DNA of 56,900 nt. Source: a virus. Position 1 is the first letter of the stretch, and the number at the start of each line of letters is the position of its first letter. Below are positions 1-56,900 of this stretch, in pieces. Location of the stretch: the IMG/VR virus record IMGVR_UViG_3300048597_000631, positions 1 to 56,900 of that record; one strand, written 5' to 3'. The notes under the pieces were generated by a model, which was not told where the DNA came from, made no database searches, and saw nothing but the letters and a program-made list of their open reading frames with translations. Made by a program: the position numbers and the translations under genes.

Positions 1-225
1 ATGCGCATTGAAATCTTCTTCCACACCAATGACGGCCCAAAGGGAACTGGGATATATGAAGTAGAGGAGTCGGTTGCACAACAAATGGCCAAAGACTTCG
101 AAGACTGGCTGGTAATTTCTCGAAAGCCGGTGGGCACTTACCCCGCTAAGCACGTATTTACGAATGGCGTGCTAGAACCAACAATCCTCAGCATCAAGTT
201 TAGTGAGGTTGTGGCTATAGGTTAG
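1..225 (+). CDS. Hypothetical 74-aa protein
   Basis: The frame begins with ATG at the first base of the window, so an upstream in-frame start cannot be excluded. The product is a small acidic protein with no signal peptide or membrane segment and no family I recognise. It is the only rightward gene at this end and it points head-on at the end of the long leftward late operon; two inverted repeats separate the two. It contains no GCCGGC, unlike the neighbouring phage genes, so it could be host flank or a late acquisition. Function unknown. Confidence 0.6.
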   Translation: MRIEIFFHTNDGPKGTGIYEVEESVAQQMAKDFEDWLVISRKPVGTYPAKHVFTNGVLEPTILSIKFSEVVAIG

Positions 226-230
226 AAAAG

Positions 231-250
231 AGGCGACCACTTGGTCGCCT
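231..250. terminator. Stem-loop between convergent genes
   Basis: AGGCGACC (231-238) pairs with GGTCGCCT (243-250) across a 4-base loop, six bases after the stop of the first gene. Read leftward, the stem is followed by CTTTTCT. It probably works as a terminator for one or both of the convergent transcripts. Confidence 0.6.
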
Positions 251-266
251 TCATATATACTCCCCT

Positions 267-312
267 AACGCCGGCGTCTGGCTCCATCCCCCTGGGCACA
301 GACGCCGGCGTT
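267..312. terminator. 14-bp perfect inverted repeat
   Basis: AACGCCGGCGTCTG (267-280) and its exact reverse complement (299-312) enclose an 18-base loop. Read rightward the stem runs into TTTTG. It lies between the first gene and the last gene of the leftward operon and is probably a second terminator for the convergent junction. Confidence 0.5.
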
Positions 313-336
313 TTGTATTTCCGCGGAAATGCTGCC

Positions 337-783
337 CTACCCCACCGGCTCTGCCACAGGCACCAGCCAGTCCAGTGCGAACCGCTCAGCATAGCTCAGG
401 CCCAGCGCAACCGCCTGCGCATCCACCTCGTCTTCACTAATCTTGCACACAGTCACCACACGTTCCTGCGCACGCAGCTCGTTGATGGCCTTCAGGAATG
501 CCCTGTATTTGTCCGGATCGTGGAACTCGTGCTGGCCGGTCTTTTCGTTTGGCGCGCCAAACTCGCGCACCAGCTTCATGCGCAGCACCTCATAAGCGCT
601 GTGTTCGTCTACCTCGCTCAGCACCGACTTGGCCGTGCGCGTCCAGCGGTCATAGGCCTGCACGTTGCCGTCTGGCGCGAACGGCTGGTTGATGATGCGA
701 TTCATCACAGTCAGGCTGTCGACCATTTCGCCCAGCGTGGCCACCACTTCAATCATCTCGTGCGTTCTTCGTCCTTTGCTCAT
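337..783 (-). CDS. Hypothetical protein, last gene of the late operon
   Basis: 148 aa, soluble and acidic, with no recognised family. The start is ATG at 783, overlapping the stop of the upstream gene by ATGA, with GAGG about 8 bases ahead. This coupling and the position right after the fibre genes suggest a small accessory virion or fibre-assembly protein, but nothing in the sequence proves it. The operon ends here against the inverted repeats at 231-312. Confidence 0.7.
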   Translation of the reverse strand: MSKGRRTHEMIEVVATLGEMVDSLTVMNRIINQPFAPDGNVQAYDRWTRTAKSVLSEVDEHSAYEVLRMKLVREFGAPNEKTGQHEFHDPDKYRAFLKAINELRAQERVVTVCKISEDEVDAQAVALGLSYAERFALDWLVPVAEPVG

Positions 784-1172
784 TTCTTTACCTCGCTGCT
801 TGTTTCGCTGCTTGTTTCAACAGACGCCGGCGCCGCTATCGGACCCTGCACCGGCTCTGCCTCGACGGCATCTTCCGGCACGATGCCGGCCATGCGGCCA
901 TACTCAAGGATTACGCCGGCCAGAACATCTTCCAGCGTGCCGCCGCGCTGGAGGATTTCGAAAATGAAATCTGATGCCGAAGCCAGCACTGCCCGGAGCG
1001 ATTCACCTGTCAAATTTGCGGAGTATGACTCCACAAAGGCATCGTCCATGTATGCCCTGATAACGAGCATTACAGACGGTGTGCCGTCTTCGGACCATCT
1101 GCCTTCGATGTGCGAAGGCTTCCACTTGTTTGCCTGTTTGAGAATGACAGGCTCATTGGTGATGAGTGGCAT
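780..1172 (-). CDS. Hypothetical small tail-region protein
   Basis: 130 aa with an acidic, Ser/Thr/Ala/Glu-rich C-terminal tail ending in KK. ATG at 1172 has CGGAGA five bases upstream, a good ribosome-binding site. It overlaps the preceding gene by 20 bases and the next by ATGA, so it is translationally coupled in the late operon. The position behind the fibre gene would suit a fibre-assembly or chaperone role, which is guesswork. Confidence 0.7.
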   Translation of the reverse strand: MPLITNEPVILKQANKWKPSHIEGRWSEDGTPSVMLVIRAYMDDAFVESYSANLTGESLRAVLASASDFIFEILQRGGTLEDVLAGVILEYGRMAGIVPEDAVEAEPVQGPIAAPASVETSSETSSEVKK

Positions 1173-1476
1173 GAAAATCTCCGTGTGAAACGAAAGGCGA
1201 AAACAGTCTAAACAGGCATCTCATCTCGAACAGGCTTGCGTGCTGGTCCACGCGAACGACCAGCACGGCGAACGGATCGCCGCAGCGGTACCTCACCATG
1301 AACATCTGGCCTTTCGCAGATTCACCCCAGCACTGCACCCACCATGCATCAACCTGGCTGCATCCGTCGCGCGCCGGCGCGGTGATCGTCACGCCCTGCG
1401 TGGGCGAAAACACCTGCACCAGCGCGTCCGGCTGCGCAGCGAGCAGCGTCAGGGTGAGCACAGCAGTGACAATCAT
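1153..1476 (-). CDS. Small protein with N-terminal hydrophobic segment
   Basis: 107 aa. Residues 1-14 are hydrophobic and end at an Ala-Ala, like a short signal peptide or membrane anchor but without a basic n-region. Several Cys residues follow, as expected for an exported domain. ATG at 1476 comes two bases after the stop of the fibre gene. The C-terminal 7 codons overlap the next gene. Family not recognised; exported accessory protein is my best guess. Confidence 0.55.
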   Translation of the reverse strand: MIVTAVLTLTLLAAQPDALVQVFSPTQGVTITAPARDGCSQVDAWWVQCWGESAKGQMFMVRYRCGDPFAVLVVRVDQHASLFEMRCLFRLFSPFVSHGDFHATHHQ

Positions 1477-1478
1477 GA

Positions 1479-4253
1479 TTAGTAGAAATAGCCGACAACG
1501 TTTGCGTAAATGCGATCAGTCCCCGCGCCGGCGATGCTGTAACCGATCTGATGGTTGATGTTGATGTTGATGATTGCGGTGATTTCAGACCAGTAAAGTG
1601 TGTTTGCGCGGATCGTCGCGTGATTTGTCGATCCGTCGCCAATGTCGAGGCGATTGTTTTCACTTGTCGATGTCCACTTTGCACCCAGCCTGACTGCGAT
1701 TGCCTTTGCGCCGACAGGGATGTTGTTCCCGTTGGCATTGAGCGTTATCACGTAGTTGCCCACTGCACGCCCGAGTCCAGCGTTCAAGGCAAATCCTGTT
1801 GTGTCAACAAGCCACACGTAACCGGTAAGGGGCACATAGATGCCGCCGGCGACGCCATTGCGGTTGAAGCCGCCATCACCGCGGATGATGTTGGGTGTAT
1901 AGATCGCCTTGTTGTTGTACGCGCGCAGCCACGTGGTATCGATCATGTACCAGCCGCCACCGTAGGTCTCAGAATACCAACCCGAGTCACCAACTGATCT
2001 GAACCAGTTGTTTGAATAAATGGTTCTGCTCTGCGGGGTCAGATCTATGTTCGAGTAAGCCGCAATCGTGTTACTGGCAGCAGCAAGACAGAGATCGCCA
2101 GCGTCAGCATAAATGCCCCATCTGTTCCACACAGCACCCACGCGCAATCCCTGACCTCCTGCGGTGACAGTTTCGTTGTCCCTGAAGTAATTTCGGCCAG
2201 CAGTGCCCTGGATGGACACACCGGACACCGCCAGCGTGCCTTCAACCGACACGCCCCCGCCGCCGTTCGCGCCGGCCGGCGCGCGCAGAATGATCTGCGT
2301 GCCTTTTTGCCCGACATATGCACCGTCCGACCAGCGGTAGTGGTTGACGGCAAACGTCTCGATCACCAGCGCGCTGTTGAAATCGATCGTGCCCACGTTG
2401 GGCTGGTAGCTGTCGGCATAGATGCGCCCCAGTCCCGCAGCGCCGGCCAGCGTCCAATGCTCGAACGCCAGGTGCGGCTGCCCTGTCTCAAACGCGATGG
2501 GAATGGCCGCGCCGGTTGAGTTGATGCGACCCGCTTTTGCGAGCAGCATCGAATTCTGCAACACCGCGCTCTCCATCACCGTGGTGCCGCTGACGTAGAT
2601 GTTGCCGGTGAAATCCGCGACTGTGCCATAGGTGTAAAAGCCGACGCTTTCAGAGCTTGGAGACAGCCTCACAACATTGGCGGTGTTGTTGCGCACAAAC
2701 AACGTGCCGGCGTTGGTGATATGCACGTTGCTCTTGCCCGTGCCCACCTCGCCGATGGTGAGGTTGCCGCCCGTGTCCCACTGGCCCTTTGCCACGCTCC
2801 CATACATCACACGAAAGCCGTTCGTCGCCTCGGCTGCCACCCACGTGCCGGCCGCATTGCCGGCGGCAAAGCCGAATGTGTTCGTGCCGCTATAGCCTGC
2901 GCCCCACCCGTCCAGCTTGCCGGCGCGGTAGCGCACAACACTGCCGGTGGCAGGGTGCCCTGTCCACTGCACAGCCTGTGTGTAGGGCGAATTTGCGCCA
3001 TACACGCCGTCGATGGCGTTGGTTTCCCAGATGCCGTTGCCGCTCGTGCCGTAGTCCAGCACGATGCTGTCCACAGGCACGACGGTGCCGGCGGCCATTG
3101 CGCCGGCGTTGAGCGCAACCGAGCGGGTGAATGTCCACGACTGCAAGCCTGCGTCCGCACCCGTGCCGTCCGCGTAGCTCGTCACCACACCCCAACAGTC
3201 GCTAATCGACAAACTGCCGCCGCTGCGCAAGAACGTGCGCACGCGCACGATGTCGCCTGACTGGAAGACGGCCATGTCGGGCGCGCTGGGCAGGTCGCGC
3301 GGCCACAGTGTCGCCGATCCGCCCGCCGCCGGCGCCGTGAACGGCTTGCCAAGCATCGCCACACTCTTGCTGATGATCTGGCCGCCGGCCAGCGCCTGCT
3401 CGAGGTCGGCGATGAACGACTTCGCGTGCATCTCGTCGACAAACACGTAACGGAAATCTGCAGCGCCGGCGCTGTTGATGCGCCAGCCAGAGGACTGCGA
3501 CGTGTATGCCTCGCTGCCGACGTAGCCGACAATGTGCGTGTTGTCCCACAGCTTCACGATACGCTGGCCAGCCGTGGTGCCGGCGCCCACGATGTCGAGC
3601 GCGCCAGCGGTGAAGGTCTGGTAGCCGATCTTGCCGGCATCGGCCTGTTTGCCGGCGATGCCGGCGCCGTATTCAGTCGCCATTGCGCCGGCGACGCGCT
3701 GCCCGGCGTTGAACGTATGCACGCCTGACCAGTTCGGCAGGATCGCCGGGTTGATGGCCGGCGCCGCATCGCTGCGCATCGCTGTTGTCGCCGTGCCGTT
3801 GATGGCAGTCATGCCGGCGAGCGCAGTTGGGTTGCCGAAGCCGCTGAACTGGCCGGGGAGATCGGCAGGGCCGATGGCCCTGAACGCCGGTAGGCCACTG
3901 GCCGAGATGGGCGATGCAAGAAAGAGGTTTGCGCTCAGCGTCGGCAGGGTGTGATGCGCGCCAAGCAGATCGTGCGGCGAGGGCGCGCCGGAGAAAGCTC
4001 CAGACCCTCCCATCACCGCGCTTGATCCAGATGCACCACCGCCTGCCCCACCCTGCACGCTATAAGTGCCGCCGGAATAACGCAGCCGGACAGACTGACC
4101 CACCGATGCGCCCTCGATTGCCAGACCATTGATCACATCACCGCCAGCAAGCTGCACGCGGCAGGACTTGCCCGTGATGGCGATCACGGTGCCGAACGTG
4201 TCACGCTCAAGTTCCGGGAGCATCGCTCCGGTAAATGTTGCAGGCGGTCTCAT
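1479..4253 (-). CDS. Tail fibre / receptor-binding protein
   Basis: 924 aa. The N-terminal region (about 1-70) looks like a small beta-barrel attachment domain, followed by a Gly/Ser/Ala-rich linker and the motif SPHDLLGAHHT, which I know from many phage fibre proteins. The long middle (about 150-750) has low-complexity, shallowly repetitive Gly/Ala/Thr/Asn-rich sequence typical of trimeric beta-helical fibres. The C-terminus is compact and ends in VVGYFY, a likely receptor-binding or carbohydrate-binding head. It starts with an ATGA overlap on the tail-tip gene. It probably sits at the distal tail and decides host range. Confidence 0.75.
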   Translation of the reverse strand: MRPPATFTGAMLPELERDTFGTVIAITGKSCRVQLAGGDVINGLAIEGASVGQSVRLRYSGGTYSVQGGAGGGASGSSAVMGGSGAFSGAPSPHDLLGAHHTLPTLSANLFLASPISASGLPAFRAIGPADLPGQFSGFGNPTALAGMTAINGTATTAMRSDAAPAINPAILPNWSGVHTFNAGQRVAGAMATEYGAGIAGKQADAGKIGYQTFTAGALDIVGAGTTAGQRIVKLWDNTHIVGYVGSEAYTSQSSGWRINSAGAADFRYVFVDEMHAKSFIADLEQALAGGQIISKSVAMLGKPFTAPAAGGSATLWPRDLPSAPDMAVFQSGDIVRVRTFLRSGGSLSISDCWGVVTSYADGTGADAGLQSWTFTRSVALNAGAMAAGTVVPVDSIVLDYGTSGNGIWETNAIDGVYGANSPYTQAVQWTGHPATGSVVRYRAGKLDGWGAGYSGTNTFGFAAGNAAGTWVAAEATNGFRVMYGSVAKGQWDTGGNLTIGEVGTGKSNVHITNAGTLFVRNNTANVVRLSPSSESVGFYTYGTVADFTGNIYVSGTTVMESAVLQNSMLLAKAGRINSTGAAIPIAFETGQPHLAFEHWTLAGAAGLGRIYADSYQPNVGTIDFNSALVIETFAVNHYRWSDGAYVGQKGTQIILRAPAGANGGGGVSVEGTLAVSGVSIQGTAGRNYFRDNETVTAGGQGLRVGAVWNRWGIYADAGDLCLAAASNTIAAYSNIDLTPQSRTIYSNNWFRSVGDSGWYSETYGGGWYMIDTTWLRAYNNKAIYTPNIIRGDGGFNRNGVAGGIYVPLTGYVWLVDTTGFALNAGLGRAVGNYVITLNANGNNIPVGAKAIAVRLGAKWTSTSENNRLDIGDGSTNHATIRANTLYWSEITAIINININHQIGYSIAGAGTDRIYANVVGYFY

Positions 4254-7200
4254 GGCCTAAACCCCCTGATTTGATAGGTGGCTTCCCAGGCGCGATTACC
4301 CTCGTTATCCACACTCGCGCGCACCGATTTTGTGGTGAGCACATGCGGCGAGCTTGCGTGAGACGGCGAATCGCCTCCCGGCGTATACGACAGCGCGAGT
4401 GAGTCCTCGGGCTGCAGGTGCAACAGCGGCACCGCATCAATGGTGTCTACATCCGCAAATTCGCCGGCCTCGCGCATCTGCAAAAGCGCATCCGCACCGG
4501 CCGTCTGCCAGTCCCCAACGGTCTCATTGGTAATGCTGGCAAATTGCGCGCCTTGAGCTTGTGCGAGCAGCTCGTCGATATATTCGCCTGATATCTCCGC
4601 GCCGGTGACCTCAACGTGCGGGCGCTGCACCACATCGCTGGCGCCATCGACGTGCCGCCACATGTTTTCGCTCAGGCTGCCGGCGTCGTCTCGGATCCAA
4701 AAACGTGCAAATTCCATGCCGCCAGCAGCCGTTGAGCGAGCTCGGATGTGTCGGCCCTCTTTGATCGTGTCGATGTTCATTGCCGCGCTTGATCCTTTTT
4801 GCGCGGTGTGGCGCGACAGCTCGTCGCCGAGCTCGAGCACACGGATGGTGGCCGTGTAACCAGGCACTGTGCCGGTGTGGCTCACCTGGATGGGGCCGGC
4901 ATCGTCGCGTCGCCATGAGGTGCTGCCATCCGTCATGTCGTCGAGATTAAACGTCCAGAATGGCTTGCGGTTGATCTCAACCACAACACGCTCACCGCAA
5001 ACCGCAACGCGCAGGTCGACCAGTTGCGATGTAATCTCGCTCAACGTGTAATTTGGATTGGAGCCGCTCACCACGCCGGCGACATTCACGTCGGTGTCGG
5101 GGATTGGGATGACCTTCAACCAGCGATCACCGTTTGCATCGGCGGCGATGTCCGTCGATGTGGTGGCCAGGCCAATGCGTATGACGCCAGGCCGGCCGGC
5201 AGCATAGTCGGCTGCGGTGGCATATTGCTGGATGCTCAGGCGGTAATAACCCCGAAAGAAAATGTTGAGCCGGCGCTCGTTGGCAATGCCGCCAGCGTTG
5301 GTGTCGTTCCCCGGGATGTGCACCAGCGCATCAAGCGTGAAGTTTGCCAGGTTGGTGCGCAGCGGCAGCGACTGCGGCGTTGTGGTGATGGTGCCAGACC
5401 AATTGGCCGTTGGCGCGCTGTGATCGTTGCGAAACACTGCATTACGCACACCGGCGAGAGCCGCCAGCCTGCGCAGTCCGTCCTCGACGGTTTGAAAGCG
5501 GCCCGCGTAGCGTGCCCAACGACTCACAATAACTTTCGACACATTGCCGCTCGCATCACGCGGGGAATACAGCACCGGTGCGTCAGCATCATGTGTTTCT
5601 TTCTTTGTATTCCATTGGCCGCGCCCACTCAATACGACGAGGTCGCCCTCGCGCTGGGTCTTGGCGAGCGCAGGATTGATCTCACCGTTGGCAAGCACGA
5701 TGTTTGGATCGGCGCCACGCACGCTGTTTTCAAAGGGCTTGTCGAGCGTGACGTATGACGTGTTGCCGACGGTCGGACTGGCAACCTTTGTTGCGCTGGC
5801 CACGTAATATTGCTTGTCGTCGCGGATCTCTCCGCCAGACTTCGAGACAACTTCCGCGAGCAGACCGGCCGGATTGATGCTGAAGTTGGTTTGGATATCC
5901 CCCAAATCGTCGCCTGGTTGGGCGCCGGTGTTGGAGCGCCAGTTGCGGAGAGTGCTGGTCGGCCCGGCGACTTCTGCAAGCGGCGCATAGAACGCCGGCA
6001 CAACGGTCCATGTGTTTTGAGCGAGCATGCCGCGCTTGTAGAACGTGAAGCCAGCGTAACGCAGGCACTCATCATCGACATCCAGATATGACGACGCAGG
6101 CAGTCCATGGGCGGACGGCGCGCCATCAAACACATACCCGTGATGCATCACCACACGCCACACGCTGGGCTCGCTGCCACCCGAATAGAGAGGATCGTCG
6201 TCGCTTGCAATTGGATTGGTTTCATCCCATCCAACCCGGGTGCGGTTCTCATATCCAGACCACAACCAGAAGCGCACACCATCGCTGTCCAGCATGCGAA
6301 TGGACGATGCCGTGTTGTCGTCTGAGATGAAAATGGCGCGCCCGCGAATTGATCTTCCCAGCTTTCGGGCTTTAGGGTCAATCGGAATGGCCAGATCGCC
6401 AAGCTCATCAGCCTCAGTCGCCACGTAGTTGCGCTTGCCGCAATCCGCAAAACCCCAGATATTGTCAGTCGCCAGCGTCTGGATGTAGCCATTTGCGCCA
6501 GGCGCAGTCAGATCGTAGTGTGATGTGAACGTGACGTTGTTGCCGGTGATCGAGGCGATCTTCAGGATCTTGTCAGAATTGTCTGGAATACGCAGGCGCA
6601 CATACTGCCCGACAACGAGCATGGAAGGCGTGGCCGTGCAATTAACGCTCAGACGGTCGCCAATAGGCGACTGCCCATTGCACTGAACAGCGATCACGCT
6701 GTAGTCGGCCAGCTTCGCGTTATTGGCTGCATGCGTCAGCGTTTGCTCCACGTCGTCGTATGCACTCGCCGCAAATGCGGCGGTGTCTCCCCACACATCA
6801 GTGGATAACGCAAGGCCGCACTGATCTTCTCCGGCCTGCGAGCGCTTCGCCTGCCAGTCGAACAAAAACTCCGACCAGAGGGTGTATTGCGCATTGGCGG
6901 CCCATGTCGTCGAGCCAGTCACGCGCGGCTTCACAAACACCTGAACGCGCCGACCGCTGATGCGGACCGCCACGTCATACAGATATCCCTTGATCAGTTG
7001 GTAATTGAACGCCGCTCGATACGCTCCAGGCGTCGCCTGGGTGCGCAGGCCTGATGCCAGCGCCGGCGACCAGGCCCACAGCGTGTTTGTTTTGTCCTTG
7101 AAATTCCAGCCGGTGTCTTCTTTGTCGGGGTCATCAGGATCGATGCTGTTGAGCTTGATCGTGCGCACCCTTGGGCGGTCGCAAGTCTCATACGCTGTCC

Positions 7201-8956
7201 ACGTGTTATATCTCGGCACGACGACAACATTGCCGTTGCCGTCGTCATCGCAGCCAAACACAAAACCGATGGACGACACGGCGTAGTTGTCGCCGCCGTC
7301 CATCTGCACCGTCGCCTCCATCAGCGCATCACCGGATTCATCGCTTTCCACGAGCGCAATGAAGGGCTGATTGCGTCCGTCATACACCAGGCCGTTTTTG
7401 GTGGCCTTGTAACCGCGCTCAGCCGGCGTCTTGAGGTTGAGCGCATCCAGTTCAGACAACGTGGTGCGCAGTGCCAGCTGGCTTCGCAAATCCGTCTCTG
7501 TCAGCAGGTTGTGATCGATCAGCTTCTTCTGCCCAAGGTCGCGCGCGGTGATCGCGAGCGCGCCGTGATCGACGCTTGTCTCGCCGGCTGCAAGCGCGGT
7601 GCGCTGCAGGTCATCAATGCCATATACGCCGTAAGCCTCGGCATTGCCGTCATAGCCCAGCTTGAGATATAGCGCCGCGCCATTGCGTACATGCGCATGA
7701 CCATCCCACAGCATGCCGCCACCGGCGGTCGAAGGGTTGGCAAGGCTGAGCGTAAGCTGGTCGGCGGCCTCAGCCGTTTCATCAATGCCAATGCTCTCGA
7801 TGTAGTCGTCGAGCGTTACGGATGCGCTGGCTGCCGGCACTTGCAGTTGGGTGACCGCCGCCGCAAACCCCTGACCGGCGCCGGCGTAATACAGCGTGGC
7901 AGGCGAGTCGTTGCGCAGGAGCAGCGCGCCACGGCAGTCGGTTTTTGTGATGAAGCTTGAGCGCTCATACAGGCTCCAGTGCCACGCATCAGCGGACTGC
8001 AAATACAAATCGAGCGCGGCGACTTGAATCGTGCTGGCCGGCGACACGCGCGTTTTCCGGGTAAAGCGCGCGGTGAGATAGAACACGCTATTGATGCGTG
8101 TGACCGATGCAGGCATAAGGCCGACCAAGCTGGCGCCGGCAGCGATGGGTGCAACGGGTACAAGCGCAGACTCAATGCCTGACTTGATATAAAACTGCAC
8201 CGCGCGGCCGTTTTGCTGATCATTCGCGATCACATGGATTGCGCCTGTTTCGGTGTTCGCGATGGCGGTGATGTATGAGCAGTACTTGGCGCACGAATAC
8301 CATGCACTGTATGCCTCCGAATCAAACATCGGGATCTGGATCAGCGTGTTGAGCACAATGGCAGCGCTCGCCGCCCCTGGGATCCAGTAGAACTGAATGG
8401 TCGAAAGCTTCAGCGTAAAGTCGTGCGTGCCGACGGCGACAACAACGCCATAGTCAGTCGGGCACACCGCCTCCACCCGCCGCACGCGCGACGAGTTATT
8501 GCTGAAAGCCTCACCGAAGGCCAGACCGTAATTCGAGAGCGACACAGACACCGGGTTGGTGGTGCTCGTGAGCGTGGCGCGCTTCACCTGCACGCCGGCG
8601 CCGTCCATCGTAGCGGTGTAAAGCCGGATTGTGCCGCCTTCGTTGACGATGGCCGAGCGCATCGTCTGCACCGACAGCGTCGTGTCTGCCGCCGGCATGC
8701 CATAGTCAGCGTTGTTTGACGTGTCGAACACGCGCAAATAAATGACGCCGGTGTTGTGCATGTAGGTCGCATAAGCGAGCGCGCCTGTATTGCGCATGCA
8801 GAAAGACTGCGCAATCTGTGTGTCGAGAGTGCCGGGGCTGCTCGTGGCAAACGCCGCAAAATGCAGCACCTCGTCGCGCGCGTTGATCGCGATGGCTGGG
8901 TTCACCAGCGGCTGCTGCTGGGCGGCAAGGTTCGCGCCGGAGATGCTGCGCATCAA
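4250..8956 (-). CDS. Large tail-tip / central tail fibre structural protein
   Basis: 1568 aa, the largest protein here, placed between tape measure and fibre, where siphoviruses encode tail-tip hub or central fibre proteins. It is a mosaic of beta-rich segments: an N-terminal propeller-like repetitive part (about 1-350), an LTLSLANPS-containing region near 400 reminiscent of hub proteins, and two regions (about 650-750 and 1250-1450) with the feel of jelly-roll or concanavalin-type binding domains. It overlaps both neighbours by ATGA. No lytic or peptidase motif is obvious. Virion role is inferred from position and length. Confidence 0.7.
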   Translation of the reverse strand: MMRSISGANLAAQQQPLVNPAIAINARDEVLHFAAFATSSPGTLDTQIAQSFCMRNTGALAYATYMHNTGVIYLRVFDTSNNADYGMPAADTTLSVQTMRSAIVNEGGTIRLYTATMDGAGVQVKRATLTSTTNPVSVSLSNYGLAFGEAFSNNSSRVRRVEAVCPTDYGVVVAVGTHDFTLKLSTIQFYWIPGAASAAIVLNTLIQIPMFDSEAYSAWYSCAKYCSYITAIANTETGAIHVIANDQQNGRAVQFYIKSGIESALVPVAPIAAGASLVGLMPASVTRINSVFYLTARFTRKTRVSPASTIQVAALDLYLQSADAWHWSLYERSSFITKTDCRGALLLRNDSPATLYYAGAGQGFAAAVTQLQVPAASASVTLDDYIESIGIDETAEAADQLTLSLANPSTAGGGMLWDGHAHVRNGAALYLKLGYDGNAEAYGVYGIDDLQRTALAAGETSVDHGALAITARDLGQKKLIDHNLLTETDLRSQLALRTTLSELDALNLKTPAERGYKATKNGLVYDGRNQPFIALVESDESGDALMEATVQMDGGDNYAVSSIGFVFGCDDDGNGNVVVVPRYNTWTAYETCDRPRVRTIKLNSIDPDDPDKEDTGWNFKDKTNTLWAWSPALASGLRTQATPGAYRAAFNYQLIKGYLYDVAVRISGRRVQVFVKPRVTGSTTWAANAQYTLWSEFLFDWQAKRSQAGEDQCGLALSTDVWGDTAAFAASAYDDVEQTLTHAANNAKLADYSVIAVQCNGQSPIGDRLSVNCTATPSMLVVGQYVRLRIPDNSDKILKIASITGNNVTFTSHYDLTAPGANGYIQTLATDNIWGFADCGKRNYVATEADELGDLAIPIDPKARKLGRSIRGRAIFISDDNTASSIRMLDSDGVRFWLWSGYENRTRVGWDETNPIASDDDPLYSGGSEPSVWRVVMHHGYVFDGAPSAHGLPASSYLDVDDECLRYAGFTFYKRGMLAQNTWTVVPAFYAPLAEVAGPTSTLRNWRSNTGAQPGDDLGDIQTNFSINPAGLLAEVVSKSGGEIRDDKQYYVASATKVASPTVGNTSYVTLDKPFENSVRGADPNIVLANGEINPALAKTQREGDLVVLSGRGQWNTKKETHDADAPVLYSPRDASGNVSKVIVSRWARYAGRFQTVEDGLRRLAALAGVRNAVFRNDHSAPTANWSGTITTTPQSLPLRTNLANFTLDALVHIPGNDTNAGGIANERRLNIFFRGYYRLSIQQYATAADYAAGRPGVIRIGLATTSTDIAADANGDRWLKVIPIPDTDVNVAGVVSGSNPNYTLSEITSQLVDLRVAVCGERVVVEINRKPFWTFNLDDMTDGSTSWRRDDAGPIQVSHTGTVPGYTATIRVLELGDELSRHTAQKGSSAAMNIDTIKEGRHIRARSTAAGGMEFARFWIRDDAGSLSENMWRHVDGASDVVQRPHVEVTGAEISGEYIDELLAQAQGAQFASITNETVGDWQTAGADALLQMREAGEFADVDTIDAVPLLHLQPEDSLALSYTPGGDSPSHASSPHVLTTKSVRASVDNEGNRAWEATYQIRGFRP

Positions 8957-9342
8957 TTCACCTTCCTTAAGCTCAAGTCGATGGAATACCAGCCATCCGT
9001 GCCTTCCATGGCCGGCGCAAGCTCCGGCACAAGCGCCGGCGCGCCTTCAATGATCACGTTGCCCTGCGAAGCGCCCCAGATGTCGGTGAACGCGAGTGTC
9101 CTGCCGCTCACGGTATTGGCGTCGAGCAGCGCTTGCACCGCGCTGCGCGAGTGGTAGCCGGACGCCGGCACATCCTGCACCAGCGCGGTGAACGTCCACA
9201 CCTTCGCGTGTGCGCCGATCACGGCATATGATTTTGCGCTGAGTGTGTTTCGTCCGCTGGCCGGCTGGCCGGGTTGCCGCCATGTGTTCAGGCGCACATA
9301 CAGCTTGCTCGCGCCCAGGGTGACAAACTGGTTGTATGCCAT
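8953..9342 (-). CDS. Small distal-tail structural protein
   Basis: 129 aa, beta-rich, no signal peptide. It lies directly after the tape measure and is coupled by ATGA to the giant tail-tip gene, a slot commonly used for distal-tail or baseplate adaptor proteins. The family is not recognised with certainty. ATG at 9342 is four bases after the tape-measure stop. Confidence 0.65.
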   Translation of the reverse strand: MAYNQFVTLGASKLYVRLNTWRQPGQPASGRNTLSAKSYAVIGAHAKVWTFTALVQDVPASGYHSRSAVQALLDANTVSGRTLAFTDIWGASQGNVIIEGAPALVPELAPAMEGTDGWYSIDLSLRKVN

Positions 9343-9345
9343 GGG

Positions 9346-11538
9346 TCAGGGCCTCCGGTAGTTGCGGCGCTGGTTCTTCGTCGTCGGCTGCGTGCCGTTG
9401 CGCACGGTTGCCTGAGCCACCGCCTGCCCGTCGACGTTAACGTTCAACGTCTGCGTCTGGTTTTGCCCCTGCCCCGCTCCCTGCCCTGGGTCTTGTCCAT
9501 CCAGTGGCGTGTCCAGGTTGCCCGGCGAGGGAATGACCGGCTGCGATCCGGTGCGCGGCGCAAAGTTGTAGAAATCGCCGGCGAGCTGGTCGAGGCCGAT
9601 GACCACCGCCCTGATCGTGACGGTCTTCTCAGTGGGCAGGCCTTTCACCCGATCATGCAGGTCATCCACCTGCGGCAGGCCGGTGACGGTTGCGTCGATC
9701 TTGACCTCGGCTTTGCCAGGCAGGTTGTCCACCCCCTGCGACATTTGCAGCACCTTTGCCGTGCCCTCGGTGGCCGCGGCGGTAAACTCATTGAGATCGT
9801 TGATATACGGCTGAGCTGCCGGGCCGGCGGCCTGCAGAGCGCGGGTGTAGTCGATCTGCCCGTTGCGTAAGGCCAGTACCAAGCCGAGCGCATCGGCCAT
9901 GCTGATGGAGCCGGCGTCGAAGCCCTTCATCACACCCTGCACGGCAATCTTCATCTGCTCTTGCGCCAGCGTAGTCTGGCCCGTGGCAAGCGCGTACGCC
10001 GATTGCAGTTTTTGCATTCGGTTCATCGGCTCCAGCGACTGCCCCATCAAGCCTTGCATCTGCTGCGTGCGCTGGGCAAGCTCTTCCTGTGCAGCAGCGA
10101 GCGCGTCGATGCCGGCGGCGGCGCCGCGTGATGCACCGCCGTGCGCGGTGAGCGCGGCAATCTGGTCATCCAGCTTCTTGTTGGCCTCGTCAATGACGGC
10201 GTTGTTGCTGCGCTCACTTTGAATCATCGCGCGCTTCTGCTCGATGTCATGCTCGCCCTGGAGCAGCGCCTGCTGCTTTTGGTAATAAGCGCGCGCCTGG
10301 GCTTGATAGCTGGAGTCGAGCACGCCTTGCGTTTGCCGCGCGATGATGAAGCCGGCATTCTGCTGCTCGTTGTAGCGCATCTGCGTGTAGGAGATCATGG
10401 CCTGTGATCGCGCCAGATCAGCCATGCGCGCGTTGAACATGTCAACGCTCACCACCATCGTCTGCGCAGCGCCGGCCATCATGGATGCGCCGGCGGCAGC
10501 TTTTGAGCCTGCCGAAATTGCAGCGTTGCCGGCGGCATCAAATTGGTTGGCCAGTCCGCTGAGCGCCGGCGAAAGAGAGAACACGCTCGCCAGCACCAGC
10601 GAGATCGAGCCGTCGAACCGCCGAAAGGCATCCTCTGTGATCGCTCCCTTGCTGGCAAACTCGCCGAGCACCTGGTTGAACGCCTGCCACGCTGCGCCGA
10701 GACGGTCGCCGCCGTCGGTGGCGCGGTTGCTGTTCTCATAAAGCTGCGCCAGGAGTGGAAGGGCTGCGTTGCCAATCACGACGTTGAAGCGATTCTGCGC
10801 GTCCTCCATGCGCTGCTGCGCGTCCTCAAATCGCTTGGCCGCGGCCAGCACGTTCTCATCAATCATTTTGCCGGCGCGAGTTGCAGCTTCTCCAAACTGC
10901 TGCATGCCGGCGCTGCCCTGCGCGAGGATGGGCAGAAGCCTTGCGCCGGCCTCGCCAAACATCTTCATGGCCATCGTGCTGCGATCAATGCCTGGCGGCA
11001 TGCGCTGCAATTGATCCGCGGCATTCATAAATTCCTGCTGGATGTTGGCCGATGATCCTTTCGTCGCCACGAGGTAACGCGCAAACGCGCTCATGCTGCT
11101 GTTGAGCGTTTCCTGGGAAATCTTGTAACGATCCGTGGCGTACGAAAGCGCGCTGACCTGCTGGAGCGACAAGCCGGTCGATTGTGCCAGTCGGTCCATC
11201 GACATCGCGAATTGCGTCGTTTTCTGCGCGGCCTGCACGACCGCCTCTCCCACGCGCTGCGGCATCGCGATGAGTTCCGTCGTCAGACCAGCGACAATGC
11301 CGCCGGTGAAGCCTGCGACGATGTCCCCTGGCAGTGACTTCAACTGGCCGATCGTGCCATCGAGCGCGCTCTGCAACTTCGTGCCGATGGCGTTCATTGC
11401 GCCCTGAGCTCGCGCGCCTACACGATTGAGACCCGTTTCCATTTGCCGCATCGACTGGTCAAAGTCGCCGGCGCTGCGCTTGGCGCTCGACACGTCAATG
11501 TCAACGCGCCCAAATGCGGAACCCAAATTGATCGGCAT
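9346..11538 (-). CDS. Tail length tape measure protein
   Basis: 730 aa, alpha-helical. It has the hallmarks of a tape measure: a start resembling other phage tape measures, a hydrophobic central helix near residues 60-90 (GDIVAGFTGGIVAGL), long Ala/Gln-rich helical stretches, and a Pro/Gly/Gln-rich tail. It follows the frameshifted chaperone pair, the standard gene order. It would set tail length and be ejected with the DNA. By the usual rough scaling of about 1.5 angstrom per residue, a tail near 110 nm is implied. No strong Shine-Dalgarno precedes ATG 11538; a palindromic hairpin sits just upstream. Confidence 0.92.
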   Translation of the reverse strand: MPINLGSAFGRVDIDVSSAKRSAGDFDQSMRQMETGLNRVGARAQGAMNAIGTKLQSALDGTIGQLKSLPGDIVAGFTGGIVAGLTTELIAMPQRVGEAVVQAAQKTTQFAMSMDRLAQSTGLSLQQVSALSYATDRYKISQETLNSSMSAFARYLVATKGSSANIQQEFMNAADQLQRMPPGIDRSTMAMKMFGEAGARLLPILAQGSAGMQQFGEAATRAGKMIDENVLAAAKRFEDAQQRMEDAQNRFNVVIGNAALPLLAQLYENSNRATDGGDRLGAAWQAFNQVLGEFASKGAITEDAFRRFDGSISLVLASVFSLSPALSGLANQFDAAGNAAISAGSKAAAGASMMAGAAQTMVVSVDMFNARMADLARSQAMISYTQMRYNEQQNAGFIIARQTQGVLDSSYQAQARAYYQKQQALLQGEHDIEQKRAMIQSERSNNAVIDEANKKLDDQIAALTAHGGASRGAAAGIDALAAAQEELAQRTQQMQGLMGQSLEPMNRMQKLQSAYALATGQTTLAQEQMKIAVQGVMKGFDAGSISMADALGLVLALRNGQIDYTRALQAAGPAAQPYINDLNEFTAAATEGTAKVLQMSQGVDNLPGKAEVKIDATVTGLPQVDDLHDRVKGLPTEKTVTIRAVVIGLDQLAGDFYNFAPRTGSQPVIPSPGNLDTPLDGQDPGQGAGQGQNQTQTLNVNVDGQAVAQATVRNGTQPTTKNQRRNYRRP

Positions 11539-11567
11539 GGTCTTAAAGCAAAATCACGAAAAAGCAA

Positions 11568-11599
11568 AGCGGCGGCATTTCCACGGAAATGCCGCCGCT
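11568..11599 (-). repeat. Palindromic hairpin element, copy A
   Basis: 15-bp arms (11568-11582 and 11585-11599) form a near-perfect palindrome built on GCGGCGGCATTTCC. On the leftward strand it is followed by TTTGCTTTTT, as in a terminator, and sits about 30 bases before the tape-measure start. The same element recurs at 21160, 31070 and, altered, at 30550 and 33615. Confidence 0.85.
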
Positions 11600-11675
11600 G
11601 GTCTGCTGGCTGACGTTTGTTGTTCCCTCGATTATATCGCCGCGCCGGCGACGCAATGTGGGTCAGCACATTGCA

Positions 11676-11933
11676 TCACCAAATTCCGTCAGCGGGAATC
11701 TTGACGCGCTTGATGGGCCCGCGCGCCAGCGTGCGAACATCGCCCATGGGCCGGCCCCTGTCTTTGCCTTTGCCGCTATGCCTGTCCTGGTCATCCAGAT
11801 CGTGCGCAATCGTCAGCACCGACAGGTCGAACTGATACGCCGCGGCGCGGTTGCGTATGCCGACCATCGCGCTGGGGCGCTGGCCATACGAAGAGGCGAG
11901 CACATGAAGCGCGCGCACCTCTACTCGGTTTCT
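11676..11933 (-). CDS. Tail assembly chaperone, frameshift extension (GT-like T part)
   Basis: This 85-codon region lies in the -1 frame relative to the chaperone upstream. It can be entered through the slippery TTTTTTA at 11939-11933, giving a 242-aa fusion (157 residues of the first frame plus 85). A GTG at 11918 could in principle start it alone, but there is no convincing ribosome-binding site. In lambda the analogous GT product binds the tape measure and recruits tail-tube subunits. It is followed by the hairpin and tape-measure gene, exactly the expected order. Confidence 0.8.
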   Translation of the reverse strand, partial: RNRVEVRALHVLASSYGQRPSAMVGIRNRAAAYQFDLSVLTIAHDLDDQDRHSGKGKDRGRPMGDVRTLARGPIKRVKIPADGIW

Positions 11934-12403
11934 AAAAAAGCGAGCATTTGGTGCGGCAACAGTCCACCGCGGACGGATGTGATTTCGGTATAGATCTGAA
12001 TCAGATCGTCGATGCTGAGCTCGGTGATGGAGACGGCGCTGTCGTCATCGTCGCGCACGTCGCCCTCCACGATACGCGGCTCAATCACGCCAATGCGCAC
12101 CGCAGCACGGATGACATCAAGGTGCTTGCGCACCGCGTCAATCACCGGCACGTCCGAAGCCACCAGCTTTTCAGCGTCGGCCTGCAAAGGCTTCGGCATC
12201 TCGCCGCTGATGACCATCTCGACGAGCGACAGCCGGCGCACGCGCACCGCCAGGCCCGACTGCGTCGTTCGCCACGCGCCGGCGTGCCGGCGCTTGCGCC
12301 ATTTCGCGGCGTTTGCCGCCGGTGGTTGCACTGGCGATTGCGCCGGCGCGGTGGCCGCGCTGTTTGCGGCCACCGCGGGTTGTTCGTTGTGTTGCTCGCT
12401 CAT
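11921..12403 (-). CDS. Tail assembly chaperone (G-like)
   Basis: 160 aa. The N-terminus is Ala/Pro/Gln-rich and disordered; the rest is helical and acidic. Position between tail-tube protein and tape measure, plus the slippery heptamer four codons before the stop, identify it as the G-type chaperone that coats the tape measure during tail assembly and is absent from the mature virion. Upstream ribosome-binding site is weak, so it may be coupled to the tail-tube gene 11 bases before it. Confidence 0.85.
   Translation of the reverse strand: MSEQHNEQPAVAANSAATAPAQSPVQPPAANAAKWRKRRHAGAWRTTQSGLAVRVRRLSLVEMVISGEMPKPLQADAEKLVASDVPVIDAVRKHLDVIRAAVRIGVIEPRIVEGDVRDDDDSAVSITELSIDDLIQIYTEITSVRGGLLPHQMLAFLETE
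11933..11939 (-). other. Programmed -1 frameshift slippery heptamer TTTTTTA
   Basis: On the coding strand the chaperone reads GCT TTT TTA GAA ACC GAG TAG, so the heptamer T TTT TTA is in exactly the X-XXY-YYZ phase needed for a -1 slip. The zero frame stops four codons later. Slipping opens an 85-codon extension. About 11 bases downstream, GAGGTG and CGCCTC could pair as a weak stimulatory stem. Confidence 0.8.
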
Positions 12404-12414
12404 GTAAAGTCAGA

Positions 12415-12936
12415 CTAAGTCGCCGGCAGCGCAGCCGTCGTCTCGTTCTCCACGACTTGAAGATAACCACTGCCGTCACCCAGGTCCAGCGAGATGCCCT
12501 TGCACTTGGTCACCACAAATTCGCCGTCCTTGAAGCTGCCTTCAAGCCCGTCCGCGTCGAGTTTGCAGTTCACCATCTTCACGTGCGTGTCATCGCCGCT
12601 TGGCCCCATCGCCTTGCCGTAAATTTTGAAATACGGCATCACATCGCCTGCCTTGAACGTGCCGGTGGTGACGCGGTTGGGCGTCGTGCCGGTCGTCGTC
12701 ATGGTGCGCCCCGTCATCACAGCATAGCCGTCCAGCGGGATGCCGCCGGCGCTCAACTCCCACTCGACGCTGTCGCCGAACGCGACCGACGCCTTGATCG
12801 AGTCGTTGCCGCGCAGCCGCCCGCCCACCATGTTCTCCTTGAATTTCAGTTCAATCGCGGCGTCCAGCGACACCACCGTCGCGCCCTTGACCAGCTTGAT
12901 TTCGCGCAGGCCGAAGGGCTTGTCTCCATATGGCAT
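12415..12936 (-). CDS. Major tail tube protein
   Basis: 173 aa, beta-rich, with a Met-Pro-Tyr-Gly start and a central Gly/Thr-rich hairpin, the size and composition of siphovirus tail-tube subunits. ATG at 12936 has GGAGG about 7 bases upstream, one of the best ribosome-binding sites of the operon, fitting a highly made protein. It directly precedes the chaperone pair. Hexameric rings of this protein would form the tail tube. Confidence 0.8.
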   Translation of the reverse strand: MPYGDKPFGLREIKLVKGATVVSLDAAIELKFKENMVGGRLRGNDSIKASVAFGDSVEWELSAGGIPLDGYAVMTGRTMTTTGTTPNRVTTGTFKAGDVMPYFKIYGKAMGPSGDDTHVKMVNCKLDADGLEGSFKDGEFVVTKCKGISLDLGDGSGYLQVVENETTAALPAT

Positions 12937-13254
12937 TTAGGCCTCCCGGGCCATCTCGGCCCACTTCATCACGGTGTCATGCGGCGCGCCTGTTGAGCGC
13001 GAAACACGATCCACCCCTTCTTCATCCAACGCAGCCAGGTCGGCCACGGTGAACACCGAACAAAACAACGCCAGCGCGGACGCGTGGTCGCCGGCGATTT
13101 TTGCCAGCGGATCCTCAGCCGCGACGATAAACCGCTCGTCGGGCTGAGACAGCAGCTCGCCGGCCACACCGCTATCGACCTCGGCCACGCTGCCGTCCTG
13201 CCAGGTTGCGTCGAACGCAACACGCTGCCCCACCCCGTTCCACTGAATCAACAT
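12937..13254 (-). CDS. Hypothetical tail-region protein
   Basis: 105 aa, acidic. The second half looks like a small helical domain, perhaps HTH-like, ending in MKWAEMAREA. AGGAGG lies 11 bases ahead of ATG 13254. It sits between a tail-completion-like gene and the tail tube gene with one-base spacing to the latter. I do not recognise the family; its position suggests a role in tail or neck assembly. Confidence 0.65.
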   Translation of the reverse strand: MLIQWNGVGQRVAFDATWQDGSVAEVDSGVAGELLSQPDERFIVAAEDPLAKIAGDHASALALFCSVFTVADLAALDEEGVDRVSRSTGAPHDTVMKWAEMAREA

Positions 13255-13272
13255 TTATTTGCCAGCCTCCTG

Positions 13273-13683
13273 TTATCCCCTTAATCGCATCACCTGATAC
13301 CGGCTGAGCGACATCGATGCCGCCAGCGTATCGTCGCTCTGGTCGAGCACATCGTCGGCGTGCATCACCTCCCATGCCTGTGTGCCGGGAAGAATCGCCC
13401 TGTTCAGCAGCGCGTAGCACCGCTCGCGCGCAGCGTCGATCTTGTCGTAGCCGGCTCGCTGATAGAAATACAGGACGAAGATCAACCCGCCAGCGGTTGC
13501 ATATACCTCCTGCTGCGCCTCGTTCTCGAAGCGCAGGAGCGCGCAGGGCAGCAGCTCGCGGTTGGCGTCATACGCCGCCGGCGTGGTGGCGCGGCTGATC
13601 AACGTCGCCGTATGAACGCCGCCTGCAAGCAACGCCATCAGTGCGCCGTCCGAAGCGAGCCGGCTCAGGATGGCATTCCTCAT
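13273..13683 (-). CDS. Tail completion / tail terminator-like protein
   Basis: 136 aa starting at ATG 13683, which overlaps the MuF stop as ATGA; a longer frame to 13914 lies inside the MuF gene and looks like a shadow. The protein has the alpha/beta pattern of small tail-terminator proteins (N-terminal helix, two beta strands with FVLYFYQRAGYDK-like sequence, then helix). Slot before the tail tube gene supports this. The family assignment is moderate. Confidence 0.65.
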   Translation of the reverse strand: MRNAILSRLASDGALMALLAGGVHTATLISRATTPAAYDANRELLPCALLRFENEAQQEVYATAGGLIFVLYFYQRAGYDKIDAARERCYALLNRAILPGTQAWEVMHADDVLDQSDDTLAASMSLSRYQVMRLRG

Positions 13684-14936
13684 GACGCCACCTCCATAGG
13701 CACGGACTCCATGCGGCTGTCGTGCGCTGCGCGGTCGCCCATCAGCCAGGCCAGAAGCGTTTGCAGGATCGCGCTCGCCACAATGCCTCCCATGATGCCG
13801 GTGGCCACACCGGCGCCGGATGCGACATCTTGCGAGATCGTGCGCGTGCGCAGGTTCATCGCCGGCGACAGTTGCGCGCCAAACGTTTGCGCGTAGCCAT
13901 CCATCTCCGGCCAAGACCGCTCACCGCGCATCCAGCCGCGCAACTGGCCGACGAAATCGTCCGCCGGCATCTCGACTGCGACGAGATAACACAGGCAGTT
14001 GGGATGGATCGGCAGCGACAGCATGCCGACCGGATAGATGCCCTTTCCGTCTCGCCCCCTGGCGATGATCTCATCGCACACATCCTCTTCGGGATGCGCC
14101 GGCGAGAGCCGCATCTGCTCCTCGGCCACCCACGGCATTTGCTTCATGAGTGTCTGCGTTGCCAGGTTGTGGATGCGTTGAATCTCTGTGCGCGCCAGCC
14201 GCAGCGCGTTGTAGGCCACGCCCTGTGACGCGCATTCATCGCCTCGGATCAGGCCGCGCGGATCGCCGGCGGCAATGTCGCGTTTGGTCAGCCGGTAAAG
14301 CCGAGTCGATGTCCAGCGTGGGCAGTTTGCGTTCGCGCCGAGGTATTTCTCCAGTTCCTTCGCAATGTCCCAGGCACTCTTGCCCCCCTGAGCGCCGGCG
14401 AACAGCACGGCCTGGATGCCGGCGCGGCTTTGCTGATCGAGCCTCCACAACCGTCCGCTCAGCGTCAACCCATCGGCGTAGACCGCGCGATTCGCAGCCT
14501 TCATGATGGCGTCCAATTGCGGCTTGAACAGGTAATCATCTGGCGCGGCGGCTTCATCCAGCCGTCGCACGCGGATCACCCGCCGGTGCTCGCCTGCGCC
14601 TTGCATGGCCTCCTGCACGGCGCGCCGGCCCAGCGTGCCGATGTAGTGCGCGTGCAACTCTGCCAGCGTGCCAAACGGCATGGACGCGGCTTCACGCTGC
14701 GCCGCCGTGATCAGCGCACGGACCGCATCGAATGACTCTTTCCAGATGCGCTCGAGCGCAACGCGCGCGCCCATCAAGCCCGCCGGCGTCAGCCTGCCGT
14801 CCTGCTGGTGCACGGCCGTGACGGCCTCGCGCATCGCACTGGCGGCGGCGGCGAGCGTCTCGTGAACGCGCATTTGCACATATAGCTGCAATCGCATCAC
14901 CGCCTGGTATTGGCGCTGCCATTCACGCGCGCTCAT
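13680..14936 (-). CDS. Minor head protein, Mu gpF (MuF)-like
   Basis: 418 aa. The N-terminal half is helical, as in phage minor head proteins that contact the portal. Around residues 240-320 is the MuF signature: ARTEIQRIHNLATQ, then LSPAHPEEDVCDE and LPIHPNCLCYL, the conserved pattern with its Cys/His/Asn core. The C-terminus has a hydrophobic Gly/Ala stretch (about 375-395) that may cross a membrane or be ejected. It overlaps the portal gene by ATGA with GGAGGGG ahead. It likely joins capsid assembly and DNA ejection. Confidence 0.85.
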   Translation of the reverse strand: MSAREWQRQYQAVMRLQLYVQMRVHETLAAAASAMREAVTAVHQQDGRLTPAGLMGARVALERIWKESFDAVRALITAAQREAASMPFGTLAELHAHYIGTLGRRAVQEAMQGAGEHRRVIRVRRLDEAAAPDDYLFKPQLDAIMKAANRAVYADGLTLSGRLWRLDQQSRAGIQAVLFAGAQGGKSAWDIAKELEKYLGANANCPRWTSTRLYRLTKRDIAAGDPRGLIRGDECASQGVAYNALRLARTEIQRIHNLATQTLMKQMPWVAEEQMRLSPAHPEEDVCDEIIARGRDGKGIYPVGMLSLPIHPNCLCYLVAVEMPADDFVGQLRGWMRGERSWPEMDGYAQTFGAQLSPAMNLRTRTISQDVASGAGVATGIMGGIVASAILQTLLAWLMGDRAAHDSRMESVPMEVAS

Positions 14937-16264
14937 GCATCCCCTCCATCATCGTCGTCGTCACTGGGCATGGCGCCGGCGGCCATGTCGGCTGCATTCG
15001 GCTCGCCCTGCGGCACGGCCGGCTGCAGGTCTTCGAAGCCGGGGATAAAGCGCGCAAGCGTCGCAAACACCACATCGTCACCCAGGCCGAGCGCGCGCAG
15101 GTTGAGCGCGGCATCCGTCGCTGCCTTGAGGTCGCCGGCGGTCAGCGTGCCTTTGTTTTTCCAGACCACGTCATAGTCGAGCGATTCCGGCAGGATCCCC
15201 TTCAAGAGCCACTGCAGGTGCAGCAACGGCTTGACGATTTCGTCTTCCAGCCATTGCGTGATCTGCTCCAGCTCACGGTCATATTGCTCTTTCTGCTCGT
15301 CGAGCACGTCACGGTTCAGATCCTGCCCGTAGCCCAGCAGGCCGAGCGCGATCGGCGACGCCAGCGAAAACGTGCGCACGTGGTGCATCACATCGTCGAA
15401 CTGGTGCAGGTTCGCATCGCCCTGCATGGCCGTGACGCCGCCCTCGGTGTTGGTGTAGAAATCCGCGACGCCGGCGGCGGGGTCTTCGAGCGCCTCACGG
15501 TTGCGCTCCTTGTAGGCCTCAATGGCGGTCTCGTCGGCGCCCTTGAGCACGTGCACGCGGCTCATGCCGGCACGCGCCCAGCGCCGCGTGGCCATGTTGT
15601 CCTCGCCGGTGTTCATGCGTTTATAGGACTTCGCGCCGACGCTGAACATCGGCTCGCCGTAGCGGCTGCCTTCGTCATGCTCCCATCGCGCATGGATGAT
15701 CTGCCACTGCGCAAACCACACTGCGTCGTCCGGCGGCTCCTGGCTGGCGTAGAACTCGTCGCTTTGCCAGAACGCGCGCGCGGGATCGGGAAACATGTCA
15801 CGCTCGTCGGTGTTGCGATGCATCTGAAGCGTCGGCATGCGCTTCACCAGCGCCACGTCGCCGGCGCGATCCACGCCGATCTGCAAAAATGTGTCGCCGT
15901 CTCGAAACGTGAGCCGCGCCCAGTCATCAAGGCGGCTGGGCAGCATGAGCCGCTTGATCAGGTCGGTGGCGATCTGCTCCGCCGTGGGGTTGTTCTTGAC
16001 CTTCACCGCCGGCCCGCCCTTGACCGCGTCGCGACCTGTGGCGCGCGTGGCCTTGCGCACGCGCGTGTCGGCGCGATACATGGCCCGGCTCTCTTTGATC
16101 TGGTTGAGGCGATCCTGCGAAGACGAGAACGCAACGACAGCGCGTCCGGTCGTGCTGCGCGGGCGCGGCATTTCGGCAAGCGTCGTCGCCGCCGGCGTGG
16201 GCTCAATGGCCGGGGCGCCACGCCGAAGGCGAAGGGTGCGCAGAACGTTGTCCAGGATACCCAT
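14933..16264 (-). CDS. Portal protein
   Basis: 443 aa. The pattern suits the phage portal family: basic N-terminus, alpha/beta wing (about 90-190 with W-rich IIHARWEHDEG), crown-proximal helix with QDLNRDVLDEQKEQYDREL, and an acidic Asp-rich C-terminal tail. The dodecamer would be the DNA entry and exit channel and the docking site for terminase. It is coupled to the MuF gene. Its place after the connector genes, rather than between terminase and protease, is unusual. Ribosome-binding site before ATG 16264 is weak. Confidence 0.85.
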   Translation of the reverse strand: MGILDNVLRTLRLRRGAPAIEPTPAATTLAEMPRPRSTTGRAVVAFSSSQDRLNQIKESRAMYRADTRVRKATRATGRDAVKGGPAVKVKNNPTAEQIATDLIKRLMLPSRLDDWARLTFRDGDTFLQIGVDRAGDVALVKRMPTLQMHRNTDERDMFPDPARAFWQSDEFYASQEPPDDAVWFAQWQIIHARWEHDEGSRYGEPMFSVGAKSYKRMNTGEDNMATRRWARAGMSRVHVLKGADETAIEAYKERNREALEDPAAGVADFYTNTEGGVTAMQGDANLHQFDDVMHHVRTFSLASPIALGLLGYGQDLNRDVLDEQKEQYDRELEQITQWLEDEIVKPLLHLQWLLKGILPESLDYDVVWKNKGTLTAGDLKAATDAALNLRALGLGDDVVFATLARFIPGFEDLQPAVPQGEPNAADMAAGAMPSDDDDDGGDA

Positions 16265-16289
16265 GTGAAATCAATACGGTCAGTGATGG

Positions 16290-16661
16290 TCAGTCTGCAA
16301 ATAATTGCTTGAGCATGCGCTCGATCTCCGGCAGCCACCGCTCAAGCGTCGGCATGATGACCGCGTATTTGCCGCCGTTGGCCAGCTCCAGCCACTTGCC
16401 GTAATCGACCGTGTGCCCGTGGCTGAGCCAGATCGTGACCACATCGCCGGCGGCCCGCTCGGCCACGCTGAACAGGCCGCTGCGCGCGTTGCCGGTGCGG
16501 TCCGTCCACGGCGCGCTGGAGCGCATGTCGCTCTGAATGCGCTCGGCCAGATACATGGCCAACGCATCGACGGCCTGCACGACGCGCTCGCCATATTGCG
16601 CAAACGCCTGCGCCAGAGCCGACGGCGGCGTCACCCACATGGCACCCGTTTGGATGGCCAT
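16290..16661 (-). CDS. Head-tail joining protein, HK97 gp10-like
   Basis: About 123 aa. It has a helical N-terminus followed by the DMRSSAPWTDRTGNARSGL motif, which is the conserved core of the HK97 gp10-like tail-component family, then YGKWLELANGGKY. The start is ATG 16661 sharing TGATG with the upstream stop; a GTG one codon earlier is an alternative. It would cap or connect the tail to the head. Confidence 0.85.
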   Translation of the reverse strand: MAIQTGAMWVTPPSALAQAFAQYGERVVQAVDALAMYLAERIQSDMRSSAPWTDRTGNARSGLFSVAERAAGDVVTIWLSHGHTVDYGKWLELANGGKYAVIMPTLERWLPEIERMLKQLFAD

Positions 16662-16981
16662 CACTCCACCGCCTGCGCGCTGACCATCGCAGCCGTGCGC
16701 CGGTCAGGGCGCACAAATGTCACCTGAAACAACGTGTCGTGCAGCGTGAATCGGTCGCCGATCTGCACATCCATGTCCGGATCGCCCAGTAACACAATCG
16801 TTGCAATGCGCTCGTCGATCTTCACGCCCTGCATGCGCCCGCCGGCACTCCCACCGGCGACGCGCACGTTTTGTGCCTGCAGGTCAGCGTCATTGCGACG
16901 CAGCACCACATCAAATGCGTTGTCCGCACGGATCGCGCTCAAATCAGCGCGCATGGAATCCAGATCGGATTGGGTCAACAT
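16661..16981 (-). CDS. Head-closure / connector-like protein
   Basis: 106 aa. Helical N-terminus, then a small beta domain (IGDRFTLHDTLFQVTFVRPDRRT), like the SH3-type head-closure proteins that seal the connector after packaging. It sits between a connector-region gene and the gp10-like gene, where such proteins normally are. Overlaps the next gene by one or a few bases. Confidence 0.65.
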   Translation of the reverse strand: MLTQSDLDSMRADLSAIRADNAFDVVLRRNDADLQAQNVRVAGGSAGGRMQGVKIDERIATIVLLGDPDMDVQIGDRFTLHDTLFQVTFVRPDRRTAAMVSAQAVE

Positions 16982-16984
16982 GGT

Positions 16985-17293
16985 TCAGCAACTCTTGAGT
17001 TCACCGGCAGTCATGAAGCCGTGCCAGCCAGGTTTGTATCCATCAATGGGCAGCCGGTGAATCGACGGCGTGATCGACGGCGCTTCGCAATTGCCATCCC
17101 ATTGCCAGCCATTGGCACTCAGCGGCAGCCGGCTCATCGTGCCATTTTTTGTGCCGTCCGGCGTGCGTATCCAGATGGCTGGTGTTTCTTCCGCCGGCGC
17201 AAAGGCCCAATCGCCCAGCGCGCCCACGTTCAGCAGATCTGCCACGCCCGGCAGGAGCCGGCCCTTGGCGTTGTCTATGCAGTAATCGCTCAC
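16985..17293 (-). CDS. Hypothetical protein, DUF6527-like pattern
   Basis: 102 aa. The middle and end contain WQWDGNCEAPSITPSI and GWHGFMTAGEL, matching the W-N-G / TPSI / CH-or-WH pattern I associate with DUF6527-type phage proteins. Two conserved Cys and a His might bind a metal. It overlaps the upstream gene by ATGA. The function in virions is unknown; it is squeezed into the connector block, so it may be an accessory insertion. Confidence 0.6.
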   Translation of the reverse strand: MSDYCIDNAKGRLLPGVADLLNVGALGDWAFAPAEETPAIWIRTPDGTKNGTMSRLPLSANGWQWDGNCEAPSITPSIHRLPIDGYKPGWHGFMTAGELKSC

Positions 17294-17937
17294 AGCAGTC
17301 TCCCTCGTGCCATCACGGTGCCGCGCAAAACTTCCACGCGCCGGAGATAGTCTGCCTCGGCGGCATTGGCTGCCTCGAACAATGACGCGCTCAGCCCTTT
17401 TTTGTCGACCGACTCGTCGCCAATGCGATAGCTCCAGGCGCCTTCCGCTGCCTTGCCGGCCTTCAGCCGCAGCAGGTTTGCGTTCGCCTTCAGCGCCACC
17501 GCGCCGGCGGCTTCCTCGCTCAAGTCTGGATAGGCGTTGTTCTGGTCCAGCGTGTAGCGCGCTGCATATTCCATCGTGCGCGCCCCGCCATAGGCCGGCG
17601 TGGGGATGAGGGTCAACTGCGCGGTGATCACGATGCGCTCACGGGCCGGCGACTCGCCCAGTGGGACGAGTCCGGCGCCCGTGACAGCCACGTTGCCAAA
17701 CTGCGCGAGGCCCACAGGCTGCAAACGGATGAAGCGCAGGAAGTCTGCCGGCAGCGCGTAAGACGGCACCCCCGGCTGGAGGGTCACCACAGCCGTGCGA
17801 TACAGCGGCAGCCGCGCACTGAAATCAGCAACAGCATCCGTGACAGCACGCTGATACTGCTCTGCGTCAGGCAGGCCGTTTTGCGCCGGCACGTCGCGTG
17901 TTGCCCTTGCGACCATTTCCGCCAGGCTGATTGTCAT
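17290..17937 (-). CDS. Head-tail adaptor (connector)-like protein
   Basis: 215 aa from ATG 17937, chosen because GGAGG sits six bases upstream; a longer frame to 18021 lies inside the neighbour. The protein has an N-terminal helix, then SYALPADFLRFIRLQPVG, a pattern seen in phage adaptor proteins that bind under the portal, and C-terminal helices. It overlaps the preceding gene by 71 bases. Adaptor function is inferred from pattern and place. Confidence 0.65.
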   Translation of the reverse strand: MTISLAEMVARATRDVPAQNGLPDAEQYQRAVTDAVADFSARLPLYRTAVVTLQPGVPSYALPADFLRFIRLQPVGLAQFGNVAVTGAGLVPLGESPARERIVITAQLTLIPTPAYGGARTMEYAARYTLDQNNAYPDLSEEAAGAVALKANANLLRLKAGKAAEGAWSYRIGDESVDKKGLSASLFEAANAAEADYLRRVEVLRGTVMARGRLL

Positions 17938-18268
17938 CGCCATCCTCCGCGCCTTCTTCTGCAACATCGTCTGCATCGTCGCCGTTCTCACCGCGGGCTT
18001 CGTCGCCGACGCTGCCGGCATCGCCTGCGTTTGTGAGCGCTGGCGCCGGTTCTTGGAGAAGCGTCTTGCCGGCGGCAGGGTTGAACGCAGGCTCGCTCAC
18101 GTCCTGAAATTCGTCCGGGCCAGCCTTATTGGGCACGATGGCGCCGGGGTATGCGGCCTGAAGTTCGTCGAGCTCGGCTTCGGTCACCACGTGGGTTTCG
18201 CCTTCCTCGGCATAGTGCCCGCGCAGCATGATGCGCTGCGCGATGTAGATGCTGGTTGTTTTCTTCAT
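17867..18268 (-). CDS. Hypothetical protein with acidic disordered tail
   Basis: 133 aa from ATG 18268 (an upstream ATG at 18301 is possible but has no better ribosome-binding site). Residues 1-50 form a small folded part beginning MKKTTSIYIAQRIMLRG; the rest is Ala/Gly/Asp/Glu-rich and then turns basic at the end. It follows the capsid gene, a common slot for small capsid-decoration or scaffold-like proteins, but family and function are not recognised. Confidence 0.6.
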   Translation of the reverse strand: MKKTTSIYIAQRIMLRGHYAEEGETHVVTEAELDELQAAYPGAIVPNKAGPDEFQDVSEPAFNPAAGKTLLQEPAPALTNAGDAGSVGDEARGENGDDADDVAEEGAEDGDDNQPGGNGRKGNTRRAGAKRPA

Positions 18269-18368
18269 ATTCGATGCGATACAAGCAATGGATGCAGGCA
18301 ACAGATGCAGGATGTGATGCGAGCCGGCGCCTGAGCACCGGCTCGCATATCAAAACTTCAAACTTTCG

Positions 18369-21128
18369 TTAGGTGACGGCGACGAACGAACCTTTGCCAG
18401 CCACCGGAGACTCCATCGCGTTGTATTCCTCGATGTACCACTGCGTGGCCGCGATCAGCTTAGCGGTTGCCTGGTCATACTTCGGGAATGGACCTTGCAG
18501 CGACAAAGGCTTGTAGACGCGGAAAGCGACCAGCTCGCGGTTGACCACCATCATGATGTTGTCCGACAGTGCTGTGCTCGGCGCGGCGTAGATCGGCAGG
18601 CCCTTGAGCGTGCGGAAGAAGCCGTTGCTCTGCGCCTCGGCGTCGGGCCGGCTGCCGCTCTCCGTGAAGCCGCTCCAATTCGCGAGCAGGTCGGCGTTCG
18701 CCACCGACACAACGATGGACGTGGGCGAATAGTTGCGGTTGAGCACCTTCACCTTGGCCTTGCCCAGCTTCAGAATGGCATCGGCATAGTCCGGCGATCC
18801 CGCGCTGCCGTTCCATGTGCCGCCGCTGTTGTTCGCCACCGTGCGCAGCGTCGCGGCGGCCATGCTGAAGATGTCCTGGTCGACCTTGCGTGTCTGCTCG
18901 GTGATCAGGTTGCCCAGCGTGCGCTGCACCACGTCATAGTTCAGCTGCGAGCGCGAGAATTCGACCGCCTCGTTCGTGATGTCGATGCTCATGCGGTCGG
19001 CCTTCGCCGTGATGGTCACGTTCGACAGCGTGGTCTTGGCGCGCTCGATCGGCGCGTTCTCGCCTTTGCGAATCGCCTCATACACGTAGTCGATCAAGAG
19101 CGACTGACCGGCGGTGATCGCGCCGCCGGTGGGCACGAAGATGCGGCCGTTGCCATAGTCCACGAAGTAATCCGTGTTCTCGACATAGGTCGTCGAGCCG
19201 GCGCTATTGGTCAGCACCACCGTGCCCTGCTTCACGCGCTGGTTGGCGAGCGATCTCCATTGCGCCAGCGGGTTAGGCGCCGTGACGGCTTCATCCGTGA
19301 TCGTCACCGACATGCCCGATTCTTCGGTGTAGGTCTCGAAATACAGCAGGTCAGGCGAATTCTGCATCGGTGCCACATCGAAGATGCTCGTGGCCACCAA
19401 CTGCGGCCACACGGCCGCCACCACTGCGCGCGAGACGCTGTAGGGCAGCGACAGGTCGGTGCTGAGCTGCGCTTCGTTGAAACGCTGCGCCTCGGCGGCG
19501 AGCTTGTCCTTGAACTGCTCGTCGAAGCGCTTCAGGATTTGCGCCGCGACGATCTGGTTGCGGTTCTTCGGCTTGGCCTCGTTCCAGATCGGCGCGTATT
19601 CCCGCGCGCGCAGACCTTCGAGCAGCTCGTGCGACACGCGGCCATACTCCGGCACGCCGGCGTCGCGCTCGAGCACAGTGCCCAGCACCTGGACGCCGGC
19701 GGCGCCGCCTGCAGCAGACATGCCCATGCCGGCAAGTCGCGCGCTGGCCACCATCGCGTCGTAGCGCTTCTGCAAACGCTCGAAGGCGGCCTGCACGCCG
19801 GCGGCATCCGTCACCGCCTCGGCCAGCTCGTCGGCGAATTGCTTGTTCAGCGATTCACCATACGGCAGCTTCTCGCACGCCTTCTTCACAGCTTCGGCGA
19901 TGGCGGCCTTGCGCGCCTGCTCGTCGAGCGTGCGCTTGGCATCCATCGCCTCAGCGATGGTTTTGAACACGTCGGCGTTCGGCGCGAGGTTCAGCTTCTC
20001 GCGCAGCAAGCCCTCGATCTGTTTGGCCTGCGCCTCGGTCAGCTTGTCGAGCGCCTCGATCCCCAATGCGGCCTTCACCTGCGCCGCCAGTTCGGGATTT
20101 TGCTGGAGCATCTCCAGCAGCTTCTTCGGGTCCATGTTGTCCTCCTGATCAAATTCGTTTTTGTCGTTCTTGCTTTCGAGAACGGTGTGGTTGAGGAAGC
20201 CGGGCGTCATCACCAGGTCATAGCCGGTGAAGTGCAGCTCGGTCACCTCCTCGATCTCTCCATCGTTCTCGGTCAACGTTCGCGCGAAGCCATAGCCTCG
20301 CAGGCTGCCGCCGGGCATGACGCCGAACTCCATCAGGGTGAGTGCGTCCTTGCCTTTGCTGGTCGGGATGACGGTGCCAATGAAATCCACCGCGCCCGTG
20401 CCCTCGTCAAACGTGACTTCCGTCCAGTTGACGATGGTTTCCAGATAAAGGGGACGCTGCCCTTTGTCGCTCGGATGATCTGCCTCGCCGACCAATTGGT
20501 CGCCGTCCTTCGTGAGAAGAATGGCACGCCCCTGGCCCGCGCTCTCGTGCAAATGCTGTCTGATCTCGGTCACCGCACCGCGCACCACCTCGCGCGGGTA
20601 GCGTCGGCGGTTGCGGTTCACCGCGTCGGCCATCACCGCCTCGCGCACGCGGATGCGCCGGCCTTCGCCTTGCGCCGTCTTCACGGCCTCGCCCAGGTCG
20701 GCCTTGATCACATCGACCTGCTCGGTGAAGCGCGCTTTGCGCCCCTTGGCCCGTTCCGTCACAACGGTGGGCGCCGGCGTCGTTTGCGGAATCTTGGCCG
20801 GCGCAGCGGGCTGATAGGCCAGCTCGACGACTTCCCACTGATCCTGCGCATCGAACGCGAACTCAATGCCGGCGCCGGTCTCGGCAACCGAGTAGCCCAC
20901 GCGGTAATACTCGCCATCCTGAAGCGCGCTGCCGATGCTTTCGCTGGTGCGCGTGTATACAGAAACGATCAGGTGATCGGAGAAGATCTCGCGCACCACG
21001 TAGATCGGGCCGCGCTCAGCATCGGGGAACGCGCTGTAGAACGCGTTGCGCAGGCGCTGGAGATAGTCATCCAGCGACCCTTTCACTTCTGTGATCGCCT
21101 GGCCGCGGTTGAGTTTGCGTTTGCTCAT
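18369..21128 (-). CDS. Fused prohead protease, scaffold and major capsid protein
   Basis: 919 aa in one frame. Residues about 150-330 match the T4 gp21-type prohead protease: ADAVNRNRRRYP, then VGEADHPSD with the catalytic His, and PGGSLRGYG with the likely catalytic Ser. Residues about 332-480 are a Lys/Glu/Ala/Gln helical scaffold. The last ~400 residues have the character of an HK97-like major capsid protein. A second start inside the gene (ATG 20135) has a perfect AGGAGG. ATG 21128 is preferred as first start because the ATG at 21170 lies in a hairpin. The protease would cut the scaffold and free the capsid subunit. Confidence 0.85.
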   Translation of the reverse strand: MSKRKLNRGQAITEVKGSLDDYLQRLRNAFYSAFPDAERGPIYVVREIFSDHLIVSVYTRTSESIGSALQDGEYYRVGYSVAETGAGIEFAFDAQDQWEVVELAYQPAAPAKIPQTTPAPTVVTERAKGRKARFTEQVDVIKADLGEAVKTAQGEGRRIRVREAVMADAVNRNRRRYPREVVRGAVTEIRQHLHESAGQGRAILLTKDGDQLVGEADHPSDKGQRPLYLETIVNWTEVTFDEGTGAVDFIGTVIPTSKGKDALTLMEFGVMPGGSLRGYGFARTLTENDGEIEEVTELHFTGYDLVMTPGFLNHTVLESKNDKNEFDQEDNMDPKKLLEMLQQNPELAAQVKAALGIEALDKLTEAQAKQIEGLLREKLNLAPNADVFKTIAEAMDAKRTLDEQARKAAIAEAVKKACEKLPYGESLNKQFADELAEAVTDAAGVQAAFERLQKRYDAMVASARLAGMGMSAAGGAAGVQVLGTVLERDAGVPEYGRVSHELLEGLRAREYAPIWNEAKPKNRNQIVAAQILKRFDEQFKDKLAAEAQRFNEAQLSTDLSLPYSVSRAVVAAVWPQLVATSIFDVAPMQNSPDLLYFETYTEESGMSVTITDEAVTAPNPLAQWRSLANQRVKQGTVVLTNSAGSTTYVENTDYFVDYGNGRIFVPTGGAITAGQSLLIDYVYEAIRKGENAPIERAKTTLSNVTITAKADRMSIDITNEAVEFSRSQLNYDVVQRTLGNLITEQTRKVDQDIFSMAAATLRTVANNSGGTWNGSAGSPDYADAILKLGKAKVKVLNRNYSPTSIVVSVANADLLANWSGFTESGSRPDAEAQSNGFFRTLKGLPIYAAPSTALSDNIMMVVNRELVAFRVYKPLSLQGPFPKYDQATAKLIAATQWYIEEYNAMESPVAGKGSFVAVT
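20133..20146 (-). promoter_or_regulatory. Internal ribosome-binding site and ATG inside the capsid fusion gene
   Basis: On the leftward strand AGGAGG (20146-20141) is followed by ACAAC and ATG (20135-20133), in frame with the fusion gene. It would give a separate 588-aa scaffold-capsid protein lacking the protease, beginning MDPKKLLEML. It is the strongest such site in the gene. Confidence 0.75.
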
Positions 21129-21159
21129 GTGTGATGCTGTCAATTGGCCGGAAAAGCAA

Positions 21160-21191
21160 AGCGGCGGCATTTCAAATGAAATGCCGCCGCT
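21160..21191 (-). repeat. Palindromic hairpin element, copy B
   Basis: 15-bp arms 21160-21174 and 21177-21191. The loop-proximal sequence is ATTTCA-AA-TGAAAT, where copy A has ATTTCC/GGAAAT, so paired bases changed together. On the leftward strand it is followed by TTTGCTTTTCC and sits about 30 bases before the capsid-fusion start. Confidence 0.85.
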
Positions 21192-21272
21192 GGTCTGCTG
21201 GCCGGTATATGCCCCCTGCGGGGTTGATGTCTTGAATTCTAGCGCACATTTTGTTTTGTGCGCTGCATGGGT

Positions 21273-22811
21273 TCACCCGAATGGGCTGCGCCGCACCGTC
21301 GCCGGGGCCGTGCTTGTTTGCTCCGCCGGCGCAAAGACAAGATTCGACAACACGACCGCGTCGCCCTTGTCCGGCGAGCGTCCGATGCGCTTGATGATCT
21401 CCTCCTTGCTTTCAACCTGGATGCCGTTTGTCTTGAGCGACCATCTGGGCGCGCACAGATCGCTTTTGAGCTCAGGATCGTCGGGCAGCGCGATGTCCGG
21501 CACGCCGTAGTCCGGATCGAGGGCCTCGCGCATCTTCCACCACCCCTCCGCGCGCAGGTTGACAAAGCCCAGCTTCCCGCTGCGGTCGCGAGCGTCGCTG
21601 CGGCCGGCCACGTTCACGCCGACCGCGCGGCGCGTGTGCTCGCGCAGCGAGTCATACACGCTGGCGCCCACGCCGATCACGTCGACGTGGATGTCGGCGT
21701 CTGGGTGGCGGTGCTCCTTTAGCACCAGACCGGCGACGATGGGCCCGTTGGGCGTCTGGCTGCCGGGATATGTGATGACAACATCGAACCACGCGCCATA
21801 GCGCGGCGCAATGGCCGTTTTGTCGTCGCCGCCGCGCGCCACGTCCACGCCCAGCGCCGTGAGCGGCACATCTGGCCGCGGCGTCTCGCGCCAGCGTTTC
21901 TGCGCGATCTCCACCCAGCGCGTTGGGATCACTTGCCACGGGTCTTCCTTGCGGCCAGCCTTCCAATCGCCAAACATGAGTTGGCTGCGCAGCGGCTCCG
22001 GCAGGTTTTGCAGCGTCGTCATGTAATCCGTCGCCATCAGGAACGGGTTATCTGTCACCCGCGCCGGCACAAACGTGCGCGATTTCGGCTTGATCGTCAG
22101 CTCCTTGTGCGTGAAAGGTCTACCGTCCTCAACCTCTTTGTCCTTGCCATCGATGACCGCAAACCAGCGTATCTCACCGGCGACGGCCGGCTGTGGATGC
22201 TGGTCATCCAGCCACGGCGCCCAATACTCAATCACCCACTCGCCGTCGCTTGACGCCGGCGGGTTGCTGGCGCACACAACGCGGCAGCGTTGCCCAGGCA
22301 CCGTGGTGCGGTTCCATGCAATCACCGACTTGAATTGCAACCGTACAAATTCAGTCAACTCATCAAAGCCGTAATAATCCTTGGCGCGCCCACGAAACTT
22401 CTGCCAATCGGTCTCGCGTTGCATGGCGGCAAACTCCAACACGCGGCCACCCGGCGCGCCCGGCAGGCCGCGCCAGATGTTGTCGTTGGCGTTGAAGCGT
22501 CCTTTGTCTTGCACGATCTCCCTGCTTCGATCCACCATGTCTTTTAATTGCGTGTATTCACGCCTGAAAATGATCCCGCGCCGGTGCTCGTTGATGGCCA
22601 ATCCAACAAGCAGATCGGACTTGCCGCCGCCAGCGCTGCCGCCATACAACAGCTCATCCGCCTGGCTGTGATACGCCATCGTCTGCGGACCCGGCAGCGG
22701 CTTCCACAGGCGTTTGTCCATCGCCAGAAGCCGGTCCAGCTCGTCGCGTTCGCGCGGCGTCAAATAGGGCAGCAATTCGCGCAGCTCTTTGCTCGTCAGT
22801 GAGTTGGTCAT
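21273..22811 (-). CDS. terL: Terminase large subunit
   Basis: 512 aa from ATG 22811 (a TTG two codons earlier is possible). Walker A is GGSAGGGKS (residues 57-65), and Walker B with the catalytic acid is YYGFDEL near 150. The C-terminal nuclease half opens with GVDVARGGDDKTA, the first metal-binding Asp of the RNase H-like fold. It would pump DNA into the prohead and cut it. The N-terminal part overlaps the small-subunit gene by about 158 bases, which is long; a later start at 22721 or 22679 would shorten the overlap and still keep Walker A. Confidence 0.93.
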   Translation of the reverse strand: MTNSLTSKELRELLPYLTPRERDELDRLLAMDKRLWKPLPGPQTMAYHSQADELLYGGSAGGGKSDLLVGLAINEHRRGIIFRREYTQLKDMVDRSREIVQDKGRFNANDNIWRGLPGAPGGRVLEFAAMQRETDWQKFRGRAKDYYGFDELTEFVRLQFKSVIAWNRTTVPGQRCRVVCASNPPASSDGEWVIEYWAPWLDDQHPQPAVAGEIRWFAVIDGKDKEVEDGRPFTHKELTIKPKSRTFVPARVTDNPFLMATDYMTTLQNLPEPLRSQLMFGDWKAGRKEDPWQVIPTRWVEIAQKRWRETPRPDVPLTALGVDVARGGDDKTAIAPRYGAWFDVVITYPGSQTPNGPIVAGLVLKEHRHPDADIHVDVIGVGASVYDSLREHTRRAVGVNVAGRSDARDRSGKLGFVNLRAEGWWKMREALDPDYGVPDIALPDDPELKSDLCAPRWSLKTNGIQVESKEEIIKRIGRSPDKGDAVVLSNLVFAPAEQTSTAPATVRRSPFG

Positions 22812-23301
22812 CGCCAATCTCTATCGGCCCGCCGTTTTTGCCGGTGATTTCAGATTTGTCCACAAACAATCCATGTGCCCGTCCAAGTGTCACCAGTGCG
22901 CCTTGCGCGTCATACAGTTCGAACTCAGTTACCGCCTCACTTTCTCCATCTTTCAACTGCCGACGGGTGACCTTTAATTTTTTAATCAAATGCAATTGAT
23001 TAAGCGATTGCGCTTTTACAAGATCGATCGTCGCGGTTCCATCGTCATTGACCACAACAAAATCTTTCATCGAGCCCCGCGCGTGGCTGGTCAATCTCGT
23101 GACAACCTCATCAGCGCCGGCTTGCAATTCTTCCAGCCGGCGTTTGATCTCGCTCGATATTTCAGGTTTCTTCAAGTTCTCGTGCCCAATCGAACCGGCC
23201 GTCTTGGACGAGTAGCCTGCGCGCCGTGCCGCATCAGATGCATTCCAGCACTGGAGGTAGTGCTCTATAAAAGCGCGCTCCTTGTTGGTCAGCTTGCGCA
23301 T
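22654..23301 (-). CDS. terS: Terminase small subunit
   Basis: 215 aa. The N-terminus (LTNKERAFIEHYLQCWNAS, then AARRAGYSS) is the HTH of the terminase_2 / XtmA-like small subunits that recognise the packaging site. A helical oligomerisation region follows, and the C-terminus is Ala/Gly-rich and reads over the start of the large-subunit gene. Start ATG 23301 has a weak ribosome-binding site. Together with TerL it defines the packaging motor. Confidence 0.88.
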   Translation of the reverse strand: MRKLTNKERAFIEHYLQCWNASDAARRAGYSSKTAGSIGHENLKKPEISSEIKRRLEELQAGADEVVTRLTSHARGSMKDFVVVNDDGTATIDLVKAQSLNQLHLIKKLKVTRRQLKDGESEAVTEFELYDAQGALVTLGRAHGLFVDKSEITGKNGGPIEIGDDQLTDEQRAARIAALFDAARTRRAGPASGDGQTPVEAAAGSADDGVSQPGG

Positions 23302-23328
23302 AACAGTTTGCCGGCTGCCACACCGGCG

Positions 23329-23643
23329 TCATGGCTCAGTGTTGACAACGAAATACCGAATGACCTGCTCGTCCCCAATCGAGAAGCAGCACTCAACGCG
23401 GTAGAGACGCAGCGGTTGCGGCACCTGAATCAGGGGTGTGACGAATACGCCGCTTTGAATGTTTGCCGAACCTGTCAACACGCCGGACTCGGCGCTGACA
23501 TCCGCGCCGGTTGTCACATCCCACACCTTGACCGCCGGCGAGGTTGCATTGGTGCTCGCAGGAAGCTGCACCTTGTAGATGCGCTTTTCACGCACGGACT
23601 GCCGAATTGGGCTGCCGATCAATTCACGTGTATTCGTATTCAT
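23329..23643 (-). CDS. Hypothetical structural-region protein
   Basis: 104 aa, beta-rich, no signal peptide. It starts with ATGA overlap on the repeat-protein gene and ends 27 bases before the small terminase. Family not recognised. The placement among surface and virion proteins upstream of terminase is unusual, and its partner is probably the repeat protein it is coupled to. Confidence 0.6.
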   Translation of the reverse strand: MNTNTRELIGSPIRQSVREKRIYKVQLPASTNATSPAVKVWDVTTGADVSAESGVLTGSANIQSGVFVTPLIQVPQPLRLYRVECCFSIGDEQVIRYFVVNTEP

Positions 23644-24812
23644 GACATCCTCAAGGCCGGCACCAGGGCATCCAAAGCGAGTGATACATCAACCATTTTG
23701 AATGCCTCTTCACTCGGCACGTAAAAGTCGGGCGGGAGTGGTGTCACACGGGCGGACGCGCTCAACGTTTGGTCATCCTGTGTGGCGTTGAACGTGGCAA
23801 TGATGCTGACGGCAACGATGCCAGCCAGGGTATCCCCACTGCCGGCGCCGGCCAGGATGCCAGTGATCGTGCTAACGCCAATCGCTGCAAGCCCATCACC
23901 GTCCTGAAATGCATTCAATGCGGCAGTAACATTGATGCCAGCAAATGCAACTGCAGTCTGATCCGCCTGAATGGCTCCAAGCGATCCGGCGACATCCACC
24001 GTCGCAACACCGACCAGCCCCTGTGAATCCTGCGTGGTTTCCAGGACGGCTATCGCGCCGCTGATTAAAACGGCTGTAGCAAGGAGGGTGTGCGCATCCT
24101 GCACCACGCTCAACGCGCCGGCAACATCCACAATCGCCGCAGCGGCAAGCGTCTGATCGCTATGCGTCACATTCAATGACGCACTCACAGCCACCGCCCC
24201 AGCGGCGCTCAGGCTGCCATCGTCCTGCGTCGCGATCAACGCAGCCGATACCATCATGCTGCCGGAACCGTTCAGGCTGTCATCGGCCTCCGTGACGCTC
24301 AGACCACCAGCAACCCCGACCGACACAATTGCGTTCAGCGTGTCATCGGCTGGTGTGCTACTCAGCAATGCAGCGACTGCAACTGTCGCACTTGCGTTCA
24401 GTGCCTGGTCATCCTGCGTCGCATCCAGCGTCGCCGTCACACCAGAGCTGACTATCGCTGTTGCACTGAGTGTGTCATCTGCCTGCGTCGCGATCAGTGC
24501 AGCGGAGACAAGCAACAAGCCGGCAGCATCCAGACTGTTGTCAGCCTGCGCCGCATTTAGCGTGCCGGCGACGCCCACCGTTGCCGATGCGGCAAGCGAT
24601 TGATCATCCTGCGTGCTGCTGAGTGCGCCATTGACGGCCACCGACACCGAAGCGCTGAGTGTGTTGTCACCAACAGCAGACGACAGCACGCCGGCCACGT
24701 CCACCGTCCCAGTGGCGGCCAGCGCGTGATCAGCCTGCGTCGTGTTGAGCGTGGCGTTGACGCCACCCCCCGCCGGCGCGAGCAGGTTATTCAGCAGCAG
24801 CGTGAGCAGCAT
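23640..24812 (-). CDS. Protein of about 16 tandem 21-residue repeats
   Basis: 390 aa. After a short hydrophobic N-terminus (LLLTLLLNNLLAPAGG) the protein is a run of about 16 units of 21-22 residues with consensus A-x-L-x-x-T-Q-x-D-D-x-L-x-A-x-A-x-V-x-V, from about residue 17 to 360. Units keep the pattern but not the exact residues, so it is an old repeat. The alternation suits a beta-solenoid or beta-fibre. It ends in a non-repeat 30-residue tail and overlaps the next gene by ATGA. A virion decoration or fibre role is likely but unproven. Confidence 0.75.
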   Translation of the reverse strand: MLLTLLLNNLLAPAGGGVNATLNTTQADHALAATGTVDVAGVLSSAVGDNTLSASVSVAVNGALSSTQDDQSLAASATVGVAGTLNAAQADNSLDAAGLLLVSAALIATQADDTLSATAIVSSGVTATLDATQDDQALNASATVAVAALLSSTPADDTLNAIVSVGVAGGLSVTEADDSLNGSGSMMVSAALIATQDDGSLSAAGAVAVSASLNVTHSDQTLAAAAIVDVAGALSVVQDAHTLLATAVLISGAIAVLETTQDSQGLVGVATVDVAGSLGAIQADQTAVAFAGINVTAALNAFQDGDGLAAIGVSTITGILAGAGSGDTLAGIVAVSIIATFNATQDDQTLSASARVTPLPPDFYVPSEEAFKMVDVSLALDALVPALRMS

Positions 24813-24834
24813 GATTCAGTAAGCGCGATCAAGG

Positions 24835-25233
24835 TCAGGCGTTGCCGGCGTTGATGGTGAAGCCGGTCACAGTCACAGACTGGCCGCTGGCAATGCTGGT
24901 GTTGTCGAGCTGCAGATCGCCTGTGCCGATGCCGCACGTGCCCTGCATATGCGTGGTTGTGCCGGCGGAATCTTTCAGGCGGAAATGGGCAGCGGTGCCG
25001 CTGGCCACGCCGGTGCCCTGCCACGTGCCGCTCTTTGCTTTGGAGCCGCTGGCGGCCGCTGCCATCCAGTCGCTGGGTAGCGTGATCTCAACCAGCAGCG
25101 AGCCGCTGTCAGCGGCCGCGCAGCTGGCCGGCGCCGCGCCGGAGCGAATCTGAAGCTTTGCAGACACGCCGACTGTAGCTTCGACCTGGTCGAGCTGGTT
25201 GTTGCGGACAGTCACTGAATACTGAATTGCCAT
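24835..25233 (-). CDS. Conserved phage structural protein, family unknown
   Basis: 132 aa, beta-rich. The sequence resembles a type I have seen annotated as hypothetical in many phages (IQYSVTVRNNQLDQVEA..., then LQIRSGAAPASCAAADSG and LPSDWMAAAASG). GAGGTAACCAC before ATG is a usable ribosome-binding site. It lies between a long beta-rich virion protein and the repeat protein, so a head-decoration or fibre component is plausible. Confidence 0.75.
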   Translation of the reverse strand: MAIQYSVTVRNNQLDQVEATVGVSAKLQIRSGAAPASCAAADSGSLLVEITLPSDWMAAAASGSKAKSGTWQGTGVASGTAAHFRLKDSAGTTTHMQGTCGIGTGDLQLDNTSIASGQSVTVTGFTINAGNA

Positions 25234-25242
25234 GTGGTTACC

Positions 25243-26631
25243 TCACTTGAAAAGAACATTGACGACGATCTCATTTGCCGCGACGGCGCCGGTGTCGGCA
25301 TCAGCGACACCGGTGGTCAGTGCATACGCAATGCCGGTTGCGAAGGCAATGCCCATGCCGCCGGTGTCCAGCACAAAGCCGGCGCCGGCGGTGTTGCCAG
25401 GAATGGGAAGGGTGAGCACCGGCGTGTCGGTGCCGACGGTGGGCGCGCTGGCTTTGTTGTAGAGCTTCAAATAGCGCACGGCTGCATTGGCATTCATGGC
25501 GATGATCGTGAACACCTGGCCAGCGCTCGCCTTTGCCACCGTGCCGTTGGTCGATGCGGCGCTGATGACACGGCTGATACTCAGCCCGCCAGCGGTGTGC
25601 GGTGTGGGCGTGATGGCCAGTGCACCCGATGCGTTCACTGTGGCGCGCTGACCGCGCGTGGTGGCGTCTTCAATCACGCCAACCGTCGCGCGCTTCGAAT
25701 CGATGCGCGGCGCGGCAGCGTCGTTCTCGGTCAGCGCCGTGCCGGCGACCTCATCAAACACATAGCCAACCAGATGCACCCGGCTGGTGCCATCGGTAAA
25801 CGCGGCATTGTCCACAACGTTGCCGAGCGTGTTGATCTGGCCAGTGCTGTCAGAAGCAACCGTGACGCGCAAGGTGTTGGCACTCGATGCGCCGTTGTTG
25901 GCGGCAGCCGTTCCGCCGGCCACCTGCGCAATGTTGACCGACTGGTTTGCAGTGAGTGCGCCAATGACGTTCGAACCAGCCGGCAAAGGCGCATCGAGCC
26001 CGATCAGGGCGGTCGTTTTGGTGGCTCGCAGGCTGACAACGGCCGTGCCGGTGCCAGTGACCGAGCAGCGCGCGCGCACATTCACCAGGCTGCTCATTTC
26101 GGCTTGCCACTGGCCATTAGCGGTTGTGGTACCTGCGGCGGTCAGCACGCCGGCAAACGACAGGATCGGCAACGCAAACCAGTTGGTGCCATCGAGCGTG
26201 CCTTCAACGATGATCGTGCCGGTCCATGTGCCGGCGATCTGAACGCCGAGCGTGGCATCAGCGTTCAGGCCGGAAAGTGTGACGGCGTTGGCCGTTGCGT
26301 TCATGGCCAGGTTTTGCGCGATTGCCGCAACGTCAGACTCGCTGCGCACGCGATCCCACGTCGCGCCGTTCCACCCCATCAGGTGGGCAGCCACTGCCGG
26401 CGCGGTTGGATTGGCCGTTGCATCCACGAGCGCAGCCGCTGCGGGCAGCTCGGTGTCCACCGGCAGCCCGTTCGACGCGTCCACATCGCGCAGTGAGCCG
26501 TCAGATCCAAAACCCACTTTTACACGCTGGGCCTTTACGTTGCTGACAGCGCCGCCGTTCAATGTTGCCAGATCGTCGGTGGCGATCACATCGCCGCCTG
26601 CCCCTGTGTTCAATGTGGTGTTATCTGCCAT
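25243..26631 (-). CDS. Phage structural protein of the MADNTTLN... type
   Basis: 462 aa starting at ATG 26631 with AAGGAG five bases upstream. The N-terminal motif NTTLNTGAGGDVIATDD followed by RVKVGFGSDGS is common among uncharacterised phage virion proteins. The rest is Ala/Thr/Val/Gly-rich and beta-rich, with a likely jelly-roll-like segment around 140-230. It sits in the surface-protein run of the late operon. A capsid-decoration or fibre function fits but is not shown. Confidence 0.75.
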   Translation of the reverse strand: MADNTTLNTGAGGDVIATDDLATLNGGAVSNVKAQRVKVGFGSDGSLRDVDASNGLPVDTELPAAAALVDATANPTAPAVAAHLMGWNGATWDRVRSESDVAAIAQNLAMNATANAVTLSGLNADATLGVQIAGTWTGTIIVEGTLDGTNWFALPILSFAGVLTAAGTTTANGQWQAEMSSLVNVRARCSVTGTGTAVVSLRATKTTALIGLDAPLPAGSNVIGALTANQSVNIAQVAGGTAAANNGASSANTLRVTVASDSTGQINTLGNVVDNAAFTDGTSRVHLVGYVFDEVAGTALTENDAAAPRIDSKRATVGVIEDATTRGQRATVNASGALAITPTPHTAGGLSISRVISAASTNGTVAKASAGQVFTIIAMNANAAVRYLKLYNKASAPTVGTDTPVLTLPIPGNTAGAGFVLDTGGMGIAFATGIAYALTTGVADADTGAVAANEIVVNVLFK

Positions 26632-26653
26632 CACCTCTCCTTCAATTCACGTT

Positions 26654-27325
26654 TTAACCCGCGCCAAGTAGCATCAGACGGGGTGCCGCAACTGCCGCTG
26701 CGGTGGGAATGTTGTTTGCGTCGTCCCACAGCGCAACGTCGTCGAACCACAGCGTCGCTGTCTGCGACCATGCCTCTTCACTGCCGCCAATTTGCAACTC
26801 ATCTGGCATTCCGGTTGTGCCAGCGGTCATATCCGTGAAGTTGATGATTTCCGCGTTGTCTTGCCAAACTTTTAAGTTTGGATTCGCGCCTGAAACATCG
26901 TAAAGAACATCAAACTTCACCCATTGCGCCGTAGGAATGCCGCCAGAAATTGAGATTGTTTCTGTGTCTCCATCCTTCCTTCGAAGGTAAGCGTTCCAGC
27001 TTCCGTAGTAATCAGCGATGCGGAACAGATTGAAGAGACCACTTCCGTTAAAGCGAAAGATTCTCAGGCCGCCTCCCGCGGTGACGGTTTGAATATTCAA
27101 CCAAAAACGGGCGTGAATGACGTTGCTTGCCGGCGGCGTGATTGTTCGAACAGGGTAAGCATTCCAGTTTTGCCCGCCGGTCAAACCTTCAGCGATCATG
27201 CCGTAGCTGCCGGCGCGTGCTGCTGCGCCGGCAACCGTGAGGCTTGCGCCGGTGCCGTTTACTGTTGTCCACGACCAGGCAGAAAAGTCGCCCGTCTCAA
27301 ACGTGTCAGCAAATATCTGTGCCAT
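26654..27325 (-). CDS. Concanavalin-like (LamG-type) carbohydrate-binding protein
   Basis: 223 aa. The opening IFADTFETGDFSAWSW and later FWLNIQ, WVKFDVLYDVSG and LWFDDVALWDD form the usual pattern of secreted concanavalin/LamG-type jelly-roll domains that bind polysaccharide. There is no signal peptide, so a virion-borne adhesin is more likely than a secreted enzyme. It starts within TGATG shared with the upstream gene. No catalytic residues are evident. Confidence 0.7.
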   Translation of the reverse strand: MAQIFADTFETGDFSAWSWTTVNGTGASLTVAGAAARAGSYGMIAEGLTGGQNWNAYPVRTITPPASNVIHARFWLNIQTVTAGGGLRIFRFNGSGLFNLFRIADYYGSWNAYLRRKDGDTETISISGGIPTAQWVKFDVLYDVSGANPNLKVWQDNAEIINFTDMTAGTTGMPDELQIGGSEEAWSQTATLWFDDVALWDDANNIPTAAAVAAPRLMLLGAG

Positions 27326-29043
27326 CAGTTCGGATACTGAATCAAACGCAGGTCAGGCCGCGGATCATGCTCCAGCTCGGCACCGAGCGCCTGCGCCGGC
27401 ACGCCCGGCGGCATGTTGCGCGCCGGCTGGTCAGTGAAGAAATCATCTCGGTATTGGAGCGACTTGCCCGCTGGCACATTCAGCAGCTCATACGGGATGC
27501 AGTTCGGGCCGGCGCCGGTGCAGGCAGACGCAATCGCGCCCGTTCGATCCGTGAAGCCCTTGTATGTGATCAGGCCGTTGGAAACCGTCGCGCCTGGGAT
27601 GCTGTCGGGGATCTGCCCAAACACGCCGTGCAGCTGGCGTTTGCTGTTGTCATTGCCGCATGTGTTGGCATACACGCGCCGGTTTTCGGCCAGGTTGTAG
27701 TTGTCAGCAGACGACAGGCCGGTGCACATCGAGATGCCATTGCGCGGCATGGCGCCGGCGGTGAAATAGTCCCAGGTGTCGGATGCCTGGATGCTGACGC
27801 TGAGCACCTGATCGTCGCAGGGATACCACGTCACGAAGTTGCGATTGCCGGTGGCGTTGTAATGGAGCTTGCCGTTGGTGCGGCACACCTCGGCGCCAAG
27901 CGGTTGGCCATCGAGAATGATCGTGCCGAAGTCCTGATGCCGGCCGGCGCGGATGATGCCGCAGCGCGCCGGGTTGCTGACCTCGCACACCCGCGCCTCG
28001 CCATAGAACGAATGCCGCTGTGCGTTGGCGTCCAGTTCAGAGCCGACGAAGTGCGACCACACGCGAATGTCGGTCACGCACAACTCAGAACCGAATACTG
28101 AACGGCAGGGCAGGCCTTCGCGCGTGAAGATCTTGTAACCCTGGTGCTTGCCGTTCGGCCACACATCGTTTTCCATCATGATGTGGCCGCCCGGCATCGT
28201 CATCGATGTCTGCCAGGGGTAGCCCAGCTCGAAGCCGCCCATGGTTTGATAGATGGCCGTACCGAACACGTCGTCGAGCGCGTGAGGATCCTGGCCGTGC
28301 TCATGATCGTAGTAACAGTTTTGCGCTGGGTCATACAACCCGTGCCACTTGCGCGGATCATGCACGGCACAACGCGTCACGCTCGCCGGCAGCGGTGTGG
28401 CTGCAATTGCCGGCGTCGCGGTCGGCGCCGGCATGTCTGTGGCAGGAATGGGCGTTGCGCTGGGTTGCGCCGTCGGCGCTGGGTTGCCGACAAAAAACAG
28501 GATCGTGCTGGGCGGGGTGATCTGCCGGCCTTCGGCGTCATATGCAGCCGCCGACAACGAGTAGCTGCCATTCGGGTATTGCCTCGTGTCCCAGCCAGCG
28601 GGCGCGCCTTGAAAATCACCGAAGTAGAAATATGGCGCGGCGCGCTCCGTGCGTGTGTCGGTCGATGCACCGCTCAAGGCGAACACCACGCTGGCCGGCG
28701 TGACGTTGTTCACAACAGCCTCGATGGCCACCACGCCGCTGATGGTCGTGCCGGCGGTGATGCCGCGGAAGATGATCGAGCCGGCCGGCGTCGCACTCGG
28801 TGATGGCGTCGACTGTGCCGTCGCGCCGTAGTTGGCCTGGATGACGGTGCTGAGCATCGTCACGTCTCGGATGTCCATCACGCCATCGTTGTTGACATCG
28901 AAGTGTGGGTCATAGCCATTCGGCACCTGCGCCGGCGGCGATGCCGATGCGGGCATCACAGCCGATGCCGCAATCAGCAGCACGCTGGCGATCAATGCCG
29001 CGCGCAATGCGAATCGTGAGGCCAATTGTTTTTCTCCTTTCAT
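27325..29043 (-). CDS. Secreted dockerin-like multidomain protein
   Basis: 572 aa from ATG 29043, which has GGAGAG five bases ahead; the longer frame to 29202 lies in the neighbour. Residues 1-33 are a signal peptide. Residues about 47-72 read FDVNNDGVMDIRDVTML, a dockerin-like Ca-binding loop-helix. A Ser/Pro/Thr linker, an Ig-like beta domain, a second Thr/Pro linker, and a C-terminal domain of about 330 residues with paired Cys and HDPRKWHG / YYDHEHGQDPHALDD motifs follow. It seems made for the cell surface or outside, either as a moron or as a virion-linked protein. No hydrolase signature is certain. Confidence 0.75.
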   Translation of the reverse strand: MKGEKQLASRFALRAALIASVLLIAASAVMPASASPPAQVPNGYDPHFDVNNDGVMDIRDVTMLSTVIQANYGATAQSTPSPSATPAGSIIFRGITAGTTISGVVAIEAVVNNVTPASVVFALSGASTDTRTERAAPYFYFGDFQGAPAGWDTRQYPNGSYSLSAAAYDAEGRQITPPSTILFFVGNPAPTAQPSATPIPATDMPAPTATPAIAATPLPASVTRCAVHDPRKWHGLYDPAQNCYYDHEHGQDPHALDDVFGTAIYQTMGGFELGYPWQTSMTMPGGHIMMENDVWPNGKHQGYKIFTREGLPCRSVFGSELCVTDIRVWSHFVGSELDANAQRHSFYGEARVCEVSNPARCGIIRAGRHQDFGTIILDGQPLGAEVCRTNGKLHYNATGNRNFVTWYPCDDQVLSVSIQASDTWDYFTAGAMPRNGISMCTGLSSADNYNLAENRRVYANTCGNDNSKRQLHGVFGQIPDSIPGATVSNGLITYKGFTDRTGAIASACTGAGPNCIPYELLNVPAGKSLQYRDDFFTDQPARNMPPGVPAQALGAELEHDPRPDLRLIQYPN

Positions 29044-29072
29044 GTCTCTCCTTTGAAGATCACTTGTGAAGA

Positions 29073-29654
29073 TCACTTGAATACGCCTGGCCGCCGGTGC
29101 TTGATCGCGTCGATCAAGTCGCGCATGCGGTCCGTGTTGCGCATGTGCTGCACAAGGTGCATCGCGCGCGTCGGCGCACTGTCGCCGGCCAGCGAATCCC
29201 ACTTCACGCCGAGCTCGTAGGCCAGCGTTTGCAGTTCCTCCATGTCGAACCGATCCATCAACACATCCAGCACCTGGCCATCCGCCTGCACCGTGCTGGG
29301 CTGGTGGGCCAGCGCCGGCGAGTTGCGGACGTAGAAATCCATCACGAAGTCAAGTCGCGCCTGCATTCGCTTTTCAGCGTCTCTCGCGCGCGCCTCGGCC
29401 TGGATTGCGCGCTCCTCCGCCTCCTTCACCCGCTGCGTGTTCTCGGCGCGGATGGCGTTGATCTGCCGGGTGTGCTGTGTCTGGAGCCACGCGCCATAGG
29501 CCAGAAACGCTATGGCCTGCGAGCCGAACAGGAGCATGGCCTCCGGCACGGTCAAGATGAACGTGGCCGGGTCGGCCAGCTGCGTATAGAGGGCTGCAGG
29601 CGCGGCAGCCGCGCGCAATGAGGACGTGGCCAGAATGAGGAGGGGCATGAACAT
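29073..29654 (-). CDS. Membrane protein with effector-associated (death-like) domain
   Basis: 193 aa from ATG 29654, two bases after the previous stop; a longer frame to 29882 overlaps two other genes and is rejected. Residues 1-16 and about 30-60 are hydrophobic and probably anchor it. A charged Ala/Glu/Arg coiled coil follows (about 65-110). The C-terminal ~65 residues contain FDMEELQTLAYELGV, a G-D-S turn, LVQHMRNTDR and RRPG, the pattern of a bacterial effector-associated domain, common in multicomponent defence proteins. I cannot name its class. Lying among holin-like genes, it may act in lysis, superinfection exclusion or as a decoy for host defence adaptors. Confidence 0.7.
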   Translation of the reverse strand: MFMPLLILATSSLRAAAAPAALYTQLADPATFILTVPEAMLLFGSQAIAFLAYGAWLQTQHTRQINAIRAENTQRVKEAEERAIQAEARARDAEKRMQARLDFVMDFYVRNSPALAHQPSTVQADGQVLDVLMDRFDMEELQTLAYELGVKWDSLAGDSAPTRAMHLVQHMRNTDRMRDLIDAIKHRRPGVFK

Positions 29655-29656
29655 GA

Positions 29657-29851
29657 TCAGGGACGTGGGATATACATTGCGCCAGCGTCGTCCGAGTCCC
29701 ACCAGCAGCTGCGCGCCACGATGCCGCGATACACCTCGACCGTCTGCGCCTCGCACTGCGCGCGCAGATGATGGAGCGTCAGGCAAAACACCAGCACGAT
29801 CATCAGGGTGAGCAGCACGCACGCGACGACGTAGTTCCACAAGTTCCTCAT
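29657..29851 (-). CDS. Small single-pass membrane protein
   Basis: 64 aa. Residues about 6-27 form one membrane segment; the remaining residues would lie outside with two Cys. Position between the holin-like gene and the effector-associated membrane protein makes an inner-membrane spanin-like or lysis-regulating protein possible. No lipobox or partner spanin is visible. Ribosome-binding site is weak. Confidence 0.55.
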   Translation of the reverse strand: MRNLWNYVVACVLLTLMIVLVFCLTLHHLRAQCEAQTVEVYRGIVARSCWWDSDDAGAMYIPRP

Positions 29852-29878
29852 TGCGCAGACGCCGGCAGGCCGGCGCAG

Positions 29879-30289
29879 TCAAAATAGCTTGCCGCCCGCC
29901 GGCGATTCATTCAGCGTGACGGGCAGCCCGATCTCGCGCAACCGCTGGTCGTCACGCTGCGCATCGCGCAGCCGGCGCGCCGCGAGAAACACGCCGTCGG
30001 TCGACGCCAGGCTCAGCACCGCAGCGATCACCACGCCCAGCACGTAGTCGCCAATCGACTGCACATTGCACGCTGGCGCGCCCGTCACCACGCCGACGCA
30101 GCCGCCGGCGATGAACAGCGCGGCCAGCGCCAGCACAATGACGCCGCGCACAGACCGCTGCGCATCGGCGCCAAGCGCCTCAAAGCGCGCGCGGGTCTGC
30201 GGGATCAGCAGCGCAATCACCGTGAGGGTCACGCTGGTGGCCAACGTCAGGCCGGCTGCCGTGGTCAGGTCGAAAGTCGTGTTGGTCAA
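29879..30289 (-). CDS. Holin-like membrane protein
   Basis: 136 aa if started at TTG 30289, which has AAAGGAG seven bases upstream; an ATG at 30316 adds nine basic residues but has a poorer site. Three hydrophobic stretches (about 8-30, 45-65 and 78-100) are followed by a charged C-terminal tail of about 40 residues, a shape common in phage holins. Two small membrane proteins lie downstream. No endolysin is recognised nearby, so holin is a shape-based call. Confidence 0.55.
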   Translation of the reverse strand: MTNTTFDLTTAAGLTLATSVTLTVIALLIPQTRARFEALGADAQRSVRGVIVLALAALFIAGGCVGVVTGAPACNVQSIGDYVLGVVIAAVLSLASTDGVFLAARRLRDAQRDDQRLREIGLPVTLNESPAGGKLF

Positions 30290-30527
30290 GGGTTGTCTCC
30301 TTTGGCGCCGGCGCATCCTGTGACATGTTCTGTGGAGCGTCCTGCTCCAGGATGCGCAGCGGCTCCAATATCGTTGCGCGGCAGATTGCCTTTCGCCGGC
30401 CCGCGGCGGTCATGCCGGCGCACATCGCTACAAGTGCGATGTCCATCTCGTGATATGCGACCTGTTGGTCGCCCTGCTCGCGCTGCTCGATGAGCAGGGT
30501 TGCGCGAATAACGTGATAAGTCTTCAT
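30180..30527 (-). CDS. Duplicated small protein, MKTY family, copy 1
   Basis: 115 aa. Residues 1-52 match the copy at 30849-31049 in 48 of 52 positions. After that point the two diverge. The second half of this frame overlaps the holin-like gene start by 110 bases and looks like readthrough, so the real domain may be just the shared part, an amphipathic sequence with IEQREQGDQQVA. A hairpin element precedes each copy. Function unknown. Confidence 0.55.
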   Translation of the reverse strand: MKTYHVIRATLLIEQREQGDQQVAYHEMDIALVAMCAGMTAAGRRKAICRATILEPLRILEQDAPQNMSQDAPAPKETTLDQHDFRPDHGSRPDVGHQRDPHGDCAADPADPRAL

Positions 30528-30549
30528 GCTTGCGAGTGGAAAAGCAGAA

Positions 30550-30585
30550 GCGGCGGCAACCTATCGTTGGATAGATTGCCGCCGC
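30550..30585 (-). repeat. Palindromic hairpin element, copy D (variant)
   Basis: Outer arms GCGGCGGCAA (30550-30559) and its complement (30576-30585) match the other copies, but the inner stem is CTATC-GTTG-GATAG instead of ATTTCC/GGAAAT. On the leftward strand it is followed by TTCTGCTTTTCC and lies about 20 bases before the duplicated gene. The structure is kept while the inner sequence changed. Confidence 0.8.
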
Positions 30586-30627
30586 ATGAATGCTGAACCG
30601 GCTATTGAATTGAATGAATTATATGCC

Positions 30628-30861
30628 TTATTCCGCCTCACTCATAAAGCGTCTGCTATCGAGATCATCGATCAACATCGTGGGCGCATCAGCGCGACGG
30701 TGTCGACGCACACGACACCATTCATACTGCACAAATATGCCTGCGCGCTCAAATGCACGCAGACCGCGCAGCAAGTTACGCACGAGTTCGCGCTCCTCAG
30801 GCGTTTGAGGTGTCAGGTCGGCGTCGGGCCTTCGAGAAGATTCTCTGGTCATGTGGTGCAT
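30628..30861 (-). CDS. Hypothetical 77-aa protein
   Basis: Starting at ATG 30861 rather than 30945, because the longer start overlaps the copy-2 gene. Charged, with LTPQTPEERELVRNLLRGL, a helix that could be HTH-like. It overlaps the upstream duplicated gene by 13 bases. A small late-operon regulator or unknown accessory protein; no family recognised. Confidence 0.45.
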   Translation of the reverse strand: MHHMTRESSRRPDADLTPQTPEERELVRNLLRGLRAFERAGIFVQYEWCRVRRHRRADAPTMLIDDLDSRRFMSEAE

Positions 30862-31049
30862 GTCGGCGCCGGCGCAGCGGACCCGAACCGCATCGTTGCG
30901 CGGCAGATTGCCTTTCGCCGGCCCGCGGCGGCCATGCCGGCGCACATCGCTTCAAGAGCGATGTCCATCTCGTGATGTGCGACCTGTTGGTCGCCCTGCT
31001 CGCGCTGCTCGATGAGCAAGGTTGCGCGGATGACGTAGTAGGTCTTCAT
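30849..31049 (-). CDS. Duplicated small protein, MKTY family, copy 2
   Basis: 66 aa, near-identical over 52 residues to the copy at 30180-30527. It is the first gene of the leftward late operon, about 20 bases after hairpin copy C. The DNA around both copies is also almost identical, so this is a recent tandem duplication of hairpin plus gene. No family is recognised; the first position of the operon would suit an antiterminator or late regulator, which is speculation. Confidence 0.6.
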   Translation of the reverse strand: MKTYYVIRATLLIEQREQGDQQVAHHEMDIALEAMCAGMAAAGRRKAICRATMRFGSAAPAPTCTT

Positions 31050-31069
31050 GTCTACGGGCGGAAAAGCAA

Positions 31070-31101
31070 AGCGGCGGCATTTCCGTGGAAATGCCGCCGC
31101 T
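31070..31101 (-). repeat. Palindromic hairpin element, copy C
   Basis: 15-bp arms (31070-31084 and 31087-31101) with loop GT; the central part is the reverse of copy A. On the leftward strand TTTGCTTTTCCG follows. It sits between the candidate late promoter and the first late gene. Confidence 0.85.
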
Positions 31102-31131
31102 GGTCTGCTGGCCGGTGATTTAGTTGAGGTG

Positions 31132-31137
31132 ATTATA
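31132..31137 (-). promoter_or_regulatory. Candidate leftward late promoter (-10 TATAAT)
   Basis: On the leftward strand a perfect TATAAT lies about 85 bases before the first late gene. No good -35 hexamer is present at 16-18 bases; GTGTGA is the best. It may need an activator, as late promoters often do. Confidence is limited by the short motif. Confidence 0.4.
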
Positions 31138-31212
31138 TGCCCGTTTCGGCATCGTCACACCTTGAATGCATTGCACCGGCTGACCAAATCCCAAGATGGT
31201 TGTGCACAGGTA

Positions 31213-31241
31213 TTGACAAACCAAAGCGCTTGGGTTATCAT
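31213..31241 (+). promoter_or_regulatory. Strong rightward sigma-70 promoter
   Basis: TTGACA (31213-31218), 17-base spacer, TATCAT (31236-31241). Predicted start of transcription is near 31248, and AAGGAG (31253-31258) lies eight bases before ATG 31267, so the leader is only about 20 bases. Confidence 0.85.
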
Positions 31242-31266
31242 CTGCACAACTCAAGGAGCAAACGCG

Positions 31267-32055
31267 ATGGCAAAGTTCACCAAAAACTACGGCAGCAACT
31301 GGGCGCTCGAATTGACCCCGGACGAACACAGAGCCGTGCAGTCCGGCAACACCGCTGTCACGGTTTACATGGCTGACGGCAGCAAAAAGACGATGACCGT
31401 GACGCGACACAAAGGCGGGCGCGAGCATGCCGGCAAGCAATATCATGGCTACGAGTTCATCGCCGACGAAAGGAAGCCCGTGCAGCAGGCCAAACCCACC
31501 CCGCAACCCCGCAAGGAAGCGCCAGTCATCCCCGCCAATGCTCAGAGCATTCAGCGCCGCTCCGCCGGCAAGGCCGACGGCTACGAGGTCGGCGCAATCA
31601 TGCGGCTGGGCAACGTCGCCGGCGGCGGCGGCCCCGATGGTCATTACTTCCGCGTGATCAGCGCCAGCAAGTATCGCGATGACGATTACGACGAGTGGTA
31701 TGCGACCGCCTATGTGGTGCCGGCGACCGATGCCGAAGCCGCGCCTGTGGCCGAGCGCATCGCGCGCAAGGCGGCCGCGAAGGCTGAAGCCGAAGCCTTG
31801 ATGCGCGCACTCGGCGCATCGAAGTCGGCCAGCATGCATCTTGACCAGGAGCCTGCCGGCGCGATGGTGACGCTGTGGGAAGATCGCCGCGCCGCCGGCA
31901 GCGAGGCATGGATCGCCATTGGTCAGCAGGTCTACTACACCCAGTCGAGCTACGATGACGGCCCCCGCTGGTGGGCCACAAGCGCGACCATTGAGCAGGT
32001 TGAGCAGGCAAAAGCCACCGGACTGATCCGCCCGAATCTGCTGTGGAGCAAATAA
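31267..32055 (+). CDS. Hypothetical 262-aa protein
   Basis: ATG 31267 is fixed by the promoter and AAGGAG just upstream; a longer frame reaches 31048 but lies in the hairpin. The protein has a mixed alpha/beta N-terminus, a Lys/Pro/Gln linker near 80-100, a Gly/Asp-rich beta segment, an Ala/Glu helix around 160-190, and a C-terminal part with WWATSATIEQVEQAK. No family recognised. First gene of a short separate operon between late and regulatory blocks, likely expressed constitutively, possibly in lysogens. Confidence 0.75.
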   Translation: MAKFTKNYGSNWALELTPDEHRAVQSGNTAVTVYMADGSKKTMTVTRHKGGREHAGKQYHGYEFIADERKPVQQAKPTPQPRKEAPVIPANAQSIQRRSAGKADGYEVGAIMRLGNVAGGGGPDGHYFRVISASKYRDDDYDEWYATAYVVPATDAEAAPVAERIARKAAAKAEAEALMRALGASKSASMHLDQEPAGAMVTLWEDRRAAGSEAWIAIGQQVYYTQSSYDDGPRWWATSATIEQVEQAKATGLIRPNLLWSK

Positions 32056-32057
32056 TC

Positions 32058-32825
32058 ATGCAGGCAAGCGAACTCATCAACCGCCACCATCGCGTCATCC
32101 TCGCACGGCGCACTTATCGCCGCAATGGCGCATCCATGCTCGAAGCGACCAGCGCTGTCGCCGACGAGGGCAAACTGCTCGGCATCGAGCGCAACGAGAC
32201 GTGCATCGACCCCAAACACTGCCAGGTGCGCGTCAATGGCGAATGGATGGACTACGACGCAGAGCGCCCACCGGCAAACGCAGACCAGCGATGGGACGAG
32301 GGCGACCAAAGCTACGACCTGGTCACACGGTGGGTGCATGACCCGCTGGACGATGCGGCCTTCGCAGCTGAGACCGCGCGGCTGCTGGCCCTCCCCACGC
32401 ACACGCTGGAGGTGTGGCTCACGCCGATCCAGCGCGGGCGGGTGTCGCTCGCCGGCTCGCGCGACCGCTGGATCTATGCGACCGGCATGGGCGGGTATCT
32501 TGAGAATGCGCGCAGCGCATACGGCACCGCCGGCGAAGCCGAGGCCGCCGCCCGCGCACACCTGGAATCGCTGCGCGACGAGATCGCGCAGGGCATCCGA
32601 GCGATCTTTGCGCCGGTCGCTGATGTCACGATCCAGATGCCGCCCATCGGCATCGAGATCGTCGGCGATGCATCTCTCGTCTTCCCACAGCCACCACGAC
32701 GCGCCGAACGTCGCGCAATGGCTGCGGCGCTGGGTGCAGCTGGCGGCGGCAGCACCAGCGACGCCAAAGCCGCCGCGGCGCGCGCCAATGGTCGCAAGGG
32801 CGGCCGGCCACGGAAGCAGCCATGA
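32058..32825 (+). CDS. Hypothetical protein with AT-hook-like C-terminus
   Basis: 255 aa from ATG 32058 (three bases after the previous stop). The core is mixed alpha/beta with no known motif. The C-terminal tail ARANGRKGGRPRKQP carries a GRPRK AT-hook-like motif and suggests DNA binding. It overlaps the next gene by ATGA. Probably acts with the zinc-finger protein in this three-gene operon. Confidence 0.7.
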   Translation: MQASELINRHHRVILARRTYRRNGASMLEATSAVADEGKLLGIERNETCIDPKHCQVRVNGEWMDYDAERPPANADQRWDEGDQSYDLVTRWVHDPLDDAAFAAETARLLALPTHTLEVWLTPIQRGRVSLAGSRDRWIYATGMGGYLENARSAYGTAGEAEAAARAHLESLRDEIAQGIRAIFAPVADVTIQMPPIGIEIVGDASLVFPQPPRRAERRAMAAALGAAGGGSTSDAKAAAARANGRKGGRPRKQP

Positions 32826-33295
32826 GCGAAAAAACCGCGCCCGTCGGCACCTGCGACCATTGCGGCGGCTCCATCCACCCCGACGAGTGGTATACCCGGC
32901 GCGGCCCGCGCCGCTATTGTTGCCGGGACTGCAAAAACACAGCCAACAGCCGCGCCGGCGCGCCGATCCGCAGCGACAAAGGCAAGCAGCGCGTGGCCTT
33001 AGGCACTTGGACAAACCCGCGCGACGTGATGACGCAGGAGCAGATCAGCGCGGTACAATCGCAAGCCTCACGCAAGGCCCGGCTGCGCGAGGTGCGTGAA
33101 GGTCGCTGGCGCAACCCAGCGCTTGACGATGCCGCGCGAGAGAAGCTAAGCCGGCCCCGCAAGCATGTTGGCATCATCCATCGCGTGCTGGAGAAGCTGC
33201 GACTCGGCAGCGTGCGCGATCTCACCGACGAGGAGCGAGAAGCACACAACGCATACCGGCGTGATCTAGCCCAAAAGAAACGCGGCACTCAATGA
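32822..33295 (+). CDS. Zinc-finger protein
   Basis: 157 aa. CDHCG near residues 11-15 and CCRDCKN near 33-39 form a C-x2-C...C-C-x2-C type zinc ribbon similar to small HNH-like or RNA/DNA-binding zinc domains. The rest is highly basic and helical. ATGA overlap couples it to the gene before it, and a strong terminator follows at once. It may bind nucleic acid together with its AT-hook neighbour. Confidence 0.75.
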   Translation: MSEKTAPVGTCDHCGGSIHPDEWYTRRGPRRYCCRDCKNTANSRAGAPIRSDKGKQRVALGTWTNPRDVMTQEQISAVQSQASRKARLREVREGRWRNPALDDAAREKLSRPRKHVGIIHRVLEKLRLGSVRDLTDEEREAHNAYRRDLAQKKRGTQ

Positions 33296-33315
33296 GTGCC
33301 GCGTTGTTTTCTTTT
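33279..33315 (+). terminator. Rho-independent terminator of the rightward short operon
   Basis: AACGCGGCACTCA (33279-33291) and TGAGTGCCGCGTT (33293-33305) make a 13-bp stem spanning the stop codon, followed by GTTTTCTTTTT. It closes the operon that begins at 31213. Confidence 0.9.
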
Positions 33316-33338
33316 TCGTCCCCTGCCCTCATCTGCCC

Positions 33339-33602
33339 TCACCTGCCCCGCTCGTCATCCGGCACAAATGCGCCTGGGTCAAACTCATAGCGATAGGTCT
33401 TGTCACTACCGCGTGGCTTGAGTCTCACAGCGATCCACGCGCGTGTAAAGTCCACTGTGACTGCACGCCGCAAGCCGCGCAATTCCCGAATAGCGCGTTG
33501 CAGGTTGAGCACCAGCCCGTGCTCGACCGCGTCGGCGACGGTCACCGTTTGTGGGTATTGCATCGGCTGCGTGGGTTGCTGCGTATTTTGCGGGGAATTC
33601 AT
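33339..33602 (-). CDS. Hypothetical 87-aa protein, end of the leftward regulatory operon
   Basis: Started at ATG 33602; a longer frame to 33686 lies in a hairpin. A Gln/Pro/Asn-rich N-terminus precedes a compact alpha/beta domain with RAIRELRGLRRAV and FTRAWIAVRLKPRGS. A small DNA- or RNA-binding protein is conceivable, but the family is not recognised. It lies after hairpin copy E and faces the terminator of the rightward operon. Confidence 0.6.
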   Translation of the reverse strand: MNSPQNTQQPTQPMQYPQTVTVADAVEHGLVLNLQRAIRELRGLRRAVTVDFTRAWIAVRLKPRGSDKTYRYEFDPGAFVPDDERGR

Positions 33603-33614
33603 TGTTGCTAGTCC

Positions 33615-33646
33615 GCCGCCGGCATTTCCGTGGAAATGCCGGCGGC
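33615..33646 (-). repeat. Palindromic hairpin element, copy E
   Basis: GCCGCCGGCATTTCC (33615-33629) and its exact complement (33632-33646) with loop GT. It keeps the ATTTCC/GGAAAT core of copies A and C but changes the outer GC arms in a paired way. It lies 13 bases before the leftward gene at 33602. Confidence 0.8.
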
Positions 33647-33720
33647 ATCCTGGAGGAGATGCGTCTTGCACCTTGATTGTCGGCAAAGAACGGGTGTTCT
33701 ACAACGGCGCTGACAGCAAT

Positions 33721-33915
33721 TCAGCCTTTGGTCTGATATCCCTTTCGGCGCTTGTCTGCCTTGATCGGCTTTCCAGCCGGCGTCCACTGCCCGCGCCAGG
33801 CGATGCGCTGCCACCCCGCGCTGAGTTCGCGGCCATTACGGTCGAGCACCTGATACCAGGCGCGACCGCCGGCAACCCGGCGCACCATCAACGTGGTCGC
33901 TTCACTTAGAGGCAT
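33721..33915 (-). CDS. Hypothetical basic 64-aa protein
   Basis: ATG 33915 has GAGGTG four bases upstream and overlaps the LuxR-like stop by 14 bases. The protein is basic with a Lys/Arg C-terminus (KPIKADKRRKGYQTKG). No family recognised. It is part of the leftward regulatory operon and may be a DNA-binding accessory factor. Confidence 0.6.
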   Translation of the reverse strand: MPLSEATTLMVRRVAGGRAWYQVLDRNGRELSAGWQRIAWRGQWTPAGKPIKADKRRKGYQTKG

Positions 33916-34171
33916 GTTCCACCTCACCCTTGTCATCCAGCCCGCCACGCGCCACAAACAACGCCGCCATGACGCGCGGGTTATATCCCTTGCCCTGGCC
34001 CAGCCCCATCTTTTCGTAAATTCGCGTGATGTGCGTCTTGAGCGTCTTCATCGAGATCACCAGCGCGCCGGCGATCTCGCGATCCGTCATCCCCAGCGCC
34101 AGCAGGCGCAGCACATCACATTCGCGCGCGGTCAACGGCGTCAGGATCGACACAGCGAGGGCGCGGGTCAC
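33902..34171 (-). CDS. LuxR/GerE-type HTH regulator, HTH only
   Basis: 89 aa from GTG 34171, which overlaps the previous stop as GTGA and has GAGGAG five bases upstream. Almost the whole protein is a LuxR-type HTH: LTARECDVLRLLALGMTDREIA, recognition helix VISMKTLKTHITRIYEKMG. There is no receiver or ligand-binding domain, so it resembles stand-alone regulators such as GerE. It may control late or lysogenic promoters of the phage. Confidence 0.85.
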   Translation of the reverse strand: MTRALAVSILTPLTARECDVLRLLALGMTDREIAGALVISMKTLKTHITRIYEKMGLGQGKGYNPRVMAALFVARGGLDDKGEVEHASK

Positions 34172-34509
34172 GGTTGCTCCTCGAGTTGATACCTGCCCTG
34201 GGCGATCTGCTCGCGCTGGCTGCGGATGCGCTGGCGCGACTGGTGCGCAGCTTTCAGCGCCGCCGGCGCCCAGGCCGGCACAAACTGGCGCGCGCCGGTT
34301 TTGCCCAGGCTGGCCAGCTCGCCGGCCTTCACCAGCTCGCGCAGGTAGTGCCGCACGTGGCTGGTCGATGCAATCTGCGTGGCGCTGCATATCTCGCGCA
34401 TGCTCGGCGGCCGGCAGTTGCTGACGAAGTAGCTTTCGATGAACGCAACGATCCTCGCGCGCCGTTCGTGGTTCACCTGGTAAGGCTTGAGGTTGTGGAC
34501 GTTCATCAT
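34168..34509 (-). CDS. Winged-helix protein resembling LexA N-terminus
   Basis: 113 aa. Residues about 15-75 (RRARIVAFIESYFVSNCRPPSMREI, then ASTSHVRHYLRELVKAGEL) match the winged helix of LexA-type repressors. The C-terminal part is basic and helical with no protease domain. ATGA overlap links it to the iteron-bearing gene. It likely binds phage promoters or the origin. Confidence 0.8.
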   Translation of the reverse strand: MMNVHNLKPYQVNHERRARIVAFIESYFVSNCRPPSMREICSATQIASTSHVRHYLRELVKAGELASLGKTGARQFVPAWAPAALKAAHQSRQRIRSQREQIAQGRYQLEEQP

Positions 34510-35723
34510 CGTGGCTGAACTTTGCCGGCCAGCCGCTGGGCGGCCAGTCGCTGCTTTTCTGCGCGCTCATCGTCGGTGTAGGCCACCTGCGGCCGGCGAA
34601 ACGTCCTGCCGCTCGTTTGCTGGCTCTCGGCGGCTTTGCGCTCCCGTTCGGCGCGCTTTCGCGCGGCGTCGTCGCTGCCCTGAACCGGCACATCCGGCGG
34701 CGCTTCAAACAGCACCATCTGGCCGGTTTCGGCGTAGTCCTCGAGTATCTTCACCATCACCGCCGGCGCGCTCTTCACGTCCTTGCGCGCGGCAGTGCGT
34801 TCCTGGGCCTTGCGCATGTCGGCCAGGATTTCCTCGGCGCGCTCGGCTGAGAATGACTTTGCGGCCAGCGCGACGATGTGGCCGGCCAGCGCCGTCCGCT
34901 TTGGGTTGCCGATGCCGAACTCAGCCAGCAGGTTGTTCACCCGCTTCCGGAAATCCGCTAAAAGTTCAAAGTTCAGATTTTGGTCAGCATGCATGCATGC
35001 ATGCAGTGATTCACTATTACTAGTACGTACTTGTACAGAATGCATGGTTGAACTTTGAACTTTGAACTCTGAACTTTGAACTTTGAGACCGCTTTCGGGC
35101 GCTTTTATGCTCAAATCTGAACTTTGAGCCGTGGCTAAAAGTTCAGAGTTCATTTTCTCCGGTTCGTTTATGGAAGAATCTGAACTTTGAGAAGTTGAAA
35201 GTTCATTTTTTATGCTCAAATCTGAACACTCTGGAGAGTGCAGCACGCTTTGAACTTTGAACTCTGAACTTTGAAGATGTTGATCTTCGTGGCCGGCGGG
35301 CGGCGTGGGGTGTGCTGGGGGGTGCTGGGGTGTGCTGGGGGGTGCTGGCGCAAGGGGGGCTAGTGTTGGGGCGCTCATGCCGGGTGATGTTGCATCCGGC
35401 TGGGCGTGCTGAAAAGCGGCCTGTTCTGGCGATGCATTGGCCTGTTCTGGCCTGTGCTCTGGCCGGGTCAGCAGGTATTCAGTGGCGCCGTGCTTGTGGC
35501 GCACGCGCGCGATCCAGCCGGCCTCTTCCAGTTCGCCGAGATATTTCACGACGAGTGAATAGGCGCAGCCGGCCTGCGCGGCAATCGCCTTCCCGCTGGA
35601 GGTGAGCCGGCGCGCGGCGCCGGCGGTGCGGGAAAGATGTTCATACAGCAGCTGGGCTTTTCTGCCGAGCCACGGTGTTTCGTTCTGCAATGTCGTGACC
35701 TCGTCGGTCACAGGGCTTGACAT
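34506..35723 (-). CDS. Winged-helix replication-initiator-like protein
   Basis: 405 aa from ATG 35723; a TTG three codons earlier is less likely. Residues about 12-85 form a winged-helix DNA-binding region (GKAIAAQAGCAYSLVVKYLGELEEAGWI). A long low-complexity centre (about 95-240), rich in Pro, Ser and Gln, contains repeats QSSEFKVQS and SDLSIK encoded by iteron-like DNA. The C-terminal ~130 residues are helical and basic and may bind a helicase. This arrangement, with repeats inside the gene, resembles the lambda O type of origin-bearing initiator, but no direct homology is seen. Confidence 0.65.
   Translation of the reverse strand: MSSPVTDEVTTLQNETPWLGRKAQLLYEHLSRTAGAARRLTSSGKAIAAQAGCAYSLVVKYLGELEEAGWIARVRHKHGATEYLLTRPEHRPEQANASPEQAAFQHAQPDATSPGMSAPTLAPLAPAPPSTPQHPPAHPTPPAGHEDQHLQSSEFKVQSVLHSPECSDLSIKNELSTSQSSDSSINEPEKMNSELLATAQSSDLSIKAPESGLKVQSSEFKVQSSTMHSVQVRTSNSESLHACMHADQNLNFELLADFRKRVNNLLAEFGIGNPKRTALAGHIVALAAKSFSAERAEEILADMRKAQERTAARKDVKSAPAVMVKILEDYAETGQMVLFEAPPDVPVQGSDDAARKRAERERKAAESQQTSGRTFRRPQVAYTDDERAEKQRLAAQRLAGKVQPR
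34960..35275. repeat. Iteron-like repeats, candidate replication origin
   Basis: This stretch inside the initiator-like gene carries many direct copies of TGAACTTTGA and variants, including tandem runs at 35048-35086 and 35249-35274. A 20-base repeat beginning TTTTATGCTC occurs twice, near 35103 and 35208. A (GCAT)4GCA run (34987-35005) and TACTAGTACGTACTTGTACA follow. The region is clearly more AT-rich than the genome around it. Confidence 0.6.
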
Positions 35724-35727
35724 GCGT

Positions 35728-35750
35728 TGCAAGATAATTACAATCTTGCA
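35728..35750. promoter_or_regulatory. Inverted-repeat operator before the initiator-like gene
   Basis: TGCAAGAT (35728-35735) and ATCTTGCA (35743-35750) flank AATTACA, five bases before ATG 35723. Its size (23 bases) suits a dimeric repressor, maybe the RHH or winged-helix protein next door. It would block either the start of transcription or translation. Confidence 0.6.
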
Positions 35751-35781
35751 CGGTGTTCACTGCCCGTGACCACCAGTCCTA

Positions 35782-35829
35782 AGTCCGATCGATTTCCTGA
35801 GGAGGATGCGTCGAGCGGACTTTTTTTTT
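35782..35829 (+). terminator. Rightward terminator-like hairpin with T9
   Basis: AGTCCGATCGA (35782-35792) pairs, with one mismatch, with TCGAGCGGACT (35811-35821), directly followed by nine T (35821-35829). It faces rightward, but all coding genes here run leftward, so it may end an antisense or small RNA. Confidence 0.6.
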
Positions 35830-35832
35830 GCC

Positions 35833-36135
35833 TTACGCCGGCACAAGTTCTTCGATGGGGACATACTCAGTCCTGCTTTTTGCGTTTTTGGTTGCGCCGG
35901 CGGCCTCTTTTGGGGTGAGCCCCAGATATTCGCGCGCCGCCGTTCTCCACACTGCTGCACGGTCAACCTTCGCATTCGGGTTTTCGCGTTTTATTTCATC
36001 GACATAGGCGTCGATGGCTTCGTCGAGTTCTGGGTCGACGCGGATCGTGTCGCGCTTTTCTGCGGGAAGCTCCCGCTTGATCTGCTGCTTCAACCGATTC
36101 AACACTTCTTCATTGATCGCTCGCTTTTTTGTCAC
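35833..36135 (-). CDS. Ribbon-helix-helix regulator
   Basis: 100 aa from GTG 36135, with AGGAGG nine bases upstream. The centre reads RDTIRVDPELDEAIDAYVDE, the beta-strand plus helix of an RHH DNA-binding domain, and a second helix with DRAAVWRTAAREYLG. It is the first gene after a promoter carrying the GTGAC-N6-GTCAC operator, so it is either regulated by the XRE repressor or regulates itself. Likely role: control of replication or early genes. Confidence 0.8.
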   Translation of the reverse strand: MTKKRAINEEVLNRLKQQIKRELPAEKRDTIRVDPELDEAIDAYVDEIKRENPNAKVDRAAVWRTAAREYLGLTPKEAAGATKNAKSRTEYVPIEELVPA

Positions 36136-36164
36136 TCTTAATCGCCTCCTGACAGGTTTCAATA

Positions 36165-36197
36165 GTGACTATAAGGTCACGTCGGACATTTTGTCAA
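36165..36197 (-). promoter_or_regulatory. Leftward promoter with operator
   Basis: Leftward -35 TTGACA (36197-36192), 18-base spacer, -10 TATAGT (36173-36168). The palindrome GTGAC-TATAAG-GTCAC (36165-36180) overlaps the -10, and GTCCGAC (36187-36181) lies just after the -35. The same elements occur at 40415-40461. Confidence 0.8.
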
Positions 36198-36206
36198 GTG
36201 CAACAA

Positions 36207-36234
36207 AAAACCCCGTTCGATTGAACGGGGTTTT
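36207..36234 (-). terminator. Terminator after the lipoprotein gene
   Basis: AAAACCCCGTTC (36207-36218) and GAACGGGGTTTT (36223-36234), loop GATT. On the leftward strand the stem is followed by TTG and the promoter of the next operon. It isolates the regulatory operon from the moron block. Confidence 0.9.
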
Positions 36235-36250
36235 GTGAACGCGTTTCAGG

Positions 36251-36568
36251 CTACTCATACGTCAGCGCCAGCATGTGCCAGGTTGCCTCGCGCCATTCCA
36301 TCCGGCATCTGTAGTGCATGCGCAGCATGGCGCCGAAGCTGTTTTCGGCATCAACATACGAATACACATTCCACTTGCTGGTGTTGGCTTGATCGATCTC
36401 GATGCGCGCTTCATCCGCCGGCGGAAATTTTGCAGTGGCTGGCGCTTTGAGTTTGGTCAACACGAAGTCGTAACAGGTGCGCACAGCCAGCGTCTCACGT
36501 GAGGGCGGCGGCTGGTTGCAGCTCGTGAGCAGCCAGAAGACCAGAAGAAGATAGGTTGTCGTTTTCAT
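36251..36568 (-). CDS. Predicted lipoprotein
   Basis: 105 aa. The N-terminus MKTTTYLLLVFWLLTSC is a lipoprotein signal with lipobox LTSC; Cys17 would be lipidated. The mature part has two more Cys and is about 85 residues long. It overlaps the upstream stalked surface protein by ATGA. Small phage lipoproteins often block superinfection; here that is an inference from type and context (lysogeny block). Confidence 0.75.
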   Translation of the reverse strand: MKTTTYLLLVFWLLTSCNQPPPSRETLAVRTCYDFVLTKLKAPATAKFPPADEARIEIDQANTSKWNVYSYVDAENSFGAMLRMHYRCRMEWREATWHMLALTYE

Positions 36569-37311
36569 TTCTCTTCAATCGAGCCCATCTCCAGCGTCCG
36601 CACTGTTTGCAATCCATACAGACGATAGGGCACGCCCGCGAACTCGGTTTCTTTCACCACGCCAGGCTCAGTGATCGTTCCCATTGTGGTAGCCACCCAC
36701 TCGCGCGCGTCGCGCGGCTGCGCGTTGTCATACGGCATGGTGGCGATGAATCCCAGAATGCCCATTGCAGCCAGATCCTCGTCGCTATACTGGATCACCG
36801 TCGCATCGATGTAATCGACCGACTGAAGCGACCTGCCCCACACTTCCACGCTCGACTCATATTGCAGCGCCGGCTTCTCGCTCTTGCACCGCCACACGTA
36901 GTAATTGCCCGAGGGCGTCGGCTCGGCGGCCTCGCACGTGAAGTCGCGCTGCTCCAGGTTGACCGTGATATCTGCCGGCTGCAACCCAGGGATCGTGCCG
37001 CCGCCGGCGCTCACCTGATCAGGCGCAGCGACCGCTGCCACCGTCGGCGCCGCTGTGGGGGCTTCTGCCGGCGCAGCGGTCGCTTGTTCGGTCGGGGCTG
37101 CCGCAGGTGGCTCGGTGGCCGTCGGTTCGGTGGCCGTCGGCTCGATGAGCACGTCTTGCACAGCTGGGGCGGGCGTTGCCGTCGCCGGCTGGCTCGGCGA
37201 CAGCACTGCGCCGAGCACGCTCAGCCCGCAGCAGGCGATGACGATCGCAAGTGCGCCAATGAGGATTTTCGAAAGGGTGCTACGTTTGGGTTTGGAAGAT
37301 GTGTTTTGCAT
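36565..37311 (-). CDS. Membrane-anchored stalked surface protein
   Basis: 248 aa from ATG 37311 with GAGGAT ahead. Residues about 15-40 form a membrane anchor, then comes a Thr/Ala/Pro/Glu-rich stalk (about 42-105) and a globular domain (about 110-248) with two Cys and several Trp/Tyr. Such stalks are typical of exported proteins in Chloroflexota-like bacteria. It is paired with the lipoprotein gene and may act with it at the cell surface, for example in superinfection exclusion. Confidence 0.7.
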   Translation of the reverse strand: MQNTSSKPKRSTLSKILIGALAIVIACCGLSVLGAVLSPSQPATATPAPAVQDVLIEPTATEPTATEPPAAAPTEQATAAPAEAPTAAPTVAAVAAPDQVSAGGGTIPGLQPADITVNLEQRDFTCEAAEPTPSGNYYVWRCKSEKPALQYESSVEVWGRSLQSVDYIDATVIQYSDEDLAAMGILGFIATMPYDNAQPRDAREWVATTMGTITEPGVVKETEFAGVPYRLYGLQTVRTLEMGSIEEK

Positions 37312-37442
37312 GGGATCCTCGACAACAGTGATGCCAAGGGATGCAAACACATTACACAGCGTGCGACATCCCCCGCCTCACCTGGTCTAGGGTGATAGTC
37401 GCACATCGCCGGCGCCGGCGCATCGGTCAGAGGCATGAATGC

Positions 37443-37472
37443 AAAAGAAAACCCCGCCAGTGCCGGCGGGGT
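37443..37472 (-). terminator. Terminator after the ATPase-nuclease gene
   Basis: ACCCCGCC (37451-37458) and GGCGGGGT (37465-37472), and on the leftward strand TTTTCTTTT follows. It ends the ATPase-nuclease transcript 30 bases after its stop and separates it from the surface-protein pair. Confidence 0.9.
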
Positions 37473-37501
37473 AAACATTGCCTTGCGAATCTGCTGTGTC
37501 T

Positions 37502-39454
37502 CTACGCTGGATCAGTAACCGTCACGGGTTCAACGTGGATGCTTGTGTCTGCGAATACATCCTTGTTCAACTTCTGAATCTTATCTTTTAGCCTGAATGT
37601 GCGAGCATGTGCACGGCGGATGATGACTTCATACGGCGCCGCGAAGATGGTTGTGTTGCCTTCTTGTATTACGTCGCGCGCATTGGACTTAACCTCACAA
37701 CCAAGCACGTAACAGACGATCTTTGTATATTCCTGTATCTTGCCACTCTCTCGAAGAATTGACGCATAGTTGGCCGCCTGCATCCGTTCTTCTCGTCCAA
37801 TTTTGAATCCGCCACGCTTAAGTTCAAGGATAAATATGTGATCAAACCCAACAACTTCAGGATCGACACTTTGATCAAGAGATCCAAAACGCTCGCTGGC
37901 ATAGAAACCCAAAGAGCCATCTGGAAGCGCTACAAAATCCGCCCGCTTGCGTGGGTCACTGAGCTTTGCCTTATCATCGCCCAGAAGATCGCGCACCACT
38001 GTCGCGAGTGTTCGGTTGGATTGGAAGTGCACTGACTCATATTCTGGGCCAAATATCCATAGCCCATTTTCAAACAGCGGGTGAATTTCATGCAGCTCAT
38101 CAGTCGTTGGATTGCCCACGCGTTCCTCAAGTGCTTCAATCAACTTCAGCCGCCGATCCAATTCATCTAAAACGAGATACGCCTCTCTCACAGACCACTT
38201 CTCAAGCAGTGTATGCAGCTGATCCAGTTCGCTTGAAGATAGATGCGCAAGCTGTCTAAGCAAATCGGTTCCAGACCGAGAACGCTCCATCTGTGTAAGG
38301 ACGGTCAGCATGTAATCCAAATCCTTATTCGATAGCGTAGGGCGTTCCCGCTGCGCGATGTCGATAAACTCATTGATGAAATAACGAGATCCGTTGGACA
38401 ACTCTCGCAACTCTCTGCCGTGGTTGCTCAAAGCCTTCTTTTTTTGTGCCAACAATTCCGCGCTGAATAGACGTTGGATTTCACGGTTAATGTAGTCACG
38501 AACTTCGATGCGCACCTTCTCCACTGCAGGGGAATCTTTGAATCCTGTCCAGTCCGTTTCTACGTGGTCTTCCAGCACATCGGCTTTCACAATGAAGCTA
38601 TAACTTCGCGCTTCAGCCAACCGGCGATCAATGGCCATCTGTTGTTCATCGCCATGCTTCCATGATGGCGTGTCGATCAGTTTTTTGTTCACCCACCACG
38701 CAATCCCATGCTGGGTGCTTGCCCGACCAACCACGGGGCTTTGCACACGAAAGACAATAACGTCGCCAACATCTTTCACATGCAATGTCTTGCTATGTCC
38801 TGTATTTAGATCGGTGAAATCAATGGGTTGATCGTTGACCATGATTTTGAATGCAGGATCCAATGCGAATTTTGTGCTCAGCAGCTTGCTTACATCGCTG
38901 ACCGACAATGCTCCGCGCACAAGCCTGCAAGACAAAATCGTACCATGGCCATCCCTTGGCGCAAGCTTCTCGCGGGTAACTTGAACTGGCAACTTTGCCA
39001 TTCCTTTTACCCACCGCACATGCCATCGCGAACATTCACCGTTCTTCCACGTTTCGACTGTGTATAAGTCAGCAAAGCAGAACATGCTGTGTCTGCCCTT
39101 GCCGTTGCGTCCGTGGGCCTTTCGGGGTGATGTTGCGTTGCCTGCTGGGAAAATCACTTCCCGCCCCTGCTTTGATACACGGCTGTAATTCCATGTCATC
39201 CAGCGATCTTGGAATTCAGCGATGGTCATTCCCGTGCCATCATCCTCAATCACAATTTCTTCATCTGGCGCTGCGTCCATCGACTTTTCAATTTTTGGCC
39301 ATGTGATCTTCACAACATTCGCGCCAGCATCCCATGCATTGGAGATCACTTCGACGAGTGCGATTTGTGAATCTTTGAGTAAACGCCCAGCATGGTCGAT
39401 GAGAAATTCAGACCCATACGTAAATGCTATTGATGATTTAGGTGTTTTGGGCAT
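37502..39454 (-). CDS. GHKL (HSP90/MORC-type) ATPase fused to PD-(D/E)XK-like nuclease
   Basis: 650 aa from ATG 39454. The GHKL ATP-binding fold is complete: N box EVISNAWDAG (35-44), G1 box IEDDGTGM (69-76), and lid/G2 GRNGKGRHS (115-123). A S5-like transducer and helical linker follow (about 150-420). The C-terminal ~180 residues carry RKRADF near 507 and FILELKRGG with E544-x-K546, a PD-(D/E)XK/Shedu-like nuclease core. GHKL-nuclease proteins occur in restriction and defence loci. The gene lacks GCCGGC and is less GC-rich than its neighbours, so it was probably acquired. As a lysogen-expressed moron it may protect the host from other phages. Confidence 0.8.
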   Translation of the reverse strand: MPKTPKSSIAFTYGSEFLIDHAGRLLKDSQIALVEVISNAWDAGANVVKITWPKIEKSMDAAPDEEIVIEDDGTGMTIAEFQDRWMTWNYSRVSKQGREVIFPAGNATSPRKAHGRNGKGRHSMFCFADLYTVETWKNGECSRWHVRWVKGMAKLPVQVTREKLAPRDGHGTILSCRLVRGALSVSDVSKLLSTKFALDPAFKIMVNDQPIDFTDLNTGHSKTLHVKDVGDVIVFRVQSPVVGRASTQHGIAWWVNKKLIDTPSWKHGDEQQMAIDRRLAEARSYSFIVKADVLEDHVETDWTGFKDSPAVEKVRIEVRDYINREIQRLFSAELLAQKKKALSNHGRELRELSNGSRYFINEFIDIAQRERPTLSNKDLDYMLTVLTQMERSRSGTDLLRQLAHLSSSELDQLHTLLEKWSVREAYLVLDELDRRLKLIEALEERVGNPTTDELHEIHPLFENGLWIFGPEYESVHFQSNRTLATVVRDLLGDDKAKLSDPRKRADFVALPDGSLGFYASERFGSLDQSVDPEVVGFDHIFILELKRGGFKIGREERMQAANYASILRESGKIQEYTKIVCYVLGCEVKSNARDVIQEGNTTIFAAPYEVIIRRAHARTFRLKDKIQKLNKDVFADTSIHVEPVTVTDPA

Positions 39455-39486
39455 GAGCAATTAAGGCTTTTGTTAGTAATAAGTGG

Positions 39487-39861
39487 TTACCGCCCAATCC
39501 AGCACCGCACGCCGCCATGCCGGCTGCACGCGCCGCTGCCCGTCGCGCTCGACGAGGTGCCGTCATTGCAAATCGCCCCCACCCTCGTCGTGCCGGTGCT
39601 GTTTGGGCACCACGGCGCGCCGGTGGGCGGATTCGGCGGTTGCGGGTTTGCCGTGGGCAGGACCGTCGGCGCCGGCGCTGTTGTCGGCACCAGCGTCGGC
39701 ACAGGTGCAGCCGTCGGCGCCGGCGCTGTTGCCGCAGCCGGCTTTTGCACGATCGGCAAATACGACACCGGCACAACGCCCTCGGCGCTCGCCGGCAGAA
39801 TCGCCACGGCAACGAAGCACACACACGCGATGATGAGCGCAATGACACTGCGCTGTTTCAT
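39487..39861 (-). CDS. Secreted DUF3761-like protein with Ala/Pro/Thr stalk
   Basis: 124 aa. Residues 1-26 are a signal peptide (VIALIIACVCFVAVAILPASA). A repetitive Pro/Ala/Thr/Val stalk covers about 40-85. The C-terminus has CNDGTSSSATGSGACSRHGGV, which matches the short Cys-rich DUF3761 domain (C-N-D-G ... C-S-x-H-G-G-V). It sits between the repressor and the ATPase-nuclease, so it is likely expressed in the lysogen. It may be displayed outside the cell; function unknown. Confidence 0.7.
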   Translation of the reverse strand: MKQRSVIALIIACVCFVAVAILPASAEGVVPVSYLPIVQKPAAATAPAPTAAPVPTLVPTTAPAPTVLPTANPQPPNPPTGAPWCPNSTGTTRVGAICNDGTSSSATGSGACSRHGGVRCWIGR

Positions 39862-39880
39862 GATCTAACCCCCGTTATTT

Positions 39881-39997
39881 TTAGTCCACGAATACCCACA
39901 GCCGGCCGTCATCGCCGATCTGCCACGTGCCGCGCTGAAGCTGGCGCTCGATCTTGACCACTTCAATGACGAGCGGGAGCACGCCCGCCCTTCGCAC
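39881..39997 (-). CDS. Possible small protein after the repressor
   Basis: 38 codons from GTG 39997, overlapping the repressor stop by 35 bases. The part after the overlap (KIERQLQRGTWQIGDDGRLWVF) looks protein-like, but the frame has no clear ribosome-binding site. A longer start at 40048 or 40144 would run inside the repressor. Low confidence. Confidence 0.3.
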   Translation of the reverse strand: MRRAGVLPLVIEVVKIERQLQRGTWQIGDDGRLWVFVD

Positions 39998-40385
39998 CCT
40001 GTTTGCCAGCACCCGCGCTTGTATTCTTTTTGCCCCGCTGCGCGACATGTCGAATAAGGGTTGCCACCAGCGAGAATGTCTGCTTTCGCTCTTCCGGATC
40101 GTCGATGTCATTGAGCAGCCCTGAAAGAACCTGTGCTTCCTCATCGTCCATCACCTGCTTTTCTGGAAGAATCCCGAACTCTCTATATACGACCTCAGTA
40201 GGCATCCCCAGACCGGACGCTATTCCAGTTGCAAGTTTTTTCCCAACGTTTCGTTTACCTGAATAGACGTTGGTCAATGCAGCAGGATTGAAATTGCCGC
40301 GTCGGGCCAACTCCGCGCGATCAATGCCTTGCGCTCGCAATTGTTCATTCAACCACGCGAGTCCTTCGTCAGTCGTTTTGTTCAC
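39963..40385 (-). CDS. XRE-family repressor (CI-like)
   Basis: 140 aa from GTG 40385. Residues about 10-70 form an XRE/Cro-type HTH (LNEQLRAQGIDRAELARRGN, then NVYSGKRNVGKKLATGIASGLG). There is no cleavable peptidase domain, so it would not be RecA-inactivated by the lambda mechanism. The C-terminus is basic. It faces the rightward early operon across 166 bases with several operator-like repeats, the classical place for a lysogeny repressor. Confidence 0.85.
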   Translation of the reverse strand: MNKTTDEGLAWLNEQLRAQGIDRAELARRGNFNPAALTNVYSGKRNVGKKLATGIASGLGMPTEVVYREFGILPEKQVMDDEEAQVLSGLLNDIDDPEERKQTFSLVATLIRHVAQRGKKNTSAGAGKQGAKGGRAPARH

Positions 40386-40414
40386 AGGAATACAGTTTAA
40401 AACTCATTACTTTT

Positions 40415-40430
40415 GTGACCACAAAGTCAC
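40415..40430. promoter_or_regulatory. Operator GTGAC-N6-GTCAC
   Basis: A 16-base palindrome (GTGAC 40415-40419, CACAAA, GTCAC 40426-40430) placed two bases before the -35 of the rightward early promoter and about 30 bases before the repressor start. It matches the operator at 36165-36180 in arms and spacing. Confidence 0.75.
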
Positions 40431-40432
40431 TA

Positions 40433-40461
40433 TTGACAAAACGTCAGACATTTGCTAAAGT
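40433..40461 (+). promoter_or_regulatory. Rightward early promoter
   Basis: TTGACA (40433-40438), 17-base spacer, TAAAGT (40456-40461). GTCAGAC (40443-40449) just after the -35 parallels GTCCGAC in the 36 kb promoter. It would drive the long early operon up to the recombinases and be shut by the repressor. Confidence 0.75.
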
Positions 40462-40462
40462 C

Positions 40463-40480
40463 ACTTTTGTATCCAAAAGT
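40463..40480. promoter_or_regulatory. Inverted repeat just downstream of the early -10
   Basis: ACTTTTG (40463-40469) and CAAAAGT (40474-40480) flank TATC, right at the expected transcription start. Half-sites of the form AGTCACT/AGTTCACT surround it. Probably a further repressor or regulator site. Confidence 0.6.
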
Positions 40481-40551
40481 TCACTATTGATTAGTCTCCT
40501 TTTAGGCTTAGGACACCTGAAAACGAGGCAAAGGACAAAGGTCACGGGCAT

Positions 40552-40950
40552 ATGGAATCGAATGAAATGAACAACCCCACGCCGGCAATCGAGGACGCCA
40601 TCGCCGACACGCATGCCGTCCCCGCCACGCACGCCGGCATCGAGTGGTATCGCCGGCAGCTCTACCGCACCGAGTGCGCGCTCGCCGACGCCACCGCCGT
40701 CAATCAAGACCTCAAGACCGAGAACGCAAACCTGCGTCAGGAAGCGGTCGAGCTGCACGAGCTGCTCGCCGTGGCCAACGAGACGATTGGCAACCTTGAG
40801 CGGTCGCTGCAAACCGAGCGCGGGCTGGTGCGGCTGGCCATCGACGCCGCCGGCCTGTTCAGCCTCACCGAGCGCAGCCGGCGCATGCTGCGCGTCCACA
40901 ACGCCGTTCGCATCCACAACGCCGTGCGCATGCAGCGCATGCACCTGTAG
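40552..40950 (+). CDS. Hypothetical coiled-coil protein, first early gene
   Basis: 132 aa (a start at 40567 would be five residues shorter). Residues about 40-95 form a Leu/Glu/Ala-rich coiled coil; the C-terminus repeats the motif VHNAVR / IHNAVR and ends in a His/Met-rich tail. First gene behind the early promoter, so possibly a regulator or antirepressor, but no family is recognised. Ribosome-binding site is weak. Confidence 0.6.
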   Translation: MESNEMNNPTPAIEDAIADTHAVPATHAGIEWYRRQLYRTECALADATAVNQDLKTENANLRQEAVELHELLAVANETIGNLERSLQTERGLVRLAIDAAGLFSLTERSRRMLRVHNAVRIHNAVRMQRMHL

Positions 40951-40990
40951 GGCTCATCCACACCCCATTCATCCGACAGGAGAACCACCG

Positions 40991-41419
40991 ATGACCACCT
41001 ACAGACAGCGATGGAAATATCACCAGACCGGCACGCCGGCCAGCATCGCTCACCACGCCGCCATCCGTGCCGCTGAGACCATGCCGCCGGCGCCGCCGAC
41101 ACTGGCGTCGCGCATGAGCCAGGCCGCCTGGGACGCCGTGTTTGGGCGCACCGAAGCCGAGCGCGAAGCAGCCATCGTCGCGCTGGCCGGCCTCGTGCAG
41201 GAGGCACACGAGGCCGGCCTCATGATCGATGTGACCCACAACCGCGACGATCTGCGCCGCGATTCATCGAAGCACTGCATTGTGTTTCACCTGCGCCGGC
41301 CAGGCCAGCCGGAGGATGTGCCGGCAACGCGCGTGTTCCTGCGCACCGTCACGCGCACCACGCACGATGCGATCATGCCGCGAGTGCGCAAGATGTTCGT
41401 GGAGGAGGTGCCGGCGTGA
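40991..41419 (+). CDS. Hypothetical 142-aa early protein
   Basis: ATG 40991 has AGGAG eight bases upstream; longer frames reach back into the previous gene. Mixed alpha/beta, no membrane segment. The last codons read EVPA followed by a GTGA overlap into the next gene, a junction sequence that recurs at 43947 and 45187. Family not recognised. Confidence 0.65.
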   Translation: MTTYRQRWKYHQTGTPASIAHHAAIRAAETMPPAPPTLASRMSQAAWDAVFGRTEAEREAAIVALAGLVQEAHEAGLMIDVTHNRDDLRRDSSKHCIVFHLRRPGQPEDVPATRVFLRTVTRTTHDAIMPRVRKMFVEEVPA

Positions 41420-41694
41420 TCCAGTTCCCCTCCGACCGCCCCGACCGCGATCAAAAGCACGTCGCCGGCAGCCAGCGGGCCGCCGACAAGCAGATCGCCC
41501 GCAACACGCGCAAGGCCGCGCGCCGCGCGCAATCCACGCCCTCGCAACGGCACCTCACCACCGAGCCTGTCGAAGCCCGACGCGAGGAACGGCCTGGCTG
41601 CATGATGAGCATGCCCGACAAAATGCTCTACGTTTTTGCGTTTGGATGCATGGCGCTGGCCATCGTGGCCGCGTTGATAGGAGGTGCGCGATGA
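41416..41694 (+). CDS. Small protein with C-terminal membrane segment
   Basis: 92 aa from GTG 41416 (GTGA overlap; GAGGTG just ahead). A basic N-terminal half rich in Arg and Gln is followed by one hydrophobic segment at about residues 70-90, so it is a tail-anchored membrane protein with a cytoplasmic, possibly nucleic-acid-binding part. Function unknown. Confidence 0.6.
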   Translation: MIQFPSDRPDRDQKHVAGSQRAADKQIARNTRKAARRAQSTPSQRHLTTEPVEARREERPGCMMSMPDKMLYVFAFGCMALAIVAALIGGAR

Positions 41695-42035
41695 GCCTTG
41701 TCGGCACGCAACTCACCTTCACCGCGCCGGCGCCTGCGCACAACGGCACACCCACCAGTCGCGCCGCAGCCGAGCGCATCGAACCCGCCGCCGGCACGTT
41801 GCGCCGGCAAGTGCTCGATTACATCCGCGCCCGGGGCGAGCAGGGCGCGACCGACGAAGAGATGCAGGATGCGCTGCGCATGAACCCATCGACGCAGCGT
41901 CCGCGCCGCATCGAGCTGTGCGACATGGGCTGGGTTGAGCGCACCGACACGACGCGCAAGACCCGCAGCGGCCGCGACGCCGCTGTATATCGCACTACGG
42001 CAATCACGCCCGTCATTGTTGAGGTGAAGCCGTGA
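41691..42035 (+). CDS. Winged-helix protein
   Basis: 114 aa from ATG 41691 with AGGAGG eight bases upstream. After a disordered N-terminus, residues about 35-90 (LDYIRARGEQGATDEEMQDA, then NPSTQRPRRIELCDMGWVE) form a winged helix of a sort common in phage early regions. It overlaps the next gene as GTGA. Likely binds DNA in early regulation or recombination. Confidence 0.75.
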   Translation: MSLVGTQLTFTAPAPAHNGTPTSRAAAERIEPAAGTLRRQVLDYIRARGEQGATDEEMQDALRMNPSTQRPRRIELCDMGWVERTDTTRKTRSGRDAAVYRTTAITPVIVEVKP

Positions 42036-42691
42036 GCAACGACAGCTACAACTCCCTCGACCTCAAGGGCGGCCGGCGCGTGAGCGGCGACGATCTGCGC
42101 AACACGCGCACGACGATGCGCTTCGGCGATTCACCCCGCACGATCTGGCGCAATCCGCGCCCCACAGGCCGCGCCGGCAGTGCGCCCACGTTTCAAGTGA
42201 TCCAGCAGGCTGACGGCCGGCTGAACACTCGGCGGCTCGCAGCGGCGTCCCCCCTGCAAACCGTCGTGAATTCCTCCCCTCGCCGGCGCGCCCTGAGCAA
42301 GCGTGCCGGCCTTCTCCTCCTCGTCCTGGCGCTGGTGGCGCTGGCGTTCTTCGCCTCCCCGATCCTCAGTCCTCGTTCCTCGGACAGAGGAACGAGGATC
42401 TGGGGAGGCGCCGCCAGTGCCAGGGCCCAGGAGATCGGGGAGCCCTGGTGCCAGGTCAGCGCGCCCATGCTGCCATCACAGGCAGGTCTGCGGTGTATTG
42501 AACCGCGCATCTATCTGCCGCTCATCATCGGAGGCCGACATGGAGATCAGTCCGCTCGGAATCATCGTCGTGCTGGTGATTCTCTTTCTGTGGGCAATCA
42601 CGGAAGAGCGTCATCCGCAATAGGAGTGAATCGTGCGCTGTTGTCGCGTGACATCAGCGTGGCCAATGGCTCGGGCTCACGATTGCGCTGA
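42032..42691 (+). CDS. Membrane protein, unknown function
   Basis: 219 aa from GTG 42032. Basic N-terminal ~85 residues, one clear membrane segment (about 90-112), then an outside part of about 100 residues. The last ~45 residues lie over the start of a mini-gene in another frame and look less protein-like, so the true gene could end earlier if there were a frameshift. A perfect 11-bp hairpin (42371-42397) lies within the coding sequence after the membrane segment. Confidence 0.55.
   Translation: MSNDSYNSLDLKGGRRVSGDDLRNTRTTMRFGDSPRTIWRNPRPTGRAGSAPTFQVIQQADGRLNTRRLAAASPLQTVVNSSPRRRALSKRAGLLLLVLALVALAFFASPILSPRSSDRGTRIWGGAASARAQEIGEPWCQVSAPMLPSQAGLRCIEPRIYLPLIIGGRHGDQSARNHRRAGDSLSVGNHGRASSAIGVNRALLSRDISVANGSGSRLR
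42371..42397. repeat. Strong hairpin inside a coding region
   Basis: CCTCGTTCCTC (42371-42381) and GAGGAACGAGG (42387-42397) with loop GGACA. It lies in the coding part of the 42032 membrane-protein gene, after the membrane segment, about 145 bases before the mini-gene at 42540. It could slow ribosomes or be an RNA-protein binding site. Confidence 0.7.
42540..42623 (+). CDS. 27-aa single-pass membrane mini-protein
   Basis: ATG 42540 has GGAGG five bases upstream, better than most genes here. The product is nearly all one membrane segment (SPLGIIVVLVILFLWAI) with a short charged tail. It overlaps the end of the larger frame. Real expression is likely on sequence grounds; such mini-proteins often regulate membrane partners. 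Confidence 0.6.
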   Translation: MEISPLGIIVVLVILFLWAITEERHPQ

Positions 42692-42759
42692 GCCGCGTTG
42701 CCGGCGCGTGGTGAATGAATACCCCCCACTACGCGCCGGCTCTCCTGGAGGAGAAAGAC

Positions 42760-43947
42760 ATGGAATCCATTCAATTCGAGGCGATGCTATCGGTGCTCAA
42801 CCGAATCGCCATTGCGCTGGAAGCGTCAAAGCCGGCGGAGATCGAGACGATCACGCTGCCCATCGGCGCATACAAAGACTTCGACTGGTCGCAGATCAAT
42901 TGCCGCGTGTTTGCGGAGGATGAATTCGGGGTCGCGCAGGTGTTTTGCCTCAACGACGGACGCGTCTACACGCGGCGCACCAACGACAAATTCGGGTCTG
43001 AGATTTGGTATTCGCGCGGCGACGGCAAAACTGCCGACGGCACGCCGCGCTACAAACGCCTGATCGAGTTTCGAGAGATCAAGGATGCAGAGCCAATGGG
43101 CCGCAAAGCCGAGCAGGCCCTCAAGCACGCACCCGCTGTGCAGTCGCCGGCACTCAATCCACCTGTTGCCACACTGGGCGAGCGCATTTCTGCACAACAA
43201 CCGCCGGCAGCGCAACAGGTGATCGAGCAAAAACCGACTCTGCCGCCGCCGCCAGAGCGGCAAGAATTGCCGGCAGCGCTGCGCAAAGATTGGCTGCACT
43301 GGCACGACCAGGCGGCCAAGTTCGGCACGGTGCCGGCTGAGCTGGGCCTGTATGACACCGACACCATCGCGAGCGTCAACGAAAAGATCGGTCAGCTTAT
43401 CAAGCTGGTCGAGATCGGCGCGGAAGACGCAGCGCTGCAACTGTACGACAAACTGGTCATAGCGCTGGCCGACGCGAAAGAGGCCGGCGTCGACGTGCCA
43501 GCTGAGTTCTACGAAACTGCCGGCGTTGCGATCAGCGTGATCGAAATGCGCATCGGCACGATCGGCAACCTGATCGCGGCGAAGCAGGGCGCGCAGGTGA
43601 TGACGCAGCAGCAACCGCAAACGCAAATCGCCGGCGTGACTGGACAGCAGGTCATCAATGCGCTTCAGGACGCTGCCGCCAAAAGCGCCAGCCGCGTGAT
43701 GAGCAACAGCATGTCGTTCGACACGGTGAGCGCGCTGGAATACATCGCCGGCAACGAGGCCATGCGCCACGCATTCTGCGGGCGCGTGTTCGGGCAGCCG
43801 AAGTTCGGCGAGCTGAAAGACGCGCAGAAATACGCCCTCTTTAGCTGGCTGAAGCCGGCGCGCGTGAACGGCAAGGCCCAGCCCACCAATCAGAAGGCTG
43901 CAAGCGAATTCGCCGCGGTGATGGCGATTCACGAGGTGCCGGCGTGA
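42760..43947 (+). CDS. Hypothetical 395-aa early protein
   Basis: ATG 42760 has GGAGGAG six bases upstream, preferred over 42715. Residues about 25-105 form a beta-rich domain (CLNDGRVYTRRTND, WYSRGDGKTADG) followed by a Pro/Gln-rich linker (about 125-165) and two helical domains. The first domain resembles small ssDNA- or oligosaccharide-fold proteins of phage recombination gene clusters, but that is not certain. Ends in EVPA with GTGA overlap. Could be an ssDNA-binding or recombination mediator. Confidence 0.65.
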   Translation: MESIQFEAMLSVLNRIAIALEASKPAEIETITLPIGAYKDFDWSQINCRVFAEDEFGVAQVFCLNDGRVYTRRTNDKFGSEIWYSRGDGKTADGTPRYKRLIEFREIKDAEPMGRKAEQALKHAPAVQSPALNPPVATLGERISAQQPPAAQQVIEQKPTLPPPPERQELPAALRKDWLHWHDQAAKFGTVPAELGLYDTDTIASVNEKIGQLIKLVEIGAEDAALQLYDKLVIALADAKEAGVDVPAEFYETAGVAISVIEMRIGTIGNLIAAKQGAQVMTQQQPQTQIAGVTGQQVINALQDAAAKSASRVMSNSMSFDTVSALEYIAGNEAMRHAFCGRVFGQPKFGELKDAQKYALFSWLKPARVNGKAQPTNQKAASEFAAVMAIHEVPA

Positions 43948-44213
43948 CACAGGCTGCTGCATGGCGATCCATCCCCCGCGCGCAGGCGCCGGCACGCCGG
44001 CCAGGCGGCCCGAAGAGCAAATACATCGCGCCGATCAACGCCGCGCTGCGATCCACCGACCACGTGATCGAGATCGACTGCGCCGGCAAACAAGCGCGCA
44101 CCGTCTACGCCGCCGTGAAGACCGCCGCAAAGCGCATGGGCGCGGCCCAGCGCGTCAGCGCGTGGATCCTCGACGGCAAGGTCTACGTGGCACAGAAGGA
44201 GTCAGGACAATGA
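43944..44213 (+). CDS. Hypothetical basic 89-aa protein
   Basis: GTG 43944 overlaps the previous stop as GTGA with GAGGTG upstream. The product has a basic, Pro/Ala/Arg-rich N-terminus and a compact alpha/beta C-terminal part (AAVKTAAKRMGAAQRVSAWILDG). No family recognised. Coupled to the ParB-like gene by ATGA, so it may work with segregation or be a small DNA-binding protein. Confidence 0.6.
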   Translation: MTQAAAWRSIPRAQAPARRPGGPKSKYIAPINAALRSTDHVIEIDCAGKQARTVYAAVKTAAKRMGAAQRVSAWILDGKVYVAQKESGQ

Positions 44214-45187
44214 CCGACCATCTCATCTTCCTCAACCACACCCAGCTCGCGCGGCACACGCACAACATGCGCCGCGCATATCCCGCCACGGCCGTGCGCA
44301 AGATGGGCGCAAGCCAGCTCGACCGCGCGCGCGAAGGCAAGCCGTGCTGCCTGCAGCCGCTGGTGGTCACCGCCGGCGCCGGCATTGAATATGACCCGCA
44401 GCAGCACACCGCCTTCACCATCGTCGCTGGCCACCTGCGCCACGCCGGCAATGCCTGGCTTGGCGAGAAAGCGCCGCCGCTGCCGTGCATCGTTCGCTAC
44501 TATGCCACCGAGGCCGACATGCTCGCCGACATGGGCACCGAGAACGGCGTGCGCGAGGATGTGGGCGTGATCGGCTGGGCGCAATACCTCAAAGGCCAGA
44601 TCGCCGCCGGCGTGCCGATGCATCAGTTGTTGCGCCGCACGGGTCTGCCGCTGTCGCGCGTCGAGCGCCTGCTCGATGTGGCTGAGATGCCCGGCCTCGT
44701 GCAGGGCGTCTTCGACCGCGGCGAATTGCCGCTGCTAGCCGTCGTGCCGCTGAAGTGGATCACCGATCGCGCCCAGCTGATCGAGCTGGCCGTCAAGCTG
44801 GGTGAGAAGCGCGCCACGCTGTCGCAGGTCGAGATGGCCGTGAAGGCCCTGCGCACCGGCACGCCGACCGAGCGCAAATATCAGCGCAAGGTGCACGCTG
44901 TGCGGGCAGAGATTCCCGCGCTCGATGGCGTGCCAGCCGCGTTGCCGGCCACCCTGGGTGATGTGCGGCGTGGCGCGGCAAAGGCCTGCGCTGCGTGCGA
45001 AATCGGGCGCGACCTGCCGCTCGACGAGCCGGCCTGGCGCATCGCCGTGGAAGCAGCGTCGAACACGTGCAAGGCCTGCGACCTGAAGGCTTTCGAGCAG
45101 GTGTGCAAAGCCTGCCCGCTGGCCGAGGCCATGCGCAACGTGGTCAAGGCCATCAAAGCCGAGGTGAAAGCCGAGGTGCCGGCGTGA
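44210..45187 (+). CDS. ParB-like protein with Cys-rich C-terminus
   Basis: 325 aa from ATG 44210. A ParB/Srx-like N-terminal domain is visible: LQPLVV (about 45-50), FTIVAGHLRHAG (68-79, in place of the usual I-V-x-G-x-R-R), and ENGVRED (about 110). The HTH region follows (LLRRTGLPLSRVERLLDVAEM, about 143-163). The C-terminus has three C-x-x-C motifs (259-305), perhaps a zinc-binding dimer domain, which is unusual for ParB. It would bind a centromere and, with the ParM/ParR-like genes 3 kb downstream, segregate DNA, or act as a ParB-type regulator or nuclease. Confidence 0.7.
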   Translation: MTDHLIFLNHTQLARHTHNMRRAYPATAVRKMGASQLDRAREGKPCCLQPLVVTAGAGIEYDPQQHTAFTIVAGHLRHAGNAWLGEKAPPLPCIVRYYATEADMLADMGTENGVREDVGVIGWAQYLKGQIAAGVPMHQLLRRTGLPLSRVERLLDVAEMPGLVQGVFDRGELPLLAVVPLKWITDRAQLIELAVKLGEKRATLSQVEMAVKALRTGTPTERKYQRKVHAVRAEIPALDGVPAALPATLGDVRRGAAKACAACEIGRDLPLDEPAWRIAVEAASNTCKACDLKAFEQVCKACPLAEAMRNVVKAIKAEVKAEVPA

Positions 45188-46383
45188 CCATCGACACGCT
45201 GCTCACCCGCGTCGCCTGGGCAACCGACAAGAGCCGCCGGCGCGCCGCGGCACGCCGCTGGACGAAGGCCGAGATCGTGCGGCTGCATGACCTGGTCGGC
45301 AAGCGCAATGTCACGGCCATCGCCCGCGAGCTGGGCCGCTCGCGCAACGCCGTCGCGTCGAAGCTGATGCAGCTCGGCTACCGCATCAAGCGCGACGTGC
45401 AGCAGCCGGTCGGCCTCAACGCCCGCGAGCTGAGCGCGCTGATCGACGTGCCCTACGAGCAGGTTGTGCGCGACATCAACGCCGGCGTGATCAAAGGCGC
45501 GTTCCGTGAAAGCAAGAAGGACTTCATGGTGCCGTGGCGCAGTGTGCGGTCATATGAGAATCGCATGCAGCGCATCCGCACCCGCCGCGAAAAGGCCATT
45601 GCGCGCATCAAGGAAGAGACGATCACCAAGCAGGAGGCCATGCAGATCCTCGGCCTGAGCGAGACGCACCTCACACGCTACCTGCAGGGCAAGATTGTCA
45701 AAGCGTGGAAGATCCCGACGATCTTCACCACCGTCACCAAGTGGCGATGGGAATGGCTGGTGTCGAAGCGCGACGCCGAGCGTGTGCGCGACCTGCGCGC
45801 TGCCGGCAAGCTCCACGTGCGCATGCGCAAAAAGGCATATCGCAAGATCGCCGACGCGGCAAACCAGACGGTGCTGCAGATGCGCCGCGAGCAGCGCGCT
45901 GGACAGCGATCTGCCAAAACACTCAAGGCATTCGGGCCGCGCAATGCCGTGGTGCCAGGTCACTACACCATCGCCCAGGTTGCGCAGATCGTCGGCATCT
46001 CGACGCAGCAGGTTTACGAGCACAGCCGCAACGGCCGGCTGCAGTCCGCAAGCGTGCGCGTGGGCCGGCGCGCCTTCCGCACGATCACACCCGAGGCGCT
46101 CGAAGCCTACAAGGCCTGGCACGCGCGCCCGGTCAAGGCGACCGGCCCGATGGAGGCATGGCGCACAGGCCGCAACGCCGTGCACAAGGCCGGCCTGCTC
46201 ACCACGCGCGAGTCGGCTGATCGCTACGGCCTGGTCTTCGGCTCGCTGGTGTGCGCTGCGCGCGATGGACGAGTGAAGCATCGCAAGATCAAAAACCTCT
46301 TGGCTTTCAAGCCTGAGGATGTTGAAGCATACGCAGCCGGCATGCGCCGGCGCAAGGGAAAGAGTTTGAAGGAGGAAGCATGA
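45184..46383 (+). CDS. Protein with tandem HTH domains
   Basis: 399 aa from GTG 45184 (GTGA overlap). It starts with a SANT/Myb-like HTH (RRWTKAEIVRLHDLVGKRN, about 20-65) and then has at least four MerR/excisionase-type HTH units: near 80-120 (LNARELSALIDVPYEQ), 145-185 (ITKQEAMQILGLSETHL), 260-310 (YTIAQVAQIVGISTQQVYE) and 330-385 (LTTRESADRYGLV). Few phage proteins have so many DNA-binding units. It lies between ParB-like and ParM-like genes, so it could organise a centromere or origin. Confidence 0.75.
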   Translation: MTIDTLLTRVAWATDKSRRRAAARRWTKAEIVRLHDLVGKRNVTAIARELGRSRNAVASKLMQLGYRIKRDVQQPVGLNARELSALIDVPYEQVVRDINAGVIKGAFRESKKDFMVPWRSVRSYENRMQRIRTRREKAIARIKEETITKQEAMQILGLSETHLTRYLQGKIVKAWKIPTIFTTVTKWRWEWLVSKRDAERVRDLRAAGKLHVRMRKKAYRKIADAANQTVLQMRREQRAGQRSAKTLKAFGPRNAVVPGHYTIAQVAQIVGISTQQVYEHSRNGRLQSASVRVGRRAFRTITPEALEAYKAWHARPVKATGPMEAWRTGRNAVHKAGLLTTRESADRYGLVFGSLVCAARDGRVKHRKIKNLLAFKPEDVEAYAAGMRRRKGKSLKEEA

Positions 46384-47363
46384 ACGTCATTGGTCTGGAT
46401 CTGGGCATGGGCGCCACGAAATTGTGGAGCGCAAACGGCGGCAAGGTCATCCTGTCGCAGGTCGCCATGCCGACCCGCGAGGACATCGACCTGAAGGCGC
46501 TCGGCATGAGCGCGAAGCGCAAGCCTGTCGTCATCCTGAACGGCATGGGCCGGCTGCTGGTGGGCGAAGGCGCCCACGACGCCGGCACGCCGATCGAGCG
46601 GCTCGATTACGAGCGCCTCACCGGCTCACCTGAAATGAAGGCGCTGGTCTACGCCGCGCTGGCCACCCAGGACACGAGCGAGACGGACCCCATCGCCTTG
46701 ATGGTCGGCCTGCCGCTGGGCCTGGCCGCCGGCGACGAGTCCAAGCGCCGCATCGATGCCGTGAAGACCTGGCTGACCGGCGCGCACGTGTGGAAGGCCG
46801 ACCGGCGCGAGCACGTGGCCGTCGTCGACCGCGTCGGCTGTGTGTCGCAGGCGCACGCTGCATATCTCGACTGGCTGCTGAACGACGATGGCAAGCCCAT
46901 GGGCCGGCCCGTGAAGGGCAGAGAGATCGCGGTGATATCCGTCGGCTTCAACACCATCGAGATGGTCGTCCTGCGCGACAACCAGGCCATCAGTCGCTTC
47001 GTCGCCGGCGAGAAGCTGGGCGTACGGCGCTTTCTCGAGCTGGTGAACGAAGGCCGGCGCGGGTTGTTCTCCCTGGGTGAGCTCGACATCAAGCTGCGCG
47101 CCGGCGGGCTCGACGAGCCGGTGGCGCAATCGAAATGGAGCGCCCAGGTGCACGGCCACATCGAGCGCACCTGGTCGGATGCCGCTGGCCGTTTCGATCA
47201 GGTCATCGCCGTCGGCGGCGGTTCGCTGCTCCTGCATGACGCGCTCGTCGATCTGTTCGGCGGCCGGCTGATCGAGAGTGACGAGCCGGTGCTCAGCGTC
47301 GCGCGCGGCCTTTACAAGTTTGGGCTGATGCAAAAACTGAACGTGAAGGAGGCGGTGAAGTAA
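46380..47363 (+). CDS. ParM-like actin homologue
   Basis: 327 aa with AAGGAGG before ATG 46380. Actin-fold landmarks are present: phosphate-1 GLDLGMGATK (5-14), phosphate-2 VISVGFNTIEM near 184-194, adenosine motif IAVGGGSLL near 276-284. This is the ParM/Alp class of plasmid-segregation actins, which polymerise with ATP to push plasmid copies apart. Overlaps the tandem-HTH gene by ATGA and is followed by a ParR-like adaptor in TAATG coupling, so a complete type II partition pair is likely. Confidence 0.85.
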   Translation: MNVIGLDLGMGATKLWSANGGKVILSQVAMPTREDIDLKALGMSAKRKPVVILNGMGRLLVGEGAHDAGTPIERLDYERLTGSPEMKALVYAALATQDTSETDPIALMVGLPLGLAAGDESKRRIDAVKTWLTGAHVWKADRREHVAVVDRVGCVSQAHAAYLDWLLNDDGKPMGRPVKGREIAVISVGFNTIEMVVLRDNQAISRFVAGEKLGVRRFLELVNEGRRGLFSLGELDIKLRAGGLDEPVAQSKWSAQVHGHIERTWSDAAGRFDQVIAVGGGSLLLHDALVDLFGGRLIESDEPVLSVARGLYKFGLMQKLNVKEAVK

Positions 47364-47581
47364 TGGGACGCAAGCCGGCGCCGGTGCGGCTGGTAAAGCG
47401 TGTGATCAAGCTCACGCTGCATCCAGAGCGCGAGCGGCACCTGATCGACCTCATCGATCACGCCCCGCACAAGGGCCGGCTCGTCATTGACGCGCTCGAA
47501 GGCCGGCGACAAGTGGAAGCGCCGGCGCCGGCGGATGAAAGCGACGAGCTGCGCGAGCAGCTTGCAGAGTTCTTGATGTAA
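47363..47581 (+). CDS. ParR-like adaptor (RHH type)
   Basis: 72 aa in TAATG overlap with the ParM-like gene, with AAGGAGG upstream. The core VKRVIKLTLHPERERHLIDL looks like the strand and first helix of an RHH domain, followed by KGRLVIDALEGRR and an acidic C-terminal helix. In plasmid systems ParR binds the centromere and caps ParM filaments through its C-terminus; size and position fit that role. Confidence 0.7.
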   Translation: MGRKPAPVRLVKRVIKLTLHPERERHLIDLIDHAPHKGRLVIDALEGRRQVEAPAPADESDELREQLAEFLM

Positions 47582-47591
47582 AGGAGATCGT

Positions 47592-48161
47592 ATGACTGAA
47601 CAAACAAAGACCGTGACCTGGGAAACGCTGCTGGCCAATGTGGCACAGCCAGAAACATACACCATCCGGCGCGCCACACGCGGCGAGCGCCTGTATCAGT
47701 CGCCGCCGGCCACCGTGACGATGCCGCCCAACCTCGACGCGCAACACCTGCGCGATTCGCTGGCGGCGTTGCCTGATGGCCTTAGGGCTGATTTCACCAT
47801 GCAGGTGAGTGGGCGAGCGCCGGCGATGTATGTCATCAAGCGCGCCGGCGGCGTCACATCGCACTGGGCGACGTATGCATTGCACATCGACCCGGTTTAT
47901 GGCCAGTTCGCCGGACGCGAGCTGCCGCGCCATGCGCGCAAGTGGCTGGGCCGCACGCCCTGGGCGACGGCGCTGATGATCGCGCACGAGGTGCCGGCGT
48001 GGTGCCTGTCCTCATATCCAGACCCGCGCACGCTGCCGGTGAATCACCTCGTGAGCGACATGGCCGGCATCAGCCGCGCGACGATTGACCCGATCCTGTA
48101 TGGCGTGGTTGCAGCTGGCCAGCAGTGGGCGTTCGTTCCATTGGCCGAGTGGAGGCTGTGA
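47592..48161 (+). CDS. Hypothetical 189-aa protein
   Basis: AAAGGAGATCGT precedes ATG 47592. A mixed alpha/beta protein with no membrane segment and no known motif. The MIAHEVPAW segment echoes the EVPA junction sequence used elsewhere in this operon, which may just reflect GC-rich codon habits. It shares TGATG with the next gene. Confidence 0.65.
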   Translation: MTEQTKTVTWETLLANVAQPETYTIRRATRGERLYQSPPATVTMPPNLDAQHLRDSLAALPDGLRADFTMQVSGRAPAMYVIKRAGGVTSHWATYALHIDPVYGQFAGRELPRHARKWLGRTPWATALMIAHEVPAWCLSSYPDPRTLPVNHLVSDMAGISRATIDPILYGVVAAGQQWAFVPLAEWRL

Positions 48162-48325
48162 TGGAAGACCCGGAGCGCGCGTTCCTCATGGCGCTTGTTT
48201 TTTTCGTGGTTGTGTTTCTGGTGACAGCAGTGGTCACGCTGGCCGTGATGTCACGCAGGGACACGCGCAACGATGCTGCACGCGCTGAACACGAGCGCAG
48301 CCGGCGATTCTTTGACGGGTGGTGA
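48161..48325 (+). CDS. Small single-pass membrane protein
   Basis: 54 aa with one membrane segment (about 8-28, ALVFFVVVFLVTAVVTLAV) and a charged cytoplasmic tail. TGATG couples it to the preceding gene. One of several small membrane proteins in this part of the early operon; function unknown. Confidence 0.55.
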   Translation: MEDPERAFLMALVFFVVVFLVTAVVTLAVMSRRDTRNDAARAEHERSRRFFDGW

Positions 48326-48328
48326 CAC

Positions 48329-48748
48329 ATGAAAAGTGAAAAGCGAATGCCTGATGAGCCGATGCTTGAAGGCAAACCAGCGAGTGCATGGGGGTGGTTC
48401 CTTGCCGGCGTCGCGTGGTTGATGCTTGTGACCGTGATTGTTGTGCCGGCGGCATTTGCGCCCGACGCGGCACGCGATGCCGCTATCGAAGCGACCCGAA
48501 CCGAACTGGGCGACACGAGATACACACTGGTTGTGTTTGTGTTGATGATGTGTGCACTTTGGCCCTTCCTGTTTGCACTTGACCGCGCTGTCATCATCAA
48601 GCATCGCTACCGCCGCGAGCGCGGGATGGTGACCGCCGACGAGCAGACGCTTTACGAGAAGGGGAACTTTTTCAAAACACTGGCGCTCGTCATGCTGCCG
48701 GTGCTGATCGGTTTGATGATCTATTTGCAAACTGCGGGCGGGCAATAA
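48329..48748 (+). CDS. Membrane protein with about three membrane segments
   Basis: 139 aa. Hydrophobic stretches near residues 21-45, 67-90 and 115-135. The region between the first two is acidic and outside; the loop after the second is basic. No family recognised. It may act with the small membrane protein three bases upstream. Confidence 0.6.
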   Translation: MKSEKRMPDEPMLEGKPASAWGWFLAGVAWLMLVTVIVVPAAFAPDAARDAAIEATRTELGDTRYTLVVFVLMMCALWPFLFALDRAVIIKHRYRRERGMVTADEQTLYEKGNFFKTLALVMLPVLIGLMIYLQTAGGQ

Positions 48749-48756
48749 CAGATTAG

Positions 48757-48793
48757 GTAACCCGCAACGCGCTGTGATTGCGTTGCGGGTTAC
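48757..48793. repeat. 14-bp perfect inverted repeat between membrane-protein genes
   Basis: GTAACCCGCAACGC (48757-48770) and its complement (48780-48793) with a nine-base loop. No T-run follows, so it is not a standard terminator. It lies just ahead of a stalked surface protein and may control that gene. Confidence 0.65.
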
Positions 48794-48804
48794 TGAGAAA
48801 CAGC

Positions 48805-49254
48805 ATGAAGAGGTGCATCGTGGCGACGTTGATCTCATTTCTGATCGTGGTGCAGCCGGCGCACGCACAGTGCACTGTGCCAGGCTGCGAGGAGGCCACG
48901 GCCGTGGTGAGCGCCGCGCGCGCAACCGCCCGGGCCGTCCTCACGCGTGAAGCGCCGCCGACGGCCACGCCGCTGCCAACCATGACGCCTGTGCCCACTC
49001 AGACGCCGGCGCCCACCGCCACGGCAATGCCGACGGCGACACCGCGACCAACCGACACGCCAGAACCGACAGCAACCGGCACACCTTTGCCCACTCAGCA
49101 GCCGACCGAGACACCGACGAGCACGCCGGCGCCGGCGCCGAGCAGCTCCCGAACGGGGTTGCCCATCGAGTTGTGGTGCGTCATCAGCATTCTGCTGATG
49201 TGCCTGGGCATTGGTTTGTTGATGAGGATGGTGAGCAAATGGCTCAGACGATAA
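48805..49254 (+). CDS. Exported Thr/Pro-stalk protein with C-terminal anchor
   Basis: 149 aa from ATG 48805. A signal peptide (about 1-21), one Cys pair, then a stalk of about 75 residues made of PTxTP and PTATP repeats, and a C-terminal membrane segment (about 123-143) with a basic tail. This sortase-free, stalked surface protein resembles others in the window. It may modify the host surface against other phages. Confidence 0.7.
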   Translation: MKRCIVATLISFLIVVQPAHAQCTVPGCEEATAVVSAARATARAVLTREAPPTATPLPTMTPVPTQTPAPTATAMPTATPRPTDTPEPTATGTPLPTQQPTETPTSTPAPAPSSSRTGLPIELWCVISILLMCLGIGLLMRMVSKWLRR

Positions 49255-49991
49255 AGGGCGACAGCGGCGTGACCACAGAGCAGACGCAAGGGTGGGGCGC
49301 ATCAATGCTCGCACATGGCCCGAAGTTCATGGGCGCCATTGCCTTGGTGCTGATCGGTGCATTCGTCGCCGTGCGTGTCTTCATCGGCGAGTTCGTCGGT
49401 GATCCAAAAGTTGCGCTTGCACTGACCGGCATCACCTGCATTGCTGCTGTGCTGGCTGCTGGCCTGGCGCCACTCATCATCTGGATCATCCGCGAGGCAT
49501 CCAAAGCGGCGGTCGCCGGCGTGTCACAGCAGGTCAGCGAGACCAACCAACTCGTGAAGAGCAACATCGATCAGAGCAGCGCAGTGATGAGTGCATTGAT
49601 CGCGCTCACCTCGCAGACGCTGAACCAGCGCGCCGGCCCGATGCAGCTCACCGGCGCCACACGCGCGCCACAGCGCTTCGAGCTGGGCCAGTTCCAGGAT
49701 GCCAATGGCGACGGCCAGGATGATGACGATGTGGTGACGGTGTGGATTCGAGAGGGTACGCAGTGGCGCAAGGTTGAATATTCATTCTCGCTGCTCGACG
49801 ACTTCATCCGCATGGCCACCCCATCGCGTGATCGGTGGACACACGAGAACGCAAAGTATGGCGAGACCGCCGGCGTCATCGAATCGATCAACGGATCGCC
49901 TCTCGTCAAAAACGGGAACGGGTGGGTGTGGCGCGTGCCGCACGAGCAGGTGCTGGCCTGGTGGGAACGCGCTCAAGGAGGGAAGGGGTAA
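49239..49991 (+). CDS. Membrane protein with two membrane segments and a soluble domain
   Basis: 250 aa from ATG 49239, overlapping the stalk-protein gene by 16 bases. Membrane segments at about 29-48 and 63-88, then a helical region, then a C-terminal domain with DANGDGQDDDD, an EF-hand-like acidic loop. Pairs with the stalked protein by overlap. Family unknown; a membrane complex is likely. Confidence 0.6.
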   Translation: MAQTIKGDSGVTTEQTQGWGASMLAHGPKFMGAIALVLIGAFVAVRVFIGEFVGDPKVALALTGITCIAAVLAAGLAPLIIWIIREASKAAVAGVSQQVSETNQLVKSNIDQSSAVMSALIALTSQTLNQRAGPMQLTGATRAPQRFELGQFQDANGDGQDDDDVVTVWIREGTQWRKVEYSFSLLDDFIRMATPSRDRWTHENAKYGETAGVIESINGSPLVKNGNGWVWRVPHEQVLAWWERAQGGKG

Positions 49992-49993
49992 CC

Positions 49994-50497
49994 ATGAATA
50001 GAGTGATTGGCGCGCCCGCGCACGCGCGCGCACGCGTAATGATTGGCTGCCCCTCCCCTCTTCCGGAAGCGGCGAGCAGGCCGTCCGCATCCGTCCTTTC
50101 CCAGGACGGACAGGACGGACGGACGGACGGAGTGGCTTTGCCTCAGGCAAAGTCCCCCCGGTCAATTTCGACCGGCGTGACCATGAAATCAAGTGATGTG
50201 ATCGACGTGCTGATGCAGCGAGGCGATTTTTTGCGCGCAACCGCGTTCAACGTGCGCGGGCGTGGCCGCGTGGTGATCGACTTTGCCGGCGCTTTGCCGG
50301 TAACCACGAAGCGCGTGCATCTCGTGTCAACCCTGGTGCAGCACGCTATTAAGACACGCCGGCTCACCGCCAGGGCGTTGGGTGTATCACCCCGGTTGCA
50401 TCGGCAGGTGCTTGCCGAACTGGAGCGGAAAGGACTGATTGTGTGGCCGCGCACGCGAGGCGTGCAGGCGCATTGGAAAACTAACACTCATGCTTGA
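49994..50497 (+). CDS. Winged-helix protein; start uncertain
   Basis: 167 aa if started at ATG 49994 (GGGG and AAGGAGG just upstream), or 104 aa from ATG 50183. Residues before the second start are low-complexity and look noncoding. The conserved part is a MarR-like winged helix (LVQHAIKTRRLTARALGVS, LHRQVLAELERKGLIVW). It overlaps the next gene by eight bases. The structured leader between both starts may be regulatory. Confidence 0.6.
   Translation: MNRVIGAPAHARARVMIGCPSPLPEAASRPSASVLSQDGQDGRTDGVALPQAKSPRSISTGVTMKSSDVIDVLMQRGDFLRATAFNVRGRGRVVIDFAGALPVTTKRVHLVSTLVQHAIKTRRLTARALGVSPRLHRQVLAELERKGLIVWPRTRGVQAHWKTNTHA
50010..50175 (+). other. Structure-rich leader of the winged-helix gene
   Basis: It holds an alternating GC/AC-rich run (50010-50036, GCGCGCCCGCGCACGCG type), CCGTCC/GGACGG hairpin (50091-50109) with several GGAC repeats, CTTTGCC-TCA-GGCAAAG (50136-50152) and CCGGTC/GACCGG (50158-50175). 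The last two hairpins sit directly before ATG 50183. Confidence 0.55.
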
Positions 50498-50795
50498 AAT
50501 CATTCTTCGTGAAATCATCGCCGGCAGCCGGCCCACGCCGCACCACATGACCAATGGCGCGCGGCTGGACTATGACGCGCAAACGCACCAGCTCACCATC
50601 ACGCGGCTGAACAAGTCGCCGGACGACCGCGAGATGGGCATCTTCCGTGCCTTCATCAAACGCGTCGGCTATCGCGTGAGCACATCGTCGCCGGCGGAGA
50701 TCGAGCCGGGCATCAATAGCTTCGTCGGCTACCGGCTTCAGCTCGTGGCGCTGGTGCCCGAGTCGCCGGCAGCCAAACAGGAGAGCTTGTTCTGA
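50490..50795 (+). CDS. Hypothetical 101-aa protein
   Basis: ATG 50490, overlapping the previous stop by eight bases; longer frames are shadows. Alpha/beta with the pattern of a small single-domain protein; no motif recognised. TGATG couples it to the ASCH-like gene, suggesting a shared role in nucleic-acid handling. Confidence 0.6.
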   Translation: MLEIILREIIAGSRPTPHHMTNGARLDYDAQTHQLTITRLNKSPDDREMGIFRAFIKRVGYRVSTSSPAEIEPGINSFVGYRLQLVALVPESPAAKQESLF

Positions 50796-51136
50796 TGCCA
50801 CGCAACATGAGCTTCATGCTCACCACACAGCAGGTGATCGCCGGCACAAAGGACGTGACGCGCCGGCTTGGCTGGTGGACGCTCCGTCCAGGCGACCAGC
50901 TCAGCGCCGTTGAGAAGGGCATAGGCTTGAAGCGCGGGCAGAAGATCGTCAAGCTGCGCCGCATTGAGGTGGTCTCGATCCGACATGAGCGTCTGGACGC
51001 CATCACGCCAGAGGACGTGGCGCGTGAAGGATTCCCGGAGATGACGCCGCTGCAGTTCATCGAGATGTTCTGCGAGACACATCAGGGCTGCACGCCGGCC
51101 ACGATTGTGAATCGCATTGAATTCAAATATCTATGA
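50795..51136 (+). CDS. ASCH-domain protein
   Basis: 113 aa. The pattern SFMLTTQQVIAGTKDVTRR, LRPGDQL and the final VNRIEFKYL is typical of phage ASCH-type proteins, a PUA-like fold that binds RNA or modified DNA. Residues such as the K/R after the first strand and the acid pair before the end are kept. It is tied by TGATG and ATGA to its neighbours, next to the RuvB-like ATPase and a Mom-like gene, so a DNA-modification link is possible. Confidence 0.75.
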   Translation: MPRNMSFMLTTQQVIAGTKDVTRRLGWWTLRPGDQLSAVEKGIGLKRGQKIVKLRRIEVVSIRHERLDAITPEDVAREGFPEMTPLQFIEMFCETHQGCTPATIVNRIEFKYL

Positions 51137-52170
51137 GCACACCTACGCCCGACATCCGCACTCGCGTCGACGATGCTTTCAACGGCTTCATCGGCAACAC
51201 GCCGGCGGTGTATGCCATCAAGCGCAGTCTGCGCGTTGCGCTCACGCACACGCCGCCGCGTATGGATCGCGTGTTCTTGTTCGTCGGCGGGCCGTCGCTG
51301 GGCAAGACCACGATCGCCAAGCGCACCGCCGGGGCGCTCGGCCTGCCGTTCCTTCAGCTCGACGGCACCGCCATCAAGACCCGCGAACAACTGTTCGATG
51401 CGCTCGAAGACATGCTCGTCGACAGCGGCCTGCCGACGAAGCGGGTGGGGGAGCGCAGCGGCATGCCGATGATCGAGTATCCGCCCTGCGCCATCTTCAT
51501 CGACGAGATTCACACCCTCGGCGCCGGCGTGCAGAACGCGCTGCTGACTGCGCTTGAAGCCAACGACCGCAGCGTCGTGCTATCGCGCGCCGGCGTGCGC
51601 CGCGTGGCCGTGGTCGGCAACGTCCTGTTCATGTTCGCCACCACGAAGCAGGGCCTGCTCGACGACGCCTTCCGCAGCCGCTGCACCGAGATACTGCTGC
51701 AGCCGTATTCGCAAAGCGAGATCGAGGAGATGGTGCGCCTGAACTATCGCGATCTGCCGGCGGAGGCCGTGCCGCTGGTGGCCCGGGCGTCTCGCCTGGT
51801 GCCGCGCCGTGCCTTCATGCTCGCGCGCGATGTGGCCGAGGAGATCGCCGACACTGGAAAGCCGGTCGACACGTGCTTCGCGCATGTCATGTATGGCCTC
51901 GGCATTGTCAGCCGCAACGGACTGACGCATGACGACCTCGCATATCTCGACATCCTGGTCAACGAGCGCCGGCCGCTGGGTGAGCGCGTCATCATCGCCT
52001 CGCTCGAAGGCATCGAGAGTGAGCGTGTACGAGACGAGATCGAGCCTTATCTGAAACGCCTCGGCTACATCAAATTGGCCAAGGACGGCCGGGTGATCAC
52101 GCCGGACGGCCTCGACGCGCATAGTCGCATCAAGGCCCGCCTGGCCGAGCTTCCGCTGGGGGTGAATTGA
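51133..52170 (+). CDS. RuvB-like AAA+ ATPase
   Basis: 345 aa. Walker A GGPSLGKTT (52-60), Walker B AIFIDEIH (119-126), sensor-1 FATTKQG near 168, Arg finger RSRC near 182. The order and spacing, the FIDEIHTL box and the C-terminal winged helix (EPYLKRLGYIKLAKDGRVIT) follow RuvB, the Holliday-junction branch-migration motor. RuvA and RuvC are not seen, so it must borrow host partners or act with another protein. Sits in a recombination/modification cluster. Confidence 0.85.
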   Translation: MSTPTPDIRTRVDDAFNGFIGNTPAVYAIKRSLRVALTHTPPRMDRVFLFVGGPSLGKTTIAKRTAGALGLPFLQLDGTAIKTREQLFDALEDMLVDSGLPTKRVGERSGMPMIEYPPCAIFIDEIHTLGAGVQNALLTALEANDRSVVLSRAGVRRVAVVGNVLFMFATTKQGLLDDAFRSRCTEILLQPYSQSEIEEMVRLNYRDLPAEAVPLVARASRLVPRRAFMLARDVAEEIADTGKPVDTCFAHVMYGLGIVSRNGLTHDDLAYLDILVNERRPLGERVIIASLEGIESERVRDEIEPYLKRLGYIKLAKDGRVITPDGLDAHSRIKARLAELPLGVN

Positions 52171-52661
52171 TGAACAATCTGCCAATCAAGAACCGCACCA
52201 GCACGGTGCCGCCAGAGCGCACAGCAGCGCGCATTGAGGAGATGCTTGCAAGGGCCGGCGCCAGCGACATCCGCAAGCGCTACGAAGCCGGCGAGATGCG
52301 CGGCCTCGACTTCATCATCCCGACCGAACACGGCGAGATGTCGTTCAGGATGCCCGTCGACAGCGACGCCGCCTACCAGGTCCTCTATGACGAGCGACGC
52401 AAGCGCCGGCTCTCCACGACGCTCGCACAGCAAAAGTCCTTGCGCGAGCAGGCAAAGCGCACAGCCTGGAAGCTGGCGCAGGAGTGGATCGAGATACAGC
52501 TCGCAATGGTGGCCATGAAGCAGGCCGAGCTGGCGCAGGTGCTGCTGCCGTATGCGGTGCGCGGCGAGCAGACGTTCTTCCAGGCGTTCAAGCAGTCGGG
52601 CTACGCCGGCCTGCTGGCTGCGCCAAAGGATGACGCCGGCGATGTGGTTGATGCGGGGTAG
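52170..52661 (+). CDS. Conserved phage early protein, unknown function
   Basis: 163 aa from ATG 52170 in TGATG overlap with the RuvB-like gene. The TSTVPPERTAARIEEMLARAG opening followed by FIIPTEHGEMSFRMPVD is a type I know from many phage hypothetical proteins. Helical, charged C-terminus. Probably an accessory of recombination or replication. Confidence 0.7.
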   Translation: MNNLPIKNRTSTVPPERTAARIEEMLARAGASDIRKRYEAGEMRGLDFIIPTEHGEMSFRMPVDSDAAYQVLYDERRKRRLSTTLAQQKSLREQAKRTAWKLAQEWIEIQLAMVAMKQAELAQVLLPYAVRGEQTFFQAFKQSGYAGLLAAPKDDAGDVVDAG

Positions 52662-52664
52662 GGC

Positions 52665-53300
52665 ATGTTGACAGTCGAACAAGCATTCGGCCAAGATGCG
52701 ATCTGGTGCCAACAGCAATGGATCGCGCATCACTATCTTCACTCGAAGATTGATCCACGATGCCGGCCCATCGCCTATATCGTCAAAGTCAATGGTGAGC
52801 GGCGCGGCGCGCTGGGCTTTGGCCGGCCAGAGTCCACCCGCTGCAATGGCTGGTATGGCGGTGTTGATGACGTGAAGGCCGGACGCGCCCGCCTCACGCG
52901 CTGGGAGATCATCAACCTCGCGCGCGTGTGGCTTGACCCGCGCATCCAGCCAGGCGGCGAGGAAGAGATTCACAACGCGGCCACGCAGGCAATCGGGCAG
53001 GCGCTGAAGCGTGTCGTGGTGGATTACCTCATCACGCACCCGCCGTGCTTCCTCGACGAGCCGTATGCGCTGCGTGAGTGCATCAGCTACTGCGACAGCA
53101 CGACGCATCGCGGCATTTTGTATCGGGCTGCCAACTTCCGGCTGATGCGCACCAACGAGCGTGGGCTGCAAACCTACATGCGCCCGCTGCGCGGGCTGCA
53201 GCCGCATGAGCACGCGGCCATTCGGCGCGCGTCGGAGTATGACGAGCGCGCCCGGCGATTCAGGGCACGCCAAATGCAGCCTGCATTGCTGGCTGTCTAG
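52665..53300 (+). CDS. Mom-like GNAT-fold protein (possible DNA modification)
   Basis: 211 aa. The features IAHHYLHSKIDPRC near 20-33, GALGFGRPES and the C-terminal ISYCDSTTHRGILYRAANFR are the pattern I associate with the Mom-type GNAT fold of phage Mu relatives, which install an unusual carbamoyl-type modification on adenines. An Arg/Trp-rich middle could hold the base. If active, it would protect phage DNA from restriction. Ribosome-binding site is GGGGTAGGGC. Moderate confidence for the family, low for activity. Confidence 0.65.
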   Translation: MLTVEQAFGQDAIWCQQQWIAHHYLHSKIDPRCRPIAYIVKVNGERRGALGFGRPESTRCNGWYGGVDDVKAGRARLTRWEIINLARVWLDPRIQPGGEEEIHNAATQAIGQALKRVVVDYLITHPPCFLDEPYALRECISYCDSTTHRGILYRAANFRLMRTNERGLQTYMRPLRGLQPHEHAAIRRASEYDERARRFRARQMQPALLAV

Positions 53301-53374
53301 ATTTGCTTAATTTAAGTCCAGTTAAAGGAAGCAATGAGCCTTACATTGTGATTGACGCAGTAAGGAAGTGTTCC

Positions 53375-53872
53375 ATGGAAGAAATCCAGTTTGATTACAA
53401 AGGCAAGACGCATGCCGTCGCAGTTGATGACGATGCACTAGAGACATTGAACAAGCATCAATGGTATGGGTTCGAATCGCCTGGTGGCTATCTTTATTGC
53501 GCACGATTCTCGGGCGACTTTTCCAATCCTGTTTGGTTTTTGCATTGGGACATTATGGGCAAGCCTGCGAAGGGGTATCACGTTGACCATAGAGACGGCA
53601 ACACACTAAATTGTCAGCGCGTCAACATGAGGATATGCACTCATCGCGAGAACCTGACAAACAGGAAGCGGCACAAAAACAACACGTCGGGATACAAGGG
53701 CGTAACACGCAACAAGGGCAAGTGGGGTGCACAGATAAAGTCCAACTATAAGTTGATTTGGTTGGGAACATTTGACGATCCAGTGTCTGCTGCATTGGCC
53801 TATGACAGAGCTGCACGTGAAATCTTTGGAGAGTTTGCGAATCTCAACTTTCCAGACGCGTCAAAGTCGTGA
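53375..53872 (+). CDS. HNH-AP2 homing endonuclease
   Basis: 165 aa. The start ATG 53375 leaves out a 24-codon extension. HNH motif: YHVDHRDGNTLNC with RENLTNR (about 70-110). An AP2 domain follows (SGYKGVTRNKGKWGAQI, LGTFDDPVSAALAYDRAA, about 108-160), giving DNA recognition. It is less GC-rich than the rest and lacks GCCGGC, so it invaded recently. It lies between the Mom-like gene and the integrase without disrupting either. Free-standing homing endonucleases of this kind spread between phages. Confidence 0.88.
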   Translation: MEEIQFDYKGKTHAVAVDDDALETLNKHQWYGFESPGGYLYCARFSGDFSNPVWFLHWDIMGKPAKGYHVDHRDGNTLNCQRVNMRICTHRENLTNRKRHKNNTSGYKGVTRNKGKWGAQIKSNYKLIWLGTFDDPVSAALAYDRAAREIFGEFANLNFPDASKS

Positions 53873-54861
53873 TCGTAAATTCAAGTTTGAGAATGGAGAA
53901 ATCACCGATTGTTCAGAACCCCGCCGGCGCACCGGACACGACCACCGTGTCTGACTCAACGGCGCGTTATATCCGCGCCTCGCGTGCCTACAACACCCGC
54001 CGCGCTTACCAGTCCGATCTGCGCGACTTTCGCGAATGGTGTGAGGACAACAACCGTGCGCACTTCCCAGCGGTGCCAAAGACGGTTGCTGATTACCTTG
54101 CATACCTGGCTGATCAAGGCATGAAGGTCTCGACGATCGAGCGGCGCAACGTGGCCATCAGCGAGGCGCACAAGTCTGCCGGCGTGCCGAACCCGACCGC
54201 GACAGAGATCGTGCGCAAAGCCATGAGCGGCATTCGACGAGAACACGGCGCGCCCAGGCGCAAGGTGCGCGCCGTGACCGTGCGCGAGCTGCGCGCAATG
54301 TGTGAGGCCATGCCTGACACGCTCGCCGGCTATCGAGATCGCGCGATCCTTTGTGTGCAGTTCGCCGGCGCCATGCGCAGGTCTGAGCTGTCGAGCCTGA
54401 TCGTCGAGGATGTGGAGTGGGGTGTGGATGAGGTAGCGCTGACCATTCGACGCTCGAAGACCGACCAGGCCGGCGAGGGCATGCGCAAAGTGCTGCCGGC
54501 CTCAAGCGATCCAGCTATCTGCCCTGTGCGGCTGCTCAGGCGATGGCTGACCACCGCCGGTATTGACGACGGCGCGGTGTTTCGTGGGGTCGATCAGCAC
54601 GGCCACGTGGGCGCCGGCGCGCTGACGCCTGGCAACATCGCGCTGGTCTGGAAGCGCGCAGCCGAGCGGGTGGGGATTGCAGCAGATCGGGTGAGTGGCC
54701 ACAGCGCGCGGCGCGGCTTCATCACAGAAGCATTCAAGGCTGAGGTGGCCGAGGCGGACATTCAACAGGTCACTGGACACAAGTCCATCGCCGTCTTGCG
54801 CGACTACCGCGCCGATGCCGGCCAGGCACAGCGCAAGGCCGTGAACAAAGTGATGGGATAA
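53869..54861 (+). CDS. int: Tyrosine recombinase / integrase
   Basis: 330 aa from GTG 53869 (overlap with HNH stop); ATG 53893 gives eight residues less and is equally possible. Core-binding SAM-like domain about 30-115. Catalytic residues visible: R170 (GAMRRSEL), K197 (SKTDQ), H278-x-x-R281 (HSARR), H304 (TGHKS) and nucleophile Y313. It could integrate the phage at an attachment site or resolve dimers of a circular replicon. Confidence 0.92.
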   Translation: MIVNSSLRMEKSPIVQNPAGAPDTTTVSDSTARYIRASRAYNTRRAYQSDLRDFREWCEDNNRAHFPAVPKTVADYLAYLADQGMKVSTIERRNVAISEAHKSAGVPNPTATEIVRKAMSGIRREHGAPRRKVRAVTVRELRAMCEAMPDTLAGYRDRAILCVQFAGAMRRSELSSLIVEDVEWGVDEVALTIRRSKTDQAGEGMRKVLPASSDPAICPVRLLRRWLTTAGIDDGAVFRGVDQHGHVGAGALTPGNIALVWKRAAERVGIAADRVSGHSARRGFITEAFKAEVAEADIQQVTGHKSIAVLRDYRADAGQAQRKAVNKVMG

Positions 54862-54875
54862 AGCCCTTTCGGCGG

Positions 54876-54908
54876 TCGTGATTGATAAGCTTTTATTATC
54901 AATCGCGA
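54876..54908. repeat. Strong hairpin after the integrase
   Basis: 13-bp stem with one wobble, GATTGATAA (54880-54888) and TTATCAATC (54896-54904) at the core, outer TCG/CGA pairs. It is AT-richer than the surrounding DNA and lies 15 bases after the integrase stop. It may be a weak terminator or part of an attachment or resolution site. Confidence 0.55.
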
Positions 54909-54921
54909 CACGCGGACGATT

Positions 54922-54950
54922 TTTAGACGATCAGGGCATTCCGATATAAG
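54922..54950 (+). promoter_or_regulatory. Promoter of the serine-recombinase operon
   Basis: TTTAGA (54922-54927), 17-base spacer, TATAAG (54945-54950). TTCCGAT (54939-54945) and ATCGGAA (54960-54966) form an inverted repeat over the -10 and the start of transcription, a candidate operator. It precedes two small genes and the large recombinase. Confidence 0.65.
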
Positions 54951-54979
54951 GAAACTTACATCGGAATATGGGAGAGCGA

Positions 54980-55171
54980 ATGGCAGAAGAGATTTACATC
55001 GTGCGCGACCAGATCACGCCGGTGAACGAAGTGACAATCAAGCAGTTGATCGAAGAGAACATCAAGTTGCGCGCCGACATCTCGCGCATCGGCCACGAGC
55101 GCGACGACATGGCCAGAGCTGCGCAAGAACTTCAGGCGCGGCTGAGCCGGCTGGAGGATGACCGCAAATGA
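54980..55171 (+). CDS. Small coiled-coil protein
   Basis: 63 aa from ATG 54980 with GGGAGAGCGA ahead. A helix rich in Leu, Glu and Arg (about 20-60) predicts a coiled coil. It precedes the serine recombinase and overlaps the next gene by ATGA. A directionality factor for the recombinase would be placed here, but nothing in the sequence identifies one. Confidence 0.6.
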   Translation: MAEEIYIVRDQITPVNEVTIKQLIEENIKLRADISRIGHERDDMARAAQELQARLSRLEDDRK

Positions 55172-55359
55172 CCGACAAGCGCAAACTCCCCCACCCTCGC
55201 CGGCCTGGCCGGCCCAAGCGCGCACCGAATGTTGCGCGGCTGCCAGTCGTCGCGCGCAAGCGCCTCGACACGTATCCACCGCGCGTGCAGCGCCTCCTGC
55301 GCGCCATCGCCGCCGCTGAAGCCCAGCGCCAGCCAGCACCACAGCCTGAGCCGGCATGA
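55168..55359 (+). CDS. Small basic protein
   Basis: 63 aa, ATGA coupled on both sides. Very Arg/Pro-rich (PRRPGRPKRAP, AT-hook-like GRPKR) with a C-terminal Ala/Gln/Pro tail. Likely DNA-binding; it may assist the serine recombinase whose start it overlaps. Family not recognised. Confidence 0.6.
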   Translation: MTDKRKLPHPRRPGRPKRAPNVARLPVVARKRLDTYPPRVQRLLRAIAAAEAQRQPAPQPEPA

Positions 55360-56900
55360 CACGCATCGCCTTGTATCTTCGCTACTCTAGCGAGGAGCAG
55401 TCCGAGGGCTGGAGCTTGGAAGCGCAGGAGCGCGGCTGCCGGTCGTTCGTCGATGGCAAGGCCGGCTGGGCCATCACCGCGATTTACACCGACGAGGCGC
55501 GCAGCGGCAAGAGCACCGACCGTCCCGGCTTTCAGGATATGCTCAAAGCCGCGCACGCCGGCGCGTTCGATGTGCTGGTGTGCCACAAGCTCGACCGCTT
55601 CTCGCGCAACCTGGTCGACGTGCTGCTCACGCTCGACGATCTGCAGCGGCATGACGTGACCTTTGCCAGCGCCACTGAGCCAATTGACTTCACCACGCCG
55701 CTGGGCAAGGTCGTGCTCATCATTCTGGCGTTCTTCGCCGAGTGGTATCTGCAAAACCTCAGTGCCGAGACGACGAAGGGCAAGCGTGAGCGATTCCAGG
55801 CCGGCCTGTGGAATGGCGACCTGCGCTATGGCTACACCCGCGGGGACGACGGCAAGCCCCAACTCGCAGACGAATCGCGCCACGTGCTCACGGCCTACCA
55901 GCTTTGCGCCGCCGGCAAGAGCGACCAGCAGGTCGCAGACGCCATCAACGCCGCCGGCGCCCGCACGCTGCGACTGCGCACGAACAGCAAAAAGAAGGCG
56001 ACGGTCGACACGCCGATCGACGAGCGCCGGCCATGGACGAAAGACAGCGTTGGCGCGCTCTTCACGCCGGAGGCCGCCGCGTTCTACAGCGGCCACACCA
56101 CCTACATCGGCGAGGGCGAGCGCAAAAAGCGCAAGCGCGACCGGCGCATGGAGATCATCCACGACACCCACCCAGTCGTCATTGATGACGAGCTGGCGCG
56201 CAGCGCGCTGGCCGCCCGCGTCAAGCGGCGCAACCCGGGCCGGCTGGCCACCACCCCCCTGAAGCACGACTACATTTTCGGCGAGCGCGTGGCCGTGTGT
56301 AGCGTTTGCGGCAAGCCCATGCGCGCCTGGCACAGCACGACGAGCAAGCGCGCCTACTATCGCTGTGCAGCTGCCCAGCGCGGCGAAACCTGCGCGGCGC
56401 CGGCGCGCCCTGTGGCCGAGGACGTGCTTGTCGAAGCGATGCACGATTACATCGCCGACCTGGAATTGCCTGACGACTGGCGCGAGGCTGTGCGCGAGGT
56501 CAACGCGCTGGATGATGCGCGCCTGCAGGCGATGGAGGCGCGTGAGAAGCTGGCCGGTCAGCTCAGGCGCATCAACTACCAGATCAACGCCGGCATGGTG
56601 CTCGACGATGACCTGCCCAGCATGGAGCGCCGCGCGCGGGCGCTGAAGGAGCAGATTGAAAACATGGTGATCCCGGCGCCGGCGAAGACCGTGGAGAGCG
56701 GGGAGCGCATGGTGCGCCTGCGCCAGATCTGGCCGACGGCCAGCAAATACATTCGCCGCGAGATCGTGCAGGCCATCTGCGCGGCGGTGGTGGTGGACAC
56801 CGAGCGCCGGCGGATTGCTGGTATCAAGCCGCATCCGGAGTTCGTGCTACTATTCGAGTGCACGCGGCTTGAACGCGACGGCGACCTGTGGCGCATATGA
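55356..56900 (+). CDS. Large serine recombinase
   Basis: 514 aa, complete to the TGA at the end of the window. The N-terminal resolvase domain has YLRYSSEEQ with catalytic S11, and KLDRFSRN near 77-84. A recombinase domain (about 160-300), a zinc ribbon (CSVCGKPM ... YYRCAAAQRGETC, about 312-350) and a coiled coil (about 390-440) follow, as in phage integrases such as phiC31. It can drive integration and, with a directionality factor, excision. Together with the tyrosine integrase the element has two independent systems. Confidence 0.93.
   Translation: MTRIALYLRYSSEEQSEGWSLEAQERGCRSFVDGKAGWAITAIYTDEARSGKSTDRPGFQDMLKAAHAGAFDVLVCHKLDRFSRNLVDVLLTLDDLQRHDVTFASATEPIDFTTPLGKVVLIILAFFAEWYLQNLSAETTKGKRERFQAGLWNGDLRYGYTRGDDGKPQLADESRHVLTAYQLCAAGKSDQQVADAINAAGARTLRLRTNSKKKATVDTPIDERRPWTKDSVGALFTPEAAAFYSGHTTYIGEGERKKRKRDRRMEIIHDTHPVVIDDELARSALAARVKRRNPGRLATTPLKHDYIFGERVAVCSVCGKPMRAWHSTTSKRAYYRCAAAQRGETCAAPARPVAEDVLVEAMHDYIADLELPDDWREAVREVNALDDARLQAMEAREKLAGQLRRINYQINAGMVLDDDLPSMERRARALKEQIENMVIPAPAKTVESGERMVRLRQIWPTASKYIRREIVQAICAAVVVDTERRRIAGIKPHPEFVLLFECTRLERDGDLWRI

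Follow-up and report, generated by a model that had tools for sequence, protein, structure and literature searches.

The question raised by this locus is whether two outward-facing early promoters, PR (40433, plus strand) and PL (36197, minus strand), with a repressor gene located between them, are controlled by one and the same protein. The window, i.e., the whole stretch of DNA that was analysed, is the IMG/VR virus record IMGVR_UViG_3300048597_000631 (56.9 kb; 56,900 nt). A preliminary description had noticed the palindrome GTGAC-N6-GTCAC at both promoters and had proposed a two-promoter switch of the lambda type, governed either by the XRE protein encoded at 39963 or by the RHH protein encoded at 35833. 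The promoters and their candidate operators are the following:

36159-36180, minus strand: OL, GTGACCTTATAGTCACTATTGA, over the PL -10 and start point, with matches to the shared element, the palindrome and AGTCACTWTTG
36168-36197, minus strand: PL, leftward, TTGACA-18-TATAGT, a good sigma-70 match
36184-36196, minus strand: TGACA-N3-TGTCA inverted repeat on the PL -35, one mismatch
40409-40436, plus strand: OR1, operator-like sequence ACTTTTGTGACCACAAAGTCACTATTGA, which abuts and overlaps the PR -35 and contains GTGAC-N6-GTCAC at 40415-40430; copy of a 28-nt repeat, 19/22 identical to the PL site
40433-40461, plus strand: PR, rightward, TTGACA-17-TAAAGT, a good sigma-70 match
40434-40446, plus strand: TGACA-N3-TGTCA inverted repeat on the PR -35, one mismatch
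40463-40490, plus strand: OR2, ACTTTTGTATCCAAAAGTTCACTATTGA, second copy of the 28-nt repeat, over the PR start point, with AGTCACTWTTG at 40459

Both palindromes were found where they had been described, as exact matches with no other copy in the window: the one at 36165-36180 covers the PL -10, and the one at 40415-40430 stops 3 bp short of the PR -35. Two exact copies were reached in 0 of 100 shuffles (mean 0.06); every motif considered here was defined post hoc, after the sequence had been seen, and shuffle figures are to be read as descriptive. The original judgement that the repeats are too similar to be due to chance is justified for the exact palindrome but not for its relaxed form, which shows no excess: the search of the window with one mismatch, which had been proposed as a check, gave one extra site at 4189, hence three sites against 2.25 expected by chance, and is a weak test that leaves the exact motif clean. 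With only two exact copies in the window, we rejected the idea that the operator is simply a frequent motif. Among other spacings of GTGAC and GTCAC, only N7 occurs in the window, at 35695 and 48221; the former copy (35695-35711) lies just upstream of an antisense promoter described below.

The second sequence reported as common to both promoters, TTGACAAAA-N-GTC-N-GAC, was also confirmed, at 36181-36197 on the minus strand and 40433-40449 on the plus strand, and these two sites are the only ones in the window even when two mismatches are allowed (0.05 expected by chance). The likeness extends beyond the palindrome to a 22-nt element, GTGACC-NNANA-GTCACTATTGA, which is identical at 19 of 22 positions between PR and PL, and in the 22-nt comparison the PL site matches the PR region better than any other site in the window. 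PR is bracketed by the two copies of the 28-nt direct repeat (82% identical), and the half-site AGTCACTWTTG has three copies in the window, all at these promoters. The sole match to the 22-nt operator pattern among viral contigs (L005) falls inside a long coding gene and was dropped.

In three other elements, too, an XRE repressor gene lies next to PR and a further promoter is similar to PR. The virus IMGVR_UViG_3300033067_001362 (G003), reached via rep, encodes an XRE protein 42-44% identical to that of the window, and its layout is the mirror image: PR, XRE (2132-2572), a DNA methylase fusion (2733-4427), terminator, PL (4497-4526), RHH-like gene (4554-4853) and rep (5005-6051). Its shared operator, GGCAA-N5-GTTCTCTTGTG, is unlike that of the window but is placed alike, covering the PL -10 and lying immediately before the PR -35. 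G324 is a short (9 kb) prophage-like contig (C56) in a MAG of a Chloroflexota class, found by a profile search of 396 genomes of a Chloroflexota MAG's class and then of 28 genomes of one family. The order in it is XRE, a small ORF, a YccF-like ORF, a further small ORF, terminator, PL, RHH-like gene and a winged-helix rep-like gene, with a third operator sequence around CTGTAGTG. The contig (locus L055) also carries, downstream of rep at 5064-8592, csf2-like and csf3-like type IV CRISPR genes (8e-19 and 5e-14, below cut-offs) and a PAPS-reductase gene, the whole forming a type IV-B-like locus in a prophage-like element. G410, the virus IMGVR_UViG_3300044606_000254, is a short contig (20 kb) with two tandem XRE genes, and differs in that the second promoter drives the second XRE gene, followed by a serine-recombinase-like gene; both its promoters contain TGACA-N3-TGTC.

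The distance between the two shared sites is 4.2, 2.4, 1.3 and 0.6 kb in the four elements. The XRE gene is divergent from PR in all of them, and three of the four keep the layout of PR, repressor with variable cargo and terminator, then PL leading to the RHH-like gene and rep, with the terminator right before PL. A layout that is kept while the shared sequence differs from one element to another has, as judged from this comparison, the look of heteroimmune lambda-type immunity regions; the changed operator in the same layout of G003 and G324 is as expected if operator and repressor change together. A second site was not found in two further XRE-bearing loci with their flanking DNA (G002 and G014), the first of which shares ParA and one cargo gene with the window and has an RHH gene on the PR side. 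The same was true of XRE relatives in other Chloroflexota genomes (L030, L032-L038, L040) within the few kb scanned; among these further relatives, only G014/L042 was covered over 8 kb.

The best 22-mer match between the two promoters of an element was 19 of 22 in the window, 17 in G003 (the weakest), 20 in G324 and 20 in G410, as compared to 12-17 of 22 between elements. In dinucleotide shuffles of both regions (mean 13.5-14.0), the observed value was reached in 0, 7, 0 and 0 of 2000, respectively. In each contig the best match of the PR region was the second promoter, in G003 tied with a promoter-like site at 10512. Such similarity might be a relic of promoter duplication, or reflect a common type of host promoter, without any repressor that acts on both, and in G324 and G410 the shared stretch does take in everything from -35 to -10. 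We regard this as very improbable: the similarity is kept within elements while the sequences differ between them, and in the window and G003 the operator and promoter alignments lie at different offsets, which one duplicated block would not explain.

Control of both promoters by one repressor, in the lambda manner, is thus the favoured, though predicted, reading of the preliminary proposal, and it is now suggested by shared sites at two promoters in four elements instead of one. The candidate repressor and the genes that follow it are:

39963-40385, minus strand: XRE (helix-turn-helix) protein, proposed prophage repressor, 140 aa (PHROG transcriptional repressor, 9e-5)
39881-40048, minus strand: small ORF that overlaps the XRE gene at its 3' end in the +1 frame, with a conserved RLWV motif (alignments of two and four members)
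37502-39460, minus strand: cargo, GHKL-ATPase protein with a relationship to BbrUII/HgiDII-type restriction enzymes in their N-terminal part
36251-37350, minus strand: cargo, two small ORFs (36565-37350 and 36251-36568), possibly secreted or lipoprotein-like by inspection
36204-36237, minus strand: terminator closing the repressor-cargo operon, immediately before PL (inverted repeat; fold z-score -4.9)

The XRE gene adjoins PR and is transcribed away from it, and the small ORF, the cargo and the terminator follow on the same strand right before PL, with co-transcription predicted. The match of the XRE protein to Pfam HTH_3 is below the curated cut-off. Its model (mean pLDDT 79) consists of an HTH domain and two helices, the closest solved folds being Stl, restriction controller proteins (C-proteins) and ClgR, and a C-terminal S24 peptidase domain, responsible for autocleavage, was found neither by domain search nor in the model nor by fold search. 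Relatives of the protein are 26-41% identical in a ten-row alignment. The GHKL cargo protein matches the BbrUII/HgiDII restriction enzyme model at 3.6e-26, which falls far short of the cut-off of that model. A small ORF with a conserved RLWV or RLWI end, in a shifted frame after or overlapping the XRE gene, was observed in five of five elements (window 39881-40048, minus strand; L013 2490-2657; L055 1133-1312; L052 5215-5391; L056 2109-2396, minus strand); it may be either a coupled gene like hex of phage 434 or a frameshift extension of the repressor.

Of the two regulators originally put forward, XRE is favoured as the common repressor, on predicted binding, because it is beside PR in all four elements while G410 has no detectable RHH gene; autoregulation is the more likely role of the RHH-like protein. 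The opposite assignment, in which the RHH-like protein represses both PL and PR and XRE acts elsewhere or only on its own promoter, could be argued from the position of the RHH-like gene at the head of the PL operon in three elements and from the 13-bp symmetric TGACA-N3-TGTCA element on both -35 boxes, such as a small RHH repressor would be expected to recognise. It is XRE, however, that always neighbours PR, and GTGAC-N6-GTCAC and its counterparts vary between elements, as does the XRE recognition helix. Moreover, G410 has no RHH gene by sequence and still has two promoters matching at 20 of 22 positions, a weak point, since the Pfam RHH model misses the protein of the window as well. We consider this assignment quite unlikely. 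Scans of viral contigs and annotated phages with the XRE and RHH proteins gave no usable relative (one weak match, for XRE), and the related elements were reached via rep, a ParA-like protein and profiles.

The 13-bp element, with at most one mismatch, occurs in the window solely on the two -35 boxes. Its count is not above that of shuffles (mean 1.41), and its weight comes from its position on the -35 and its recurrence in relatives. Exact TGACA-N3-TGTC is present at both shared promoters of G410 and at PL of the window and of G003, and absent from the G324 contigs and from 11 other related stretches scanned (L007, L011, L012, L014, L017, L019, L020, L024, L026, L028, L041; about 195 kb without overlaps). 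In G003, TGACA-N3-TGTCA is found at PL, as a one-mismatch copy at PR, and as two exact copies (L013 10498-10534) before a DUF3467 gene, possibly a third operon under the same regulator. Each promoter has two distinct shared elements: the operator lies over the -10 of PL but upstream of the -35 of PR, while the -35 element keeps the same place and is found conserved in three of the viruses and contigs compared, although these have different operators otherwise. These observations would fit two regulators: XRE would occupy the GTGAC-type operators, and the RHH-like protein, a second repressor in the manner of Cro, would bind TGACA-N3-TGTCA. This would be a refinement of the preferred explanation rather than an exclusive alternative. 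The -35 element is absent from G324 and could also belong to the XRE site or simply reflect what the promoter prefers, and we hold the refinement to be a real possibility that falls somewhat short of even. A cro-like first gene of the PR operon was not found; the first PR gene (40552-40950) gives weak coiled-coil matches only.

The leftward operon, first described as regulatory, is more specifically a probable replication-control operon:

35833-36135, minus strand: RHH-like gene (by pattern), first of the PL operon, probable GTG start at 36135, SD AGGAGG
35717-35744, plus strand: antisense promoter TTGACA-16-TACAAT between the RHH-like gene and rep, with its -10 inside a palindrome
35751-35831, plus strand: predicted antisense RNA of about 80 nt, intrinsic terminator at 35781-35831 (inverted repeat and T9)
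34506-35732, minus strand: rep, replication-initiation (O-like) protein, second PL gene (phrog_270, 1.6e-7; phrog_391, 5e-5)

The RHH-like protein had no family match in any library, the Pfam RHH model included. It is 36% identical to the first PL gene product of G003, and its low-confidence model has the order strand-helix-helix; the Foldseek result for this model was discarded as meaningless because of its pLDDT of 60. A promoter between the RHH-like gene and rep, facing back to the former, is present in three elements, namely the window (35717-35744, 11/12), G003 (4977-4948, 10/12) and G324 (2472-2444, 9/12 with an extended -10), and each has a hairpin with a T-rich tail just past the RHH-like stop codon. 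Compared with shuffles, these hairpins are stronger in the window (z -2.8) and G324 (z -3.0), and only moderate in G003 (z -1.7). The predicted antisense RNA loci are 35717-35831 (plus strand) in the window, L013 4977-4855 (minus strand) and L055 2472-2366 (minus strand), and gave no family match against Rfam. In the window and G003, a palindrome contains or adjoins the antisense promoter -10, and GAGGAG is found in the terminator loops.

This order of genes is also that of copG-RNAII-repB of pMV158 and copB-copA-repA of R1, in which one promoter serves a small repressor gene, an intergenic antisense promoter and a replication initiator (PMC5717011). The PL operon shares with them the antisense promoter and terminator between the first gene and rep, which in three elements match the consensus; transcription, the RHH identity, the antisense RNA and copy control are predicted. 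Unlike in pMV158 and R1, PL also carries the proposed prophage operator, and rep is O-like by its PHROG match.

In phage lambda, PL and PR are both repressed by CI, which binds at OL and OR, and cI and the rex genes share the transcript that starts at PRM (PMC11077077); OL lies 2.3 kb from OR in that phage and about 0.7 kb from it in HK022 (PMC8053113). As in these phages, the repressor gene and lysogeny cargo are flanked by a pair of outward early promoters with operators in common, the cargo stands behind the repressor in what is predicted to be the repressor's own operon, and the operator sequence differs among relatives. In contrast, the repressor of the window has no S24 peptidase domain in its model, rep is placed in the PL operon behind the RHH-like gene, and one or two operator copies are recognised per side instead of lambda's three. 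With no recognisable cro and no S24 repressor domain, these elements, which share the layout, would work like lambdoid immunity regions but are not classed among them. In phage 434, hex is a small ORF that partly overlaps the repressor gene on the same transcript (PMC3564112); the resemblance of the small ORF of the window is one of arrangement. The CI/MOR switch of the TP901-1 type, in temperate phages, also combines a repressor with divergent promoters, and the whole functional switch there occupies less than 1 kb (PMC7250872), whereas the promoters of the window are set apart by the repressor and cargo genes.

Taken together, the region is likely, on sequence grounds, to be the immunity region of a temperate virus. 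One repressor for both early operons is the most likely arrangement, as in phage lambda, because the relatives pair their promoters likewise with other site sequences. XRE would be the prophage repressor, binding OR1 and OR2 around PR and OL over the PL -10; we infer this assignment of protein to site, as well as repression and lysogeny. In a lysogen, XRE would keep the PR and PL early operons off, while the leftward operon of repressor, small overlapping ORF, restriction-like and other cargo and terminator would remain on. Any looping between OL and OR, 4.25 kb apart, is likewise inferred. With the small RHH-like gene first, then the replication initiator and the putative antisense promoter between them, PL would in effect be a replication-control promoter, probably fine-tuned by the RHH-like protein, which may also act on PR, via the 13-bp repeats on the -35 boxes.

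PR reads into a region that holds, further on, ParB-like and partition proteins, a clamp loader and an integrase. The partition-type proteins (46380-47363 and 43961-45187; phrog_691 and ParB-like phrog_6218) and the integrase gene (53869-54861) occur in the same record, which raises the possibility that this virus can persist in plasmid form. A protein at 52665-53300 matches Mom-like DNA modification proteins (1e-8). The host is probably a member of the Chloroflexota, since relatives of one protein, the ParA-like protein, occur in MAGs of Anaerolineales and other Chloroflexota, and since G324 belongs to a Chloroflexota MAG.

In a literature search judged by title and abstract, no paper on repressor control in Chloroflexota phages was found, and this may be the first immunity system with predicted operators for the phylum. 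The comparative set is small (the window, G003, G324 and G410), and its four repressor-operator pairs of differing predicted specificity provide material for direct immunity tests. The variable cargo slot behind the repressor, occupied by a restriction-like GHKL protein, a DNA methylase fusion or a membrane protein, is a place to look for defence genes. More tentatively, and with less than an even chance in our estimation, the prophage repressor may be wired straight onto a plasmid-type replication-control operon (CopG-like RHH, antisense RNA, rep), with immunity and copy number decided at one promoter, possibly in a phage-plasmid with partition genes. If the PL operon is copG-like, lysogeny would be tied to plasmid copy control.

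Follow-up and report, generated by a model that had tools for sequence, protein, structure and literature searches.

A predicted GHKL ATPase–Shedu-type nuclease fusion encoded beside the lysogeny genes of a probable temperate phage

What could be the role of a single phage gene that joins an ATPase to a nuclease and is located beside the lysogeny genes? This question is raised by IMG/VR virus record IMGVR_UViG_3300048597_000631, of which the whole 56.9-kb stretch (positions 1 to 56,900; hereafter the window) was analysed. The window contains terminase, head, tape-measure and integrase genes, and the record probably represents a temperate phage that carries the GHKL-nuclease gene as repressor-side cargo. 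A previous sequence-only reading had described this gene as a complete GHKL fold joined in one frame to a nuclease core, equipped with its own terminator, inserted into a lysogeny block, in need of no second gene and possibly of an undescribed architecture. As detailed below, this description was borne out except for the last point. The features of the locus are listed in Table 1.

Table 1. Coordinates of the GHKL-nuclease gene, its predicted domains and the adjacent features in the window.
Feature	Position	Strand	Details
GHKL-ATPase/Shedu-type nuclease fusion gene	37502..39454	-	650 aa; ATG 39454, stop 37502-37504
GHKL ATP-binding domain	38810..39454	-	~residues 1-215, approximate limits; Pfam, conservation, Foldseek
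S5-fold/transducer-like domain	38540..38809	-	~residues 216-305; Foldseek alignments, secondary structure
Helical linker	38117..38539	-	~residues 306-446; AlphaFold2 helices 309-344, 354-393, 397-446
Shedu-type (PD-(D/E)XK) nuclease domain	37559..38116	-	~residues 447-632; hhalign, conservation, domain model
Intrinsic terminator 3' of the GHKL-nuclease gene	37451..37472	-	9-bp stem ACCCCGCCGGC-ACTG-GCGGGGT then TTTCTTTT
Small secreted-type ORF	39487..39861	-	signal peptide, Pro/Ala-rich, weak DUF3761; between repressor-type and GHKL-nuclease genes
HTH repressor-type gene	39963..40385	-	phrog_769 transcriptional repressor E 9e-5; HTH_3 under Pfam cut-off
Two operator-like 28-bp direct repeats	40409-40436, 40463-40490	.	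82% identical; repressor-type gene on one side, rightward genes on the other

The open reading frame, which has an in-frame TTG 6 bases 5' of its ATG, is predicted to encode a GHKL-S5 ATPase fused to a Shedu-type PD-(D/E)XK nuclease, as a stand-alone gene. The single frame is kept end to end in 17 other full-length homologues, which are 30-39% identical to the window protein and together with it make up our full-length alignment of 18 proteins. The ATPase part matches Pfam HATPase_c_3 with an E-value of 3.5e-17 (63.1 bits at a gathering score of 25), and the remainder of the protein matches no curated Pfam family. The N box (E35/N39), G1 (D71-x-G73-x-G75) and G2 (G115-x-x-G118-x-G120) are all present, and E35, N39, D71, G73, G75, G115, G118 and G120 are unchanged in all 28 aligned rows. 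A full-length AlphaFold2 model was built with the 28-row alignment as input (mean pLDDT 78.3, pTM 0.55). Foldseek matched this model in the PDB to the ATPase cassettes of Hsp90/TRAP1 and MORC3/MORC4 over ~400 columns with E ~1e-13, and we read these matches of the predicted structure as GHKL plus S5. Altogether, the E-x-x-x-N of the N box, the D-x-G-x-G motif, the G2 glycines and the fold match place the protein in the GHKL superfamily. A sequence search of the PDB matched the ATPase part to Hsp90 only, with E 0.006 or worse, and gave no match for the nuclease part. The best match in PHROGs was phrog_6203 (644 positions, function unassigned there), over residues 19-218. PADLOC labels the protein REase_II, a label that is based on the ATPase part only.

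The nuclease residues of the C-terminal part are E453, R504-x-D506, E544-x-K546 and Q559xxxY563. R504, D506, K546 and Y563 are unchanged in 28 of 28 rows; position 544 is E or D, E453 is replaced by Q in one of the 28 rows, and Q559 by R in two divergent rows. Comparison of profiles with Shedu had been proposed as a check of this domain, and it gave a clear result. The C-terminal profile of the clade to which the window protein belongs was aligned by hhalign with a Shedu SduA_C set, consisting of the annotated Shedu neighbour of the relative L036 (PF14082 E 3.4e-20) and PF14082 matches from Chloroflexota genomes. The match had Prob 97.0, E 1.1e-10 and a score of 75 over 159 columns, against 20.9 for the best of 40 column shuffles. 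Against C5 methyltransferases the same profile gave Prob 0.3, and for NucS_C, represented by a small set chosen through Pfam, Prob was 6.8. E453, D506, E544-x-K546 and Q559 superpose on the Shedu residues in this alignment, and the last strand-helix aligns with the FDELLxRA segment of Shedu. These profile alignments indicate that the C-terminal domain is homologous to the Shedu nuclease core, with matching catalytic residues. When the 18-protein full-length alignment was compared with one lone Shedu sequence and no Shedu profile, Prob was 2.1, and Pfam SduA_C/DUF4263 (PF14082) has no match at E<1 in the window protein or in the 18 members of the full-length alignment. A stand-alone GHKL protein of Agrobacterium (L084), which matches residues 23-585 of the window protein end to end (E 2.7e-18), clears the Pfam SduA_C cut-off with 28.2 against 27 bits, and its active-site letters are identical to those of the window protein. 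Structure prediction, also proposed as a check, had a mixed outcome: the domain modelled alone is confident (pLDDT 84.9, pTM 0.81), but none of its Foldseek matches reached E<0.001, and the top 50 contained no Shedu entry. The best sensible matches were to EndoMS/NucS, with E-values of 0.026 and 0.095; this weak hint of NucS kinship is unsupported by the profiles.

These two halves make the window protein comparable to systems that have been described before. Iyer, Abhiman and Aravind defined paraMORC3 in 2008 by a GHKL + S5 layout with a C-terminal E-D-ExK domain (PMC2292703), and the window protein displays each of these features of membership. Indeed, hhalign matched it end to end with ParaMORC3 of PhiR44_1 (E 3.2e-37, 567 columns). 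The same authors inferred restriction-modification (R-M) functions for paraMORC3, mentioned a stand-alone subset and left roles outside R-M possible for those stand-alone proteins (PMC2292703). VcSduA of V. cholerae, which was classed as Shedu type I-D, restricts Drexlerviridae phages and requires both ATPase residue E27 and nuclease residue K557 (PMC12137116, 2025). Compared by description, it is likewise one stand-alone protein on mobile DNA that combines a GHKL ATPase with a Shedu-type nuclease, and its catalytic residues are equivalent (N-box Glu, ExK Lys). The suggestion of an undescribed architecture was therefore dropped, since paraMORC3 (PMC2292703) and VcSduA (PMC12137116) already show the same layout. 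Certain differences are nonetheless apparent. VcSduA has a recognisable DUF4263, whereas the Shedu-type domain of the window clade is detected only by profile-profile comparison. Shedu SduA (PF14082; PDB 8ti8/8ti9) shares the ordered E-D-ExK-Q residues and a C-terminal YDxLLxRA-like segment, but its N-terminal domains are other regulatory ones and include no GHKL ATPase. In contrast to other paraMORC3 proteins, the window protein belongs to a clade almost without methyltransferase neighbours, and its carrier is a temperate phage, probably of Chloroflexota. Because it has the features of paraMORC3 and homology to the Shedu core but fails the curated DUF4263 threshold, we speak of a paraMORC3-family nuclease of GHKL-Shedu type and not of a certified SduA.

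Relatives were gathered from genomes, virus contigs and plasmids. In a tree of 58 rows, a branch with 100/100 support sets apart the 31 clade members, the window protein among them, and the closest relative is the Anaerolineae protein L005 (98/95; 47% identity). The clade is distributed over Chloroflexota, Planctomycetota, Acidobacteriota, Bacteroidota, Pseudomonadota, a methanogen and phages; strong matches occur in 2 of 400 Chloroflexota genomes, so that the distribution is patchy. The loci were scanned with a C5-methyltransferase profile made from four annotated neighbours, some of the flanks being short; the systematic scan was confined to C5 enzymes. A C5 methyltransferase was found nearby in only one of the 31 clade members compared to 30 of the 34 other GHKL-nuclease rows, where it is mostly adjacent and sometimes within about 1 kb. 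The profile scan found none in the window, and a C5 R-M partner in the window is thereby ruled out. New here is the placement of the window protein in a fully supported, nearly methyltransferase-free clade. In Mucilaginibacter L026 (6744-9599), a member of this clade, the gene immediately 5' encodes a C5 methyltransferase, and a conversion between the stand-alone and the R-M form may have taken place here.

The neighbours of the clade members include several defence genes: a type IIG R-M enzyme (L008), a UG21 defence reverse transcriptase (L014), a Shedu (L036), a HepT-like ribonuclease (L037), MmeI and Cas9 (L038), an annotated restriction endonuclease with AbiEii (L039) and AbiEii again (L040). 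Any enrichment of defence genes around the clade counts as an impression and not as a measured value. In a Pfam analysis of 130 neighbours at 16 host loci, phage integrase was the commonest family (5), followed by MmeI methyltransferase and YhcG nuclease with two occurrences each. No conserved partner gene was found among these neighbours, no family occurring more than 5 times, which agrees with the view that no second gene is needed. At L005 (3211-8009), drmD, which encodes the DISARM SNF2 helicase, lies directly upstream, and the GHKL-nuclease gene overlaps its end by 7 bases, which suggests a helicase/GHKL-nuclease operon.

The position of the gene in the phage is in line with the proposed insertion into a lysogeny block. 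The HTH gene, which from its sequence is a probable lysogeny repressor, lies two genes 5' on the same strand, and the operator-like repeats sit in its divergent promoter region. The small ORF at 39487-39861 belongs to the context of the gene and is not claimed as a functional partner. Phage L047, as read from ORF sequences, has a repressor/Cro-like pair, and its copy of the GHKL-nuclease gene lies on the repressor side. Three neighbour genes were used to look for sister phages in which this site is empty, but no relative suited to the comparison was found. On virus contig L042 (4671-10055), the GHKL-nuclease gene follows directly after tape-measure-like and tail-type genes, outside any lysogeny block. 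As judged solely from the nearest relatives of the GHKL-nuclease gene, the host of the phage probably belongs to the Chloroflexota.

The gene has a GC content of 49% compared to 62% for the window, which marks its composition as foreign. It contains no GCCGGC, while the window contains 344 copies, and the longest GCCGGC-free gap of the window (37462-39519, 2057 bp) spans the gene, the second longest being 1101 bp. The absence of this motif had been noted correctly and taken as a sign of insertion. From the dinucleotides of the gene only 0.44 copies are expected, and the gap thus reflects the lower-GC foreign composition, which does speak for an insertion, and is not a separate signal. For the same reason, avoidance of GCCGGC was ruled out as evidence of specificity. 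Over the window, no other 6-bp palindrome is as over-represented as GCCGGC, of which 57 (dinucleotides) or 96 (trinucleotides) copies are expected, and it resembles a highly iterated palindrome. GACGTC has 0 copies in the whole window where 16.7 are expected.

We consider it likely that the window protein is an ATP-gated single-protein DNA nuclease from a methyltransferase-free paraMORC3/GHKL-Shedu branch, used for superinfection defence. As such, it would most likely be a stand-alone defence that shields the lysogen from other phages, a function carried over to it from VcSduA. We infer expression, a dimer clamp, DNA as the target, the trigger and the function in defence along the following lines. 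The lysogen would express the GHKL-nuclease from the operon on the repressor side, where temperate phages carry cargo. When another phage infects, the GHKL dimer would bind ATP and close around DNA, as in MutL, MORC and Hsp90, and the closed clamp would license the Shedu domain, whereby the incoming phage DNA would be cut. Such a superinfection defence would also be to the benefit of the host.

An unlikely alternative, and the foremost of those considered, is that the gene encodes the restriction component of an R-M system of type II and of the BbrUII/HgiDII kind, which would cut at a fixed site, with protection provided by a methyltransferase encoded elsewhere or by a phage modification enzyme. 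Indeed, the NCBIfam model for BbrUII/HgiDII (NF050001) matches the ATPase part with an E-value of 3.5e-26, those enzymes share the N-terminal GHKL ATPase and a similar overall length (659 compared to 650 residues), and most of the other relatives do have C5 methyltransferases nearby, for example ParaMORC3 of Escherichia phage PhiR44_1 beside Dcm. Yet the match reaches only 91.9 bits of the 550 demanded by the cut-off, and the curated R-M enzymes differ from the window clade, which, apart from one of its 31 members, lacks the adjacent C5 methyltransferase and is separated from the methyltransferase-linked rows with full support. The window does contain a gene for a weakly Mom-like protein (52665-53297), but this gene lies on the opposite strand at a distance of 13 kb, and its match covers ~50 residues.

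The idea that the protein is a lone component of a larger R-M-like or DISARM-like complex, in which an SNF2 helicase would act together with the GHKL-nuclease, appears improbable to us. It draws on the closest relative, whose gene begins inside the last codons of drmD, and on the operons joining helicase and GHKL that were described by Iyer et al. (PMC2292703). Against this, no helicase gene is recurrent among the 130 neighbours at the host loci, where the only family found as many as five times is that of the integrases. Moreover, the window gene ends at a terminator of its own, and the ORFs scanned included no SNF2 helicase. We judge it similarly doubtful that the protein serves phage or host DNA metabolism, namely repair, recombination or chromosome structure in the manner of MutL or MORC, instead of defence. 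The ATPase is kin to both of these proteins and the nuclease model is weakly like NucS/EndoMS, but a patchy occurrence, a foreign composition, several defence neighbours and the plasmid, phage and integrase contexts of the relatives argue against such a function.

With regard to the preferred reading of a stand-alone defence nuclease, the methyltransferase-free clade may tentatively be regarded as a distinct GHKL-Shedu subtype, in which the ATPase clamp alone would discriminate self from non-self and which would provide temperate phages with a single-gene superinfection defence. If this is true, the clade would be the evolutionary counterpart of the GHKL type II R-M enzymes, with a shared scaffold and no methylation. 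With the window protein, the range of the GHKL-Shedu defence nucleases extends to a phage that probably infects Chloroflexota, and a whole clade of GHKL-Shedu nucleases escapes the Pfam DUF4263 model. The split between methyltransferase-linked and methyltransferase-free members also leads to a testable question, namely how the second group spares its own host without methylation.

Lastly, several other features of the phage deserve mention. Behind the weak Mom-like DNA modification match at 52665-53297 on the plus strand (E 1e-8) comes a gene for an HNH endonuclease (53303-53872). An integrase matching phrog_1/phrog_216 is encoded at 53869-54861 (+), and the neighbouring stretch at 55356-56900 (+) encodes a serine-type integrase (phrog_95, DNA invertase). 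A ParB-like ORF at 43961-45187 (+) and a partition-protein-like ORF at 46380-47363 (+) occur in addition to the recombinases that the phage encodes, a combination that could reflect a phage-plasmid or switchable lifestyle. In the 933-aa ORF at 18369-21170 on the minus strand, 179-407 match a head maturation protease, 621-701 an Ig-like tail domain and 700-862 a major head protein, so that this ORF is an apparent protease-Ig-capsid fusion.
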